A stretch of DNA of 64,000 nucleotides from Sphaerolaimus hirsutus (Eukaryota; Nematoda; Chromadorea; Monhysterida; Sphaerolaimidae): contig OZ038451.1 of NCBI GenBank assembly GCA_964036195.1, positions 7,506,529-7,570,528 of the forward strand. The letters are read 5' to 3'. Positions 1 through 64,000 of this stretch are shown here, one piece after another; the first letter of the stretch is position 1, and every line of letters begins with the position of its first letter. The position numbers were made by a program, and so were the translations under genes. The notes under the pieces are model-generated. The model searched no databases. It saw only the letters and a list, made by a program, of their open reading frames with translations, and had not been told where the DNA came from.

Positions 1-375
1 ATCAGTCATACCTTCAAAAATCCGTGCATAATATCAGTGAATTCAGCATCAGTCAAATTATTTCAGATGGGATCGTGAGTTTACACATGAAGTTTTACTT
101 TTTAAAGACTTTTGAGTTCGTTTCCCTCTAGAATTACTCCACTCGAACAAGTCTCCTATTTTAAGTACATTTTAGTCTTATCCACATGTCCGCCAAGGTA
201 TATATTTTACGCACAACCATTCCCAGCTTGAAATTCTGATAAAAATACTTCACAGGGGTCTATTTAAGGAAAACGTTACTGCGGTATTTCTTCTAGAAGG
301 GGGCCCCAATAGAAGTTACAGAATCTATTGTACTGCACTAAAAAATACATAAAAGGTAAAAAATATCGAACGAAA
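1..375. other. No gene seen
   Basis: AT-rich sequence without a convincing ORF, RNA gene or repeat. It ends where the foldback element at 376 begins. Confidence 0.4.
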
Positions 376-1200
376 CCTATGAACACAGCAAAAAAGGGTA
401 TGTGATGCGCCGTGAAGTGTCTTCATGACAACATTTCCAACCCTGTGAAGCGCTGGTTTACACTTCACCTAGCTTCATTGCAACCTAAGTACATGAATTT
501 TTGGCTAAAAATTCAGACAATCCGGTCTCACAACATAATGTTGTCAGTGAAGCATCGTGAAGTCACTTCATGTCGACTCTTCCCGAAGGCACTTCACTGA
601 CCATGTACGAAAAGAAACCCTAAAACTGTTTGAGTTGTTATTACCTCAGTACATATGGGTAAAAACCGTAGGAAAAAATACCCCCGAATATTTCGAAACG
701 TGAACATTAAGGGTTCAAAAGTAGTTACCTCAGTACGGATGGGTAAAAACACTTACTACATTCACTTTTTACTTATTACACAAACCGTATCAAGTGCCTT
801 CACGCTAGGGTTGCTTTTCGTACATGGTCAGTGAAGTGCCTTCGGGAAGAGTCGACATGAAGTGACTTCACAATGCTTCACTGACAACATTATGTTGTGA
901 GACCAGATTGTCTGAATTATTAGCCAAAAATTCATGAACTTGGGTCGCAATGAAGCTAGGTGAAGTGTAAACCAGCGTTTCACAGCATCGGGAAGAGTCG
1001 ATATGAAGTGACTTCACGATGCTTCACTGACAACATTATGTTGCGAGTCAGGAATGGCTGAATTTTTAGCCAAAAAAATCATGAACTTGGGTCGCAATGA
1101 AGCTAGGTGAAGTGTAAACCAGCGCTTCACAGCGTCGGGAAGAGTCGACATGAAGACGCTTCACGGCGCATCACACACCCTTTTTTGCTGTGTTCGTAGG
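376..1200. repeat. Foldback DNA element with long inverted arms
   Basis: The first bases (CCTATGAACACAGC) are the reverse complement of the last (GCTGTGTTCGTAGG) with one mismatch. The arms continue inward with repeated blocks containing TGAAGTGACTTCA, GTCGACTCTTCCCGA and AACATAATGTT. The right arm carries two copies of a block of about 180 bp and the left arm one, so the hairpin is asymmetric. The small ORF at 412-600 is only a reading of the arm. The minisatellite near 45.1-45.8 kb uses the same vocabulary (GTGAAGTGTCTTC, CGCGCATCCACACACCC), which suggests a related family. Confidence 0.85.
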
Positions 1201-2538
1201 CTGTTAGCATTTCTATTATAAAACGGTATTTACTGCTTGCAGGTTTTTTGCATTGTCAAAATTCTAATGGTGTTTTTGTGCAAGTGCAAGCAGAGGAGAC
1301 TGGTAGATACCATTGATATGGATTCCACCAATCAAGAGTCGGTCAATATTTATATGGACGGCATGGAAGAAATTGATTTGTCGCCTATTCAGCCAATAAA
1401 CCACAATGGTGGCGGGCTTCATTCAACGCCAAGTACGTTTTATATCCAGTTAAAAGTTACAAAACATTTTCGATAAACTCGACCGAATTCAAACAAATTG
1501 AAACAAAATCATACCAAATCGAACAAAATTTCAGATCGGGCGCTGCTGCCAATGTTCAGGAGTGAAGGCAGGACCCCGATGTAGAAGTACCTGAATGACA
1601 GCAAAAGAATTGTGCTTGGTCTTTTATATGAGATTTTTGAGTGATTGGCTATTTAAATCGAAAAATAATAAACACTATAGTGCTAGAATATTTTTTATTT
1701 TTTATTTATTTCGTCGGTTGTTTTTGAGGGGGTGGAGGACTATTCGAGTGGGGGAATATTCAAGGGGGGATTATTCGAGCAAATACAGTATACGTATAAT
1801 GAGTTTACTGCATTTTTCATTTTCTGGAAGAAAATTAGAGTATAAAAATTAAGGCCTCCCGAATTAATGGTGCTTACGCCACATTGAGTACACACATGAT
1901 GTTTTTGACAATTGTCTTTTGGACTTTGGAAAAAACCCTTCCCATCACTTAGAAATTTCACTCCCCCCCCCCGTAAACAGAATACCGTATTCGCTTGAAT
2001 AATCTCCCACGGGGTGCATCAAAATGTTCAAGTGTTATATAGGGGGTTATTCAAGGGAGAAATGTTATTTTCACCATTTGTCTTACAGGGGAACTGATTG
2101 AGGAGATACTATTCAAGCAGGTAGAACAAGAAAAGTAGGAACGTGTGTTTTTTGACATTGTTGTTTTTACACGTTTTTTACAGATTTATTTTTGCTTGAA
2201 TAATTTCTCATGGATTGTTCAAGTCCCTTAAAGGGGGTATATTCAAGGGAGAAACCTTTTATTTCCCGTTCTTCTTACAGGGGACTGTTTGGGGGGTAGT
2301 ATTCAAGCAAACAGGGCAACAAAAAGTACAGCGATTTTACTACTCGAAAATGCTTTTGGTAAAAATATTGAGGCTGGATTTTTCACACCGCTAATTATTG
2401 CTCAGTTGTTGATTGTTTTTGAAAACAGGATGTGAGTCAGATGTGTTTATTTATATTTTGAGGAGTAATAAATTGACTTTGTGGGCGTATATTTACTGTT
2501 AAGACATTTTTTTTCCATTAGAAAGCATCTATGAACCG
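1201..2538. other. Polinton left flank with degenerate CTCGAATAAT repeats
   Basis: From about 1243 an acceptor-like TTGCAG precedes an open stretch to about 1432 that could be a host exon, but no domain is recognisable. From about 1730 to 2330 there are three degenerate copies of an inverted-repeat element with G-runs and ends like ATTCGAGCAAATACAGTA, related to the TA-flanked CCGTA family elsewhere in the window. I could not find the Polinton left terminal inverted repeat here. Confidence 0.5.
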
Positions 2539-2573
2539 TATAAAAGGCCCCTTGTAGCTCAGTTTTGTCAGTT
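2539..2573 (+). promoter_or_regulatory. Core promoter: TATA box plus initiator
   Basis: TATAAAAG starts at 2539. The motif TCAGTT at 2568-2573 puts a +1 adenine at 2570, 31 nt downstream of the TATA start, which is the canonical spacing. The first ATG of the downstream gene is at 2607. TCAGT-type initiators are typical of arthropod promoters. That is only a weak hint about the host, because this promoter belongs to a mobile element. Confidence 0.55.
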
Positions 2574-2606
2574 GGAAAGCATCGAACAAGTATTCTCATA
2601 TTTCTC

Positions 2607-5189
2607 ATGGCTAGCCAAAAGAGAGCCCAAGCTGAAAGCAAAAACTCTACTCCCATAGAAACACAAGAAATGGAACAACCGAATTATAAAACCGACTCCG
2701 ATTTTGACGATGACGAGGAATCCAGCCCCACTCAATTAACACGAAGCAAAGCCCGAAAAAACACACCGGTGAAAAAAGAAGTTCCGCCGAAACCCAAACG
2801 AATGAAAGCCACAGTTGTTGACGGTTTGTATTTTGCCATCGTTTGAAACCATCTGTTGATCGTCGTTCGTCTGAAATTATTTACATTTATGTGGTATCTA
2901 CACATTCGTCTTGTATCCTACTTTTGATTTTTAGTCATGCCTAGTTCTATAGGTTTTGACCCAAAAGTAAAAATCTATCGTAAAATACAGTAGTTTTTCT
3001 AAAAAAAATGAAAATTTAACATAATCAAGTTATTTACAATTTTTGAAGCAATCGTATTACAAGAATTTTCGTTTTATTGTTATGGTCTATTTTAAAAAAT
3101 ACTTACTTTTCCGCGTTTTTTATTTTTGGGTCAAACCAAGTAGACACGACGGAAATTTCAAACGAGTGTAGCGTAATTTGGTGATAAGGTAGCGTCACTT
3201 GTGAGTTTTTTGAAAGAGTTTTCGAGCAATGCTCATGCACTTCATGCTGTCGCTATGATGAGGGCTTAGTTCAGCCCTCAGAACTCAGCTCAAATCACTC
3301 AGCTACACTTCATCTCGAGATATTTCCGAACCGATGGGTCAAACAAAGTAGATACGCGTCTGAAAATTCAAACAACTGTAGCATACTGTGGTGGTAAAGT
3401 AACTTCACTTGTGATTTTGGAGAGAGTTTTCGATCAACAGCATGCTACCGTTAGGTAGAAGGTTCAGTGCAGCTCTCAGAACTCAGCATAAATCAGGCAG
3501 CTACACCTCAACTCAATATTTCCGAACCGATTTGAATCAAAATTTTTAACGGACCATTTAGTGATTATCATCTTAATTAGCAATCCTAGCAGAGTAAATT
3601 TTAGCATGATACTTATGCAAATTTATGCTCAAATTTATGCTCAAACAAGTTGCACAATACCAGAGGGATTTTCTACAGGGGTTTTCTCATACAAAAATTT
3701 ATTCTGCTAGAATTGTTATTGGGATGGGAATCACTCAATCAGCGTACGCGCTTCGCTTTAACCGGTGTGTTCGTTTTCTCGGTAAGTGTGCGAAGTGACA
3801 AGCTTTTTGCGAAGTGACAAGCAAGTGTGTGCACCCGTCATGAAGTGTATGCATCCACTCGACAACTGTACGCATCCACTCAGCAAGTGTACGCTCCACT
3901 CAGCAAGTGTGTGCATCCACTCAGCAAGTGTGTGCATCCACTCGGCAAGTGTGTCCATCCACTCAGCAAGTGTGTGCATCTGCTTAGTAAGTGTGTGTAT
4001 CCACTTGTGTGTGCATCCACTCAGCAGCAAGTGTGTGCATCCACTCAGCAGCAAGTGTGTGCATCCACTCAGCAAGTGTTTGCGCCCACTCAGCAAGTGT
4101 GTGCACTCACTCTGAAAGTGTGTGCATCTGCTCAGCAAGTGTGTGCATCCACTCAGCAAACGTGTACATCTGCTCAGCAAATGTGTACATCTGCTCAGCA
4201 AATGTGTACATCTGCTCAACAAATGTGGCCATCTCCTCGGCAAGTGTGTGCATCTACTCGCAAAGTGTGTGTGTCTGCTCAAAAAGTATGTGCATCAGCT
4301 CAGCAAGTGTGTGCATCCACTCAGCAAACGTTTACATCTGCTCAGGAAATGTGTACATCTGCTCAGCAAATGTGTACATCTGCTCAGCAAATGTGTGCAT
4401 CTCCTCAGCAAGTGTGTGCATCTGCTCGCAAAGTGTGTGTGTCTGCTCGAAAAGTATGTGCATCTACTCGCAAAATGTGTCGATCTGCTCGCAATATGTG
4501 TACATCTGCTGTTCTTAATCGAACTTGTTGTTTTCTCCACCAGAAGGCACGACACTTGAAGGTAGCCCTATTATGGCTGATATTGAGCAAAGCAAAATGG
4601 TCACTGGAAAGGAAAGTATGATGGAAGAAATTTATCAGCAAGAATTTGAGCAAAAGCAAGTAAAACAGAGAGATGAAATTACTAATAACCAGATTGCTTC
4701 AAAACTGATTTGGTTATCAAAAAAGTCGCAATCTGAAGGCTTCCGTATTGTTTTCAAGGACTTTTTACCTTATTTACAGGTAAAAAGTGCTCATTAAATT
4801 CAGCAATTAGAAATTCTTCTAAAATATGAAAACTTTTAAAATAAAAAAACCAGATTGGAAGTTTTGAATACGATCGAATTACGACGACTGTTCGACCGTG
4901 TCGCTCAACTCCATGGGGCAGTGCAAACACCCAGTTCAAATCAGTAGCAGAGGTAAAATACTTTACCCTAATAACACATTTAGAACATCAGTGATAAGAA
5001 TAACCTTTACAGATACCCCTTGGAGATAGTCACCTGTTTGATCTGTTTAAAGGGAAATTTCAAACCCAATTTACAACAGCGCTTATTGAGGCTGAGGAAA
5101 AGAAAAAAGAATATGAAAATAAGTTAATTACACAACAACAGCGTTATCAACAATCTCGTTATGGATACAAAGCAAACTCATTTATATGA
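2607..5189 (+). CDS. Polinton-encoded protein of unknown function, four exons
   Basis: Exons are 2607-2823, 4544-4779, 4854-4952 and 5013-5189. Phases agree at each junction and the product is 242 aa. I chose ATG 2607 (MASQKR...) because it follows the TATA/initiator pair. The N-terminal third is acidic then lysine-rich (DSDFDDDEESS, then KPKRMK), suggesting a nuclear or DNA-associated protein. The middle is charged and helical, and the C-terminus is coiled-coil-like (EAEEKKKEYENKLITQQQ). I do not recognise a family. It lies upstream of polymerase B on the same strand, 305 nt away, so it is probably an early gene of the element. Its first intron (1.7 kb) is unusually long for a Polinton and is filled by tandem repeats. 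Exon 1 is the least certain part. Confidence 0.6.
3130..3540. repeat. Two tandem copies of a ~210-bp repeat in intron 1
   Basis: Two diverged direct copies begin near GGGTCAAAC(C/A)AAGTAGA(C/T)ACG and end near GATATTTCCGAACCGAT / AATATTTCCGAACCGAT. Shared blocks include AGAGTTTTCGA and CTCAGAACTCAGC. They enlarge the first intron of the gene starting at 2607. Confidence 0.7.
3786..4520 (+). repeat. 21-bp minisatellite (GTGTGTGCATCCACTCAGCAA type)
   Basis: About 33 imperfect copies of a 21-bp unit rich in TGTGCATC and CTCAGCAA. Because 21 is a multiple of three and most units lack stops, several frames on both strands stay open for 100-264 codons. Those ORFs are artefacts of the period. The array lies entirely inside intron 1 and ends about 20 bp before the exon 2 acceptor at 4543. 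Confidence 0.9.
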
Positions 5190-5351
5190 TTTTTGTTATA
5201 ATCACCACCCGAAAAATAGTTATTTTTTATTTTTTTTATTTATTTTTATGAACTGTATTTAAATTAATTTGAGTGCTTCACAACAATGTGATGTGTATTT
5301 AAATTATTATTGTATATTTTTGATTATGGTTTATTTATGTGATTCCATGAA

Positions 5352-5357
5352 AATAAA
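5352..5357 (+). terminator. Poly(A) signal AATAAA
   Basis: An AATAAA hexamer 163 nt after the stop codon at 5189 and upstream of polymerase B. It is the first good candidate for 3' end formation of the first Polinton gene. Confidence 0.4.
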
Positions 5358-5494
5358 TTCCTTAACTGTATGAATATTGATTGTGTTGAACAAATGGGTT
5401 CTATGAAGCCTAAATAGTCTTAAAACGACTATTGTATTTCACACAAAAATCTTCTATGTATATTATGTAATTACCTTTTTATAGCTTTGAAGCA

Positions 5495-8400
5495 ATGGTT
5501 ACTTATCTCTGTGAATTATGTGGAGAAAAATGTCATGTGCTAAATATGATTTTCAGACACATGGAAAAAAATCATGATACTAAAAAAAGTAATGTTGTCT
5601 GTGACAAATCAGATCCATTAATTTTCAAGTATAAACCGGTTGGTTTTCATTTATAATACAGTCATCAAACCTTTTTTATTTCAAGTTTTGTGCAGTCAAA
5701 TCTACCGACACCCGGAAGTGTTTCATACTTGAATTTTACCCATCGTTTATTTCTGCAGAAGCCAATAGAGCAGAAAGAAAACAAAAATAATAAAAATGAT
5801 ACAATAGTCATATTGGAGGAACTTTTGGTGCGAACAAATGTAATTGAGCGAATGGTTTGATTTATTTATCCATTTTTTCATTTTCCCACCAGTTTTTTTC
5901 AGTTGAATTCTTTTAATTCAAGTATTTTTCCTAGGTCGAGGATATTATGGAGACTCAGAAACAACTCTGTGCTAAACTATTTGAGGGGGTATCCTCAAGC
6001 GATGTGGAAGGGTCAAGTACTGGAAATCTTTTGCCTAGAAAGCACGTTTCGCCGTCAAAAAAAGCTAAAAGACAAGAAAGTGAAATAAATGAAGATCACA
6101 GTGACATTGACAGTAAGTCTTCTAAAATCTCTTACAACATTAACAATATTATTGGGTATGGGTTACCCCCACCACTTTTGGCTGAAAGAATTCTTAAACA
6201 GGAAATAAGTAAAACATCATATGAAGGTGAAAATGCATTTTTAAAACAATTGTATGAAACTGAATATAAACCCAAGCTTTTAATATATCGAAAGGGTACG
6301 AGAATTGAATACAGATTTCCCATTTTCTTACGCAGCGAGCTAAGAATGCTTCTTATCAGTGAAATGCAACAATTTCTCCAAGCATATCCAAAAATCTATC
6401 GAATTAAAGTACAACTAAGTTTCATTATTTTTGAAATTGATCAGCCTGAAAATCATAGGTACTTTAGACCTAGTTACAATACACAAATCAGCGACAGTAT
6501 TTATAATGAGGATTTCTACTCTAAATTTAGTCAGGATATAAAGCCTTTATTAAATGGGGAGGTTGAGACATATTGTAGCTATGTTAATGATATGTTTAGT
6601 TCTGGAATGTCTTACAAAAGTGTACCCTTTGCAATAAGTTATATTGGATTTATTTTATGATTTTATATATTATTGTTTTCAGCTGCTACTATATTTGGTG
6701 GTGTGAAATCTTTCATGCGTTCTATACATCGAATGAAATTGAATCAAGAACTCCAATTGGAAATGACGACTTTGCTTGCCCTATGTTTTGCAGTGAATAA
6801 ATAAATAAATAAAAAAAGCCTTAATGATATGTATCAAAGAGCCCCCGAAAAAAAATTTTCTAAAAAATTTCTCAAATGGTGTGCAAAAAAATTCAGCTGT
6901 GCACTAAAGGTCTATGACGGAGGTTTCATAGAAAAAATATACTATGAGTCTCCTCCAGACCAATTAGCTAACCCATATGTTTTTCTTCTTTTTCTAAGAC
7001 GAAAAGTCGAATGTCAGCTTATTCAAAATTTTCAAAACTTTCGATCGGTATATCAATGTAACAAATGTTACCAAATATTAACTACACAAAACTCTTATTA
7101 TAAACATAATAGCCTTTTCTGTCCACTTTCAAAAGCAAAACAAAATAAAATGAAAAGAAACCAAAAAATTGTAGAAAGTTGTGAAAATGGACAGAAAAGG
7201 GTCATCACATTAGAATTTGCTGAAGGGCGATGGAAAATGAAACCCACATTAATTGATCGTCTGACTGATTTTCTAGGCAAAGAACTTCCTGAAATAAAAG
7301 ATGAAAACATTAATATAAAAACTCTACCAGCATATCTTCGTGCTATTTTAAACTTGGATTTTTTTTGTACTTTTGATATTGAATCTACTTCTCCTTCAAC
7401 AAATCTTCTGCCTGATACAAAAAATTTATATTTTTTAGGAAGGCATATACCGCTCATTATAACAATTGCTAATGCTTCAACGTTAGAAGTTACTGGGTTT
7501 TTCATTCGCTCCCATTCTGAAGTAAAAACAGTACTTAAAGATTTTGTCTTATTTTGTTTAGAAATTGGTGAGCAGTTTAAGATTCAAAAAACACGTGCAT
7601 TGATACCAATAATTTCATTAATTGAGAAACGGATCTCCACAACCCGTAACGGATATGAAAAACAAAGGATAGTCAAACTGAAAAAGTTATTGCAAGAGCA
7701 TATTGATGTAATGCCAGTTTTTGGGTTTAATAGTGGTCGATATGATTTGAAAATACTGTGTAATGCGGGGTTGATTGAAATGTTGTATGAACATGATCTC
7801 AATTCGGATGGTAAAAACGTAATGCCTACAACAATAAAAAAAATGGAACGGTATTTAATTCTACGCAGTTGTAATTTGCTTTTTACAGACTGTTTAAATT
7901 TTGAAGCAGGTGCAGCAAAACTGTCTGACCTACTTCAGCAAACATTTCCAAATGACCCTAGTCTACATAAACTGCATCTGCCATATAGTGTGTTAAAAAA
8001 GGGTTATGATTGTTTTACATACAAAATCCCCACTTTTGAAGATTTTGAAGATGATATGACATATTGTAATTCTTTAGATTTAGAATTTAGTACCAAAAAT
8101 GTATACAAAATGACTACTAATGAAGCTTTGAAGCATTTGAAGCTAAAGAACCCTCCACAAACAGGAAAAGAGAAATATTTACATATTAAAGCCTATTGGG
8201 ATTACAAAGGGTTTCAAAATTTTGGTTAGTTTTTGAGTTATTTTTCCTGGGTTACTCATTTACAAAAAGTTCCACACATTTTTTAGGCGATATTCTTTGG
8301 GATTACTGCATCGCCGATGTCAGACCACTCATCAAATTCCTCCAAAAAAGAATAATTTCATACTACATTATTGGACGCCAATATCTACATGGTTTTGTCA

Positions 8401-10647
8401 GCATTAGTTCATTTGCATTCTATTTGAGTTTCAAACAAGTCCAACAGAACCCGGCAGAGCTATTTTACATTCCCGGCGAACCACTTTACACTAAAATCCA
8501 AGATGCTATATGTGGAGGAATGGTTCTAGTTGTTTGTAAACACGTTGAATTAGGTGTTACTAAAATTCGTGAATACCAATATGGTAAAGATGCCAAAATC
8601 GCTAAATCGATCTATGCGTTTGATGCAAATAGTCAGTATCCTAGTATGATGGTGAGTATATCTTTTATTTTCCAAGAATATTTCTAGTGACACTCAAAAA
8701 AAGTTTTATTTTGAAATCAGGTACAGGAAATGATGGTGGGACCTCCGTTATTCCGCTGTGCAGCAGTAAGTTCTTTTATATTTTCGCATATGTTTTCTCT
8801 AAATCTAAGCCCGTTTTTTTCAGGATAATTTTAAAGCTGACTTTATTCACCGACATAAAATTTTCCCGTTACGATTTGCTGAATACATAAAAGTAAAAGA
8901 AAATGCTATATTTATGAATACGTTGGCTAACAAAGGAGAAATAAGAATTTTCATGGAAGAAACTAATGAAATATACTCCTTAGACGGATATGGCATAAAA
9001 TGGGAAAATGGGATTCAGACCCCAATTGTCGTTGAATTTATGGAGGTAAACTCTTTCTGTTTCCAAGCATTGTCGTTTTAATGAATCTACCCTTAAACTT
9101 GCAGTGTATGGGATCGCATGGGTTTTGCTATACAAAATACTGTTTAAACCAAAAACATTGGCACGAAAAAGATAAAAAATTTATCAATGGTTTAACTATG
9201 GAGGAAAATAGAGCTAACACTCTGATTCGAATTGAAAACTTAACAAAAATTTATGGCACTAATTTTAAATACATATGGGGCTGTGAATGGTTTTACTTAG
9301 AGAGAAATGACGATCTAGCACGCAGTATTGTAAAGTATTTTACTATTGGCCCACCATTTGACCCTGAAAAGATATATACAGAAAAAGAAATTATTGCAGA
9401 AATCCTAGAAGGCAACATAGATGGTTTTATTGTGACCTCAGCATCTGTTCGCTCAAAATCAAGAGAAAAGTTTGCTGATTACCCACCAATAGTAAAAAAA
9501 GCAGAAATCACTTATGATATGTTAAGTCCAATAATGCAAAGTTATGTGCAAAAATACAATTTAATGAGTGGAAGCAAAAAACACACTGTCAATGTCGCTG
9601 GGTTTCATGTTGAGTCAAGGCTGTTTACAAGTGAGGAAATGAGAGAATTAGCAACCAAATATGACACGAAATTCTACAATATAAGTGAAATCTATCAATT
9701 TAACATGAGTGCCGTCTTAAAACCAATTATGGAACAGTTATACCATAAGAGACAAGAAGCAAAGGTTACTAAAAGTATTTCTTCTTAATGCATTTTTCCC
9801 TTTCTATCTATTGTTTTAATTATTGCAGGCTAGCGGACAGCCGAGTTTGAGCCTGACTTGTAAAACACTTATGAACAGTATTTTTGGCAAAAGTCTACAG
9901 AAGAAAAGCTCGTACAAAAATGTTCAATTTATTAACCTATCGGTCAACGACAGTTCTAAGAACCTTACAAAAATTCTATGTAGTCCTCATTTTATAGAGG
10001 AAAAACAAATCAGTACTAATATTATTGAAATATCGATGCGGAAACCAAAAGTTGTTTTTGACTTGCCGATTTCACTAGCTTACTTTATTCTACTACACTC
10101 TAAAAGACAAACACAAAATTTTGCTCATGAATTTATTGGATCATACATCAATAAAAGAAATTACCAAGTACTAATGTCGGATACGGATTCTATCGTTGTT
10201 TGTTTTGCCGAATCAACAATGGATGAATGCGTACCTCAAGATTTAATAGAAAACTATTCACGAGATAAAAGGAAATTGTTCCATGACTTTCTATCAGGAT
10301 GGAAAGTTGAAATTGAAGTGTCCGGGCACGGAGCTTTTTGCGCTCCCACGGAAAAAATTTATGGTGTTTACCGACGAAGCAGTGGTGGAGAGTACTATCG
10401 CTCAAAGTTTGCAACAAAGGGAATTTCAATGACAAATGTGAATAATTATAGTTTATTTGATTATGAGACTTTGAAAGCAATCACTTTCGGTACTATAGAA
10501 CCACCTCTCACAAAATCAACAACATTTCGAAATATCAATGCTGGTATTGTTACTACTGAAGTGAGTAAAAGAGCAATGACATCACTTTCATTCAAACGAT
10601 ATTTACTTGAAGATGGGTTTAATACTGTACCGTTCCCTTCTCTTTAA
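5495..10647 (+). CDS. polB: Polinton protein-primed DNA polymerase B (nine exons, one in-frame stop)
   Basis: Exons: 5495-5638, 5759-5827, 5935-6619, 6683-8224, 8287-8651, 8721-8765, 8824-9045, 9105-9764 and 9829-10647. All junction phases agree, giving about 1,516 codons, longer than most Polinton polymerases. The N-terminus has a C2H2-like zinc finger (CELCGEKC...HMEKNH), and a second Cys/His cluster lies near 7050-7120. Exonuclease motifs are FDIES (~7375), FNSGRYD (~7725) and YCIADV (~8309). Polymerase motif A is DANSQYPS (8622-8645), motif B KTLMNSIFG (~9862) and motif C SDTDS (~10177-10191). All catalytic carboxylates are present. The insertion between motifs A and B fits protein-primed polymerases that replicate linear element DNA. 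A single TAA at 6802-6804 sits in an AAAT microsatellite, with the frame conserved on both sides, so this copy is probably a recent pseudogene. It ends 2 nt from the convergent minus-strand gene. Confidence 0.9.
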
Positions 10648-10649
10648 GT

Positions 10650-11576
10650 CTAAAGTGTTTGCTGATGTTTCTTATAAAATTTTCGAACATTAGCATTTGG
10701 AATATTCTTTACACTATTTATATTCATATTATGAACAGACAATAAATTTAAAAATGGCATTAATCCATCGACTTCACTCAAGTTTGTCTGTTTTTTCCTC
10801 TTTAGTTCAAAAATCACCGAAAGTACTTTTTCTAAATTCCCTCTTTTCCCGAAAATATCAAAATTTTGGGCTGATGAAAGCTTAAACCCTTGTCCGTAGA
10901 CATTTTTAAGAATACTCAGTATTTTTTCTGCTGCCTCTTGAACTTTGAAATTGTTAGTATACTGGGCAAAAATAGATTCTAAGTCTTCCACTTTTGGTTC
11001 AGTGTCTTCTTTGACTTCTGAGGGGGGTCTTGTCTCTTTACCGTCCATTTCATTTGCTTGCGGGCTTTGAAACTCAGCTAATGTCGTTTTATCATTTGGA
11101 GTGTCTGCTGTACTTCCTCCTTCGTCAGGTTTATCTGCATATATACATAATTTGAAACCTTGTTAAATCAGTGCCCTGTAGTGCGGTGTTAGTCATTTAT
11201 GTTAAAACGGGCCGGGTATTGAAGGTGTTGTTCAAAACAGGTAATATATACTTTCTTTGCATTAAAACAAAGTGAGACATGTATACAATTGGATAGGGCA
11301 TGTAACTTGGAGGGCTCTTACAAATACTGTACAAATATTAACAATACATATTAAATAACAATACATATTAAATATCAACACACATTAAACATCAATATAA
11401 AAAGCATAAAACAGTGAAAAGGCACAATTTTTTTGCTAACCCTCAAGCTGTTCTTTGTCTACTTGACCATTATCTGCATTTTCTTCGAAAATTTTCAACC
11501 GATCTAGCATTCTTCTATACTCATTCACATTTATTAAAACCATTCCTTCCACTTCATATTTTGTTTTATCAGGCAT
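10650..11576 (-). CDS. Polinton protein of unknown function, two exons
   Basis: Exons 11576-11441 and 11134-10650 join with matching phase (…QLE|DKPDEGG…) to give about 206 aa. The start ATG overlaps the ATPase stop codon (11574-11576 versus TGA 11569-11571), as in compact viral gene orders. The N-terminus is polar, the middle acidic (KEDTEPKVEDLES), and the C-terminal half helical and basic (KRGNLEKVLSVIFELKRKKQ). No enzyme motif is visible. It is the last gene of the minus-strand cluster and meets polymerase B tail to tail. A role in packaging or as a structural accessory is only a guess from position. Confidence 0.65.
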
Positions 11577-12375
11577 AGTTAGGTTTAATAGTAAAAAAAA
11601 TTGGTGGTTCCTCCTTTAACGTTGAAGCAATAGCTGCACGAACTTTAAATTTCAAGTCCGATCGAGTATTTATCGAAATAACAATGTATCTATAATGAAA
11701 TTTTGAAAAAGCAACTTGTGCAATACTATGAAGGACTCCGCCTAATCCACTGAAATATCGCTTTTGAATTTCAGTTAATATACTAGTGCCTAATGTGGTG
11801 GTTGATAGAAACAAATAATTAGAATTATCAAAAATAGGGGTCAGAGAATTTCGTACGGATGCATTTCCACTAGAACTTTGTAACGTTAAAAAACATGAAA
11901 GTGACTCATGATGACTAATGCGCTCAAAAAGATCTCGTATTGAGACATTCACGCTGTTCGAAGACCTAATAAGTGACGCCATATCTTCGATCAAACATAA
12001 AATATCGTCTGATGTTTTACGGGTTACTGCCCATGCATAATCACTCAATTTCCAGTCTGGATCATATCCTAAATGCTTCTCAAAATGTTGCACGAAGTTT
12101 GCCGTCTCTTTGTGATAGGTTTCAATTGTTTCTTCATCTTGTGAAAATAAAATAACCCCAAGTAAGCTCCTTCCAGGACGAATTTGCTTCCAATTTTTTA
12201 TAAAATCGATAATAGATGTTGTTTTTCCACTGCTACTTGATCCGAGGAAAACAGCAGTAAAATACTTTTTACCATCATTATATAGGCTCATATTTTTTTG
12301 GTAAATAGAAATGCTTTTTGAAGATTTATCTTGTTCATCAAAAAAAACTTTCATTTTATTTAGCTGTTTCTCCAT
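11569..12375 (-). CDS. Polinton genome-packaging ATPase (FtsK-HerA / A32-like)
   Basis: 268 aa from ATG 12375 (MEKQLNKM); the longer upstream reading starts at a non-ATG codon. Walker A is GSSSSGKTTS near residue 45. A Walker B-like hydrophobic strand ending in acidic residues (ILCLIEDM) lies near residue 125, and a conserved polar block (SSGNASVRNSL) near residue 175. Length and motif order match the A32-like ATPases that pump DNA into capsids of Polintons and related viruses. No stop or frameshift interrupts it. It starts 14 nt after the protease stop, suggesting a polycistronic or closely packed late cluster. Confidence 0.85.
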   Translation of the reverse strand: MEKQLNKMKVFFDEQDKSSKSISIYQKNMSLYNDGKKYFTAVFLGSSSSGKTTSIIDFIKNWKQIRPGRSLLGVILFSQDEETIETYHKETANFVQHFEKHLGYDPDWKLSDYAWAVTRKTSDDILCLIEDMASLIRSSNSVNVSIRDLFERISHHESLSCFLTLQSSSGNASVRNSLTPIFDNSNYLFLSTTTLGTSILTEIQKRYFSGLGGVLHSIAQVAFSKFHYRYIVISINTRSDLKFKVRAAIASTLKEEPPIFFTIKPNYA

Positions 12376-12388
12376 TGCAATAATAATT

Positions 12389-12820
12389 TTAATTAGCAAA
12401 TTTGTTCTTTTCGAACCAGCTTTTAACTTTTTGCTCGTTTAAATGCAAATTCGAACTGAATAGTCCCCTTAAATACTCCCAATTTCTGTTTTGAGCATAA
12501 TGAAATACACTAAACAAACAAAAAATAGCACAATCTCGGTTATTAAATGACTGTACTTTATTTTTTAAATAAAATAAATTATTAGAATAAATAGTAAGAA
12601 ATTCAGTTAATTTTGGTATTTCATTAATATTTTCGGCTAAACTATTAAAATATATTACATTAACGGGATTGATTGAATAGTCAATAATACAAACACTAAA
12701 ATGTTTTTTTTAAATAATAAAAAATATATTCAGAGTATTTAAGTCGAGCACAACTCTTTTTGCTATGTCATAAGGAGTATAGATCCCTCGATAGAATTTA
12801 GCTAAATTTGAATTTATCAT
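12389..12820 (-). pseudogene. Polinton adenain-like cysteine protease, broken by an in-frame stop
   Basis: From ATG 12820 the frame runs 144 codons to TAA at 12389, with an internal TAA at 12712-12710 (codon 37). The catalytic His is in KKHFSV at codon 40 and the catalytic Cys in NRDCAIFC at codon 97. A Gln seven residues before the Cys (VQSFNNRDC) matches the oxyanion-hole Gln spacing of adenain. The acidic residue expected in a YFDS-type block is Asn here (YFNSLAE). The family normally matures capsid proteins. With a stop three codons before the active His and D replaced by N, this copy is probably inactive. There is no stop between the last major-capsid exon and this ATG, and both are in one frame, so the usual boundary is lost or read as a fusion. 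Confidence 0.75.
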
Positions 12821-14686
12821 AATCTGATGTAATTTTGAAACTTCCAACAAGCTAGTTTGATGTACGTTTCTATAAAGAAAAAATACAAAGTTTAGATTGA
12901 AACTAAATATGAAAATATAAAAATTTAAAATATAAATTAGTATAAACAGTAACCTGTGCAGGTCAATAGTTAAAATTTCTTGTTGAATACACATACAATA
13001 CATATGGTATGTGGTTGAAATTGGTTTTTTCAATTCAATTTTCACCCTTGTATTACCTAAAAGCATAAAAATATTTATGATATTTTTACTCAAAAATTTT
13101 TTTAAAAATTTGTTACCTGTGTCTGTAGGTACATTAGCGCTTAAATTATTGATACCATGCGCTTGAAAAATGTACGGTATAATAGTAGCATTTACAGCAA
13201 AATCTTTCAATGTTGTAATAGAAGAGACGTTATTATTAAATGCCCCTTGAAGTTCCAAGAATTTTGTGTACATATACTGAATTATCATGGGGTCACTAGA
13301 TTTCCTGGGCATACTAGTTATAAAAGGATTTGTCGGAACTCTGTCTGTAGCTTCAAATGAAGCCTGACTTGACACCACATCAAGGTTTGAGTATTTATGA
13401 GGGTTCTTATTGTATTCACCTCGATCACGATCACTTTGTATGAAAAATACGGCTAAAGCATCTGGGCGAATCCCGCTAACAACTTGTGTATCAATCTGGC
13501 TAATCCCAGGAGACAATGAAATAGGTCCCATTACTCTTAGCCCTAAATTAAAAGGAAGAAAATATATATTGTATTTCTTCAGCAAAATTTTTTAAAAAAT
13601 AACCTTTATATGAGTAGTTAACCACATTTGTCAGACTATATTTTGCAAATATCGCATCAGCTAATTCTGGTTGAAGACTATACCTTTCAATCAGAAGATC
13701 AGTTTCTAGAAATTTAATCTTAGGTGAAATACTAGTATCACTAGTGCATATCATTCTTTGGCTTGATGCCCATCGAATTTCGATGCTTACTTTGATGCCC
13801 GGTACCAGTAACTTTCTATATTGAATAAATTCACTTTTGAAATATCGTTCATTCTAATAAAGTAAATAACACTGACCTTTGAAAAGTAAGTGGCCACAAA
13901 AGTCGTGAAATTGTTTCTTGAGGGATGGATCCGTCCTCATTAAACATAATTTGATGTCGATAAGCAAATCCCGAGTTTAAATCATCTGAAACAAAAACCC
14001 ATTAGTTCCCTCTTTTTAGTAATTCATATTTTTGCAAAACTACCGTTCAAGTCATAATTCCCCGTATCTTTCATATAAAGGCCTGTCTCTTTTTGAAAAT
14101 TCTCTGCAACGAAATTTTTCCATATTTTTTGCAAAATGAAAGCAAAATTAAAACAAAACTCACGTAAATTCTCTTTAGAATGACCAAACGTAGTTGCGAA
14201 ATAACCCAACTGGGAATATGTGCTATCATATCCACACACAATTCTATCCGAAACTTTCACAATCAAATCCGCAATTATTGACTGGGGGAAAGCATTTGCT
14301 ATTGCTACTTTTTTATCAGCTGGTAATTTCTCTCCATTTTCATTCACTAATTGGAATTTTAAATAGAGCAAAAAATTTGGACTAGTGAATAACGTATGGC
14401 TCTGTAAAAAATTATATCAATAAAAATTATTTTTAATTTTTTATTAACACCGTTGAAAAGACAAACCACAGGTATATCAAATGTAACAAAAGTGGGGGTG
14501 GTCACACTTGGTTTTATTGTATAGTCGATTTTTTCACTTATTTCATAAACAATTGGAATTTCAGCAAATAAGTCACATCTGCATTTTTTACTCAATGAAA
14601 GTACATAAAAATAAAACATAAACAAAACGTTTTTACCTGCTATCCAATAAATTAGGGGTTTGCTTAGGAATAATACTGGTATCCAT
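12710..14686 (-). CDS. Polinton major capsid protein (double jelly-roll type), nine exons
   Basis: Exons (minus strand): 14686-14637, 14578-14449, 14401-14164, 14103-14044, 13985-13877, 13815-13604, 13542-13117, 13056-12954 and 12869 to the stop at 12710. All phases fit, giving about 495 codons including a tail that reads into the protease N-terminus. Introns are 35-100 nt and AT-rich. Recognisable blocks are the early-strand region VNENGEKLPADKKVAIANAF, the YSQLGYFATTFGHSKENL helix region, the short ETGLYMKDTG block, and a C-terminal strand ending ILTIDLHRNV, all typical of Polinton capsids. It would form the hexon-like shell. The ATG overlaps the preceding stop as TAATG. The true C-terminus is probably near LHRNV; the rest may be readthrough into the protease. 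Confidence 0.8.
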
Positions 14687-15013
14687 TATTTCTTAAGTTT
14701 ACGCTTTTTAGAATCACTTGTAATTTCAGAAGAAGTATCTGCTGCAGAAAAACTATCTTCAACTGTTTTTGACAAATTAGAATCTTCAGGTTTATATACA
14801 ATGTCGGGTTTGATTTCGCGCTTACGAGGTCTACCTCTTGTTTTAGAAATGTATGAGTCACCCCTGAATGTTATAACATCACGTGAATCAATTTTATCAG
14901 GCTTCATTTGACCGCTCATCATCCCACGCATTGTATGAGCTCCGGCAACATTTTGTCCGTAAATAGTATCAGCTGCATAATTTCTGGAAAATATACACAT
15001 TTAGATGATATAC

Positions 15014-15051
<38 letters not shown>

Positions 15052-15294
15052 TGTTCAGAGTAATCAGTACACAACCTTGCTTGAATCTTTGATATTTCCA
15101 TTTTTGAGTGTCTATACCAAGGAGCCACATGAAGACCAAATTGATCAGCAGGAGAAGCCATCTAGGTTTAAAAAATATAAAACTAAGAAATCGTCCCAAA
15201 GAAAGTTTTCTTGCTCAAAACACACCAAACCAATTAATCCCGGCTGAGATGGTTCGAGAAAGGCAGGATTCAATATAAAATCTTGCTCTGCCAT
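14686..15294 (-). CDS. Small basic Polinton protein, possible core or capsid-associated protein
   Basis: Exons 15294-15226, 15161-15076 and 14983-14686 join in phase to give about 150 aa. The second intron contains a (TA)n run. Exon 2 and the start of exon 3 encode a conserved-looking block (APWYRHSKMEISKIQAR, then NYAADTIYG). The protein then has GRPRKREIK, an acidic/serine stretch and a terminal KKRKLKK that looks like a nuclear localisation or DNA-binding tail. Size and basic character resemble adenovirus-type core proteins, but I do not recognise a specific family. It lies between the minor-capsid candidate (16-nt gap) and the major capsid gene (TAATG overlap), so a virion role is likely by context. 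Confidence 0.65.
15011..15049. repeat. (TA)n microsatellite inside an intron
   Basis: About 17 TA units lie in the second intron of the small basic protein gene. The spurious YIYIYI ORFs here come from this run. Confidence 0.95.
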
Positions 15295-15310
15295 TTTTTA
15301 TATTGTTTAT

Positions 15311-16273
15311 TTAGCTTTCAATAAATTCTAGAATAATATACCCAATAGGCGGCTTTTTATATATAGTTAAACGATTATCAAGTGAGATAGGTTTGCCTAA
15401 TTCTGAAAAAAACTCAAATATAAGAGAATAAAGTGGGAAACACTTAGTGTCTAAAAAACGCACTCCACTTGAAGAAATATAGTCACGGGACTGAAATGCT
15501 ATTATTTTTTCAATTGAAAATAATTCAACATCAGCAGGTTTATTTGTAGAATCTATTTTTGAAATAGTTCCTCTAGTAATTTCACCCTTATTTGGGTTAA
15601 TATACCTTGGTATAATAGCCATTAAGCGCTCATACCCATTATGAACACGCACATTTTCACAAATATTAGAATGTATTTTCAACCAATGAGCGCAATATTC
15701 AACATCGGGGTTTGAAATAGAATAAACCTCGTTGTGCTCAACTTTATACCCCTGCCAGTCAAAAACAATTTCATCTAAAAACCCAAACTTTTGCTTAAGA
15801 ATTGGACTAAAACTGATACCAATACTTAAAGTTCTTTTTAATGGCCGTCTTTCTAATTCTGGAGCCCTCATATAAAAGTGAAAACCTTCTGTGGCCCACG
15901 TAATGTCAAAAAAACATGTGATTTTAGAACTCTCAATACCATTCTGCCAATAAAATTGTCTAAAAGAATTTGTGTTAAAAATAGCATTCATTTGAGTTCT
16001 AAAATCATCCATAGAGAAAACATGATCATTTAAAAAATTAAAAATTTTAACTTCTTGAAAAATACCATTATTATACAACTTTACAACAATAAAAGCATCA
16101 TCACCCTCAATAAGAGAAAAAAATGGAGAAAAATAAAAAATTTTTATTCCAACTTTCCATTGTTTCTCAGTGTTTAAAACAAAAGGTGGTGTTAAATTAA
16201 ATTTGCACACTGAGGCACTATTTTCCCAAGAGCATTTTGAAAGATCTATAATTAGTTCATGATGTTCCGTCAT
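15311..16273 (-). CDS. Polinton minor capsid (penton-like) protein candidate
   Basis: Uninterrupted 320-aa ORF from a true ATG (MTEHHELIIDLS). Beta-rich, with no membrane segment and no enzyme motif. Length, single-exon structure and position between integrase and the major capsid gene fit the single-jelly-roll penton protein of Polintons. Blocks such as WKVGIKIFYFSPFF and a late GVRFLDTKCFPLYSLIFEF are consistent with beta-strand repeats. Its start overlaps the integrase 3' end by 17 nt. The assignment rests mainly on length and gene order, since this family is poorly conserved. Confidence 0.65.
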   Translation of the reverse strand: MTEHHELIIDLSKCSWENSASVCKFNLTPPFVLNTEKQWKVGIKIFYFSPFFSLIEGDDAFIVVKLYNNGIFQEVKIFNFLNDHVFSMDDFRTQMNAIFNTNSFRQFYWQNGIESSKITCFFDITWATEGFHFYMRAPELERRPLKRTLSIGISFSPILKQKFGFLDEIVFDWQGYKVEHNEVYSISNPDVEYCAHWLKIHSNICENVRVHNGYERLMAIIPRYINPNKGEITRGTISKIDSTNKPADVELFSIEKIIAFQSRDYISSSGVRFLDTKCFPLYSLIFEFFSELGKPISLDNRLTIYKKPPIGYIILEFIES

Positions 16274-17441
16274 TGTCCAATAAATCAGATGCTGGTATCA
16301 ATCTGTTTTCTTGAAAATACCCAACCAAATTTAAACCAGATGAAATACTTTTCAATTGATAACTATGTAATGGTTCAGTATCTACAACTTTCACTATGAT
16401 ACAGGGGTCTTTCATATAACGAGACTGCCCTGCTTTTCTAAACTTATCAGCATCGAGGTTTTCCCGAATGTAAACTTTATCCCCAATATGGAACTTTGCA
16501 GGGTAAAAATTCTTTTTCAAGTTGCTTTCGTCCCTCAACTGCTTCGCCACTGCAAAATGCTCTTGTACAATCAAATAATTTGAACGATCCACCTGTAAAA
16601 AGTATTAATTAATCAGGATATAATACATATATATGTATATATATAATATATATGTATATAAAAATACAAAAAATATATTAAAGCTATATAATCACCTCAA
16701 TTGGACTCAAAAACCCCAACGCTGGTCGCTTTTCTTGATTATGGCTAGCAACAATATTCAATATTGCATTTATGAGAGACCCACCGGGGTTTGTCTTTAA
16801 ATACATTGAAGTCCGTAGTCTAATAAATCGAATCATTTTTTCCGCCTAGAAAGTAAACAAAAAATCCATAGTAATCAAAACACTACTCAATCTAAACAAA
16901 CCTGAACAGTCTTATGTTGTGAGTAAACACTCGTAAAACTGTGATGTAACTTCATATTTCTCACCCCCTCATGAAATTTCCCAAGAAATTCTTTACCATT
17001 ATCTGTTAATACTGTATACACCGGTGTACGAAATAGCTCTAAACAAACAATAAATGCGCGAAAAACATTCTTTGAAGTTATAGCCGATAAAGGGGAAACT
17101 GCGGTAAAGCCAGTTAAACACTCAACAGTAATGAGCATATATTTCTGTGTTGCACCTTTTTGGAAATGTGTTAAATACATTATATCAGCGGCAACGGTCC
17201 CTACCGACGGGAAAAGATGTCTTGACGCGATTCCTTTCTTTATTGGTGCCTCTGGTACATATTTATTTGCTAAATATCATTTTTGTTTATTCAACCAACT
17301 CTGCACTTCTGGTAATGTTATTGAATATCCCTTCTCATGCACTACTCTCCATAATTTTCTAGCACTGGAAAATGCACCTGGTTTCCCAGCATTATTCCAT
17401 ATCTGATTTAAAACTTGAGACGTATTAATTTCTTCATCCAT
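16257..17441 (-). CDS. Polinton retroviral-type (RVE) integrase, three exons, one in-frame stop
   Basis: Exons 17441-16902, 16845-16696 and 16592-16257 join in phase 0 to give about 341 codons. The catalytic triad is D86 (VAADIMYL), D147 (VLTDNGKEF) and E182 (QAEKMIRF), with 34 residues between the last two, matching DD35E enzymes. The first intron falls two codons before the catalytic Glu. The C-terminal exon holds a small SH3/chromodomain-like module (FHIGDKVYIREN). A TGA at 17277-17279 (codon 55) interrupts the N-terminal region while the frame remains open on both sides, so this copy is probably non-functional. In Polintons this enzyme inserts the linear element. Confidence 0.88.
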
Positions 17442-17491
17442 AATGTATTAATATATTTTACTAATGTTGTAATCTATTATACTAATATCTT

Positions 17492-17751
17492 GTAAGGATG
17501 GGGGATTATTTTCTGGCAAAAAAATTTCACACATTCCGGCCCTGCATATGACTTCTAGCAGAGAAAATTTGACATGAGAAAAAAAATTCCACATGGCATC
17601 GTGCTGCTGTGTTTGAGCGTAGCGAAAACACAGCAGCAAAAACGATGCCATGTGGAATTTTTTTTCTCATGTCAAATTTTCTCTGCTAGAAGTCATATGC
17701 AGGGCCGGAATGTGTGAAATTTTTTTGCCAGAAAATAATCCCCATCCTTAC
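17492..17751. repeat. 260-bp near-perfect palindrome
   Basis: GTAAGGATGGGG at the left pairs with CCCCATCCTTAC at the right, and the arms match inward for about 120 bp with few differences to a centre near 17621 (GAGCGTAGCG). Inner blocks include CTCATGTCAAATTTTCTCTG and its complement. It sits exactly between the Polinton integrase side and the truncated LINE. It could be a foldback MITE, or a joined pair of inverted termini. Confidence 0.92.
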
Positions 17752-18994
17752 TACTATCTCGTTTGATAGCCTTTATCTGCTTGCTCTGTTTCGATTCCTG
17801 CAGTTTGTGGGATTTCCTACCGAACCACTCCTTCGCCCTGTGCTGTAGTAAGGACAGCACGGCGTCGTAGTTTTCCGGTAGGCTCTCCCAGTGTAGTGTC
17901 TTCTCAAATTCGGTCAGGAATTTTGTTGATTTGGCCTTTCCTCTTATTGACCATCCGTGTCTGTCCTTGTCCGGACCCTTTTCCCCCAGACCTTTGGTTT
18001 CCAGCTTGATATCCACTTCTAGCGCGCTGTGATCTGACATTACTGGACTGTTAGCATGGCCAAGGTTCTTAACCATTGCCGAAGTTGCTGTCGAGTGACT
18101 GTCCAGCAGGCAGTAGTCTATCCTTGTTTTTGTCGTCCCACTTTCGAATGTCCACCATTGCCCTTCTTTATTGTCTAGCACCTCCAACTGTGATGCTTCC
18201 AGCCAACCTTTGAGTAGTCTACTGTTGCTTGTATTCACATCGTTGCATCTTCCTAGTCCTAGTAAGTCAGACCCCAGCGCCGCATTGAAGTCTCCAATCA
18301 CCATTGTGTCCCTGTTGATTCATCTATTCTCCGTAATAGCTGCAGAGATATCTTGCAATATTTCCGCGTTCAAATCTCTCTGAGTCACGTCCCTGTTCAC
18401 CCTTCCTTGGTCCACCAAATAGACACCTATAATATCCACCTTCCCAGCTAGAGTAGACACTGTCATTGCCACTGTGTTGCTTTCCAACCCCCTAGCTGTG
18501 ACCGACCCTTGCATGTACGATGTTAATGATTTTCCGATGTACACCAGAAACCCACCGTTTGCATGATCTGGCTTTTTCACAACGGTTAGGTTGTAGTTGG
18601 CATGTTCTATTGTGTCCAATCTTGTTGTCACATTGGCTTCCCCCAGAATTACAATATCGTAGTAATCCCTGTCAAGTAGCGACTTAATTTGCACCTGCTT
18701 CCTTCGTGCTGATCGCACGTTCTGGTACAGTAGTACCAAACTGTTCCCCCATTGCACTTTCTTTTTGGATTTTTCCTTATTGTTCCCACCGATTTTTACC
18801 TCCTTTTGTTTTTGTCTTAGAATTCCTGTTATTCTCCCCACTTCACGTTGTTTTTCTGATCGTTTCAGTTTTGTGTTTGTTATTGTTTGTCCCCCCGACT
18901 GAGTTACCTCACTTGTGGTTGTTTCTATGTCCGTTGCTTGCGGACATTCAATTGCATGTAATTGTTTCTCGTTAGTTTTTACGATTTTGTTTTT
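17752..18994 (-). pseudogene. LINE endonuclease (EEP/APE-type) remnant
   Basis: The frame is open from 18994 to a TGA at 18322-18320, then continues in the same frame to 17752, where the palindrome truncates it. Endonuclease/exonuclease/phosphatase motifs are visible: QNVRSARRK with a following GEAN block, GDFNAALG just after the TGA, and SDHSALEVDI. A basic linker follows (GRKSHKLQESKQSKQ). No reverse transcriptase remains. An open frame at 18995-19201 directly upstream may be an eroded 5' part. With one internal stop and the 3' part lost, the copy is dead. Confidence 0.85.
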
Positions 18995-19514
18995 TCAGTT
19001 TATCCGCCATATCGGCTCCCTTGCATAGAGAGACACCATGATTCCACCTAGACTTGAGAGACGCGTTCCTAGGGTTTTACACATATCACAAAGTATCTCC
19101 ACGTGCCACGTTGTTCCAGAAAACACCTTGCTCCTAATTACTGCCACCCCATGCGCCCGCCGTGCGGACCACGCCCTCAACGCTCGTTCTTTGTAGCTCA
19201 TGTCATTTGGAAAATATAATTAAATCTGTGAGAAAATCTCCCATGCTTGAAAAAAATCTCAAAAAATCTCCCTGCTGGAATTTAACTTTTATTAGATATT
19301 TCAAAGTGTTTGGACAGCACAGAGTAAATATGTATTCAATAAGCTCTTATGTGTTGCTTAAACAGTTTTATTTGAAATCACAAACAACAGAAACAACAAT
19401 ATAATTTTCAAATAGAATGAGTGAAACTATCAGAAGTCACAAACGTTACTTCAACACTATCTACAAAAACACATCATGCAAAAAGTCTTCTCACTCAAAT
19501 TCAAACATCTATTT
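18995..19514. other. Eroded LINE 5' region and unassigned sequence
   Basis: A 68-codon open frame on minus (18995-19201) may derive from the LINE 5' end. The rest, up to the hAT-like MITE, shows no gene or clear repeat. Confidence 0.35.
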
Positions 19515-19522
19515 GTCGCAAC

Positions 19523-19863
19523 CAGGGTTGGCAAAATCTCAGAAAAAAATAATAATAAAATAATAATAAAATGGAAAATTGAAGAATAAAATACAAATAA
19601 AATGGAAAATTGAAGAATAAAATAAAAAATAAAATACAATTTTAATAAAAATAAAATACAATTTTAGTAAAAAGAATTTTACTAAAACCAATCCTGGTCA
19701 TAAACTAAGATAAAAAATAAAAATAAAATAAAAATAAAATCAAAAATTGAATAATAAAATAAAAATAAAATGGAAAATTGACAAATAAAATAAAAATAAA
19801 ATACAATTTTGATAAAAATAAAATACAATTTTAGTAAAAAGAATTTTACTAAAACCAACCCTG
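19523..19863. mobile_element. hAT-like MITE, CAGGGTTGG termini
   Basis: It starts CAGGGTTGGCAAAATC and ends CCAACCCTG. The 8-bp flanks are GTCGCAAC (19515-19522) and GTCACAAC (19864-19871), one mismatch apart. The interior is A/T-rich (AATAAAAT) with no coding capacity. CAG-type termini and 8-bp duplications are characteristic of hAT transposons. Confidence 0.85.
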
Positions 19864-20904
19864 GTCACAACTGAAGTCTGACTGTAAAGCTATTCAGCAC
19901 CAGCATCACTTTAGGTATACAGAGTATATTCAGTGCAAAATGTCAGCATTTGTTTCAGCCAACTTTCATAAAAATATTTTATATATACCTATTATATATA
20001 TACATTCCACATTGTATATAGCCAACTTTCATAAACTGTCAAGTGTGAAGGACCTGGTGTGTGATGATGGTAATGGTGCATTGCTTGATTGTTATGGCTG
20101 CAGAACTTCCCAAACAATGACATCACCCTCTGAAACCTCAGAATTCACTGAATTTTCACTTTCACCCATTTTACCATTCAACTTTTCTGTTTTCAGGTTG
20201 TTAAAACATATTTGTGTTTTGTCAAACAGTATGTATACTGTAGTTTACTAAGTTAAATGAGTAAATATGTTCACATTTCTCTGAAGAAAGTACCTGTACT
20301 CACTTATATATATATATATATACTTTTTGAAACTACATAGAACTTTTACATCACATAGGCTTTTATGTAAGCTTTTTCAAGACATAAAACTGAATAAAAT
20401 AGCCATGGTATAAAAAAGCACAGCCAAAATTAAGGGAAAAAGCATGGATTGTAGTAGATTAGAAGGTGAAAAAAGGCAAAAGGTATGAAAATTTGGGCAA
20501 AATTTCTCAAAAAAGGTGTGACTTCAGAGAGATTTTTTTATATTTTCTACCACAGAAATAAATAAAAATAATTAAATCTCTCTGAAAAATCTCAGAGAAA
20601 AAAAATAAATATAATTAAATTGCCATTTAATTTTATTTTCTGAAATTTTTTAAATATAATTCTCTCAGAGTTTTTAGAACGCTAATCACGGCTGGTGACC
20701 CACAAATTACCGGGGGAAAATAAATTATTATTTTTATGAAGTATTTACTTATTGCTTTTTATGTGTGATTATGATTCTATGAGTTTACTTAAATACAACT
20801 CATGAATTTACTCTCTGAACGAATGAAGTGACAAAAGCTGAAAACACTCAGGTAAATAAAATGTTAAAGAGAAATCTTGAGTGATTTAACATAAGACAAT
20901 ACAG
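19864..20904. other. No supported gene; AT-rich with a (TA)n run
   Basis: Contains a (TA)n microsatellite near 20303-20322 and repeated AAATCTC(T)GAGA text. An open stretch at 20040-20200 lacks recognisable domains. No RNA gene is visible. Confidence 0.4.
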
Positions 20905-21433
20905 ATCCATCCCGTGCAATTACACATCCGTACGAAACCAACATGTTCATCTCACATATTTTGGAACACACCCGGTTTATTTCTGGCTCATGTTACATTT
21001 TATGGGATGGGGGAACCTCCACATCCGGATTCTTCAAAGCGGCTGACCAGTGCAAAGGTGGGTACTTTCTGGGCAACGGTCAAATGAAAAAAAATTCTAG
21101 TTACTGATGAGTAGGGTTGGGAACCCGATACCCACACATTTTTAGGAACCGAAAACCCAGTGCCTGAACCAGACTCTACTACCCAAACCCAAACCCAAAC
21201 CCAATACCCCACTTCAATACCCAAACAAACCCACATTTTTATCAAGTAATGGCGATAAAAAATTACTTCACAACAAAATGAACCATTTTTAATTCTCGTA
21301 CACTTTGCACATGTAAACTCAGGCCACGTACCCGGATACATTGGCCATCTGGCCTGGCCACTTTCTGAATGGCTAGCCAAGAAAGTGGTCAATGAATTGA
21401 CTGGAAATAACCCTACGGAACTCTATTTTTTAG
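20905..21433 (+). CDS. Host gene fragment: two exons of a C-type-lectin-like domain
   Basis: Exon 20905-21057 follows ATACAG and ends at G|GTGGGT. It encodes ...FISGSCYILWDGG...FKAADQCK, matching the start of a C-type lectin domain (G-x-C-Y then an A-x-x-C helix). Exon 21323-21433 follows AACTCAG and ends at G|GTGCCG. It continues in phase 1 with ...GHLAWPLSEWL...ELYFLG, the expected H-L-A and W/N-rich second part. The remaining exons are not found; the next kilobases are occupied by transposons. Probably a secreted or surface carbohydrate-binding-type protein. The domain call rests on residue pattern only. Confidence 0.55.
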
Positions 21434-21624
21434 GTGCCGTTGCTGTTAGTTTTGTCGTTTTTGGTGGTAAATTGCAATTTGCATTTGCAAAATGACTTAT
21501 ATACATGAATGTGCTATACATTGAGTTGTGAGTTGTGAGTTTATACATAGAGTTGTGAAAAGTACTGAACTGTTTCAAAAGTAAATGTAAACGTAAAGTA
21601 TTTATTTTTTTACTCACAGGTGAG

Positions 21625-23798
21625 CAGGGTTGGCAAAATCTCAGAAAAGAATAAAAATAAAATTAAAATAAAATGGAAAATTGAAGAATAAAATAAAATG
21701 AGAGAAAAAATGGAAAATTTCACAATAAAAATAAAAATTGTATAAAAATTCGAATTTTTGTAAAATTGTATACAAATTCATATTTTTGGAAAATTGTATA
21801 AAAATCCTTTTTTTTGTAAAATTTTTTTATGTTGTTTATAGTTCAACCTGTTCATTCGCGGAGCTGGGGCAGTCCCAAGCCATGTAAAGTGTCAAAATGT
21901 CATATGAAATGGAAATGGAAAGTGTCAATTTCCATGAAAATGTTAAGTAAAGTGTCAATTGCCATGACAAATATAAATTTAAGTGGAAACTGTAAAGCAA
22001 ATTGTATCCAAATATTATCTTTTGTATCCAAATCTAGTTGTTTTTGTAACCAAATCTTATGTGAACATTTGGATACAAAAACATAAGATTTGGATACCAA
22101 AACATAAGGTTTGGATACCAAAACATAAGATTTAGATACACAATTAACACTCTGATGACAGTTGTCATGACAATTATACTTTGCTTGACATTTGAGATGC
22201 CAATTGACTCTTTACTACATTTGTCATGACAATTGACACTTTGCATGATGCGTTACAAATGCGCCCAGCACACTCCAGTAATCCTTCTACTGAAAATGCA
22301 AACCATTCTTATCGAGAATTGTAACTTAACACTTGCAACTAGCTAACAATACCTACTGCATGCAACTTTTGCAAAGTAATGGAAAAATTTGTCACACGTA
22401 ACGATGGCAAAAAAAATATTCGAAAATTCGAAAATATTTTTGAAGTTTTGAAATTTTCCAGAATTTTCAAATTTTTATTCCACCACTAGAAAAAAAACAC
22501 TTAAAAATCGAAAATTCGAAAATTCATAAATTCAAAAATAGTTTTCGAATTTTTCAGGGAATTCAAGGACACAAAACACATTTTTAGGTTCTATGTGCTA
22601 AATCAATCGATAATTGATACGCGGTGCATCTGAAAAAGTCTATCGAAACGAAAAAAAAATGAACGTTGAAATGGAATCTGTGGCAGACCCATGGCTGGAA
22701 TCGGGGAAGGCATTTTAGGGGGTGAGTCCACCAGACTTTATGTCACCCCATTCTGTTACACATCAGCCAAATTGTTTTGTTTCTTTGAATCGTTCCCCAA
22801 TCCCAAGAAGGGGGGCCGATAAAAAGGTGTTGACTTTACATGACCGATCTGGCTAGTTGACGTTGAAGCTTAATAACTCAGCCATTTCTTGGCCGATTTG
22901 GACTGTTAATACTTAAAATGATCTGCACAACCTGTAGATTCCATTTTTGAGGTTGGATTAGTGATGTATAAATTCATTTTGCCAGGTTGACCCAGTATTT
23001 CAACATGTAAAATAAATTTTTCTGGGGGGGGGGGGGGGGGGGGTTTGTCAGTGATTTTTGAGGGGACTTATTCGAGGGGGACTTATTCAAGGATAAATGG
23101 TAAATATATAGATAAAAATCACATAAATACAGGGTCAAATTGCATAAAATTTTTGCAATTACATAATCAGCAAATGTACAACAGAATGGAATGACACAAA
23201 AGTCTGGTGGACCCCCCCATAACAGCCACCCACAATTCCAGCTATGGGTAGACCCGGTTACATTGAAGAATGCACAGGAATGCATCGCGCACCCATAACT
23301 ATTTCAACATAACTACTTCACAGCTTCAAAAAGCTCTTAATTCAATATTTTTCCAAAAAAAAATATTGAAAAGTATGTAAAAAAATTCAAAAATTACCCC
23401 AAAAATTCGAAAATTGCCCAAAAAGATTCAAAAATTCAATTCTAAATTTGAAAATTCATTTGAGGAAAAATTCGAAAATTCGAAAATTCATTTTGGAAAA
23501 AAAACTTAAAAAATTTAAAACTTTTTTCGGAGGGTTTGCCATCGTTAGTCACACGTTTTTCATGTTTAGGTCTAATTATCACATTTTTCTGACCTTGCAG
23601 GCAAGATTCTGATTTTTTGTAAAATTTTTGTAAAATTTTTGTAAAATTTTTGTAAAATGGTCCATTTTATTATTTTATTATTATTTTGGAATAAAATAAA
23701 ATAAAATAAAATGAAACAAGAATAAGCTTAAAATAAAATACATTTTTTACAACTTTTATACAATTTGTATATAAATGATTTTTATAAAACCAACCCTG
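21625..23798. mobile_element. hAT-like foldback, CAGGGTTGG family, with nested insertions
   Basis: It begins CAGGGTTGGCAAAATC and ends CCAACCCTG, and both sides are flanked by the perfect 8-bp duplication CAGGTGAG (21617-21624 and 23799-23806). Inside are a GGCAGTCCCAAG foldback (from about 21866) with GTATCCAAATCTTATG-type palindromic blocks, and a second complete hAT-like element at 22399-23547. The interior encodes nothing. Confidence 0.85.
22399..23547. mobile_element. hAT-like element, TAACGATGGCAAA family, nested
   Basis: Ends TAACGATGGCAAA and TTTGCCATCGTTA, flanked by the perfect 8-bp duplication GTCACACG (22391-22398 and 23548-23555). Arms are rich in TTCGAAAATTCG. A further inverted repeat inside (CAGACCCATGGCTGGAATC near 22686, complement near 23235) shows a third nesting level. 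Confidence 0.9.
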
Positions 23799-23806
23799 CA
23801 GGTGAG

Positions 23807-24167
23807 TACCGTATTTCTTTGTGTAAACCCCCGTGCACAACGCCCGGGGCATTACACAGCTTTAAAGCGCCCCCGGGGCGCTATGCTTGGTTTCAAAAAC
23901 CTTTACAAAGTAATGAAGTAATGATGCTACAGAGTAATGAAATGACTGTTAGTGATGTTAAAGGCACCGGGAAGAATGGCACCGCACCGCACCGGCACCT
24001 TTGCCAACGCATGAAAAGGGCACCTGGCACCTTGGGCTGGGGCACCGACCAGAAAATGGCACAGCACCGGCACTGGTGCCATTCGGAAAAAAATGGCACC
24101 GGCACCGAAGGGCACCGGCGGGTTGCCGGTGCTAGCACCGAAAGGCACCACACCGGGCTGGAATTTC
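23807..24167. repeat. GGCACC-rich inverted-repeat cluster
   Basis: 23960-24150 is packed with GGCACCG and its complement CGGTGCC, so it can fold strongly. The preceding CCGTATTTCTTTGTG...CCCCCGGGGCG stretch may be a damaged MITE. No gene seen. Confidence 0.5.
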
Positions 24168-24948
24168 TAACGATGGCAAACCCCACGGAAAAAGTATTTC
24201 AAATTTTTAAGCATTTTTCTAAAATGAATTTTTGAATTTTTGAATTTTTTCTCAAAATAATTTTCGAGTTTTGAATCTAATTTTCAAATTTTCGAATCTT
24301 TTTGGGCAATTTTCAAATTTTTTACTATTGAATTTGAAGCTTTATAGCAGTATTTGGAAAATTTCAATGTTTTTGATAGCTTTTTAACCTTTTTTCACAT
24401 GTGATTTACCTTAGTTTAGCTAAATTTAGCACAAATATGTTCTATTTTCAGAGCTTCCATGACTTTGACACTTTGCATGGCATTTTACCAGGCATTTTAA
24501 ACGGTCTGAAAGTGGCACATGTTGGACATTGCTCTGTTCAAACAACGTTCAACAATAACCCAACATCTATTTTTGATGAAGTTGCATCTGTTTTAGCAGA
24601 AGTCAATAGAGTTCGGTTTGATCGGTGCATTCCTAAATGGATGTGTCTGTGTCCGCCATGGACGCCATTTCAATGTTTTTGATGTTGTTTTAAATTTCAA
24701 TTTACGATTTTTCAGACTCAGCGCACATCAATTAATGATTTATTTATAATGTTAAACCGATGAATGTGTTTTGTGGCCTGGAATTCTGTAAAAAAAATAG
24801 AAAATAATTTTCGAATTTTAGAATTTTCGAGTTTTTAAAAAAATAAATCGATTTTTATGTGTTTTTCAAGGGGTGAAATAAAAATTCGAAAATTCCAGAA
24901 AAAGTCGAAAATGTTTTTGAATTTTCGAATCTTGTTTTGCTATCCTTA
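24168..24948. mobile_element. hAT-like element, TAACGATGGCAAA family
   Basis: It begins TAACGATGGCAAA and ends TTTTGCTATCCTTA (degenerate), flanked by the perfect 8-bp duplication GGAATTTC (24160-24167 and 24949-24956). The TTCGAA-rich arms match the copies at 22399 and 40785. Inside is a piece with CATTTTACCAGGCATTTTA, akin to the CAGTCCCAG family. Confidence 0.85.
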
Positions 24949-25095
24949 GGAATTTCCGAAGTAAATATCGGGCAGTTTCTCAGCGGCCACACCTTCGGAA
25001 GTGCATATTTCCATGAATTTTCAACCGATTTTGATGGTTGAGCACCATATATAAATACACCAAAGTATATATACACCATATATACACCAAGTATA

Positions 25096-25491
25096 CCGTA
25101 AATCCTCGAATAAGTCCCCGGGGGAGTTATTTTTTCCTCAGAATTTTTTGAGGGGGGACTTATTCGAGGGGGGGAGTTATTCGAGGGGGGAGTAATTTCT
25201 ACGTCGGAATATTGCGTAAAATACTTTATCAGTATATCATCTGAATGGGGTTAAGTAGGCTGCATAAACGTGTGAGCCAGAATAGAAATCCCGTAATTCA
25301 TGCAAAATAATGAATGCTTTTAATGATCATATACATACATACGTTTTTTATACCTGGACTTTTTTTCCCACCCATTAAAGAGGGGGGAGTTATTCGAGGG
25401 GGGGAGTTATTTTTTCCTCAGTCAGTTTACAGGGGGGAGTTATTCGAGGGGGGGAGTTATTTGAGGGGGGGACTTATTCGAGGATTTACGG
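25096..25491. mobile_element. TA-flanked MITE, CCGTAAATCCTCG subfamily
   Basis: It starts CCGTAAATCCTCGAATAAG after TA and ends CTTATTCGAGGATTTACGG before TG. The interior repeats GAGTTATTCGAGGGGGG and GGGACTTATTC, with long G runs. A TA duplication suggests the Tc1/mariner/pogo superfamily. Confidence 0.85.
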
Positions 25492-25572
25492 TGTATACCA
25501 AAATACTCGGTTTTTCTGGGTAAGTTTAAATACGCTTTCGCAACTGTGCTGCTTACCACAGAGGAAGTACAG

Positions 25573-28500
25573 GGCCGATGTAACTTCTGGCTGGCACCTG
25601 ACACTGGATAGCACAAATGCTGAGCAGACGAATGGAGAGCTTCACCCAGATTTCATACCATTTTACCCCGGCGATCCAAACGAACAACTGACTGACGACG
25701 TTGCAACTTTCATAGGAAAATTTACAAACAAACATGCTATCTTCGACACGCCGATTTACAAGAATATTTACAATTGGAAGTGCGTGAATTACTAATTCTG
25801 GTTTTCAGTGTGTCACCTCACTAGGGTGTCAATTTCTGTTTTACATTTCCCATTTCCATTTTCCGAAGGCAAATTTTTTCCGTTTTCCGCCCGCTGAATT
25901 TTTCCCCCGTTTTCCTTTCCGTTTTCCGGTTCATTTCTATTTTCCGGCTCCATTTTCAGTTATTCCACCTTTTTTCCACTTTCCGGCTCAATTTTCTGTT
26001 TTTCCACATTCTTTTCCATTTTCCGGCTCAATTTTCTGTTTTTCCGCCTCATATTTCCTTATTCCGGCTCAACTGTCTGTTTTTTTCAGCCAAACTGGTG
26101 AACATACATGCAGGTTTTCAATTACCGTATTACCTCGATGTATCCCCCCCTTGAATTACCCCCCCTCGAATTAACCCCCCCTCAAAATGGGCTGGGGAAA
26201 TAATAAACCCCCCCTCGAAATACCCCCCCCCCCTTCGGAATGATGTACGTCATTTACATAATAAATACGTCATGTATGCAATGTACATGATGTATATTAC
26301 TATTTATTTGCATTGCAGCTACACATAGACTAGTTTGTGTAGCTATCTACATTCTTATGTCCAAATACATATATCCTGTTTGGACACATTTATTACCTGT
26401 TTTGGGTATGCAAATGCCTACTATTTCCTACGATCCTTACGAAAATTTCTCACGAAATAATAAAACCCCCCTCGAATAAACCCCCCCTCGAATTAACACC
26501 CCCTCAAATTTTCCTGGCGAAATAATAAACCCCCATGGGGGTATTTCGAGGTAATACGGTATGTGAATTTTTTTACATTTTCCATCAAAATTTCAGCAAT
26601 TTTTTTACCATTTCCAGCTAATTTTAGCTAATTTTTTTTCTCCATTATATGGCAAAATTTCAGCAATTTTTTCAGTTTCCATGCTAATTTCATTTTTCCG
26701 TTTCCAATTTTTCCAGCGTTGTTTTCCGTTTTCCGGCTGCTGAAATTTGTTTTCCGCTTCCGTTTTCCGACAAGTGCAAAAATTTTCCCCTTTCCGTTTC
26801 CGTTTTCCATAAAAAAATTTTTTTGACACTGTACACCTCACCACTAGGGTATCAAATGTTTTTTTGCACTTTTTTGGAGATTTTCTGTACTTACCGGGAA
26901 ACGGAAATGGAATTAATACAAATTAAATGCTAGAAAACAGAAAGCAAAATTTACATGGAAACAGCAAAAAACTTGCAGGAATTTTGCTAGAAAAAAAAAT
27001 TGCACAATCAAAAAACCTACATAATTATAAATAGGTTTACCAGTATGGCTGGAACAGAAAACAGAATGTGAGGCTAAAGAAAAACAACAAAATTGCCACA
27101 AAATGGAAATGAGGCAGAAAAACAGAAAAATTGCCAGAAAACTGAAAATGAGCTGAAAAATGGCAACATAAAAAAATTTAGAGGACAGAAATCGGAAATG
27201 GAAAAAAATTGCGTTTGGGAAATTAAAACAAAAAACAAATGAACAGAAAAGGGAAAATGGAAAGTTGACACCACATTAACCATGGAATTCAATTCAAACA
27301 ACATTGCACAGGCACCAGGGCATTTGCGAGTATAGGGAGGCGATCTATCCACGGAATTTAACAAGTGCCAAAGCTAAGCTGAGTAAAAGTGGAGTCAAGA
27401 TACGGTACAAATACACGTTTACACGAAATACTGGAGATCTGAAGACTGAGAGTGTAGATGACTGTGCACAGCGCTGCTTGGATTATGGGCGAGACAGGTT
27501 ATTACCGTATCACCTCGAATAGTATGTATACCTGATCCGGATTGAATATTTGAAAAAAACAACATTATGTTCTGTCTCCTCTTCCATGAAAACGTCTTTA
27601 CAGTTTGCATAACAGTTTGCATTTGACAAAACATTATTTTGCTCAACATTGTATCAAAAGATTATTTTGCTTTGACAAATTTGACATCAAAATACATAAA
27701 TAATAGTATTGACGTAGGATTGTAACGTGGGGAACTAGGTTTATGTGCGCAAAAAGGTGTGAAGTCTTAATCGCAAGTTGCCTAGTTCGATTGCAACTGG
27801 ATATTTGGGTCGCGTTAATCGGTTTGTTGGTTGCAATCACTTTACTGTAAGCCAGTTATCAATTCAGTTATGGAATTGCTCGCCACCTGTTTTGGTTTAG
27901 AACAGGAACTAAATTTCAGTTATTTCAGTTGACAAAATGAGCAATGCAAATTGAGAAATTTTATTTCTGAGTTATTGGTGCTCAAAATAGACTGAAAAAA
28001 CTGTTAACTTGCACCCAGAATTGGGTAGAAAGGAAAAATGCAAAATAATGTAAAAAACAAATCCTTGTACGTCAGAGGTTGATATTCAAGCACGAATAAA
28101 TAAAATGAGATGAAGTATATTGAGATGCACTAATCTCAAACAGTAAAACAGTAGTTTCAATATTAAATATAATCAAGATACTTTTATAATTGTGTTCATA
28201 TATAGTGTAGAGTGTGAGCCACTGCTAAATCTTGCCCTTTTATATCCCTTCCCAAGCACAGTTGATGATTCACCATTAGTTGACAGCCTACTATTTTGAT
28301 AAATATGCACTATAATATGCTAAAATGTGTATAACAAGCCCTATTTCTAGTGAACCACCTGTTGACAGTTGCTAACAGTTGCCAACTTTCCACAACATTC
28401 TACACTTTTATGGTCAAATGTTTATACAAAACTTTTACATTTGGTTAGCCACCTGTTGGCAGTTGTCAACAGTTGCTATATAAAACCTTTACTTCTGGTT

Positions 28501-31500
28501 AACCACCTGTTAGCAGTTGTTAACAGTTGCTAACTTTCCAGAAACATTCTTTACTTTAATGGTCAAATGTGTATACAAAACCTCTAATTTGACCAATGAT
28601 TCACTCCTACCAACTGTAAATTTAGTAATAAAATAGCCCTCTAATGCACAGCTGCACCTTAACTCTATGTGTACTTCACTCAATACTTTCCCAAAATGAC
28701 ATCACTTTATATAATTAAATGATGTCACTGGATGACATCATTTGGACTACCATAAAAGTTGGCACACTTTGTACTGTGTTGAATTTGGCAATCAATAAAT
28801 TCCACCCTCTGTGCTTTCTCAAGCTAGGCACAATAAAGGGAGTGTGAATGACAGTCATTGGTAGAAAATTGGACAGTCATAGGCAGATAAACAAACAGAA
28901 AACACTCTGTATTGATCATCTGTGAAGAACTATCATGTGTAGCCCACTGTCATCTATCAAGGTATTCAACGCTTTTTGGGATTACCATTTTAGCAGGTTA
29001 CAGGATGACATAATTTATATACATTTAAGGCTGAAAATTCTGATTGGCTTGATACAGAGCTCGGAAAAATTAGGTCGAGCCGGGTTCCTGTTTGAATATC
29101 AGTCATTCCGAATTTGGAAATTTTGCATTTTTGCAAATATTGGCAATCTTCCAATGACAGGTGCCGGTGCTTCAGCTGGATGAGCACCAATGGAGTTTGC
29201 CGCCTAACAACTGTGCCGTGTTTTAGGGGAGACATTGAAATCACAGAATCTACCGCTGCTATGTACAAAATCGATGTTCGATATGTTGATCTCAGAGGTG
29301 AGAATATATAAGTCACTGAAATGTCATTTTGTCATTTTTTGAGTCTGTGTTCATCTATGCAGGCCTTCTATATCAAAGTTGTAAAAGAGTTAAAAATATC
29401 TTCCAATTTAGTTGTTCAAAAATGCCTGTGTTCAATTTGCACACATTAAAATACCGTATTACCTCGAATTATCCCCCCCCCCTTGAATTAACCCCCCCTC
29501 GAATTAACCCCCCCCCCTCAAAATGGGCTGGGGAAATAATAACCCCCCCCCTCGAAATACCCCCCCCCCCCTTCGGAATGATGTACGTCATGTACATAAT
29601 AAATATGTCATGTATGCAATCTACATGATGTATATTACTGTTAATTTGCATTGCAGCCACACATAGACTAGTTTGCGTAGCTATCTACGTTTTTATGTCC
29701 AAATATATCCTGTTTGGACACATTTATTACCTGTTTTGGGTATGCAAATGCCTACTATTTACTACGATCCTTATGAAAATTTCTGACGAAATAATAAAAA
29801 AAAACCTCGAAGTAACCCCCCCCCCCCCTCGAATCAACCCCCCTCAAATTTTGCTGGCGAAATAATAAACCCCCATGGGGGTATTTCGAGGTAATACGGT
29901 AAATACAAAAAAATACCCCCCCCCCCCGACAAGCAGAGGTGACAAGTCTCCTGATTACATCAACTGGAGAAACTCAAAGGCTGGGCCCTACTGCTGGACG
30001 CCAGGCACTCTGCGTCAAAGGTATACATTGCCAAGGGTGATTATTTATGTAAGGTATAATCTCGAATAATCCCTTCCCCTCGAATAACCGCCATGTTCAC
30101 CGGGTGAGATAAAACACCTCCCCCTCAAAAAATCCCTCCACTCTGGTGGCTGGGAAAAACTTGTAGAATAATAATTCTTGTAGAAGAATAATGTAGAATG
30201 TAATAGACGTTTTATGTATGTATCCTTTGTCACTAGCATTGATTTCACTGCTTGAACTGTGAAATTTCATTCCAACTTACTGGTTTATAGAACTGGAATT
30301 ATGTACATCATGTATGCAATCGCAATGTACTTAGTCTGGCTGAAAAGTTCCCAGGCAGTGCTCGCTATTGGCGCTAGCAGTAAGCATCGGTCATAAAATT
30401 TTGACCGGTTCAGATATCAGGTGTTTTGAGTTTTCACCTAAAATTTCACCCCTCTAGCTCCACCCACTGCGGAACTGCTTACAATTACAATTACAATTTC
30501 GGTCATTTACCGAAACTTACAATACCGAAACAATACCGAAACTTACAATTTCGGTCATTTTGTACTGATGTACACATGGTGCTCTAGCTCAATGCTGCTT
30601 TATGTTGTGATTAGTGATGGAATGGCGCCATGGCGCTGGCGCCATTTGACGGCGCCAAAGGGCGCCGCGCCATGGCGCCATTGGCGCTTGGCGCCCTTTT
30701 CCTGTGGCGCCCTTGGCGCCTGGCGCCCACATTCTGAAAGGCGCCATGGCGCCATTGGCGCTTGGCGCCCTTTCTCAGTGGCGCCCTGCCATAGAAGGGC
30801 GCCAAAATGGCGCCAGCAGGCTTTCAACGTGAGTGCCTCGTAAATGAGAAAAAATACAAAAGCGCATCAGTGGATAACGGAAATTCACCAGAAAAATGGA
30901 CAAAGTAGTGAGATTGGATTGAAATTTTTCGTCCAACTGTTCATCAGAAGCGTTTGACCGATCAGAAGCTAAGAATGATGAACCATCAAACTTGCAAACT
31001 CATAAATAAACGGATTCAAATTGTCGTAATTCCATTTCCGTCAACTTCCATGTGGAATCCGTGTGAAGTGAATGCATTGTTTTGTCTAATGGAAATTTTC
31101 ATCATGTCCAGTGAAAGTGGAAGTACGATTTTATTCAAAAATTGTTGCTAGTTGTTGATTTGTTGATTATTTGTTGATTAAAAACTGAAGAACGTGAATA
31201 CGGAAGTGAATTTGTGCAATACAGTGTTGGAAAAACACTTCTAGCACACACAGGGTATTGTACGCACTTATTTACCCTGGCGCCCTTGGCGCCTGGCGCC
31301 CTAACTTTCAAATGGCGCCATGGCGCCATTGGCGCTTGGCGCCCTCTTTCCGTGGCGCCATTGGCGCCTGGCGCCTACTTTTTGGATGGCGACATGGCGC
31401 CCTTGGCGCTCTTTTTCTGTGGCGCCCTTGGCGCCTGGCGCCCACTTTCCGAATGGCGCCATGGCGCTTGGCGCCCTTTTTTCTGGCGCTTTTCCATCAC

Positions 31501-34500
31501 TAGTTGTGATCATGAAACTTTGGCTAGTGTAAGCCACCAGTGTTGGCAATGTGCTGATAGTATTCAACACTTTCATCAACATCATTGCTATTAAGGTAAA
31601 ATTAATATGCCGATCAGGGTAATGTGCAAGAAACGTGGGAACTGTAACGAATGTTCTTGGTGATCATTTGAGATAATGTTGTATTGCAGCGATTTTAATG
31701 TTGTTTTGAAATGTGCAGTAAATGAATTATGTGAATAAAATTTCCCTATGTTTCATTACTAATCTGTAGTGGAGACATTACTGGGTCAGGCCTAACTGGC
31801 ATCTAATCCGCTTGGCATCTGGACCCGGATAGCATGGATTTCTGCCTGCTTGGCATCTAGACCTGCTTGGCATCTATCCAATGCTGGATGCCAAGCGGAC
31901 TGTGGCATAGATGCCAAACGGGCAGGTGGGGCCAGATGCCAAGCGGGCAGGGGGGTCTACATGTCCAGTGTATCATGTGCACAAAAAAATATGAATTCCA
32001 AATGTGTTAAAATTTCAATGTTTTTCCCAATTATTATTTTCTGATGTCAAGTGTCTCTGAATTTTTTATTTAAATGCAAATATGAGTACCATTTGAAATG
32101 GGGAAGAAGGGTAGATACATGCATGCCCATGTAAATTCAAAATACAATTCTTTAATAACCCTGTAAGAGTGGCTACTAGAATAATTTTTTGTTGAGCCAT
32201 TTTTTGTGGGAATTGCATTTTGGGACACCATGCATGTAAAAAGCCTCAGTGTTAAGAGGCAACACTCAAATTGATTGATCATTTTTGAAAACAGCTTTGT
32301 AAATTTCCATGTGTATTGGGCCACCCTGTTCAAGTGGCTTTCAACATGGAGTTCCAGCAGTGTTCACATGGAATTTTAACTCATTTACAGGGTGGCCTAC
32401 ATTAGTGGATTCCTAGTTTCCTAGTTTAGTGCATATGGCTAAATTTCAATCAAACACAGTATTTGGATGAACACAACACTAAATATACTGATCAATATTT
32501 TATTTCAATTTCACATTTCAAATTGGCTGATTTTGAGAAATTAAATTTAATATGATCCCAGAAAATCTGTTAAAAATATCTTATTTGACCATCTATTTCT
32601 AAGCCACCATGTACACAATATTCAATGCATATCTCACCACACTATCCAGATCAATTTGAGTGTTGCCCCTTAACACTGAGGCTTTTTACATGCATGGTGT
32701 CCCAAAATGCAATTCCTACCAAAAAATGGCTTGATAAAAATTTATTCTAGTAGCCACTCTTACAGGGTTACTAAAGAATTGTATGTATGAATTTGCACGG
32801 GCATGCATGTATTTATCTACCCTTCTTCCCCATTTCAAACAGTACTCATATTTGCATTTAAATAAAAAAATTCAGAGACACTTGACATCTGAAAACGATA
32901 ATTGGGAAAAACATTGAAATTTTTACACATTTTGAATTCATATTTTTTGTGCACATGATACACTGGACTGGATAAACAGGTGCACTCCTATAAAAATAAG
33001 TTGCAGGGTGACAGGTTCAGCGAGTAATACTTCAGATGTGGAAGTAAAGGTTCAGCATGAATTCTTGAAAAAACAACATTTTTTGTCAGGATTCATTTTG
33101 GGACACCATGCATGCACAGGCGCGCAACAGCCCGCCATGATGCACAGAGGCCATGAGGCCGTCTCGTGGGTGGGTGTGTGGGGGGGGGTTCAGCCTGCTT
33201 GGCATCTACACCCACACGGCATGGAGACCGCATGGCATGTGCAGGCATGTAGCCCGCTTTGGCATCTATGGGACGATAGATGCCACACGGGTCTAGATGC
33301 CATGCAGGCAGAAATCCATGCCACGCGGGTCCAGATGCCATGCAGGTTTAGATGCCGAGCGGTGCAGACTCGACATTACTTGTGTTCAACAGCAGTGTGC
33401 ATGCAAAATGCATTTTGTATTAAGAATTTTGGGTTTGGCTATTTTGCGAAGGAGAGGCGGAGTGATGAATTTGGCAGTGAGAGTAGTGACAATAATGACA
33501 AAATGGACTAGCATTATGATATCAAAGCCAATGGTTAGTGCTGGCACATTGCCAACACTGGTGCCACAACGCCGCTTACACTAGCCAAAGTTTCATGATC
33601 ACAACTTAAAGCAGCATTGAGCTAGAGCACCATTTATATATCAGCACAAAATGACCGAAATAGAGACCCACACAGTTCCGCAGTAGGTGGAGCTAGAGGG
33701 CTAAAATTTTAGGTGAAAACTCAAAACACCTGACATCTCAACCTGTCAAAATTTTATGACCGTAGCTTACCCCTAGCGCGAATGGCGAGCACTGCGTAGG
33801 GAGTTTTCAGCCAGATAAAGTACATGATGTATTTGGTCGCAGTTTGCATGGCAGGTACACATACGAGTTTGTACACGTATGAGCTACACATTTGAGTAGC
33901 GATGGGTGTCGATATGTCCAAATATACCCTACTTGGACACGTTGATTACCGGTTTTGGGTATAAAAAAGCGTACTCTTTACTATGAATTTCGTGACAATT
34001 TCTGACGAAATGATACCCCCCCTCGAATAAGCCCCCCTGGTCATACCCCCTCAAAATGTCCACTGAAAAAATTACCCCATAGGGGTATTTCGAGGAATTA
34101 CGGTAAATGACTTTGCTTCACAGATGCACCAGCCATGGCTACCTATGTACAGGGTGGCCCGGAAATTGGTGGTAGCATGGGAGTAGCTGTTTTATATGCC
34201 GATTTACCAATTTTTGTGTTTGAATGACTATACCCAAAGTATAAAACTATTCAGACAATGTTCAATTTTTTTCCCATACATTGCACGATCAATAGTTTCA
34301 AATGTATGGTCATTTGACAAGTGAAGTCTCATATTCAATGTCAAGTGACAAATCAAATGGCAGTTTCCAGGGGGCAGTCCCAAGCCCTGTAAAGTGTAAA
34401 GTGAAGTGTCAAATGTAGAGTCAAATGCAAAGTAAAGTGTCAATCAAAACAAAAAAGAAATGATTATATTACTGAGCTTTGCATGACAATTGACAGTTTA

Positions 34501-35368
34501 CTTTGCATTTGACTTTACATTTGACACTTTACTTTACACTTTACAGGGCTTGGGACTGCCACCAGGGAATTTCACACTATTTGTCACTTGACATTGAATA
34601 TGAAGCATCACTCGTGAAATGACCACACATTTGAAAGTATTGATCATGCACAATTTGTTTGTAAGCAGGATATTCGATATCAACAACTGAACAACTTTCC
34701 CAAAAACTTACATGAAAATGGTCCCAATAAAAAAAACAGTCACTTCATCTACAAAACAATGTGACTGGAAATTTTCTGGTCCACCCTGTAAAACAATCAA
34801 CTGGGTCTGATGGCATGGCAGCCACTGGAATGGCCAGGGGCACACTGCTGGGAACACTGGCTGGACCAGAGTTTGCACATGGCACTAGTGGTGGAAAACA
34901 ATGTGCTTTCAAGTGTTTGAAGTGAGTTAAGAAGGGTTAGAAATTGATCTTATTGCAAACTTTCTAATCACTCATTTCAGCTTCATTTTCTTTGATGCTT
35001 CTTTTATGTTGACACAAAAGAAAGGACCACAGCATTTTAAACACAAAGCGTCAAAAACCCATGCCTCATTTTTTGCGCTTGTATGTACTATGTATGTACC
35101 CAATTCTGCAAGTGCACACCATACACATCATCATTAACACCAGAATACACAAGAATATGTACCTACCTACAGAATCAAAGTAAATATACCTAAAAATTAA
35201 ACTAATTAATATATATTTACATATGTTTTTCACAGAAAAACCGATTGTGCATTGTTTGAACATGATGCAGCAAATTCTGTGTGCAATTTGTATACAAAAG
35301 ATGGGCAGCACGCAGACACAGGGCTGCACCTGCACACTTATGAAAAAAAGCAACATGATGATCTGTGA
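25573..35368 (+). CDS. Host gene: secreted-type protein with PAN/Apple-like modules (partial exon model)
   Basis: Proposed exons: 25573-25779, 27312-27497, 29161-29297, about 29939-30020, 34124-34146, 34822-34921 and 35236-35368 (TGA stop). Splice phases agree from one to the next. Exons 2-3 join as ESVDDCAQRCLDYGRD then RCRCFSWMS...CRL, the cysteine/tryptophan pattern of a PAN/Apple domain. The last two exons give a second pattern, KQCAFKCLK then KTDCALFEHD...CNLYTKDG. Exon 1 lacks a signal peptide, so 5' exons are missing; it needs a phase-2 donor upstream that I did not find. Introns are filled by nested transposons. Exons 4 to 6 are the least certain. PAN modules typically mediate protein or carbohydrate binding outside the cell. 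Confidence 0.55.
25822..26833. mobile_element. hAT-like element, TAGGGTGTCAA family, with nested MITE
   Basis: It starts TAGGGTGTCAA and ends TTGACACTGTA, flanked by the perfect 8-bp duplication CACCTCAC (25814-25821 and 26834-26841). The body is made of TTTTCCGTTTTCCGG-type low-complexity text on both sides of the nested CCGTATTACC MITE at 26125-26559. It lies in the first intron of the PAN-like gene. Confidence 0.85.
26125..26559. mobile_element. TA-flanked MITE, CCGTATTACCTCG subfamily
   Basis: CCGTATTACCTCGA at the left and TCGAGGTAATACGG at the right, with TA on both sides. The interior shows CCCCCCTCGAATTAA, TGATGTACGTCAT and TTGCATTGCAG, shared closely with the copy at 29454. No coding capacity. 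Confidence 0.9.
26842..27280. repeat. Diverged TAGGGTGTCAA-family copy
   Basis: It starts near TAGGGTATCAAATG just after the previous element's target duplication and ends near AAAGTTGACACCACA. The GGAAATGG/ACAGAAAA-rich body resembles the 52121 copy. I see no matching 8-bp flanks. Confidence 0.5.
27498..29160. repeat. PAN-gene intron with a tandem repeat around 28344-28580
   Basis: Three diverged copies of a block with ACCACCTGTT(G/A)(A/G)CAGTTG, CAACTTTCCA and GGTCAAATGT. No exon or RNA gene is supported in the rest of this intron. Confidence 0.5.
29454..29899. mobile_element. TA-flanked MITE, CCGTATTACCTCG subfamily
   Basis: Ends CCGTATTACCTCGAA and TTCGAGGTAATACGG with TA on both sides. 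Nearly identical in layout to 26125-26559, including the TGATGTACGTCATGTACATAA core, so these two are recent siblings. It lies about 40 bp upstream of a proposed PAN-gene exon. Confidence 0.9.
30052..34103. mobile_element. Composite nest: CCGTA-type MITE split by a ~3.5-kb palindrome
   Basis: The left piece (TA then GGTATAATCTCGAATAAT) and right piece (TATTTCGAGGAATTACGG then TA) are halves of a CCGTA-family element. Between them is a large palindrome from about 30325 (TACTTAGTCTGGCTGAAAAG) to about 33830 (complement), centred near 32490. Its arms carry AGGTGTTTTGAGTTTTCACC, GCTTGGCATCTA-rich blocks and AATGGGGAAGAAGGGTAGAT. The left arm is longer because of the GGCGCC element at 30612-31502. 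No coding capacity beyond chance ORFs. Confidence 0.8.
30612..31502. mobile_element. hAT-like GGCGCC foldback, TAGTGATGGAA termini
   Basis: It starts TAGTGATGGAATGGCGCC and ends GGCGCTTTTCCATCACTA, flanked by the perfect 8-bp duplication GTTGTGAT (30604-30611 and 31503-31510). The outer ~200 bp at each side are dense GGCGCCATGGCGCC-type palindromes. The middle (30840-31270) is ordinary sequence. The right arm of the host palindrome keeps the uninterrupted site, which proves the insertion. Confidence 0.92.
34148..34790. repeat. Foldback element with ACAGGGTGG ends
   Basis: ACAGGGTGGCCCGGAAATT at the left faces GGAAATTTTCTGGTCCACCCTGT at the right. Inner arms include ATTGAATATGA and AGGGCTTGGGACTGCC, which is a nested CAGTCCCAAGCCCTG foldback at about 34374-34562. 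It separates two proposed exons of the PAN-like gene. Confidence 0.75.
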
Positions 35369-35951
35369 TAGGTTTTCTCAATACATCACATCAGATTTTC
35401 GCCTGCAAATAAGTCTGTCTGCTGGTAGCCAAAATTGGTGAATACTTGATACCAATGTGAATTTGAAAATGTGCCCTTTCAGAATCCACCACCAGAGGCT
35501 TGTAAAGCATTTTCATAGTGATTAATTGAAAACGTGTTGTATAGTGATGTGAACAATTTCATCATGATTGAAGTATGTCAAAACCTCAAAAAAGTAATGG
35601 CTGTCAGTCATATAGTTCAGAAACTGGCAGCTTGCTCTTTCACATTCCACAGCCCCCCAAGTACATTTACATTTAATTTCAGTAATTTTTTATATTTGCT
35701 GTAGGTACTCTGGCAGTTATAAAATCTGAAATTCTTTATGATTCTGTTTACCTACTTTGAAAAACAATCAGTACGAATCTTAACACTTTGCATCATAGAT
35801 TCACTGGACACCGGAATTTGTCAATATGAATTTGAACATTTTTTGCAAAGTCGTAAGTAAAAAAGAGCATATATTTTAATAGTGCAGTTTCCCTCTCTTC
35901 CACTTTAAACATCGTTTTCCTAACTAGAGTTCGAACCGACTTACAAATGTA
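35369..35951. other. No gene seen downstream of the PAN-like gene
   Basis: AT-rich sequence after the proposed TGA at 35366-35368. No strong poly(A) signal, repeat or ORF stands out. Confidence 0.35.
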
Positions 35952-36852
35952 CCGTATTTACTCGAATAATCCCCCCGGGAATTATTTTTTCGTCAGACAT
36001 TTTTGAGGGGGGAACTATTCAAGGGGGGGGGGGGGAATTATTCAAGTGGGGTTTTTTTTATTTCGTCAAAATTTTTGGCCATGTTTCTATCACACTAAAT
36101 ACACATCCTGTTTCCATTGGTAGTGCACACTTGCATCTTTGAACACCAGGGGCCAGTTCCGCAAGTGGAAAAGTTAAGAGTTAAAAGTTAAGAGTTGAGT
36201 AAAATGACAAATGACAAGAGTAAAGTTAAATGATAAATGATGAGTTAAGAGACAAGAGTAAATTTAAGAGTAAAGTTAAATGACAAATGATTAGTTAAGA
36301 GATAAAAGTAAAGTTAAGAGTCAGACAAGTGTATCCAAATCTTATTTTTTCGTATCCAGATCTTATGTTTTTGTATCCAAATCTTTTTTTTCGACATAAG
36401 ATTTGGATACAAAAACATAAGATTTGGATACGAAAAAAAAAGATTTGGATACACTTGCTTGACTCTTAACTTTACTCTTATCTCTTAACTAATCATTTGT
36501 CATTTAACTTTACTCTTGTCTCTTAACTCATCATTTATCATTTAACTTTACTCTTAACTTGCCACTTGTCATTTTACTCAACTCTTATGTTTTAACTCTT
36601 AACTTGTCCACTTGCGGAACCGGCACCAGATGTACTGCACTTGCATTCAGTGAATCAAACCACAAACAGTTCTTTTGCTTGGGTTGACTTCATCGATTGT
36701 TTTTGAAATAAATGTGCATTAACTACCTTCCATCATCGGGGGGGGGGGATTTTTCAAGTGGGGGAATTATTTTTTCCTCACTCGCCTAACAGGGGGGAAT
36801 TATTCGAGTGGGGGAATTATTCAAGTGGGGGGAATTATTCGAGTAAATACGG
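35952..36852. mobile_element. TA-flanked MITE, CCGTATTTACTCG subfamily, with nested foldback
   Basis: It starts CCGTATTTACTCGAATAAT and ends ATTATTCGAGTAAATACGG with TA on both sides. Inside, 36149-36627 is a separate foldback with ends GGGGCCAGTTCCGCAAGTGG / CCACTTGCGGAACCGGCACC. Its stem contains GTATCCAAATCTTATG palindromes and AAGTTAAGAG repeats. G-run blocks of the outer MITE flank it on both sides. Confidence 0.9.
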
Positions 36853-37529
36853 TAGCTTAAAAATGTTTGAATCTGTATAGCCTATTTTCAATTAATTTTC
36901 AATTTGCAATGAATGTTGTCGATGTGCATAGTGCATTATACAATTAAACCTGATGCTCTTTTCATAAAACACAGTCCATGGCACATTTATTCCTGAAATC
37001 TTCCCAGCACTTCCTGGATGTGCCATTTGTAAGTGAATCAGTGCAGGGCATTTTACTTAACCTTTGACACTTTGCATGACATTTGACATTTTACGGGGTC
37101 TGTGAGTGGTGCCTGGGGAAGTTATTGATGTGGGGGAAGGGAATAATCTGAGGAGATAGAGTATGATTTCTGATGAGCATGGCTTTATTTACCTGCCTGA
37201 TTGCATGAATTGTTGGGTTTTAGAGAAGATACATTGGTATAGGAACTGTAAATGCATAATTTATTTTTGATAGGATTATATTGTCCATTGGGTTTCCATA
37301 GAAATTAATGGTGTAAATTGATGTGTGCCATTTGATACAAAATGAACACCAGATACATAAATTTGTGAGAAATGAACATTGTTTGAGAAGTGCCTCATTA
37401 AGAAATATTGTGCGTTAAACAAATGTCATAAAAAGTTTGTTGCTTGAATAGTATTTGTATAAATAAATGTGAATTTCGTCATTCGTGTGATAATTCGTGT
37501 GAATGTATAAATGTTTCAATACTTCTGCA
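36853..37529. other. No gene seen; probable 5' region of the signal-peptide gene
   Basis: AT-rich. A CAGTCCCAG-like fragment (TTTGACACTTTGCATGAC and GGGTCTG) lies near 37060-37100. No clear TATA/initiator pair could be placed before the ATG at 37530. Confidence 0.35.
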
Positions 37530-40500
37530 ATGACATCTATACTACTTTTCTGCTGTCTATCTTCACTGACTGCAATGGCTGAAGGTAAATTTGTTCGTTG
37601 ATATAATTAGGTACATATTTGCATTGGTCCAATGATTTGGTTGCATATTAAATATTTGGTAGCTTATTTTTCAGTTCTACAAGTTGGCAAGACCAAAATG
37701 ACTGTGGAGTTCATTAACTAATTAGGGCAACACACTGAATTGACATTTTATCATTCATCTGTCATGGTTTCTTTTGTGCTTTTGAATACACAGTTAAATA
37801 AACACTTCAAATATCCCTCTCGCCCTGCTCAATCCTGAATATGCATATGAGTAATATACCGTATTACCTCTAATTATCCCCCCCTTGAATTAACCCCCCC
37901 TCAAAATACCCCCCCCCCCTAAAAGTGAGTGTAACGTGAACGTACATGACAAATACCGCAGTTTGTGATCTGTACAATGCAGAACACACGTTTACACTGA
38001 TGATTAAGTGACGTTAGGGAAGGGTTTTTGTGTATATACAGTAATATATGCCTATAAACACATATTTATAAATCTATATGATTGTTCGATTTTTCTACGT
38101 CTGCGTATGGGGAATTTCCGATAATTTCTGGCGAAATAATAGACCCCCCTCGAATAAACCCCCCCCCCTCGAATTATCCCCCCCTCAAATTTTGCTGGCA
38201 AAATAATAAACCCCCTGGGGGTATTTCGAGGTAATACGGTAACAGAGTGTGAGTAATCAACAGTTGAGGATAAAAACTTGAAACCTCTCAGTTTTATTTG
38301 CCACACAACGTGTTGGTTGGTGGTATTTAAGTGCCACTACAGCAGCAATGTCTGTGTGCCTGAATATCGGTGTAAATTATTCAACCACTCAAAACTTATA
38401 GCTCCACACTGAACTTAACTCAAAAGTTTTGATTACAAATGAGTATCAGGATTTTGAAGAAAACCATGTTCATTTCTAATTTATATTCAACACCAGTCAC
38501 TAATTCAAAACTGGCAATAGAAAACAAACCACAGAAAAAGGCTGCACTATAAAAACTGAGCTCATTGCACCATCAAATGGTGTCATTATATCACATTCCA
38601 AATTGAAATTCGTATTTCTGTTGCAGAAATTGGTTTTAGAGCTGACCCTAATCGGGTATACACTTGTTCCAATCTGCACAAAACTGTGGCAGAAATAGGC
38701 TTGCCACCACCCAAAGAAAGTTCCCCACTGCTGGAGGCAGTCCCAGACCCTGTAAAATGCACTGTAAAATGTAAAATGTCATGCGAATTGTCAAAAGTCA
38801 TGTAAAATGCCCTGCAAAATGGCAACTCGGCTGCCATTTTGCAGGGCATTTTACATGACTTTTGACACTTTGCTGCTTTTGACACTTTGCATGGTATTTG
38901 ATATTTACAGGGCATTTTACAGGGTCTGAGACTGGCACCTGGAAACACACTGTAGCAGTGTGATGTGCTGCACTGAAATGTGCAACAAACATGCTTCATG
39001 CACTGGTCAGTGTCAAAAAAATGTTACCAGTATAATATAACATATTATCAGTCATCAAGCCGGGATTACAGAACAGCAGCATTTGATGTGAAATGATGAC
39101 GTAAAATTATGTAGTAAAATTGATTACGTCAAAATGGACAAAGGTACAGCGTTGAAATTTTAAAATTAGATAGTTCTAGTAATTGTGTGTTATGTCCCAA
39201 AAATGTATAAAATCATCATTATTTAAGTAGTTATTAATTTGATGTCATAATTTTGTTGTTGACATAAAATGTTGATGTAAAATATGTAAATTTTGACATA
39301 AAATTAATAATAATTATTTTTTTTATTTTTGGGACATTACCTACACACAATTACTAGAACTATCTAATTCTGAAACTTCAGTTCTGTACCTCTGCCTATT
39401 TTGAAGTAATCAGTTTCATGACATAACTTTACATCATCATTTCATTTCAAACGCCGCTGAGCTGTAATCCCGGCTTTAGAGTGAACAATTTCTCTGAAGC
39501 ATACCACACAACTTTTTACTATGCTAAATGAATCGCATGTTCAGCGGTCCACAAACTGGTGTGCAGGATTTTTTTCCTGTGCAAGCTGAAAATCTGGGTA
39601 TTGTCTACATTAGCATTTGTGCATGATAAATCTAGTTACCGTAAATCCTCGAATAAGTCCCCACCCTCGAAAAACTCCCCCCCTCGAATAACTCCCCCCT
39701 CTAAGCAGGCTGAGGAAAAAATAACTCCCCCCCTCGAATAACTCCCCCCTATTTTATGGATGGGAAAGAAGTCCACGTATAAAAAAACGTATTTATGTAT
39801 ACGTTCATTAAAAGTATGCATTATTTTGCATTTGATGCACACTAACATTGATTTCATTCCATGAATTATGGGATTTCTATACTGGCTTAGACCTTTATGC
39901 AACTAACTTGACCCCATTCGGATGATATATTGATCATGCTTTTTACTCAAAAGTCCAACGAAACAATAACTCCCCCCCTCGAATAACTCCCCCCCCTCGA
40001 ATAAGTCCCCCCTCAAAAAATTCTGAGGAAAAAATAACTCCCCCGGGGACTTATTCGAGGATTTACGGTAGCTTACTTTTACCTACACTCCAATGAGTTG
40101 ACCAATCAGTGTGCACCAACAGTTGTACCTGGAAAAAGCAGTCAAAAGATCATTGCATTTGCACACCAGCTTGCAGATGAGGAATCTACCATATCCCGTC
40201 TGAATAAACGAAAATTTGTCTCATCAGGGGCCAGTTCCGCAAAATGACAAGTTAAAAGTGAAATGGCAAAGGCGAAGTAAAAGCGCAAAGGCCAAGTGAA
40301 ACGGCAAGTGAACTGGCGAAAGCGAAGATAAATTACTTTTTTATTGTTTTTTACTTAGCCTTTGCCATTTCACTTCACACTTCTCATTTTGCGGAACTGG
40401 CCCCCAGAACTTATCCACACCTCTCAAAACACCACACCCAAAAACAACAGGCGTAGCATACACCAGAACTAGTCAACACTGTGCACTGTATAGTAGATAT

Positions 40501-43500
40501 GAGCCGGCCGCATATAACCCCCGCTATGAGAAAATGTGCCGTAGGACAGTGAGCGCAACTGCGAGGCGACAATTCAGTGACATCTGTGAGCTGTGGGCAG
40601 GGGAAGGTGGGTGCATTTGCGTTGAACTGAAGACTGATGAATGTAAATACTGTTAAGTGTTAAGGCTGGCTGCTGCAACACATTAGGTAGGTCCGTAAGG
40701 CTACATAAGCTCAGCTGTAACACTGGGTGCAGTACCAGGCCCTGTAAAGTGTAAAAGACCCTGTCAAGTGTCATGTGTATCCACTAACGATGGCAAACCC
40801 CCAAGAAAAAAGTATTTAAATTTTTAAGTGTTTTTTCTAAAATTAATTTTCGAATTTTCGAATTTTTCCCCAAATTAATTTTCGAATTTCGAATTTAATT
40901 TTCGAATTTTAGAATTTTCGAATCTTTTTTAGCAATTTTCGAATTTTTTTGGCCAGTTTTCGAATTTTTTCAAATAATTTTCGAATTTTTTTGGAAAAAT
41001 ATTGAATCTGAAGATTTAAACACATTATTTGGACTGTATTCATATTCTCCTCAGTTTTTATAACCTTATTTTTACCATAATTTAGCATTTTTACCATAAT
41101 TTAGCATTAAAAATGGTGGAAGGAGTTATACAGACCAGTGTCCAGCTTCTTCATTTAATTCACACATTGACTCATTTAATTCACCAACGCAGCAAAGGCA
41201 ATAAAAACAACAATTGAAAAATCGGTGTCAAATAAAATATTGGCATCAAATAAACACCTTCCCGGACAAGTTCACCACCCATTTTTTTATTTCACTTCGA
41301 ATGCAATATCTCCGTCCATGGGGGTGTTATAAAGCTGAAACTTTGTATACCTATTTCCTCGAAATACCCCCCCCCTCGAAATACCCCCCCCCTCAAAATG
41401 GACACTATGAACTTATAAACCCCCCCCTCGAAATACCCCCCCCCCAAATTTAGTGTATAGAGAACGTAAATGACAAAGGCTGCGGTTTGTCATCTGGGTA
41501 ATGCAAAACACACGTTAAAAACGATGACTCTGTTATGTGAGAACAGTGATTATACGTCTACACACTTATACAAGTCTTTAGAGTTTCATAAAAGGCGATT
41601 TTTGTTGCATTTTCGACGTCTGCGTACGTTTCAGACGACAATTTAGTACTTGGTTTTCAAAAAATTTCTGGCGAAATAATAAACCCCCCCTCGAAATACC
41701 CCCCCCCCCTCGTTTAACCCCCCCTCAAAATTCTCACTCTGAAACAATAAACCCCCCGGGGGTATTTCGAGGAAATACGGTACATAAAGTTGTAAGACCC
41801 CTCTACTCCCAAACAATGGGGGAGGTGCGGCGACTCACTACAGGGTGGGTTGCCCTATATGCAACAATTTTTTTGGCGTTTTTGGTGTCCCAAACAAGTT
41901 CACCACCCACTTGATTGGCTACACTATGAGGCCCATATCTCCAGCTGTGATTGCGGTATAAAGCTGAAATTTGGGGGATGTCTTGCCAACAACCCCCCTC
42001 GCAATACACCAGTGGGGCGGCTGCCAACGACCCACTAAAGCATGGATCACTGCATATAAAGTTGACCATTTTCTAAAAACAGCCCAAGTGTCCCAAAACA
42101 AGTTTATCACCCAACTGCGTTGAAAAATGTTGCAACAACATACCTAATATAAAACTGAATCGGGTCGGAACACTATTTCAGTCAAAATAATTTTTTTCAG
42201 TAGGGCATCCACCCTGTCCCATAAACGGTAGAATGAAAATTTCACTTTAAACCATTTTTTATTTCACACTTACAAAGTTGGTTTACAAAGTTCACTAGAG
42301 AATGGTCTAAGGTTCAAAGTTATGTAAACAACATAACCTCTAAAATGCCTCCATAAGGAAATTTACTTGGGGTGAATTCTATGATGTCAAAATGATGTCA
42401 TTTCAGGAACAAAATTTGACACAATTTTCACTTTTTCATTCACCCCAAATAAATTTCCTTATGGAAGCATTTTAGAGGTTATGTTGTTTACATAACTTTG
42501 AACCTTAAAACCTCCCCTAGTGAACTTTGTAAACCAACTTTTTAAGTGTGATACAAAAAATTGGTTTAAAGTGGAATTTTCAGTCTGCTGTTTATGGGAC
42601 AAGGTGGGTGCCCTACTGAAAAAAATTTTATGAGCAGAACTAGGGTTCAAATCTGATTCAATTTTATATCAGGTATGTTCTCACAACATTTTTTTGTAAT
42701 GCAGTTGGGTGGCGAACTTGTTTCTGACACTTGGGCTGTTCTTAAAAAAATTATCAACGTTATATGCAGTGACCCATGCTTTAGTGGGTCGTCGGCAGCC
42801 GCCCCACTGGTGTATTGTGAGGGGGGTTGTTGGCAAGACATCCCCCAAAATTCAGCTTTCTACCGCCCTCACAGCTGGAGATATAGCCTTCAAAGTGTAG
42901 CTAATCAAGTGGGTGGTGAACTTGCTTGGGACACCAAAAACGCCACAAAAATTTTTGCATATAGGGCGACCCACCCTGTAGTGAGTCGCCGCACCTTTAC
43001 CCATTGTTGGGGAGTAAGGGGGTCTTACAACTTTATATATACAAAGTTTCAGCCTTATAACACCCCCATGGACGGAGATATTGCGTTCGAAGTGAGATAA
43101 GAAAATGGGTGGTGAACTTGTCCGGGAAGGTGTTTAGAATATTGGCATGAAATAAAATATTGGCATCAAATACCGTATTTCCAAGAATTACCCCCCCCCC
43201 CCTGGGGGTCTATTACTTTGCCAGAAATTTTTCGAAATCCCAGTGCTAAATTGTTTTTTGTAAGTAACACAGATGTAAAAAATGCAATAAAAACTGCCAT
43301 TTATAAGACTCTATAGACTTATATAAGTACGTAGACAGTACAAACCCTGTTCTAACGCAACACAGTCATTGTTTTGAACGTGTTTCCCAGATAACAAACC
43401 GCACAAACGTTCTCTCTATACACCAAATTTGGGGGCGCTATTTCGAGGGGGGGTTATAAATTCATAGGGCAAATATTGAGGGGGGTAGTTTGAGGGGGGA

Positions 43501-45983
43501 GGATATTTCAAGGAAATACGGTATAAAAACGATTGTGTCGAAGTCCGCCTCTTCCGCCGCGGATGACATTTCAATGTTTTTTTTTGTTACGTTTAGCTTT
43601 TTCATACGCGCCACATATCAATTGTCGCTTTATTTAGCACGTTGAACTTAAGAATGTGTTTTGTTGCCTTGAATTGCCTGAAAAATTCGAAAACTATTTT
43701 CGAATTTTTGAATTTTCGAATTTTCGAATTTTTTGAAAAATAAATCGATTTTTAAGTGTTTTTTCTAGGGGTGAAATAAAAATTCGAAAATTCCGAAAAA
43801 ATTCGAAAATTCGAAAATGTTTTCGAATTTTTGAATCTTTTCTGGCCATCGTTAGTATCCACATCTTAGTGCATCGTATCCAAATATTATGCTTTTATAT
43901 CCAAATCATACTCTTAAACGTAAGATTGGGATACAGAAACATAATATTTGGATACAATACAGTAAGCTTTGGATACACGTGACAGTTTACATGGTCTTTT
44001 ACATGGCACCTGAGATTTTACAGGGTCTTTTACATCACACCTGACATGACCCTGAATGAACATGAGTCAGTCCATTATATTTATGACACTGCCAAATGTC
44101 ACTGAATGAATGACACTTAAATGTTGCACTGTGGCAAATGGCAGTGCAAAACATATTGTCAGATGAAAGTGTTTTTTTTTTATACCAAACAGCACTTTAT
44201 TTACAAAAACAGCAATACTCCGTGAATCTGAAGCAAACCACACTGTTATACTCAGCGGACATCACACTTAGTATGGTCTGCACATACATACATACCGAGT
44301 ATACCAGGTACCAGTTCCGCAAAATGAGAAGTGAAATGGCAAAGGCAAAGTGAATTGGCAAGTGAAATGGCAAAAGCGAAGAAAAATTACTTTTTCTAAT
44401 TTTCTTTTTCTTTTTTTACTTCGCTTTTGCCAATTCACTTCGCTTTTGCGCTGTTACTTCGCCTTTGCCATTTCACTTCTCACTTTTCGGAACTGGCACC
44501 TGCATGCTCCGCCCACTGCGCAGAGACGCTGCCAGTGCACCACGAAGGCAAGTGCATCATTGCGGTGTATCAAAAAGCTTTAACATTTGAGGATGCATTC
44601 AAATTGTGTGATGCTGTCGCAAATGCAACTCATCTCGCAACACGGCTTGTATACGTCAACTCAAAGAGTAAGGAGTTGGCCATGCGTCAACTGGAAAATA
44701 AGGTGTGTTTGATAATTTACAATTGACTTTTTTTGCAGTGGAGAGTTCCCGCCGTGTGATTTGCATTCATAAATGGAGTAACATGCAGTCATGCATGTAA
44801 TTAGAACATTGAGTGCATTTCCATAAGCATCCACTTGTAACAGTGCAACAAAAATTTCAATTGATGAAAAGAAAAGCTTGATGACACAAATCAGCTAGCT
44901 ACACTAGTTTTTGAAATTTTTCTCAATACCAATCATTATTATCACTTGAGAAGATAATTTATTATTTAACAAACCTGTCAAAAACAGGTTCAAAGAATTT
45001 TTTCAAAACATCAGCACAATGGTTTTAATCATGTGACAATCTGTCAAAACACAACATTAAGTTCATAAAGTAACCCAATATGAGCTGACCACCACAACAA
45101 AAAATGGATCTGTGAAGCGTGTGGAAGCGGGCTGGATGCGGGTGAAGCGGCGCGCTTCCACACGCTTCCACAAACATCACGAAAATTTCGGTGAAGTGTC
45201 TTCCACACGCTTCCACCAACATCACAAAAATCTCGGTGAAGTATCTTCCACACGCTTCCACATGCTTCCACCAACATCACAAAAATCACAGTGACGTGTC
45301 TTCCACACGCTTTCACCAACATCACAAAAATCTCGGTGAAGTGTCTTCCACACGCTTCCACATGCTTCCACATGCTTCCACCAACATCAGGAAAATCTTG
45401 GTGAAGTGTCTTCCACACGCTTCCACATGCTTCCACCAACATCACAAAAATCTCGGTGAAGTGTCTTCCACATGCTTCCACCAACATCACAAAAATCTCG
45501 GTGAAGTGTCTTCCACACACTTCCACATGCTTTCACCAACATCACAAAAATCTCGGTGAAGTGTCTTCCACACGCTTCACCGTGCGCTTCACCCGCATCC
45601 AAAATGTGGAAGACACTTCACCGCGCAGGCGCTTCCACACGCTTCCCGTACGTATACATGTGTGTGGGAGCGCCATATAAGGAAGCGTGTAGTGCATTCA
45701 CGCAGATTTTCATGATGGAAGCGCTTGCGTGCTGTGTGAGGCGTTGGGAAGTGTCGGTGTGAAGACACTTCCCGACGCTTCACCGCGCATCCACACACCC
45801 ATTTTTTGACGTGCACCCTGGTATCAGACATCTGACCTGGTTGGGTGGGTAAACCTGCGTCGGAACAACACACCGTGGGGACCAAGAGTCCTGAATGGGC
45901 CCTGGATGTTGGCCAACAATGATGATAGTGGAAATCGATCGGTGGTGCCACCCCCCGCGGCCTGGTCCGGTCCTCTTCAACCG
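37530..45983 (+). CDS. Host gene: secreted protein with signal peptide and C-type-lectin-like domain (partial exon model)
   Basis: Exon 37530-37584 encodes MTSILLFCCLSSLTAMAE, a good signal peptide, and ends phase 1 at G|GTAAAT. Exon 38627-38998 continues in phase 1 with a Cys-rich segment (ADPNRVYTCSNLH..., ...CSSVMCCTEMCNK) but is interrupted by a 197-bp MITE. Exon 44524-44702 encodes CIIAVYQKALTFEDAFKLC...LATRLVYVNSKSKEL. Exon 45828-45983 joins it in phase 0 with VGWVNLRRNNTPWG...LNGPWML. Together these two match a C-type-lectin domain: Cys-Y start, FEDA-x-x-x-C helix, LA strand, and W-rich core. Intermediate and 3' exons are missing or uncertain. Because of the MITE this allele may be damaged. 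The protein is probably secreted; ligand unknown. Confidence 0.6.
37859..38239. mobile_element. TA-flanked MITE, CCGTATTACCTC subfamily
   Basis: CCGTATTACCTC at the left, GAGGTAATACGG at the right, TA on both sides. The interior shares TGACAAATACCGCAGTTTGTGATC with the 52446 copy, so these two form a second sub-branch distinct from 26125/29454. Confidence 0.9.
38738..38934. mobile_element. MITE of the CAGTCCCAG...CCCTGTAAAATG family inside a coding exon
   Basis: It starts CAGTCCCAGACCCTGTAAAATG and ends CATTTTACAGGGTCTGAGACTG, 197 bp, forming a strong hairpin centred on AACTCGGCTGCC. Candidate 8-bp flanks GCTGGAGG and GCACCTGG match at only 4 of 8 bases, so the duplication is weak. The exon frame on the two sides agrees once one 8-bp copy is discounted. 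Confidence 0.75.
39057..39477. repeat. Foldback with AAGCCGGGATTACAG ends
   Basis: AAGCCGGGATTACAGaacAGC at the left pairs with GCTGTAATCCCGGCTT at the right. Arms also share AAATGATGACGTAAA, TAGATAGTTCTAGTAATTGTGTG and GTCCCAAAAAT. The centre is AT-rich near 39270. No coding capacity. Confidence 0.85.
39639..40068. mobile_element. TA-flanked MITE, CCGTAAATCCTCG subfamily
   Basis: CCGTAAATCCTCGAATAAGTCC at the left, GGGGACTTATTCGAGGATTTACGG at the right, TA on both sides. G/C runs and the CATTATTTTGCATT block are shared with the 25096 copy. Confidence 0.9.
40112..40227 (+). other. Possible extra exon of the signal-peptide gene
   Basis: After AACCAATCAG-type acceptor sequence the frame CAPTVVPGKSSQKIIAF continues to the start of a GGGGCCAGTTCCGC foldback. 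It has no recognisable domain and no clear donor, so it is only a candidate. Confidence 0.25.
40228..40408. repeat. Foldback, GGGGCCAGTTCCGC family
   Basis: GGGGCCAGTTCCGCAAAATGA faces TCATTTTGCGGAACTGGCCCCC. The arms hold AAAGTGAAATGGCAAAGGC and its complement around a T-rich loop. Relatives lie at 36149-36627 and 44308-44504. Confidence 0.85.
41250..43130. repeat. Palindromic element with AACACCTTCCCGGACAAG ends
   Basis: AACACCTTCCCGGACAAGTT at the left pairs with AACTTGTCCGGGAAGGTGTT at the right. The arms match over about 700 bp each (for example TCTCCGTCCATGGGGGTG, GTGGGGCGGCTGCC, AAGCATGGATCACTGC) around a centre near 42400. The 41350-41780 MITE interrupts the left arm only; the right arm keeps the empty site. 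Confidence 0.88.
41350..41780. mobile_element. TA-flanked MITE, CCTATTTCCTCG variant
   Basis: Left end CCTATTTCCTCGAAATACC, right end GGTATTTCGAGGAAATACGG, TA on both sides. It is inserted in the left arm of the 41250-43130 palindrome. Confidence 0.88.
43173..43521. mobile_element. TA-flanked MITE, CCGTATTTCC variant
   Basis: CCGTATTTCCAAGAATTACC at the left and TTTCAAGGAAATACGG at the right, TA on both sides. The interior is largely the reverse complement of the 41350 copy (ATAACAAACCGCA, CTATACACCAAATTTGGGGG). Confidence 0.88.
44308..44504. repeat. Foldback, CCAGTTCCGC family
   Basis: GGTACCAGTTCCGCAAAATGAGAAGTG faces CACTTCTCACTTTTCGGAACTGGCACC. Small ORFs on it are stem readings. It ends 19 bp before the lectin-domain exon at 44524. 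Confidence 0.85.
45112..45800. repeat. Minisatellite of GTGAAGTGTCTTCCACACGCTTCCACC units within a foldback
   Basis: About nine imperfect 45-63-bp units with CATCACAAAAATCTCGGTGAAG and CTTCCACATGCTTCCAC. The outer ends GGATGCGGGTGAAGCG and CGCTTCACCCGCATCC are inverted. It lies in the intron between the two lectin-domain exons. ORFs of 60-160 codons here are period artefacts. Confidence 0.85.
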
Positions 45984-46929
45984 GTAAATTTTCAAATATT
46001 TTTTTGTTGATTTTGATGCTTCCTAAGCATATTTGTATAAAAGTAATTGACAATTCCTGAGAATACCCTATTCGCTCAAAATAGCCCTATGGGGTAATTA
46101 TTTTGCCAGCAGATTTTGAGGTGGCGTTAATTTGAGGGAGGGGCTTATGTTAGGTGGGTCATTACTAGTGATGGAAAAGCGCCATGGCGCTGGCGCCTGG
46201 CGCTAGCGCCAAAGCAAAAAGCGCCATGGCGCTATTGGCGCTTGGCGCTAAAATGCTCTGGCGCCATTGGCGCTTGGCGCCGGGATCTGGGAAAGCGCCA
46301 TGGCGCTTTTGGCGCTTGGCGCCATTTTCTTGTGGCGCTATTGGCGCCTGGCGCTGGCATTTTAAATGGCGCCAAAAAAGCGCCAACCATGATTATAACA
46401 ATTGAGGCATCTAGTTCCGTATGTCGGTAAGGACCAAAATGACAAAAAATGAGTTAGGTGCAGATCTGATATATGCATATATATTTGTTCATTATAGAAA
46501 AAAAATTTTCTCAATATCTCACTCCATTCCCGAGATACAGAGACACCGATTCTTGAAAAAAATAAAAAAAATCATCCGAATGTCGGTATGTCCACCCTGA
46601 AATTGATGAAATTTCACTCGAATCTCGGTATGTCCAATAAAAGCCAACATTTATTTCACTCGAAACTCGGTATCTCCACTGCCAGAAATCTATTTCCGAA
46701 TTACGGTATAGAATTGCACGGATTGGTCTAAAACCCCATACAAAATTGGAAAAATCATCCGAATTACGGTAAAGAAATCTGAACGTGTTTTTTGAAAAAA
46801 TCACTCGAAACTCGTTATCTCCAAAAAAACTTTTTCCGAATGTCGGTATCTCCAAAAAATCTTTGTCCGAATGTCGGTATGTCCACTCATAGATTTACTC
46901 TCAGATGACACCATTTTTATAGGGTGGCT

Positions 46930-48050
46930 TCTTATGGAGTGGCGCCATGGGCATGGAAACGGCGCCATTTTTATGGAGTGGCGCCATGGATATGGAAATG
47001 GCGCCATTTTTATGGAGTGGCGCCATGGACTAGGGAATGGCGCCATTTTTATGGAGTGGCGCCATGGACTAGGAAATGGCGCCATTTTTATTGAGTGGCG
47101 CCATGGACTCGGAAACGGCGCCATTTTTATGGAGTGGCGCCATGGACTCCAAAATGGCGCCATTTTTATTGAGTGGCGCCATGGATATGGAAACGGCGCC
47201 ATTTTTATGGAGTGGCGCCATGGACTAGGAAATGGCGCCATTTTTATTGAGTGGCGCCATGGATATGGAAACAGCGCCATTTTTATGGAGTGGCGCCATG
47301 GACTAGGGAATGGCGCCATTTTAATGGAGTGGCGCCATGGACTAGGAAACGGCGCCATTTTTACGGAGTGGTGCCATGGATATGGAAACGGCGCCATTTT
47401 AACGGAGTGGTGCCATGGACTAGGGAATGGCGCCATTTTTATGGAGTGGCGCCATGGACTAGGAAATGGCGCCATTTTTATTGAGTGGCGCCATGGATAT
47501 GAAAACAGCGCCATTGTTATGGAGTGGCGCCATGGACTAGGGAATGGCGCCATTTTAATGGAGTGGCGCCATGGACTAGGAAACGGCGCCATTTTTACGG
47601 AGTGGCGCCATGGATATGGAAACGGCGCCATTTTTATGGAGTGGCGCCATGGACTAGGAAATGGCGCCATTTTTATTGAGTGGCGCCATGGATATGAAAA
47701 CAGCGCCATTGTTATGGAGTGGCGCCATGGACTAGGAAATGGCGCCATTTGAATGGAGTGGCGCCATGGACTAGGAAATGGCGCTATTTTTATTGAGTGG
47801 CGCCATGGACTCGGAAATGGCGCCATTTTTATTGAGTGGCGCCATGGACTCGGAAATGGCACCATTTTTATGGAGTGGCGCCATGGACTTGGAAACGGCG
47901 CCATTTTTATGGAGTGGCGCCATGGACTCCAAAATGGCGCCATTTTTATGGAGTGGCGCCATGGACTCCAAAATGGTGCCATTTTTATGGAGTGGTGCCA
48001 TGGACTCCAAAATATCGCCATTTTTATGGAGTGGCACCATGGACTCCAAA
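46930..48050 (+). repeat. 39-bp tandem array, left arm (about 29 copies)
   Basis: Unit ATGGCGCCATTTTTATGG AGTGGCGCCATGGACTAGGAA, with variants GGATATGG and GGACTCGG. Thirteen codons per unit and few stops leave both strands open, giving ORFs up to 406 codons that should not be annotated as genes. Confidence 0.95.
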
Positions 48051-49235
48051 ACTCTTGATCAGCAGATGGTTATTCTGGTGATGTTTCACAGCAATTTTGA
48101 AAACAAATTTTTAACAAGTGAAATATATGTCAAATTGGTTCTTCTTGATCAGCAGATGTTTACTCTGGTGACGTTTCACAGCAATTTTGAAAAAAAATTT
48201 AAGTGAAATATATGTAAAATTGGTTCTGCTTGATCAGCAGATGATTATTCTGGTGATGTTTCACAGCAATTTTGAAAAAAAAATCAAAAAAGTGAAATAT
48301 ATTAAATATTGGTTCTGCTTGATCAGCAGATGATTATTCTGGTGATGTTTCACAGCAATTTTGAAAAAAAATTTTTTAACAAAAGTGGATTATATGTCAA
48401 ATTGGTTCTGCTTATCAGCAGATGATTATTCTGGTGATGTTTCACAGCAATTTTGAAAAAACATTTTTAACAAAAGTGAATTATACGTCAAATTGGTTCT
48501 GCTTGATCAGCAGATGATTATTCTGGTGATGTTTCACAGCAATTTTGAAAAAAAATTTAACAAAAGTGAAATATATGTCAAATTGGTTCTGCTTGATCAG
48601 CAGATGATTATTCTGGTGATGTTTCACAGCAATTTTGATCAGAACCAATTTGACAAATATTTCAAGATTGCTGTGAAACATCACCAGAATAATCATCTGC
48701 TGATCAAGCAGAACCAATTTGACATATAATCCACTTTTGTTAATAAATTTTTTTTCAAAATTGCTGTGGAACATCACCAGAATAATCATCTGCTGATCAA
48801 GCAGAACCAATTTTACATATATTTCACTTTTGTAAGAATTTTTTTCAAAATTGCTGTGAAACGTCACCAGAATAATCATCTGCTGATCAAGACGAATCAA
48901 TTTGACATATATTTATCTTGTTAAAAAAATTTTCTTCAAAATTGCTGTGAAACATCACCAGAATAACCATCTGCTGATCAAGCAGAACCAATATTTAATA
49001 TATTTCACTTTTTTGATTTTTGTTTCAAAATTGCTGTGAAACATCACCAGAATAATCATCTGCTGATCAAGCAGAACCAAATTTACATATATTTCACTTT
49101 TGTAAGAATTTTTTTCAAAATTGCTGTTAAACATCACCAGAATAACCATCTGCTGATCAAGCAGAACCAATTTTTAATATATTTAATTTTGTTGATTTTT
49201 TTTCAAAATTGCTGTGAAACATCTCCAGAATAACC
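48050..49235. repeat. Central inverted array of GATCAGCAGATGATTATTCTGG units
   Basis: About seven direct units (48050-48640), then about eight inverted units (48640-49235), each some 60-75 bp. Core blocks are GGTTCTGCTTGATCAGCAG and GTGATGTTTCACAGCAATTTTG. It forms the apex of the large hairpin. Confidence 0.9.
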
Positions 49236-50390
49236 TGAGTTTTGGAGTCCATGGCACCACTCTATAAAAATGGCGATATTTTGGAGTCCATGGCACCACT
49301 CCATAAAAATGGCACCATTTTGGAGTCCATGGCACCACCCCATAAAAATAACACTGTTTCGGAGTCCATGGTGCCACTCCATAAAAATGGCACTGTTTCC
49401 GAGTCCATGGCGTCACTCCATAAAAATAGCGCCATTTCAGAGTCCATGGTGCCACTCCATAAAAATGGTGCTGTTTCCGAGTCCATGGTGCCACTCCATA
49501 AAAATGGCGCCATTTCCGAGTCCATGGTGCCACTCCATAAAAATGGCGCCATTTTGGAGTCCATGGTGCCACTCCATAAAAATGGCGCCATTTTTGAGTC
49601 CATGGCGCCACTCCATAAAAATGGCGCCATTTCTGAGTCCATGGCGCCACTCCATAAAAATGGCGCCATTTTGGAGTCCATGGCGCCAGTCCATAAAAAT
49701 GGCGCCATTTCCGAGTCCATGGCGCCACTCCATAAAAATGGCGCCGTTTCCGAGTCCATGGTGCCACGCCATAAAAATGGCGCCATTTTGGAGTCCATGG
49801 CGCCACTCCATAAAAATGGCGCCATTTCTGACTCCATGGCGCCACTCCATAAAAATGGCACCATTTCAGAGTCCATGGCACCACTCCATAAAAATGGCGC
49901 CGTTTTCAAGTCCATGGCGCCACTCCATAAAAATGGCGCCATTTCTGACTCCATGGCGCCACTCCATCAAAATAGCGCTGTTTCCGAGTCCATGGTGCCA
50001 CTCCATAAAAATGGCGCTGTTTCCGAGTCCATGGCGCCAGTCCATAAAAATGGCGCCATTTCCGAGTCCATGGCGCCAGTCCATCAAAATGGCGCCATTT
50101 CCGAGTCCATGGCGCCAGTCCATAAAAATGGCGCCGTTTCCGAGTCCATGGCGCCACTCCATGAAAATGGCGCCATTTTGGAGTCCATGGCGCCACTCCA
50201 TAAAAATGGCGCCATTTTGGAGTCCATGGCGCCACTCCATAAAAATGGCGCCATTTTGGAGTCCATGGCGCCACTCCATAAAAATGGCGCCGTTTCCGAG
50301 TCCATGGCGCCACTCCATAAAAATGGCGCTGTTTCCAAGTCCATGGCGCCACTCCATAAAAATGGCGCTGTTTGGAGCCACTACATGAAA
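49235..50390 (-). repeat. 39-bp tandem array, right arm (about 29 copies)
   Basis: Reverse complement of the left array (GGAGTCCATGGCGCCACTCC ATAAAAATGGCGCCATTTC). ORFs up to 385 codons on both strands are period artefacts. Confidence 0.95.
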
Positions 50391-50801
50391 AAAGCATAAT
50401 TTCCCCACCATTAATGCTATACATAGCAAGTTCTTTGTGTAGTATGCCAGCATCAATATATGAATTTTAACACCTTATAGATACGGTATGATGAGGTGGA
50501 ACAGGTAATAAATAGGAAGTGGAGATACCGACATTCGAGTGAAATTTCACCCGAAACTCGTTATCTCCACTGAATCTGCTGAGGTGATGTCAAAAAACTC
50601 ATCATAACTATGAGTATATATTCCGGCCAGAGGGTTTAAAATATGGAAAATGTAGACAAATTCATAAGCTTTTCAAAAAGTTTTGGGCAAGACTTGTCAC
50701 TTTAAAGTTGCCTGCTCGGGCCAACTTTGAAATTTCAAATGCAATTTTGAAAAAACCCAAAATGATGGACTTAACGACATTCGGAACTAGATGCCTCAAT
50801 T

Positions 50802-51598
50802 ATTACAATACAGTGAAAATCCGCAATCCAGTTGATCAATTTTGAGAACAACTGAATAAATATTGATAAATATAGCTAAGGGTGTTAGGGGACATAAATA
50901 TTTATTAGATATTGATTAGGTAAAATTTGGTGACAAATGTATATAGGTATTTCCTCGAATTATCCCTCCCTTGAATTAACCCCCCTCGAAATACCTCCCA
51001 AATACCGAAATACCTCAAAATGTACATGATGTATTGGCCCCACGCACACTAGTTTACTGGCGTTTTCAGTTTACTGGCGGTAAACTCCATTTTTTAGTTT
51101 ACCGGCTAAATTTGCTGCCAATTTCCATAGCAAATACATGTAGAGTAGTTCGTTTATGTATATACGCATATACCGTATTTCCTCGAACTATCCCCCCTGA
51201 ATTAATTAATAATAAACCCATGTGGGAGTAATTCGAGGTAATATGGTAAATACATTTTAACAATAAATTGCTCTGTATAGCAAAGTAAAAATACCATAAA
51301 TTCTCTAAATAAGTCCTCTCCCTAGAATAACTCCAACTGTTAGCCAAATGAGAAAAAAATAAACATCCCTTAAATAACTGCGCTTTTTAGCTGTGTGGGG
51401 AACAAAGAAGTCCCCATTGAAAGCCCACCAGTCACAATGTTTGTCTGAAAAATATATCCCAGGGCATTTTAATAATGTAAACATTGTAGTGGTTGATTGA
51501 ACTTCAATGGCAGAAGTATAATCGACCACTACCTACGACATCAGCGGTGCGTCACAGTTATGAAATCATTATTCTACAAACGTATTGCAGAAAAAAAA
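50802..51598. other. No gene; fragments of CCGTA-family MITEs
   Basis: Degenerate pieces near 50946-51010 (ATTTCCTCGAATTATCC), 51173-51250 (TACCGTATTTCCTCGAA to GAGGTAATATGGTA) and 51290-51400. Nothing else is recognised. Confidence 0.5.
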
Positions 51599-51812
51599 TT
51601 TGGCGCTGGCGCTATTGGCGCTTGGCGCCATTACCCCCTGGCGCCATTGGCGCTTGGCGCTAAGGTTCAGAAAAGCGCCATGGCGCTTTTGGCGCTTGGC
51701 GCTATTTAGCTCTGGCGCCATTGGCGCTTGGCGCTGGGGGTTAGAAAAGCGCCATGGCGCTTTTGGCGCTTGGCGCCAAAAGTCTGGCGCTTTTTCCATC
51801 ACTAGTCATTAC

Positions 51813-52120
51813 TTCTCGAAATGAAGGTAATTATTTTTTAGGTGACCGTATTAAATGAGATACAAACTGGATATAAAAGTGGGGAGGCATTTTTTCCTAG
51901 GCTCGCTCAGACAATGGGGGTAGAATTGTGAATTTCTGGAACAATTTTCGGGTTCGGGTATCATGTAGAAGTTCCAAAAAAAATTTGGTCAGGCTTCGGG
52001 TATTGGTTCCAAAAATTTTCCGGGTATCGGAATTGGGTTCAGGAATTGTAGTCAGGTATCGGGGTCGGGTTTTCAGGTTCAAATTTCGGGTATCAGGTAA
52101 CAGAATTGTCTGGTATTGGG
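51813..52120. other. GGGTAT-rich low-complexity element, left part
   Basis: Repeats of TTCGGGTAT and GGTATCGG. The same text resumes near 53150-53285 (GGGTATTGAGTTC, ATATCGGGTTG), suggesting one element split by the insertions between. Similar text lies near 21115-21235. No gene. Confidence 0.4.
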
Positions 52121-52427
52121 TAGGGTGTCAACAGATTTTTTTAACGGAAAACGGAAACGGAAACGGAAATTTTTTTGCACTTGCCAGAAAATGGAAACGG
52201 AAAAATATTTGCACTTGCCGGAAAACGGAATGGAAAATGGAAAAATATTTTCCTGCGGAAAGCGGAAAACGGAAAGAATTTTGCCTGCAGAAAAGCGGAA
52301 ATGGAAAAAATTTTGCACTTGCCGAAAAACGGAAACAGAAACGGAAAATTTTTTGCACCTGCCAGAAAACGGAACATAAAACGGAAAAATTGCCTGCGAA
52401 ACGCGAAAACGGAAAATTGACACCCTA
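52121..52427. mobile_element. hAT-like MITE, TAGGGTGTCAA family
   Basis: TAGGGTGTCAA at the left and TTGACACCCTA at the right, flanked by the perfect 8-bp duplication GTATTGGG (52113-52120 and 52428-52435). The body is (GGAAAACGGAAA)-like with TTTTGCACTTGCC, giving overlapping chance ORFs on both strands. Confidence 0.92.
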
Positions 52428-52445
52428 GTATTGGGTAAAAAATTA

Positions 52446-52873
52446 CCGTATTACCTCGAATTATCCCCCCCTTGAATTAACCCCCCCTCGGAATACCCCC
52501 CCCCCCCTAAAATTCGGCTGAGGAAATAATAAACCCCCCGCCTCGAAATACCCCCCTAACATTGAATGTAAAGAGGACGTACATGACAAATACCGCAGTT
52601 TGTGATCTGTACACCGGAGAACACACGTTAAAACTGAAGATTGAGTGACGTTAGGGAAGGGTTTATGTGTATATACAGTTATATATACCTATAAAGACAT
52701 ATACATCAATGTAATTGTTCAATTTTTCTACGTCCGAGTATGGGGAATTTCCGAAAATTTCTGGCGAAATAATAGACCCTCCCTCGAATAAACCCCCCCC
52801 CCCTCGAATTATCCCCCCTCAAATTTTGCTGGCGAAAAAATAAATCCCCTGGGGGTATTTCGAGGTAATACAG
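52446..52873. mobile_element. TA-flanked MITE, CCGTATTACCTCG subfamily
   Basis: CCGTATTACCTCGAATTATCC at the left, TTTCGAGGTAATACAG at the right, TA on both sides. Close relative of the 37859 copy. Confidence 0.9.
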
Positions 52874-52901
52874 TATCTGGTATTGGACTGAACGATAAAA
52901 A

Positions 52902-52982
52902 TACAGCATGATGTAGTGCATCTGTATCACAAGGTGTATAACTGAGTGCACCTTGTGATAGATGCACTACATCATGCTGATG
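52902..52982. repeat. 81-bp hairpin
   Basis: CAGCATGATGTAGTGCATCT and AGATGCACTACATCATGCTG are perfect inverted arms, extended by TCACAAGGTG/CACCTTGTGA, with a small loop. It sits just outside the preceding MITE. Confidence 0.85.
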
Positions 52983-54477
52983 TATTCATATGCATGTGGA
53001 AATTCAGGTTTTCCAAAAAAATCATCTTGCTCAAAAAATGCATGACCATTGAATTGCAACATAAAACATAGCTCCATTTGTTTGGGGATACCATTATTGA
53101 TTGGATACCATTGAACCAATTGGTATTGATACCATTGAACTGTAGAAAATTTTTGCGGGTATTTTTGGGTATTGAGTTCAGGTTCAAGTGTTGAGTTTTT
53201 GTATCGAATTTGGGTCCGGGTAGTAGAGTCGTGTATGGGTATTGAGTTTCGTTTCCAAAAAATGTGCCGATATCGGGTTGCTCTTGTTCAATACCGTGTG
53301 GCATGACCACAACAACAACAACAAGTTTTATCGATCAGTTCAAATTCGGCACAGCAGGTGTTGGTTATGCTGGATGTCTTTCTTCTTAAAACTCTTAAAA
53401 ATATGCTAAGCTTAGTGTTCATGCTTGGCCAATGCATGTTATGCATAATTTGTGTGTGGCAAATCCGTGTGCGGCAATTATTTCGGTAGGTGTATTGGGT
53501 TACAACATGTATTTTAAAGTACCAACCTAGGGTAGAAGTGCCAACTTCCCAACCCTAGTCTATTTTGAAAAAGAGATTTAAATTTGATGGTTTAATTAGG
53601 TATAATTATAAAGTTTTGACTGCGGTGTTTTAATTACTTCTGGTATTTATGATTAGTTAATTTTAGGTTTTAGTTGTTAAGTTAAGTTGGATTACTGAGT
53701 CGAAATTGTTTAAAGAACTAACAAATTTATATAGCAAATCATGAACGAATCTACCAAAGAAAGGCAGTCAAATTGGATGTGAGAAGTGACATTTCGGACA
53801 TCATGAGCGGTGGCTCAAATGTCCAGGTTGTGAGTCCTTTGCAGCTTCACTTCCATCTACAGGCCTGGTCTTTTTGGTAATTACCTTTTTATCTCATCGA
53901 TGTATTTCTCATTCCAAAAGCAAAACTCCAAGTGACTGCCGTTTTCTGGTAGTCGGCGCAATTAAGTAAAAACCTATTCACATGCAGTATTGCCGAGTAT
54001 ACTGCTGGTGATTACAAAGGTTCTGTGGGCGTGCACGTCTTCAAAATGCCATAACACTCAATCATGTGGAGCGAAAAAGCGTCTCTAAATACTAAATATA
54101 ATGAGACTATCTCCTAGTTTGCGACAAAAGTCTACTGTTTGTGTAATGGTAATGACGTAGATTATAATTAAGAAATTCCTATCTTATATTTGCTACTTAT
54201 AGATAGTGTTTGTGAACTAGTGTTGGGAAAATTAAATAAAATGAAAATTTTAGGGTGTTTGCACTTGTTCAGTGCGCCTATACCCTTACATGCGGCCCCC
54301 TATGCTGTCACAGGTGGCCTCACCTGTCAACTTAAGCACTGTGAATTGTGAATGAGTCTAATAATTACACTACAAGAGAACAGGCGAGATTAACAAATTA
54401 CCAAATTACAAGAAAACTGACAAGCCAATATAGGATGAAGCAATAAGCGAGTATGATCTAAGAATAATGGGATAATG
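52983..54477. other. No gene seen; 3' flank of the retroelement ORF
   Basis: Looking downstream of the polyprotein stop (minus strand), I searched for a polypurine tract and an LTR. Only a short AGGGGG run (about 54294-54300) is present, and no sequence here recurs at 61.6-62.15 kb in direct orientation. A TAGTGTTGGGAAAATT segment near 54220 resembles the host repeat vocabulary and may mark the element edge. Confidence 0.4.
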
Positions 54478-57400
54478 CTAATTTGTGCTAATTTTTAAAG
54501 TTTGATGGGCCTGTAAGCATGCTACTGTATCTTGATTGCTAAATTCTTTGCGAGTGTCTATCAAGTACCAAATGTTGACTACATGTTGTCCAGTTGTATA
54601 AGTATGTTCTAAAATCTTAAAATGCACATTATCTTTTCCATTGATCACTCGAATTGCCATGCCTGGTGGCACTGAAACCTCAATTCCAGTGGTGATCACT
54701 TGTTTTCCTTGTGGCACCAGTACCATGGGGCGCCTCGGCTTGATTTGCAATGTGTTGTTGAAGTGGTTGGTGCACACTGCAAATGTTGTCGATGCCCGTA
54801 CTGCCAGCTGGTGCGGTCTGTTTGGTGTCACAACTGGATGTGTCGTTGGCACCAGTCCCATTGTCCTCTGTCGTGGCTGTTGTTCATTTGCTGTTTCCTG
54901 TGTTTCATGGATTTCTGTTTCATACTCCATGGACCCTCCACTTGGCAGTGGTGTGGCCTTCCATTTTGATGCAGTATGGCCCAGCAATTCACTGTACAAT
55001 GCACCAATTTCATCATTTTCTGGCCTTTTGTTGGCTCTGATCATTCCGATCACTTTCTTTTTGGGGTTCAATCGTAGATTGTAGCGCATTGCCCTTGGCT
55101 GTCCAGTTGGATATTTGGTCAGTACTGGCAATTCTTCATCTTCAGATGCAGATGACTCAAGTCCACCAGTCATCATGAATGGTTTTGATTGTGATGGCAC
55201 ACTTGGATCTGCCTGTTTTCTTGCATTTTCATTTGTTTTCGTGGCATCCTGACTGACATCATTTGGTGGTGCCATAGCGCCAGCCATTTGGTCAGGTTGC
55301 TGGGGTACTTTTTCTTCTTGCTGTACTGCTGGGTCCCCATGTCCAAATGTTGGAAAGACATCTTCCCGTGGATGCCACATTTTGACCAGCATCATTGGAA
55401 ACTTGATACTGGGTGAATCCGGTTCATTCCATTTCTGGAGATACACAGTTTTTGGTGGATCTCCTGTGAGTTTCGTGACCATGTACGGCCCAACCCACAC
55501 ATCTCTTGTTTTTCCAGTTTGGTCTTTGGGAATCGTAAATGACTTCTTGAGCACCAGGCAACCCAAATGGATTTTCTGCGTATCTGCGCACTTCTTGTCA
55601 TGGATTGCCTTGTTGGTGTCATTTTGTTCCTGGTTCTTGGCATTTGTATAAGCCCATATGCGGCGCATATTCACCAGCAATGTATGCATGTATGTGGGAT
55701 ATTGCATCATAGTCTCAAACTGTTTTGGCTTCAAATCTGCAGCCAGTGCTGTTCTTGGCAATTGTCCAAACACGCACATATATGGAGACACTCCAGTGGC
55801 TGAGTGCACTGCCATTCTGTTTGCCATTAGTGCAAAAGGCAACCAGGTGGGCCAGTCATGGTGATCTAGATCACGCATGCACGCTGCCAAGAGCCCTAGC
55901 AAACTGCGGTTGGCTCTTTCCACAATGCCATTGCTTTGTGGGTGAAATGGGGCTGTTGTGATTTTCCGAATTTGGAACAGCTTTGTGATTTCTGTGAATA
56001 CTTCACCTGTGAATGAGGCGTGGCAATCTGATGTCATATATGCTGGCGCGCCATACTTGCAAATCCAGTTTTCTACAAGCATCTGGGCTGCTGTCCTTGC
56101 ATCAGTCCTTTCAACTGCCCAGCCATCTGCCCAACGTGAGCACCTGTCAACCACCAGAAATACATAGCTGTGGCCAGAATAACTGGTTGGCAGTTCTAAA
56201 TGGTCAATGTGGATCCACTCAAAAGGCTGAAGTCTTGGCTGTGTCTCGGGCATAGGCAATCGTGTCTTTGGGACAGGGCAGTTGCGTGTTTGACAGTGTG
56301 TACATGTTTTGATGTAATTGTACACATCTCGTTGCATCTCAGGCCAGTACAGGTGCTGTGCCATTAGTGACAGTACCTTACGCGCATTCAAGTGCCCGCC
56401 GACCACTGTGTCGTGATGTTCTGCCATCATTTGCATACGCAATGTTTTTGGCACAAACACACGCGTACGTTTGGCTTTTTCAGCTGGGTGAGTTGGGTTG
56501 CGCACATAAGCCAGCAAATCTGGGTAGGCAAAATGTGGCCCAAAACACGGTTTTTCGGCTTGTTCCATCTGATGGATAATTCGTTGTGTCTCTTGGTCAT
56601 GTTTCTGGGCTGCTGACAGCCTGTCTCGCCAGTTGTTCAACTGAGCTGGTGTACATTCTCCACTGTCTTGTGGTGAGCGCAGCACTGCCATGACTCTGAT
56701 TGGTGCCACTTCTGGCTCTGTATTTGTAGTTTTTCTGGGTCCTTTGTATGGATCTGGAATTTCTTCCTTGGGCACGTATGGTGGCAGTTTCTTCCACCAT
56801 GGTCTTGGCCTTGGAATTTTGCTGTCATCCAACTCAATCTCCATCGGTGGATTGTCAATTTTGGTCAGCAATTCGCTATCTCGTCCCGTAGGAGCTCTAG
56901 ATAGAGCATCGGCCACCACATTGGTTTTCCCTGGTCTGTGTTTTACGTCCAGATCATATCCTGCCAGTGTCAGACAGATCCTCGTGATATACTGACTATG
57001 GCCTTTTGCGTGCATCAAATATGCTAGTGCCCTGCTGTCAGTGTACACTGTCACTTTCCTGCCCATGCAATAATGTTTGTACTTTTCCAAAATCCATGCC
57101 AATGCTTCTGCTTCTCTGATCATTGCATGAAAGTCATTGCGGTTGTCAGCAACTTGTGTTGATGCAAAGGCAATTGGTCTGATTTCTCCTGTTTCAGGTT
57201 GGCGCTGTTCAAGTACTGCACCATATCCATGTACTGGTGGACAGGCTGCATCAACTGATATAATCAGTTCCAGTTCTGGCCTGTAAAAAGCCAGCACAGG
57301 AGCTGTCACCATGGCTTTCTTGAGTGCTTCAAATGCATTCAATCTCTCTTCTGTCCATTCAAATTCAACACTGTCCTTTGTCAGTTCTACCAATGGCTTT

Positions 57401-60400
57401 GCGATTATTGAATAGTTCTTTATGAATCGCCTGTAAAATCCGCACATTCCGAGGAATGACTTGACACCAGTGCGATTTTGTGGCAGTGGGAAATTTTCAA
57501 TGGTCTTTGTTTTGCTTTCATCTTGCTCAAGTCCATCTCCTGACAATTTGAAGCCGAGAAATATGCATTCTCCAACTCCAAATATGCACTTTTTGGCTTT
57601 GAATTTCAAGCGGTACATTCTGGCACGTTCCAGCACTGCTGTCAGATCTTGCAGGTGCTTTTCAAATGTTGGGGATGCAGTTAACAAATCATCCATGTAA
57701 GCCAGAACACTCTTGTTGATGATGGGCTCAAAAATGGTAGTGATTGCTCTTGCATAAGATGCTGGAGCTGTACTGAGTCCAAATGGCATTCTGGTGAAAT
57801 GGTACAATTGACCATTGGCTACTGCAAATGCCGTCTTTTCTGCATCATCAGGGTGCATTGGCAGCTGCCAATATGCTCCCAAGCAGTCCAGGCTACTGAA
57901 GAACTTTGGGTTCAGTTCAGCAATGCGGTCAAATATTTCTGCCTGGTCTGGTGCTGGAAATGCATCTCCTTCTGTGATGAGATTCAATTCGCGGAAGTCT
58001 TGGCAAAGGCGGTGCGTATTGTCCTTTTTCTTGACCATGACAATCGCAGCACGCCATGGGCTATTTGATTTCACAATCACGCCTGATCTCAACATTGAAT
58101 TCAGTTGTTCCTCAACCACCTCCCTCAAATGTGGTGGTGTTCTTCGCGGAGGCAGCTGGATTGGTCCTTTCTCACCAGTTCTGATTTGGTGATAAATATT
58201 CCCTGTGATTGTGGTCAATTCTCCATAATCTAGTGCAAAACAGTCATGGAACTGCTCCAACAGATTCTTCAATTTCTCTTTTTGTTCATCAGTAAGCTTG
58301 TCGCCAAATTCCCACACTGTCTCCAGTTTCTGCAGTCGTTCTTCCAACTGGTCACCTGTCAGGTGTTGCAGGTCAATTTCATCTGGTTTCTTGCCTGTGT
58401 GTGGTTTCTGCACATGGCTTCTGAATTCTTGATTGACATTGTTGATTGTATCCACATGTGTGGATCTCACTATTTGTGGTGCCAATGGAATTGCTGTGCC
58501 TGCCAGCTCCATGTGACCAATACATGCACCTTTTGGTAGGCATCGATGTTGCAGTGACATGTTGTATATATCAATGCACAGCATGTCATGCCCTCCTGGC
58601 ACTCTGAGGTATGGCAGTGACAATCCGCGAATTTCTTCTGCTGGTTTTGGTATAAACACCAGATTTTGCTGTGGGTCACCTGATGTTAGCCCAGCAATCA
58701 TGACTGAAATTCTCTTTCTGGTGTTGCTTCTGATGAATTCCTGGTTTATCAGCTTAACTGGCCATCTGGCTGCTGGTGGTCCTTCTGTTGAAATTGAATC
58801 ACCTGCTGGTCCAAGTCCAATTTGCCGTGAGCCGACCCACACGCGGCAGGTGGCATAACAGATCGTCAGGCGCCTGAAGCGGCGCAGCAAATCACCTCCC
58901 AGCAATAGTTCGTCATTGAGGTTTTGCGCCACATAGAATTTATGTTGCAAAGATTGTCCTCCAATGATCAGACGCACATAAATTCTTCCTGAGATGACCA
59001 GTGAGTGACCAGTGATTGATACCAGTTTGTCATTTTCTGCTAATGGTATCACTGGTCCCAATCCCAATGCATTGACAATTCTCTCATCAATCAGACTACA
59101 CTGGGCGCCAGAATCTAGCAATGCTGCCAGAGTTGTGTTCGCAATGCTTGTAGCCACATACAATAAATTGTGTTTGTTGACCAGCTTCACTGATTTAGTT
59201 TGATTGATGTGTTTTTCATCATAAGATTGTCCATCGGCAGATTGTTCTGATGATTCTGCCCAGGTTCTATCCACGTCATAATGGATGGTCAATTTCCCAA
59301 CAGGCCTCAATATGTCATTTCCAATGATGGCTTGGTCACTCAATTCATTTGAAATGAACAGTGAATGAGTTCCATGATATCCCATTAACTGAATTTCAGC
59401 AGTTGTTATCCCTTCAATAGGAATTTCGTGGCCTGTGACTGATGTCAGATGTATCTGGGATTTTTCTGGCTCAGGCAGCAAGTCCAATGCGCTTGCTAGC
59501 CCTTTCCCAATTACACTGCATTGGGCTCCAGTGTCTAGTATGGCATTGATTTGGTGCTTGTTGACAAGCATTGTGGTGCTTGGCATGTTCTCACTCTCTT
59601 CAGCCTCTGTGGCTGCAATCATGTTGACTGTTTCTACAGGCCTCAATTCAATGGTTTCGCCATTGATTGTGATGGTTTTTCCTCTTGTCAAAGCGGCAAT
59701 AGGCCGTGGGCGGCGATTTGACCGTGTCACGGCTCCTGAGTTTTCTGTTATTGTTTCAACAGTCACAGTTGCTGTGGTTGGCACTGGTTGATGTTGCGGG
59801 TGTCTGTTTCGGAACCTTTGGACTGCTTGGTAGCACCTTGTTAGTGTGGTTACTTGTTGCCATAACCAGTAACTGAACCTCATTGCCATGTCAAGAGCAT
59901 TGTGTGTCAGTCTTGCTCTTATGGCCAATGGTAGGCAGCATTTCACAGCAATAAAGCACCAGATTGCCATTATTGGAATGACAATCAGACTGATTGCTAT
60001 CTTCAGCCACTTGTGTGAGTTGGCCTCTGTAGCGCCTGTTATCACCATGTTCTGGGCTACAATTCTGGTGTTCTCGTCTGCTGTGTTCCCAGGTTGTAAA
60101 CCAAGGTTTGTCAGCAACTCGTGATGTGTCTGCAGCAAATCGTTGGTATGCGCTTTTATGCCCCATTGTGGATGCTGTTTGTATGGATGCAAGCCAATTG
60201 CTTGGTTTGTTGCTGGCTCCTTTTCATTTTGATGTTGATGAACATATGCCAGGGGGAGCCTTGGCAGGCTTTGAACTTGGTGCAGTTCTCCTGTTTTCGC
60301 AGCATATTTCACCGTGGTGTGGTGAATGTGAAATATCTGATTGTCAACTTCTTGACATGGCACTTCAAAAGTCCATTTGATCACCATCAGGGTTGCTGGG

Positions 60401-61608
60401 TCTAGGAAGAATGGACCATCTTCCATTGCTGCAAACTGAATGGGAATGTGCCTAGTACATTTGTCATCAGTGACATTCATTGGCAAGATGTAATATGTAC
60501 CATTTGCCAGTGGCCTGCAATACCAGACATGTATCACATTGCCGGTTGTTTTGGCAGTGAGATGCTGGTGATCCAAGATCATTTGCAGCGTTTCTGTTGG
60601 GTCAGCTTTTAGTTGGCTAACAGTGACTGCATGAATTGCCTTCATCATTTTGCAGTGATTCACCATCAGAAACTCAAAGTAGAATCTCTGAGCTTGGTCA
60701 GCATGCGGCTGCCTCAAGGTGGCTTGGGCTGCAACTACATCTGACGAGGCTTTTTCTTCAGGCATTATGGTCAAGCCTGTTAGAGATGCAATTGATGTTT
60801 CATTGGTCACCACGGTTTCTACTGCGAAACCTTGGTCACTGATGTAAAGTTGCTGACCACAATCCATTACTTCTTGTGGATTTGTGAATGTCAATGCCAA
60901 TGTGCCCCCTTCTGCAATCCACTGTCTTTGTAAACTGATCCCTGGGGCTGTTTTCCATGCTTCATATTGGCATTCCACAGTGGTGTTGGCTTGCCACATC
61001 AAAAGTTGATGATCTGGCAATGCACATTGGTTTTCAATGTAGCGGCACTTAGAAACATCAGTTCCTAACGTGGACCACATTTGTTTTCTGTCTGATCTCT
61101 GGTAAACGGTTGTCTGTTGCAGCGCACATTGTGTCACAATGTGGCTGATTGTTTTGCAGCATCTGAATGCTCCATGAGTTGGTAGTTCTGGTGCTGGGTA
61201 CCATGTTCGGTACTGGCCTTTTCCCGATCTTTCCATGTCATTTGCTTTCATGCATTGCTGGTAATCGATCATTCTTTTGCATTCTATTGCTGACACTTCC
61301 ACAGGTATGTACGTCACATCTTTATATGAGGTATATAAAAATGTTGTGTACTTTGTGTGATTTTCTTTCCACTTTGTGCACACATATGCTTTTGTCACAT
61401 GCTGGTATGTGTTTTTGCGATAAAGTTTCAATGTCAGATGACGCGGTGCTGCAAACTCTGCCGTAGATGAGAAGTGGCAGTTGATGTCTGGTGGTATCGC
61501 ATAGCTGACTGTTGGTGATTGGTCCACAGGGCACACCATTGGGTCCATGGCACGGGCCCAATGAGTGCTGATCAGGAAGGCTAGTGTTGTCAGGAAACAT
61601 GATGCCAT
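54478..61608 (-). CDS. Retroelement polyprotein: glycoprotein-like ectodomain, two retropepsins, RT, RNase H, integrase, dUTPase-like tail
   Basis: One intact 2,376-aa ORF from a true ATG at 61608; an acceptor-like AATCAG lies just upstream, so it may be spliced. Residues 1-20 are a signal peptide. About 21-530 is a Cys-rich ectodomain with several N-x-T/S sites, and 535-555 a transmembrane helix. Two aspartic-protease-like domains follow: DTGA at 692 with IIGND at 761, and DSGA at 832 with LLGGD at 902. RT carries LDCLGAYWQL (D1241) and YMDD (1304-1307). RNase H has D1453, an EAE block near 1500, D1524 and D1567. Integrase has an HHCC zinc module (H1731/H1739, C1769/C1772), the triad D1802, D1861, E1897 (35 between) and GPY near 2040. 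Residues about 2285-2376 resemble a dUTPase lacking clear catalytic motifs. RT/IN features place it in Ty3/gypsy. No Gag or zinc knuckle is present. The ectodomain's viral family is not recognised. Confidence 0.9.
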   Translation of the reverse strand: MASCFLTTLAFLISTHWARAMDPMVCPVDQSPTVSYAIPPDINCHFSSTAEFAAPRHLTLKLYRKNTYQHVTKAYVCTKWKENHTKYTTFLYTSYKDVTYIPVEVSAIECKRMIDYQQCMKANDMERSGKGQYRTWYPAPELPTHGAFRCCKTISHIVTQCALQQTTVYQRSDRKQMWSTLGTDVSKCRYIENQCALPDHQLLMWQANTTVECQYEAWKTAPGISLQRQWIAEGGTLALTFTNPQEVMDCGQQLYISDQGFAVETVVTNETSIASLTGLTIMPEEKASSDVVAAQATLRQPHADQAQRFYFEFLMVNHCKMMKAIHAVTVSQLKADPTETLQMILDHQHLTAKTTGNVIHVWYCRPLANGTYYILPMNVTDDKCTRHIPIQFAAMEDGPFFLDPATLMVIKWTFEVPCQEVDNQIFHIHHTTVKYAAKTGELHQVQSLPRLPLAYVHQHQNEKEPATNQAIGLHPYKQHPQWGIKAHTNDLLQTHHELLTNLGLQPGNTADENTRIVAQNMVITGATEANSHKWLKIAISLIVIPIMAIWCFIAVKCCLPLAIRARLTHNALDMAMRFSYWLWQQVTTLTRCYQAVQRFRNRHPQHQPVPTTATVTVETITENSGAVTRSNRRPRPIAALTRGKTITINGETIELRPVETVNMIAATEAEESENMPSTTMLVNKHQINAILDTGAQCSVIGKGLASALDLLPEPEKSQIHLTSVTGHEIPIEGITTAEIQLMGYHGTHSLFISNELSDQAIIGNDILRPVGKLTIHYDVDRTWAESSEQSADGQSYDEKHINQTKSVKLVNKHNLLYVATSIANTTLAALLDSGAQCSLIDERIVNALGLGPVIPLAENDKLVSITGHSLVISGRIYVRLIIGGQSLQHKFYVAQNLNDELLLGGDLLRRFRRLTICYATCRVWVGSRQIGLGPAGDSISTEGPPAARWPVKLINQEFIRSNTRKRISVMIAGLTSGDPQQNLVFIPKPAEEIRGLSLPYLRVPGGHDMLCIDIYNMSLQHRCLPKGACIGHMELAGTAIPLAPQIVRSTHVDTINNVNQEFRSHVQKPHTGKKPDEIDLQHLTGDQLEERLQKLETVWEFGDKLTDEQKEKLKNLLEQFHDCFALDYGELTTITGNIYHQIRTGEKGPIQLPPRRTPPHLREVVEEQLNSMLRSGVIVKSNSPWRAAIVMVKKKDNTHRLCQDFRELNLITEGDAFPAPDQAEIFDRIAELNPKFFSSLDCLGAYWQLPMHPDDAEKTAFAVANGQLYHFTRMPFGLSTAPASYARAITTIFEPIINKSVLAYMDDLLTASPTFEKHLQDLTAVLERARMYRLKFKAKKCIFGVGECIFLGFKLSGDGLEQDESKTKTIENFPLPQNRTGVKSFLGMCGFYRRFIKNYSIIAKPLVELTKDSVEFEWTEERLNAFEALKKAMVTAPVLAFYRPELELIISVDAACPPVHGYGAVLEQRQPETGEIRPIAFASTQVADNRNDFHAMIREAEALAWILEKYKHYCMGRKVTVYTDSRALAYLMHAKGHSQYITRICLTLAGYDLDVKHRPGKTNVVADALSRAPTGRDSELLTKIDNPPMEIELDDSKIPRPRPWWKKLPPYVPKEEIPDPYKGPRKTTNTEPEVAPIRVMAVLRSPQDSGECTPAQLNNWRDRLSAAQKHDQETQRIIHQMEQAEKPCFGPHFAYPDLLAYVRNPTHPAEKAKRTRVFVPKTLRMQMMAEHHDTVVGGHLNARKVLSLMAQHLYWPEMQRDVYNYIKTCTHCQTRNCPVPKTRLPMPETQPRLQPFEWIHIDHLELPTSYSGHSYVFLVVDRCSRWADGWAVERTDARTAAQMLVENWICKYGAPAYMTSDCHASFTGEVFTEITKLFQIRKITTAPFHPQSNGIVERANRSLLGLLAACMRDLDHHDWPTWLPFALMANRMAVHSATGVSPYMCVFGQLPRTALAADLKPKQFETMMQYPTYMHTLLVNMRRIWAYTNAKNQEQNDTNKAIHDKKCADTQKIHLGCLVLKKSFTIPKDQTGKTRDVWVGPYMVTKLTGDPPKTVYLQKWNEPDSPSIKFPMMLVKMWHPREDVFPTFGHGDPAVQQEEKVPQQPDQMAGAMAPPNDVSQDATKTNENARKQADPSVPSQSKPFMMTGGLESSASEDEELPVLTKYPTGQPRAMRYNLRLNPKKKVIGMIRANKRPENDEIGALYSELLGHTASKWKATPLPSGGSMEYETEIHETQETANEQQPRQRTMGLVPTTHPVVTPNRPHQLAVRASTTFAVCTNHFNNTLQIKPRRPMVLVPQGKQVITTGIEVSVPPGMAIRVINGKDNVHFKILEHTYTTGQHVVNIWYLIDTRKEFSNQDTVACLQAHQTLKISTN

Positions 61609-62157
61609 TTCGAAGCCTGCGACGACTGATTTACGAAATGATGATAGAAAAAGTTCAATAATAAAGTTTAAGACTCATGGCGAGTCCTGGTAAAGTTACC
61701 ATTACACAATCATGATTAAGTGATACAGATTTATAATTTTATTACATTTATTATATTAAGTCTACATAATAAGTAAAAAGTTATTGTATACCCATTTAAG
61801 CTATAAGTTCCTAAATTAAGTTGGTAAAATATACCTAAAATAACATTACGTACTAGCTAAATGTGCAGCTAAATGTGCTAATCACAGTATATAAAGAATA
61901 TTTAAGTGGTTACTAATGAAGGAATTATAGTAAGAATAGATTTCAGTTGATTTTTGTTTGAATTGTAAAGATATTTAAAAATTTTATTTTGATTGTTTGA
62001 TCAAGTGAAGTCTATTCTAAAGAATCACATTGGATCATTACTTAGAAATTTAAATCTTTGGCCGGACAAAACTGAGGAGAAATTAGAGAGGATATAAAAG
62101 TATTAAATAATATTTATGAATAATATTTCTCCCAGTTTTGTGTATGCACTATTGTGC
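61609..62157. other. Intergenic region between helicase and polyprotein, with a hairpin
   Basis: 549 nt of AT-rich DNA with no ORF. At 62066-62085 and 62121-62142 an imperfect inverted repeat (ACAAAACTGAGGAGAAAT / ATTTCTCCCAGTTTTGT) forms a stem 17-25 nt after the helicase stop. It could stabilise or terminate that transcript. No LTR-like duplicate of the 54-kb side and no convincing tRNA primer site were found. Confidence 0.5.
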
Positions 62158-64000
62158 CTACTGGCCAGTTTCTTGGTTGTTTAATTCGAAAAAGTCAATT
62201 GGATTCTCTGCAGCCACACACAATGACAGGTCATCCTTGCCCAACAATGCCTTGGCTTCAGCCACTCTGTCCTTTGTCATGATGAATGCTCCAGTTCTTG
62301 CCACTTGTTCAAACAGTTGCTTCCATCCCCTTGCAGTCTTTGTCAATGTGAACATTGGTTTGAAGTCCGTGATGATCACAATGGATCGTCTCTGTCTTGT
62401 CAGTGCCACGCACAAGCGCATCATGTTTGTCAGGTGTGTCAATTGGCTGTATTTGGTATTCATTGTCCATCCTGGGACCAGAATGATGTCTGATTCTTGA
62501 GACCCCTGCGCAATGTCACATGTGGTCACTCTGTAGTCCAGATTTGGCATGCCCTCCTGGCTGTGGTGCTTGGCCAGCAGGCAACATCCATCTTGGAGGT
62601 CCGACTGCAGTTCTTTGTAATATGCCAGGATCCTGGTCTCAGCCACACCATCCCAGCCAGCGGCCTTGTACCATTCGCTCATGAAAGTGACAAACTGGTC
62701 CCTGGTGCGGTCACAGCGTCTGGTCACTTTGTTTCCATCAGTTGTCTGTACAACCACATCCTCTGTGTTCACATCGAGCCAGTAGATGGGTGCCAGGTAC
62801 TGCTTTGTGCCATCTGGCCTTCTCTTGAACAGCAGTGGGAAACCTGGTGGCTTGGCTGCCAGGAATTCTGCTCTGGTCTGGTATTCAATGGGTGCCTCCA
62901 GGTGCCCATTATAAATCAAATATTTCACCAGGCCTGCATGTTCTACTGAGGCCCGGTACACTTCCTTCAGTCTGAAGCGCCTTCTTCTGCCCACAATTGA
63001 GCTCACTCTCTCCAGGCCACTTTCATTGAAAACTGATTCCATCACTCTTCTGATTGGAGTCTGCCCCAAATTTGGCTTGCCAAGTTGATATTCATCGCCC
63101 AGTAGCAGGACAATGAAGCGCCTGCTGACCCTGTCGTCACTGGTGCTCAACAAAGTCAGAAGTGCACACAGCTGCAGTTTGGTGATTTTTGTGGACTCGT
63201 CCACAACCAGCATTGAAAATCTGCATTCTCTGAGTTTGCTCAATGCCGTGCTGGTGGTTGCACTGACAATCTGGTACTGGTTGTGCAGTGTTCTGTCCAG
63301 TGTGGCAGTCTCTTCTTCTTTTTCATCTTTGTGTTTTTTTATTCCTGCTATCCATTCTGGTGGAACTGCCTCACCTCTGTGCAGCCTGCACCCTGTGGGC
63401 ATTTTGCCTTTGCGGCCCTGTTCCTGCTGTTCCATTTTGCGAGAGGTTGCCTTCAATCGGGCATGCAACCATGGGACACTGCCTGACCTGATCCATGCAT
63501 CCAGGTCATCAGCTAACCGCTCCACTGCCTCATTATCTGTGGCTGTGATCAGAACCTTGGTGGCATATGGTTCTTGCCAGTGTCTGTGGAGGCCAGCTGC
63601 CAGGTGCTCCTGTATGGCCTGTATGGCCACTCTGGACTTGCCTGCACCAGCCGGGGCTCTGACTGTGATGCAGTTGACATTCACTCTCAATGCCTGTAGC
63701 ACTTCGTACTGTTTTTGATTCATGCCTTCAGGTCTTTCTGTTGGATAGTCATATTGTGTCTGGTCAATGTTGGTTGCCACAATTTGGTTGATTTCTCTCA
63801 AGCGATTTGGCAGCAACACTTTCATGATGGTCAACTCTGCCGCTGTCTTCCATGGGTTCATCAGTGCATACACTATATATGTGTATGTTTGCTTGTCTTG
63901 AGCATCATCTATTCTGTTGTCTGTTCTGATGCAAACTTCACTTTGGTCCATTTCGATGTGCTTTTTGAGGTACTGAAGGGCAGTTTTGGCCAGCACTGCC
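62158..64000 (-). CDS. Upf1-like SF1 helicase, 5' end beyond the window
   Basis: The frame is open to the right window edge; the apparent start at 63996 is a GTG, so at least 612 residues are the C-terminal part of a longer protein. SF1 motifs in order: Q-like MNQKQYEVLQAL, motif I APAGAGKS, Ia VLITATDNEAVERL, Ic SATTSTAL, II VVDEST, III LLGDEYQL, IV-region VYRAS, V TCDIAQGSQESDIILV, VI CVALTRQRRSIVI. Motifs V and VI are the Upf1/Smubp type, which act on RNA or DNA 5' to 3'. All look intact. It is on the same strand as the polyprotein, with similarly balanced base composition, unlike the AT-rich Polinton. It could be a first ORF of the same retroelement, or a neighbouring element or host gene. 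Stop is TAG at 62160-62158. Confidence 0.85.
   Translation of the reverse strand, partial: AVLAKTALQYLKKHIEMDQSEVCIRTDNRIDDAQDKQTYTYIVYALMNPWKTAAELTIMKVLLPNRLREINQIVATNIDQTQYDYPTERPEGMNQKQYEVLQALRVNVNCITVRAPAGAGKSRVAIQAIQEHLAAGLHRHWQEPYATKVLITATDNEAVERLADDLDAWIRSGSVPWLHARLKATSRKMEQQEQGRKGKMPTGCRLHRGEAVPPEWIAGIKKHKDEKEEETATLDRTLHNQYQIVSATTSTALSKLRECRFSMLVVDESTKITKLQLCALLTLLSTSDDRVSRRFIVLLLGDEYQLGKPNLGQTPIRRVMESVFNESGLERVSSIVGRRRRFRLKEVYRASVEHAGLVKYLIYNGHLEAPIEYQTRAEFLAAKPPGFPLLFKRRPDGTKQYLAPIYWLDVNTEDVVVQTTDGNKVTRRCDRTRDQFVTFMSEWYKAAGWDGVAETRILAYYKELQSDLQDGCCLLAKHHSQEGMPNLDYRVTTCDIAQGSQESDIILVPGWTMNTKYSQLTHLTNMMRLCVALTRQRRSIVIITDFKPMFTLTKTARGWKQLFEQVARTGAFIMTKDRVAEAKALLGKDDLSLCVAAENPIDFFELNNQETGQ

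What the first reader, a model, noticed from the sequence alone, without database searches (positions are those of the whole stretch)
62158..64000. Upf1-like SF1 helicase immediately upstream of, and co-oriented with, the retroelement
Typical Ty3/gypsy elements do not carry helicases. The helicase frame is intact, has similar base composition to the polyprotein, lies 549 nt upstream on the same strand, and no LTR is visible between them. If both are one element it would be a helicase-encoding retroelement with order helicase, glycoprotein, Pol. The helicase could unwind the genomic RNA or evade nonsense-mediated decay; the latter is pure inference.
Basis: inference. Interest (0 to 1): 0.9.

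Follow-up and report, generated by a model that had tools for sequence, protein, structure and literature searches.

The report
Giant retroelement with its own helicase
The helicase gene is a real, conserved part of a very large virus-like jumping element in an unidentified eukaryote, which also carries an envelope protein fused to its polymerase and apparently spliced genes on the opposite strand, so it widens what such elements are known to contain.

Summary
Confirmed and extended. The 613-codon frame at 62158-64000(-) is the C-terminal part of an intact 1154-aa ORF with UPF1/IGHMBP2-type SF1 helicase motifs. Past the window lie Gag, directly upstream, and the 5' LTR; the LTRs are 778 bp, without mismatch, flanked by the 5-bp duplication ATACA. 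The window copy is a 21.6-kb Ty3/gypsy element: 5'LTR - long leader - gag - helicase - [glycoprotein-PR-PR-RT-RH-IN] - 3'LTR. In the same genome 28 of 34 loci with a close RT (87-100%) have gag-helicase-glycoprotein-RT in that order on one strand; the other six are mostly partial or broken. Helicase (38-100% aa to the window copy) and RT diverged together, the helicase under purifying selection (dN/dS 0.14). So the helicase is element-borne, not a neighbour. Its role is inferred; I favour help with copying or packaging a very long RNA. Unexpected extra: the leader holds antisense, apparently intron-split genes (one Ly6/uPAR-like; splice sites read by eye, kept between two subfamilies; four exons tested, dN/dS 0.06-0.28). 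Antisense introns would survive the RNA stage. Nearest known: planarian Burro elements (Env between Gag and Pol), SF1 helicases of insect retrotransposons, antisense ORFs of plant Retand.

The parts
53513..54290 (-). 3' LTR of the window copy (778 bp, TG...AAA); one copy of the 5-bp target duplication ATACA just outside it (the other lies beyond the window)
   Evidence: identical to the 5' LTR at C2:7580830-7581607 (window-equivalent 74302-75079), 0 mismatches
54291..54305 (-). purine-rich tract next to the 3' LTR (AGGGGGCCGCA)
   Evidence: sequence; role inferred from position
54478..61674 (-). ORF3, 2398 aa stop to stop: glycoprotein-protease-protease-RT-RNase H-integrase
59944..61608 (-). 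glycoprotein part: first Met at 61608, signal-like hydrophobic stretch, 5 sequons, one transmembrane stretch at residues 559-577
   Evidence: partial match (residues 323-460) to Pfam PF24664 Monjiviricetes_fusion, 8e-10; hydropathy
58873..59574 (-). two tandem aspartic proteases (DTGA, DSGA)
57544..58035 (-). reverse transcriptase, YMDD
56956..57357 (-). RNase H
55939..56454 (-). integrase: H2C2 zinc domain and rve core
61675..62157 (-). gap between helicase and ORF3; holds a splice-acceptor-like CTCTCTAATTTCTCCTCAG, no LTR
   Evidence: sequence read by eye; role inferred
62158..64000 (-). C-terminal 613 codons and stop of the 1154-aa UPF1/IGHMBP2-like SF1 helicase ORF; its first 541 or so codons lie beyond the window (up to C2:7572150)

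Best explanation
The helicase is the second sense gene of a giant (about 21.6 kb) Ty3/gypsy retrovirus-like element: 5'LTR - leader with antisense, apparently spliced genes - gag - SF1 helicase - glycoprotein/PR/PR/RT/RH/IN - 3'LTR. SHOWN: structure, borders, copies, order, co-divergence, purifying selection. INFERRED: the helicase and ORF3 are translated from spliced mRNAs, and the signal-like stretch and single transmembrane stretch put the glycoprotein in the secretory path with Pol as its cytosolic tail. INFERRED: the helicase is a trans-acting RNA helicase of the replication complex that unwinds the very long structured genomic RNA, including any duplex with the element's own antisense transcripts, and so helps packaging and processive reverse transcription. 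Element membership about 0.97; this role for the helicase about 0.4.
For: Gag directly upstream (Retrotrans_gag 9e-9). LTRs and 5-bp duplications in 6 of 7 copies examined. 28 loci with GAG-HEL-GP-RT in the same order and strand. Helicase conserved in all four subfamilies; between A and B, RT and helicase both have high dS (1.5 and 2.2) and dN/dS of 0.03 and 0.14. Catalytic motifs invariant or nearly so in A, B and C. In plus-strand RNA viruses helicase presence correlates with genome size (PMC3715407 discussion passage).
Against: No expression, protein or enzyme data. About 14 derived loci keep gag with only a helicase remnant, so the helicase is not needed in cis. Four full-length helicase ORFs of 47-48% identity have no gag or glycoprotein match and no RT of 87% or more beside them and are unexplained. 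In subfamily D the helicase match is split by two inserts, so it may be spliced or broken there. Family models call the domain UPF1/IGHMBP2-like only weakly, and a PDB profile search gave nothing better than E 0.045.
Confidence: 0.75

Rival explanations
1. The helicase is a silencing or RNA-decay suppressor: it blocks host RNA interference or nonsense-mediated decay of a long multi-gene RNA with a long leader and downstream ORFs.
For: A leader of 6.8 kb (window copy) to 8.7 kb and three successive ORFs would make a natural decay target. Insect retrotransposon SF1 helicases weakly suppress silencing in a plant assay (PMC6338049 passage). The helicase diverges faster than RT (59% against 93% aa), which fits a host-facing protein.
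Against: Motifs for full catalysis are kept. Overall dN/dS 0.14 shows strong constraint, not an arms race. No host target known.
Confidence: 0.3
2. The helicase is an unrelated host gene or another element that merely lies beside this copy.
For: Helicases are unusual in Ty3/gypsy elements; six helicase loci, four of them full-length ORFs, stand without the other genes.
Against: 28 loci with the same order; enclosed by identical LTRs and a target duplication; co-divergence with RT.
Confidence: 0.02
3. The helicase works on DNA: it displaces strands during plus-strand cDNA synthesis or aids integration, like a DNA helicase of the SF1B class.
For: Pfam AAA_30 and AAA_19 match as well as AAA_11/12; that UPF1/IGHMBP2 enzymes act on both RNA and DNA is recalled.
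Against: RTs usually displace strands unaided (recalled); no nuclear signal was tested.
Confidence: 0.25

Closest known systems
Burro giant gypsy-like elements of planarians (PMC6431247, section 7 read whole, other passages)
   Same: Ty3/gypsy, over 20 kb, env with mononegavirus-like fusion glycoprotein in frame in front of PR-RT-RH-IN, gag first, extra host-like domains including a ubiquitin-like one
   Different: Burro has one giant polyprotein with apoptosis- and ubiquitin-type domains. Here there are three sense ORFs, a separate UPF1-like helicase gene, and apparently intron-split genes on the antisense strand; that section names no helicase and no antisense gene
SF1 helicases in insect retrotransposons (TRAS and Jockey LINEs; LTR fusions in Diptera and Hymenoptera; PMC5563155 and PMC6338049, passages read)
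   Same: A retroelement has taken up an SF1 RNA helicase and kept its motifs
   Different: Those derive from plus-strand RNA-virus helicases, in the passages mostly in LINEs. Here PF01443 is below cut-off and UPF1/IGHMBP2-type models match; separate ORF between gag and env-pol
Anakin BEL/Pao elements with a chuvirus glycoprotein (PMC7642597, passages read)
   Same: Glycoprotein of mononega/jingchu type taken up by an LTR element
   Different: BEL/Pao, not Ty3/gypsy; 'helicase' has 0 occurrences in the main text
Plant Retand elements with antisense ORFs (PMC11963269, passages read)
   Same: Conserved ORFs antisense to gag and pol, in an over-long internal region
   Different: Retand ORFs lie between pol and 3' LTR, and 'intron' has 0 occurrences in that main text. 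Here they lie between 5' LTR and gag, appear split by introns, and one resembles a Ly6/uPAR domain

Membership tests
Ty3/gypsy (Metaviridae-type) LTR retroelement | LTRs with TG start and short target duplication | tested here: met
   6 of 7 copies examined have LTRs and 5-bp duplications; the seventh (C9:7136250) gave no LTR in the stretches fetched
Ty3/gypsy (Metaviridae-type) LTR retroelement | Gag with Retrotrans_gag/Ty3-type capsid | tested here: met
   PF03732 8.7e-9; PF19259 below its cut-off
Ty3/gypsy (Metaviridae-type) LTR retroelement | PR-RT-RH-IN order | tested here: met
Burro-like giant env-before-pol elements | glycoprotein in frame upstream of PR-RT | tested here: met
   the Pfam glycoprotein match is partial
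Burro-like giant env-before-pol elements | single gag-env-pol polyprotein with BIR/BCL2/ankyrin domains | tested here: not met
   gag, helicase and env-pol are separate ORFs and Pfam shows no such domain in them; not filed as a Burro
UPF1/IGHMBP2-like SF1 helicase | AAA_11 and AAA_12 domains with SF1 motifs I-VI | tested here: met
   (motif names recalled)
UPF1/IGHMBP2-like SF1 helicase | above the IGHMBP2-family equivalog cut-off | tested here: not met
   39.9 bits against 348.9: a distant relative, not an IGHMBP2
Plus-strand RNA-virus SF1 helicase (PF01443) | PF01443 over its cut-off | tested here: not met
   19.3 bits against 21; 16.8 in subfamily B
UPF1/IGHMBP2-like SF1 helicase | ATP-driven 5'-3' unwinding | not testable with these tools
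   needs enzyme assay

The most novel reading that the evidence does not exclude
An ambisense retrovirus-like element. Its leader carries intron-containing genes on the antisense strand (a Ly6/uPAR-like membrane protein and a second gene of at least four exons) that are transcribed from the integrated DNA. Their introns survive the RNA stage because they are antisense to the genomic RNA. The element's own helicase evolved to dissolve the sense-antisense RNA duplexes that such a genome makes, so that the RNA can be packaged and copied without triggering RNA silencing.
Probability: 0.25. Interest if true: 0.95.

Novelty: new variant of a known kind. Interest (0 to 1): 0.85.

Why it matters
Retroelement RNAs are thought to be capped in size by RNA stability, packaging and RT processivity. 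A 21.6-kb element with its own helicase is a natural test of whether a helicase lifts that limit, as is discussed for large RNA viruses. The antisense split genes show a way for a retroelement to carry intron-bearing genes unharmed, and the signal-Env-TM-Pol polyprotein suggests a way of delivering Pol by way of Env rather than Gag.

Tried and rejected
Rejected: helicase as neighbouring host gene (28 loci, LTRs, co-divergence). Rejected: recent capture of the host's own UPF1 or Aquarius gene; pieces of such host genes (L001-L007, partial, names from recalled motifs) give at best E 0.003 over 72 aa. Rejected: recent exchange of the helicase between lineages as the cause of its lower identity; synonymous divergence is high in RT too. 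Rejected: the 41% RT family as a helicase carrier; in the one copy read (C1:444510) Pfam found a zinc knuckle, RNase H and integrase and no helicase or glycoprotein, with no match in its first 1333 aa. Rejected: my first impression of a dUTPase at the end of ORF3; Pfam gave none.

Led nowhere: protein searches of the 5.8-billion set with helicase and with the glycoprotein part (no hit at 1e-3; could not see proteins as long as the full ORF); viral contigs (none); PDB by sequence (none; weak: Aquarius 0.045, SEN1 0.12, and unrelated proteins); tRNA scan for a primer tRNA (none in the window); structure prediction (not completed). Host species not identified; the metazoan marker search did not complete. 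D-subfamily helicase matches are split by two inserts of roughly 275 nt; those of one copy were read and could not be assigned as introns or insertions.

Part lists: I gave RT 34 of 144 rows (87-100% identity, less three partial rows), glycoprotein 38 of 64 (24-28% rows and small pieces left out), helicase 55 of 73 and gag 59 of 65 (further pieces of the same loci left out), Ly6 exon 39 of 39. In one search I gave RT 40 of 144, helicase 57 of 73, glycoprotein 57 of 64. The search tool itself scores only its best candidates, so all counts are lower bounds. dN/dS was computed for four antisense exons of the seven blocks seen.

Full report
WHAT WAS CLAIMED.

THE HELICASE IS THERE. The frame is open for 613 codons and leaves the window. 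The genome is held (348 Mb, 762 contigs; the window is C2:7506529-7570528). In the next stretch (L009) the frame goes on to C2:7572150, 1154 aa in all. Pfam finds AAA_30, AAA_12, AAA_11 and AAA_19 over cut-off; the virus helicase PF01443 stays under it. NCBIfam's IGHMBP2-family model matches at 2e-10, far below its own cut-off. An alignment of three subfamilies keeps motif I (PAGxGK), the glutamate of motif II, the LLGD..QL of motif III, the VYRA..EHA stretch, TTCDIAQGSQ and RLCxALTRQ unchanged (motif names recalled). A PDB profile search gave only weak hits: Aquarius at E 0.045, SEN1 at 0.12, and unrelated proteins. The N-terminal half has no Pfam match at 0.1.

IT IS PART OF ONE ELEMENT. Some 170 nt upstream of the helicase ORF lies a 569-aa ORF with Retrotrans_gag. 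The flanks of the window copy first read share no repeat. Comparing 5' and 3' flanks of seven copies showed why: the 5' LTR lies several kb upstream of gag, 8.7 kb in one copy. The window copy has its 3' LTR at 53513-54290 and its 5' LTR at C2:7580830-7581607, 778 bp each, no mismatch, with the duplication ATACA on both sides; total 21.6 kb, leader about 6.8 kb. Five other copies have LTRs with 5-bp duplications (CAAAA, GCGAG, GAAAT, GGACA, CATAA). Four of these have 0 to 2 mismatches between LTRs. The fifth, C16, has a 5' LTR without the usual end; its LTRs are 99.9% alike over 722 bp. The seventh copy, C9:7136250 of subfamily C, gave no LTR in the stretches fetched.

OTHER COPIES. Own-genome searches were made with RT (144 rows), helicase (73), the glycoprotein end (64) and gag (65). 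Put together, 28 loci have gag, helicase, glycoprotein and RT in this order on one strand (16 of subfamily A, 5 B, 4 C, 3 D). Six RT loci of 87-100% identity have no helicase within reach. C1:27307957 has only part of the glycoprotein match. Two at C4:28.04-28.06 Mb have stop codons. Of two facing each other at C13:9.25 Mb, one has a nearly whole glycoprotein match and a split RT, the other only RT pieces. C393 has gag, helicase and glycoprotein 23 kb away on the same strand. About 14 further loci keep a gag of 85-89% with only a helicase remnant; four have gag and part of the glycoprotein; three have helicase and the antisense Ly6 exon; C652 has gag and helicase only. Six loci show helicase alone (four with full-length ORFs) and seven gag alone, a result against a fixed linkage that I cannot explain; RTs below 87% were not brought into this comparison. 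At one solitary helicase, 801 bases where RT would lie were not coding.

CO-DIVERGENCE. Between subfamilies A (window) and B the RT piece is 93% identical in protein with dS about 1.5, the helicase 59% with dS about 2.2; dN/dS is 0.034 and 0.14. A and C (C9 copy) give 90% and 49%, with dS saturated in both genes. So both genes diverged together for a long time. The helicase is under purifying selection but changes faster. In subfamily D (RT 88%) the helicase matches at 38-51% in three pieces.

ENV BEFORE POL. ORF3 starts with a signal-like stretch, has five sequons and 20 cysteines in its first 600 residues and one strong transmembrane stretch at 559-577. Its glycoprotein matches part of Monjiviricetes_fusion at 8e-10 (residues 323-460). 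Two proteases, RT, RNase H and integrase follow in frame. If translated as one chain, Pol would be the cytosolic tail of a membrane glycoprotein (inferred). A second family in this genome has 24-25%-similar glycoproteins inside ORFs mostly of 2162-2178 aa; I did not read it. [quoted passage not shown]

ANTISENSE GENES IN THE LEADER. The leader between 5' LTR and gag has no long sense ORF. On the opposite strand it has short conserved frames. One set, three exons, has a Ly6/uPAR look (Pfam QVR, 0.001-0.002, under cut-off) with a hydrophobic end. At least four exons belong to a second gene, one very weakly ubiquitin-like (0.14). Splice sites (GT...AG) were read by eye and are kept between subfamilies A and B; no splice predictor and no RNA data were used. 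Four exons were tested: in the antisense frame dN/dS is 0.06, 0.10, 0.16 and 0.28, without stops. Of the other five frames four lie between 0.84 and 14.6. The fifth, the sense frame that shares codon positions, gives 0.16-0.42 but with 1 to 9 stops; in the last Ly6 exon the margin, 0.10 against 0.16, is small. A genome search with one Ly6 exon gave 39 matches: 38 lie opposite to and 5' of gag or helicase loci of this lineage, none on the same strand, one alone. One exon of the other gene gave 43 matches, 41 of them so placed when compared by eye with the anchors, and two alone. Of the 28 complete loci 22 have both; the four of subfamily C and two of D show neither. Introns antisense to the genomic RNA would not be spliced from it and so would survive reverse transcription (inferred from splicing rules).

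HOW IT MAY WORK. Sense RNA from the LTR would give Gag, and spliced RNAs the helicase and Env-Pol; an acceptor-like sequence stands before ORF3. I think the helicase most likely serves the replication complex of a very long RNA (0.4), with suppression of decay or silencing (0.3) and DNA-strand work (0.25) as rivals. In plus-strand RNA viruses helicase presence goes with genome size (PMC3715407, discussion passage). For the bold reading, see the section on the most novel reading.

WHAT IS KNOWN. Eight paper searches (listings seen), passages of seven papers, and the whole of section 7 of one of them (PMC6431247), showed me no LTR element with a separate UPF1-like helicase ORF or with spliced antisense genes. 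They do show SF1 helicases of virus type in insect LINEs and fused to LTR-element proteins (PMC5563155, PMC6338049), a chuvirus glycoprotein in BEL/Pao (PMC7642597), extra ORFs in rotifer elements (PMC5408684) and antisense ORFs in plant Retand (PMC11963269). The library lacks most subscription journals and, as far as I know, Repbase, so absence there is weak.

VERDICT. Observation confirmed, interpretation supported and enlarged. New variant of a known kind (giant env-bearing Ty3/gypsy elements), with two features that these searches did not show described.

Noticed in passing
L009:8236-8899 (+), L043:6541-7198 (+): Antisense three-exon Ly6/uPAR-like gene in the element's leader, splice sites kept between subfamilies A and B
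   Followed up: yes
L043:3612-6020 (+): Second antisense gene of at least four exons in the leader, one exon very weakly ubiquitin-like
   Followed up: partly
C1:27471016, C6:20810423, C7:25542708, C15:17190063 and about ten more loci of G000: Probable non-autonomous derivatives: gag 85-89%, only a P-loop remnant of the helicase, no Env-Pol match
   Followed up: partly
C1:22914289, C6:25969148, C13:691831, C551:25839 of G000: Full-length relatives of the helicase (47-48%, ORFs 1128-1183 aa) without gag or glycoprotein match beside them; possibly another carrier or a solo gene
   Followed up: partly
C9:25821375-25823759 and six similar loci of G000: Subfamily D: helicase matches split in three by two inserts of roughly 275 nt, at the same places in seven loci; inserts of one copy read
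   Followed up: partly
C14:16163421, C6:9335729 and 15 more rows in G000: Another family, ORFs mostly of 2162-2178 aa with near-equal match scores, with a glycoprotein 24-25% like this one
   Followed up: no
window 5935-16297: AT-rich block with converging ORFs that look (recalled motifs; seven of them gave no Pfam match at 0.01) like a family B DNA polymerase, a packaging-type ATPase and a capsid protein: perhaps a decayed Maverick/Polinton or adintovirus-like element
   Followed up: partly
window 49123-50475: Tandem array of a 39-nt unit, open in several frames
   Followed up: no
window 48053-49208: About 90-nt repeats in both orientations forming large inverted repeats
   Followed up: no
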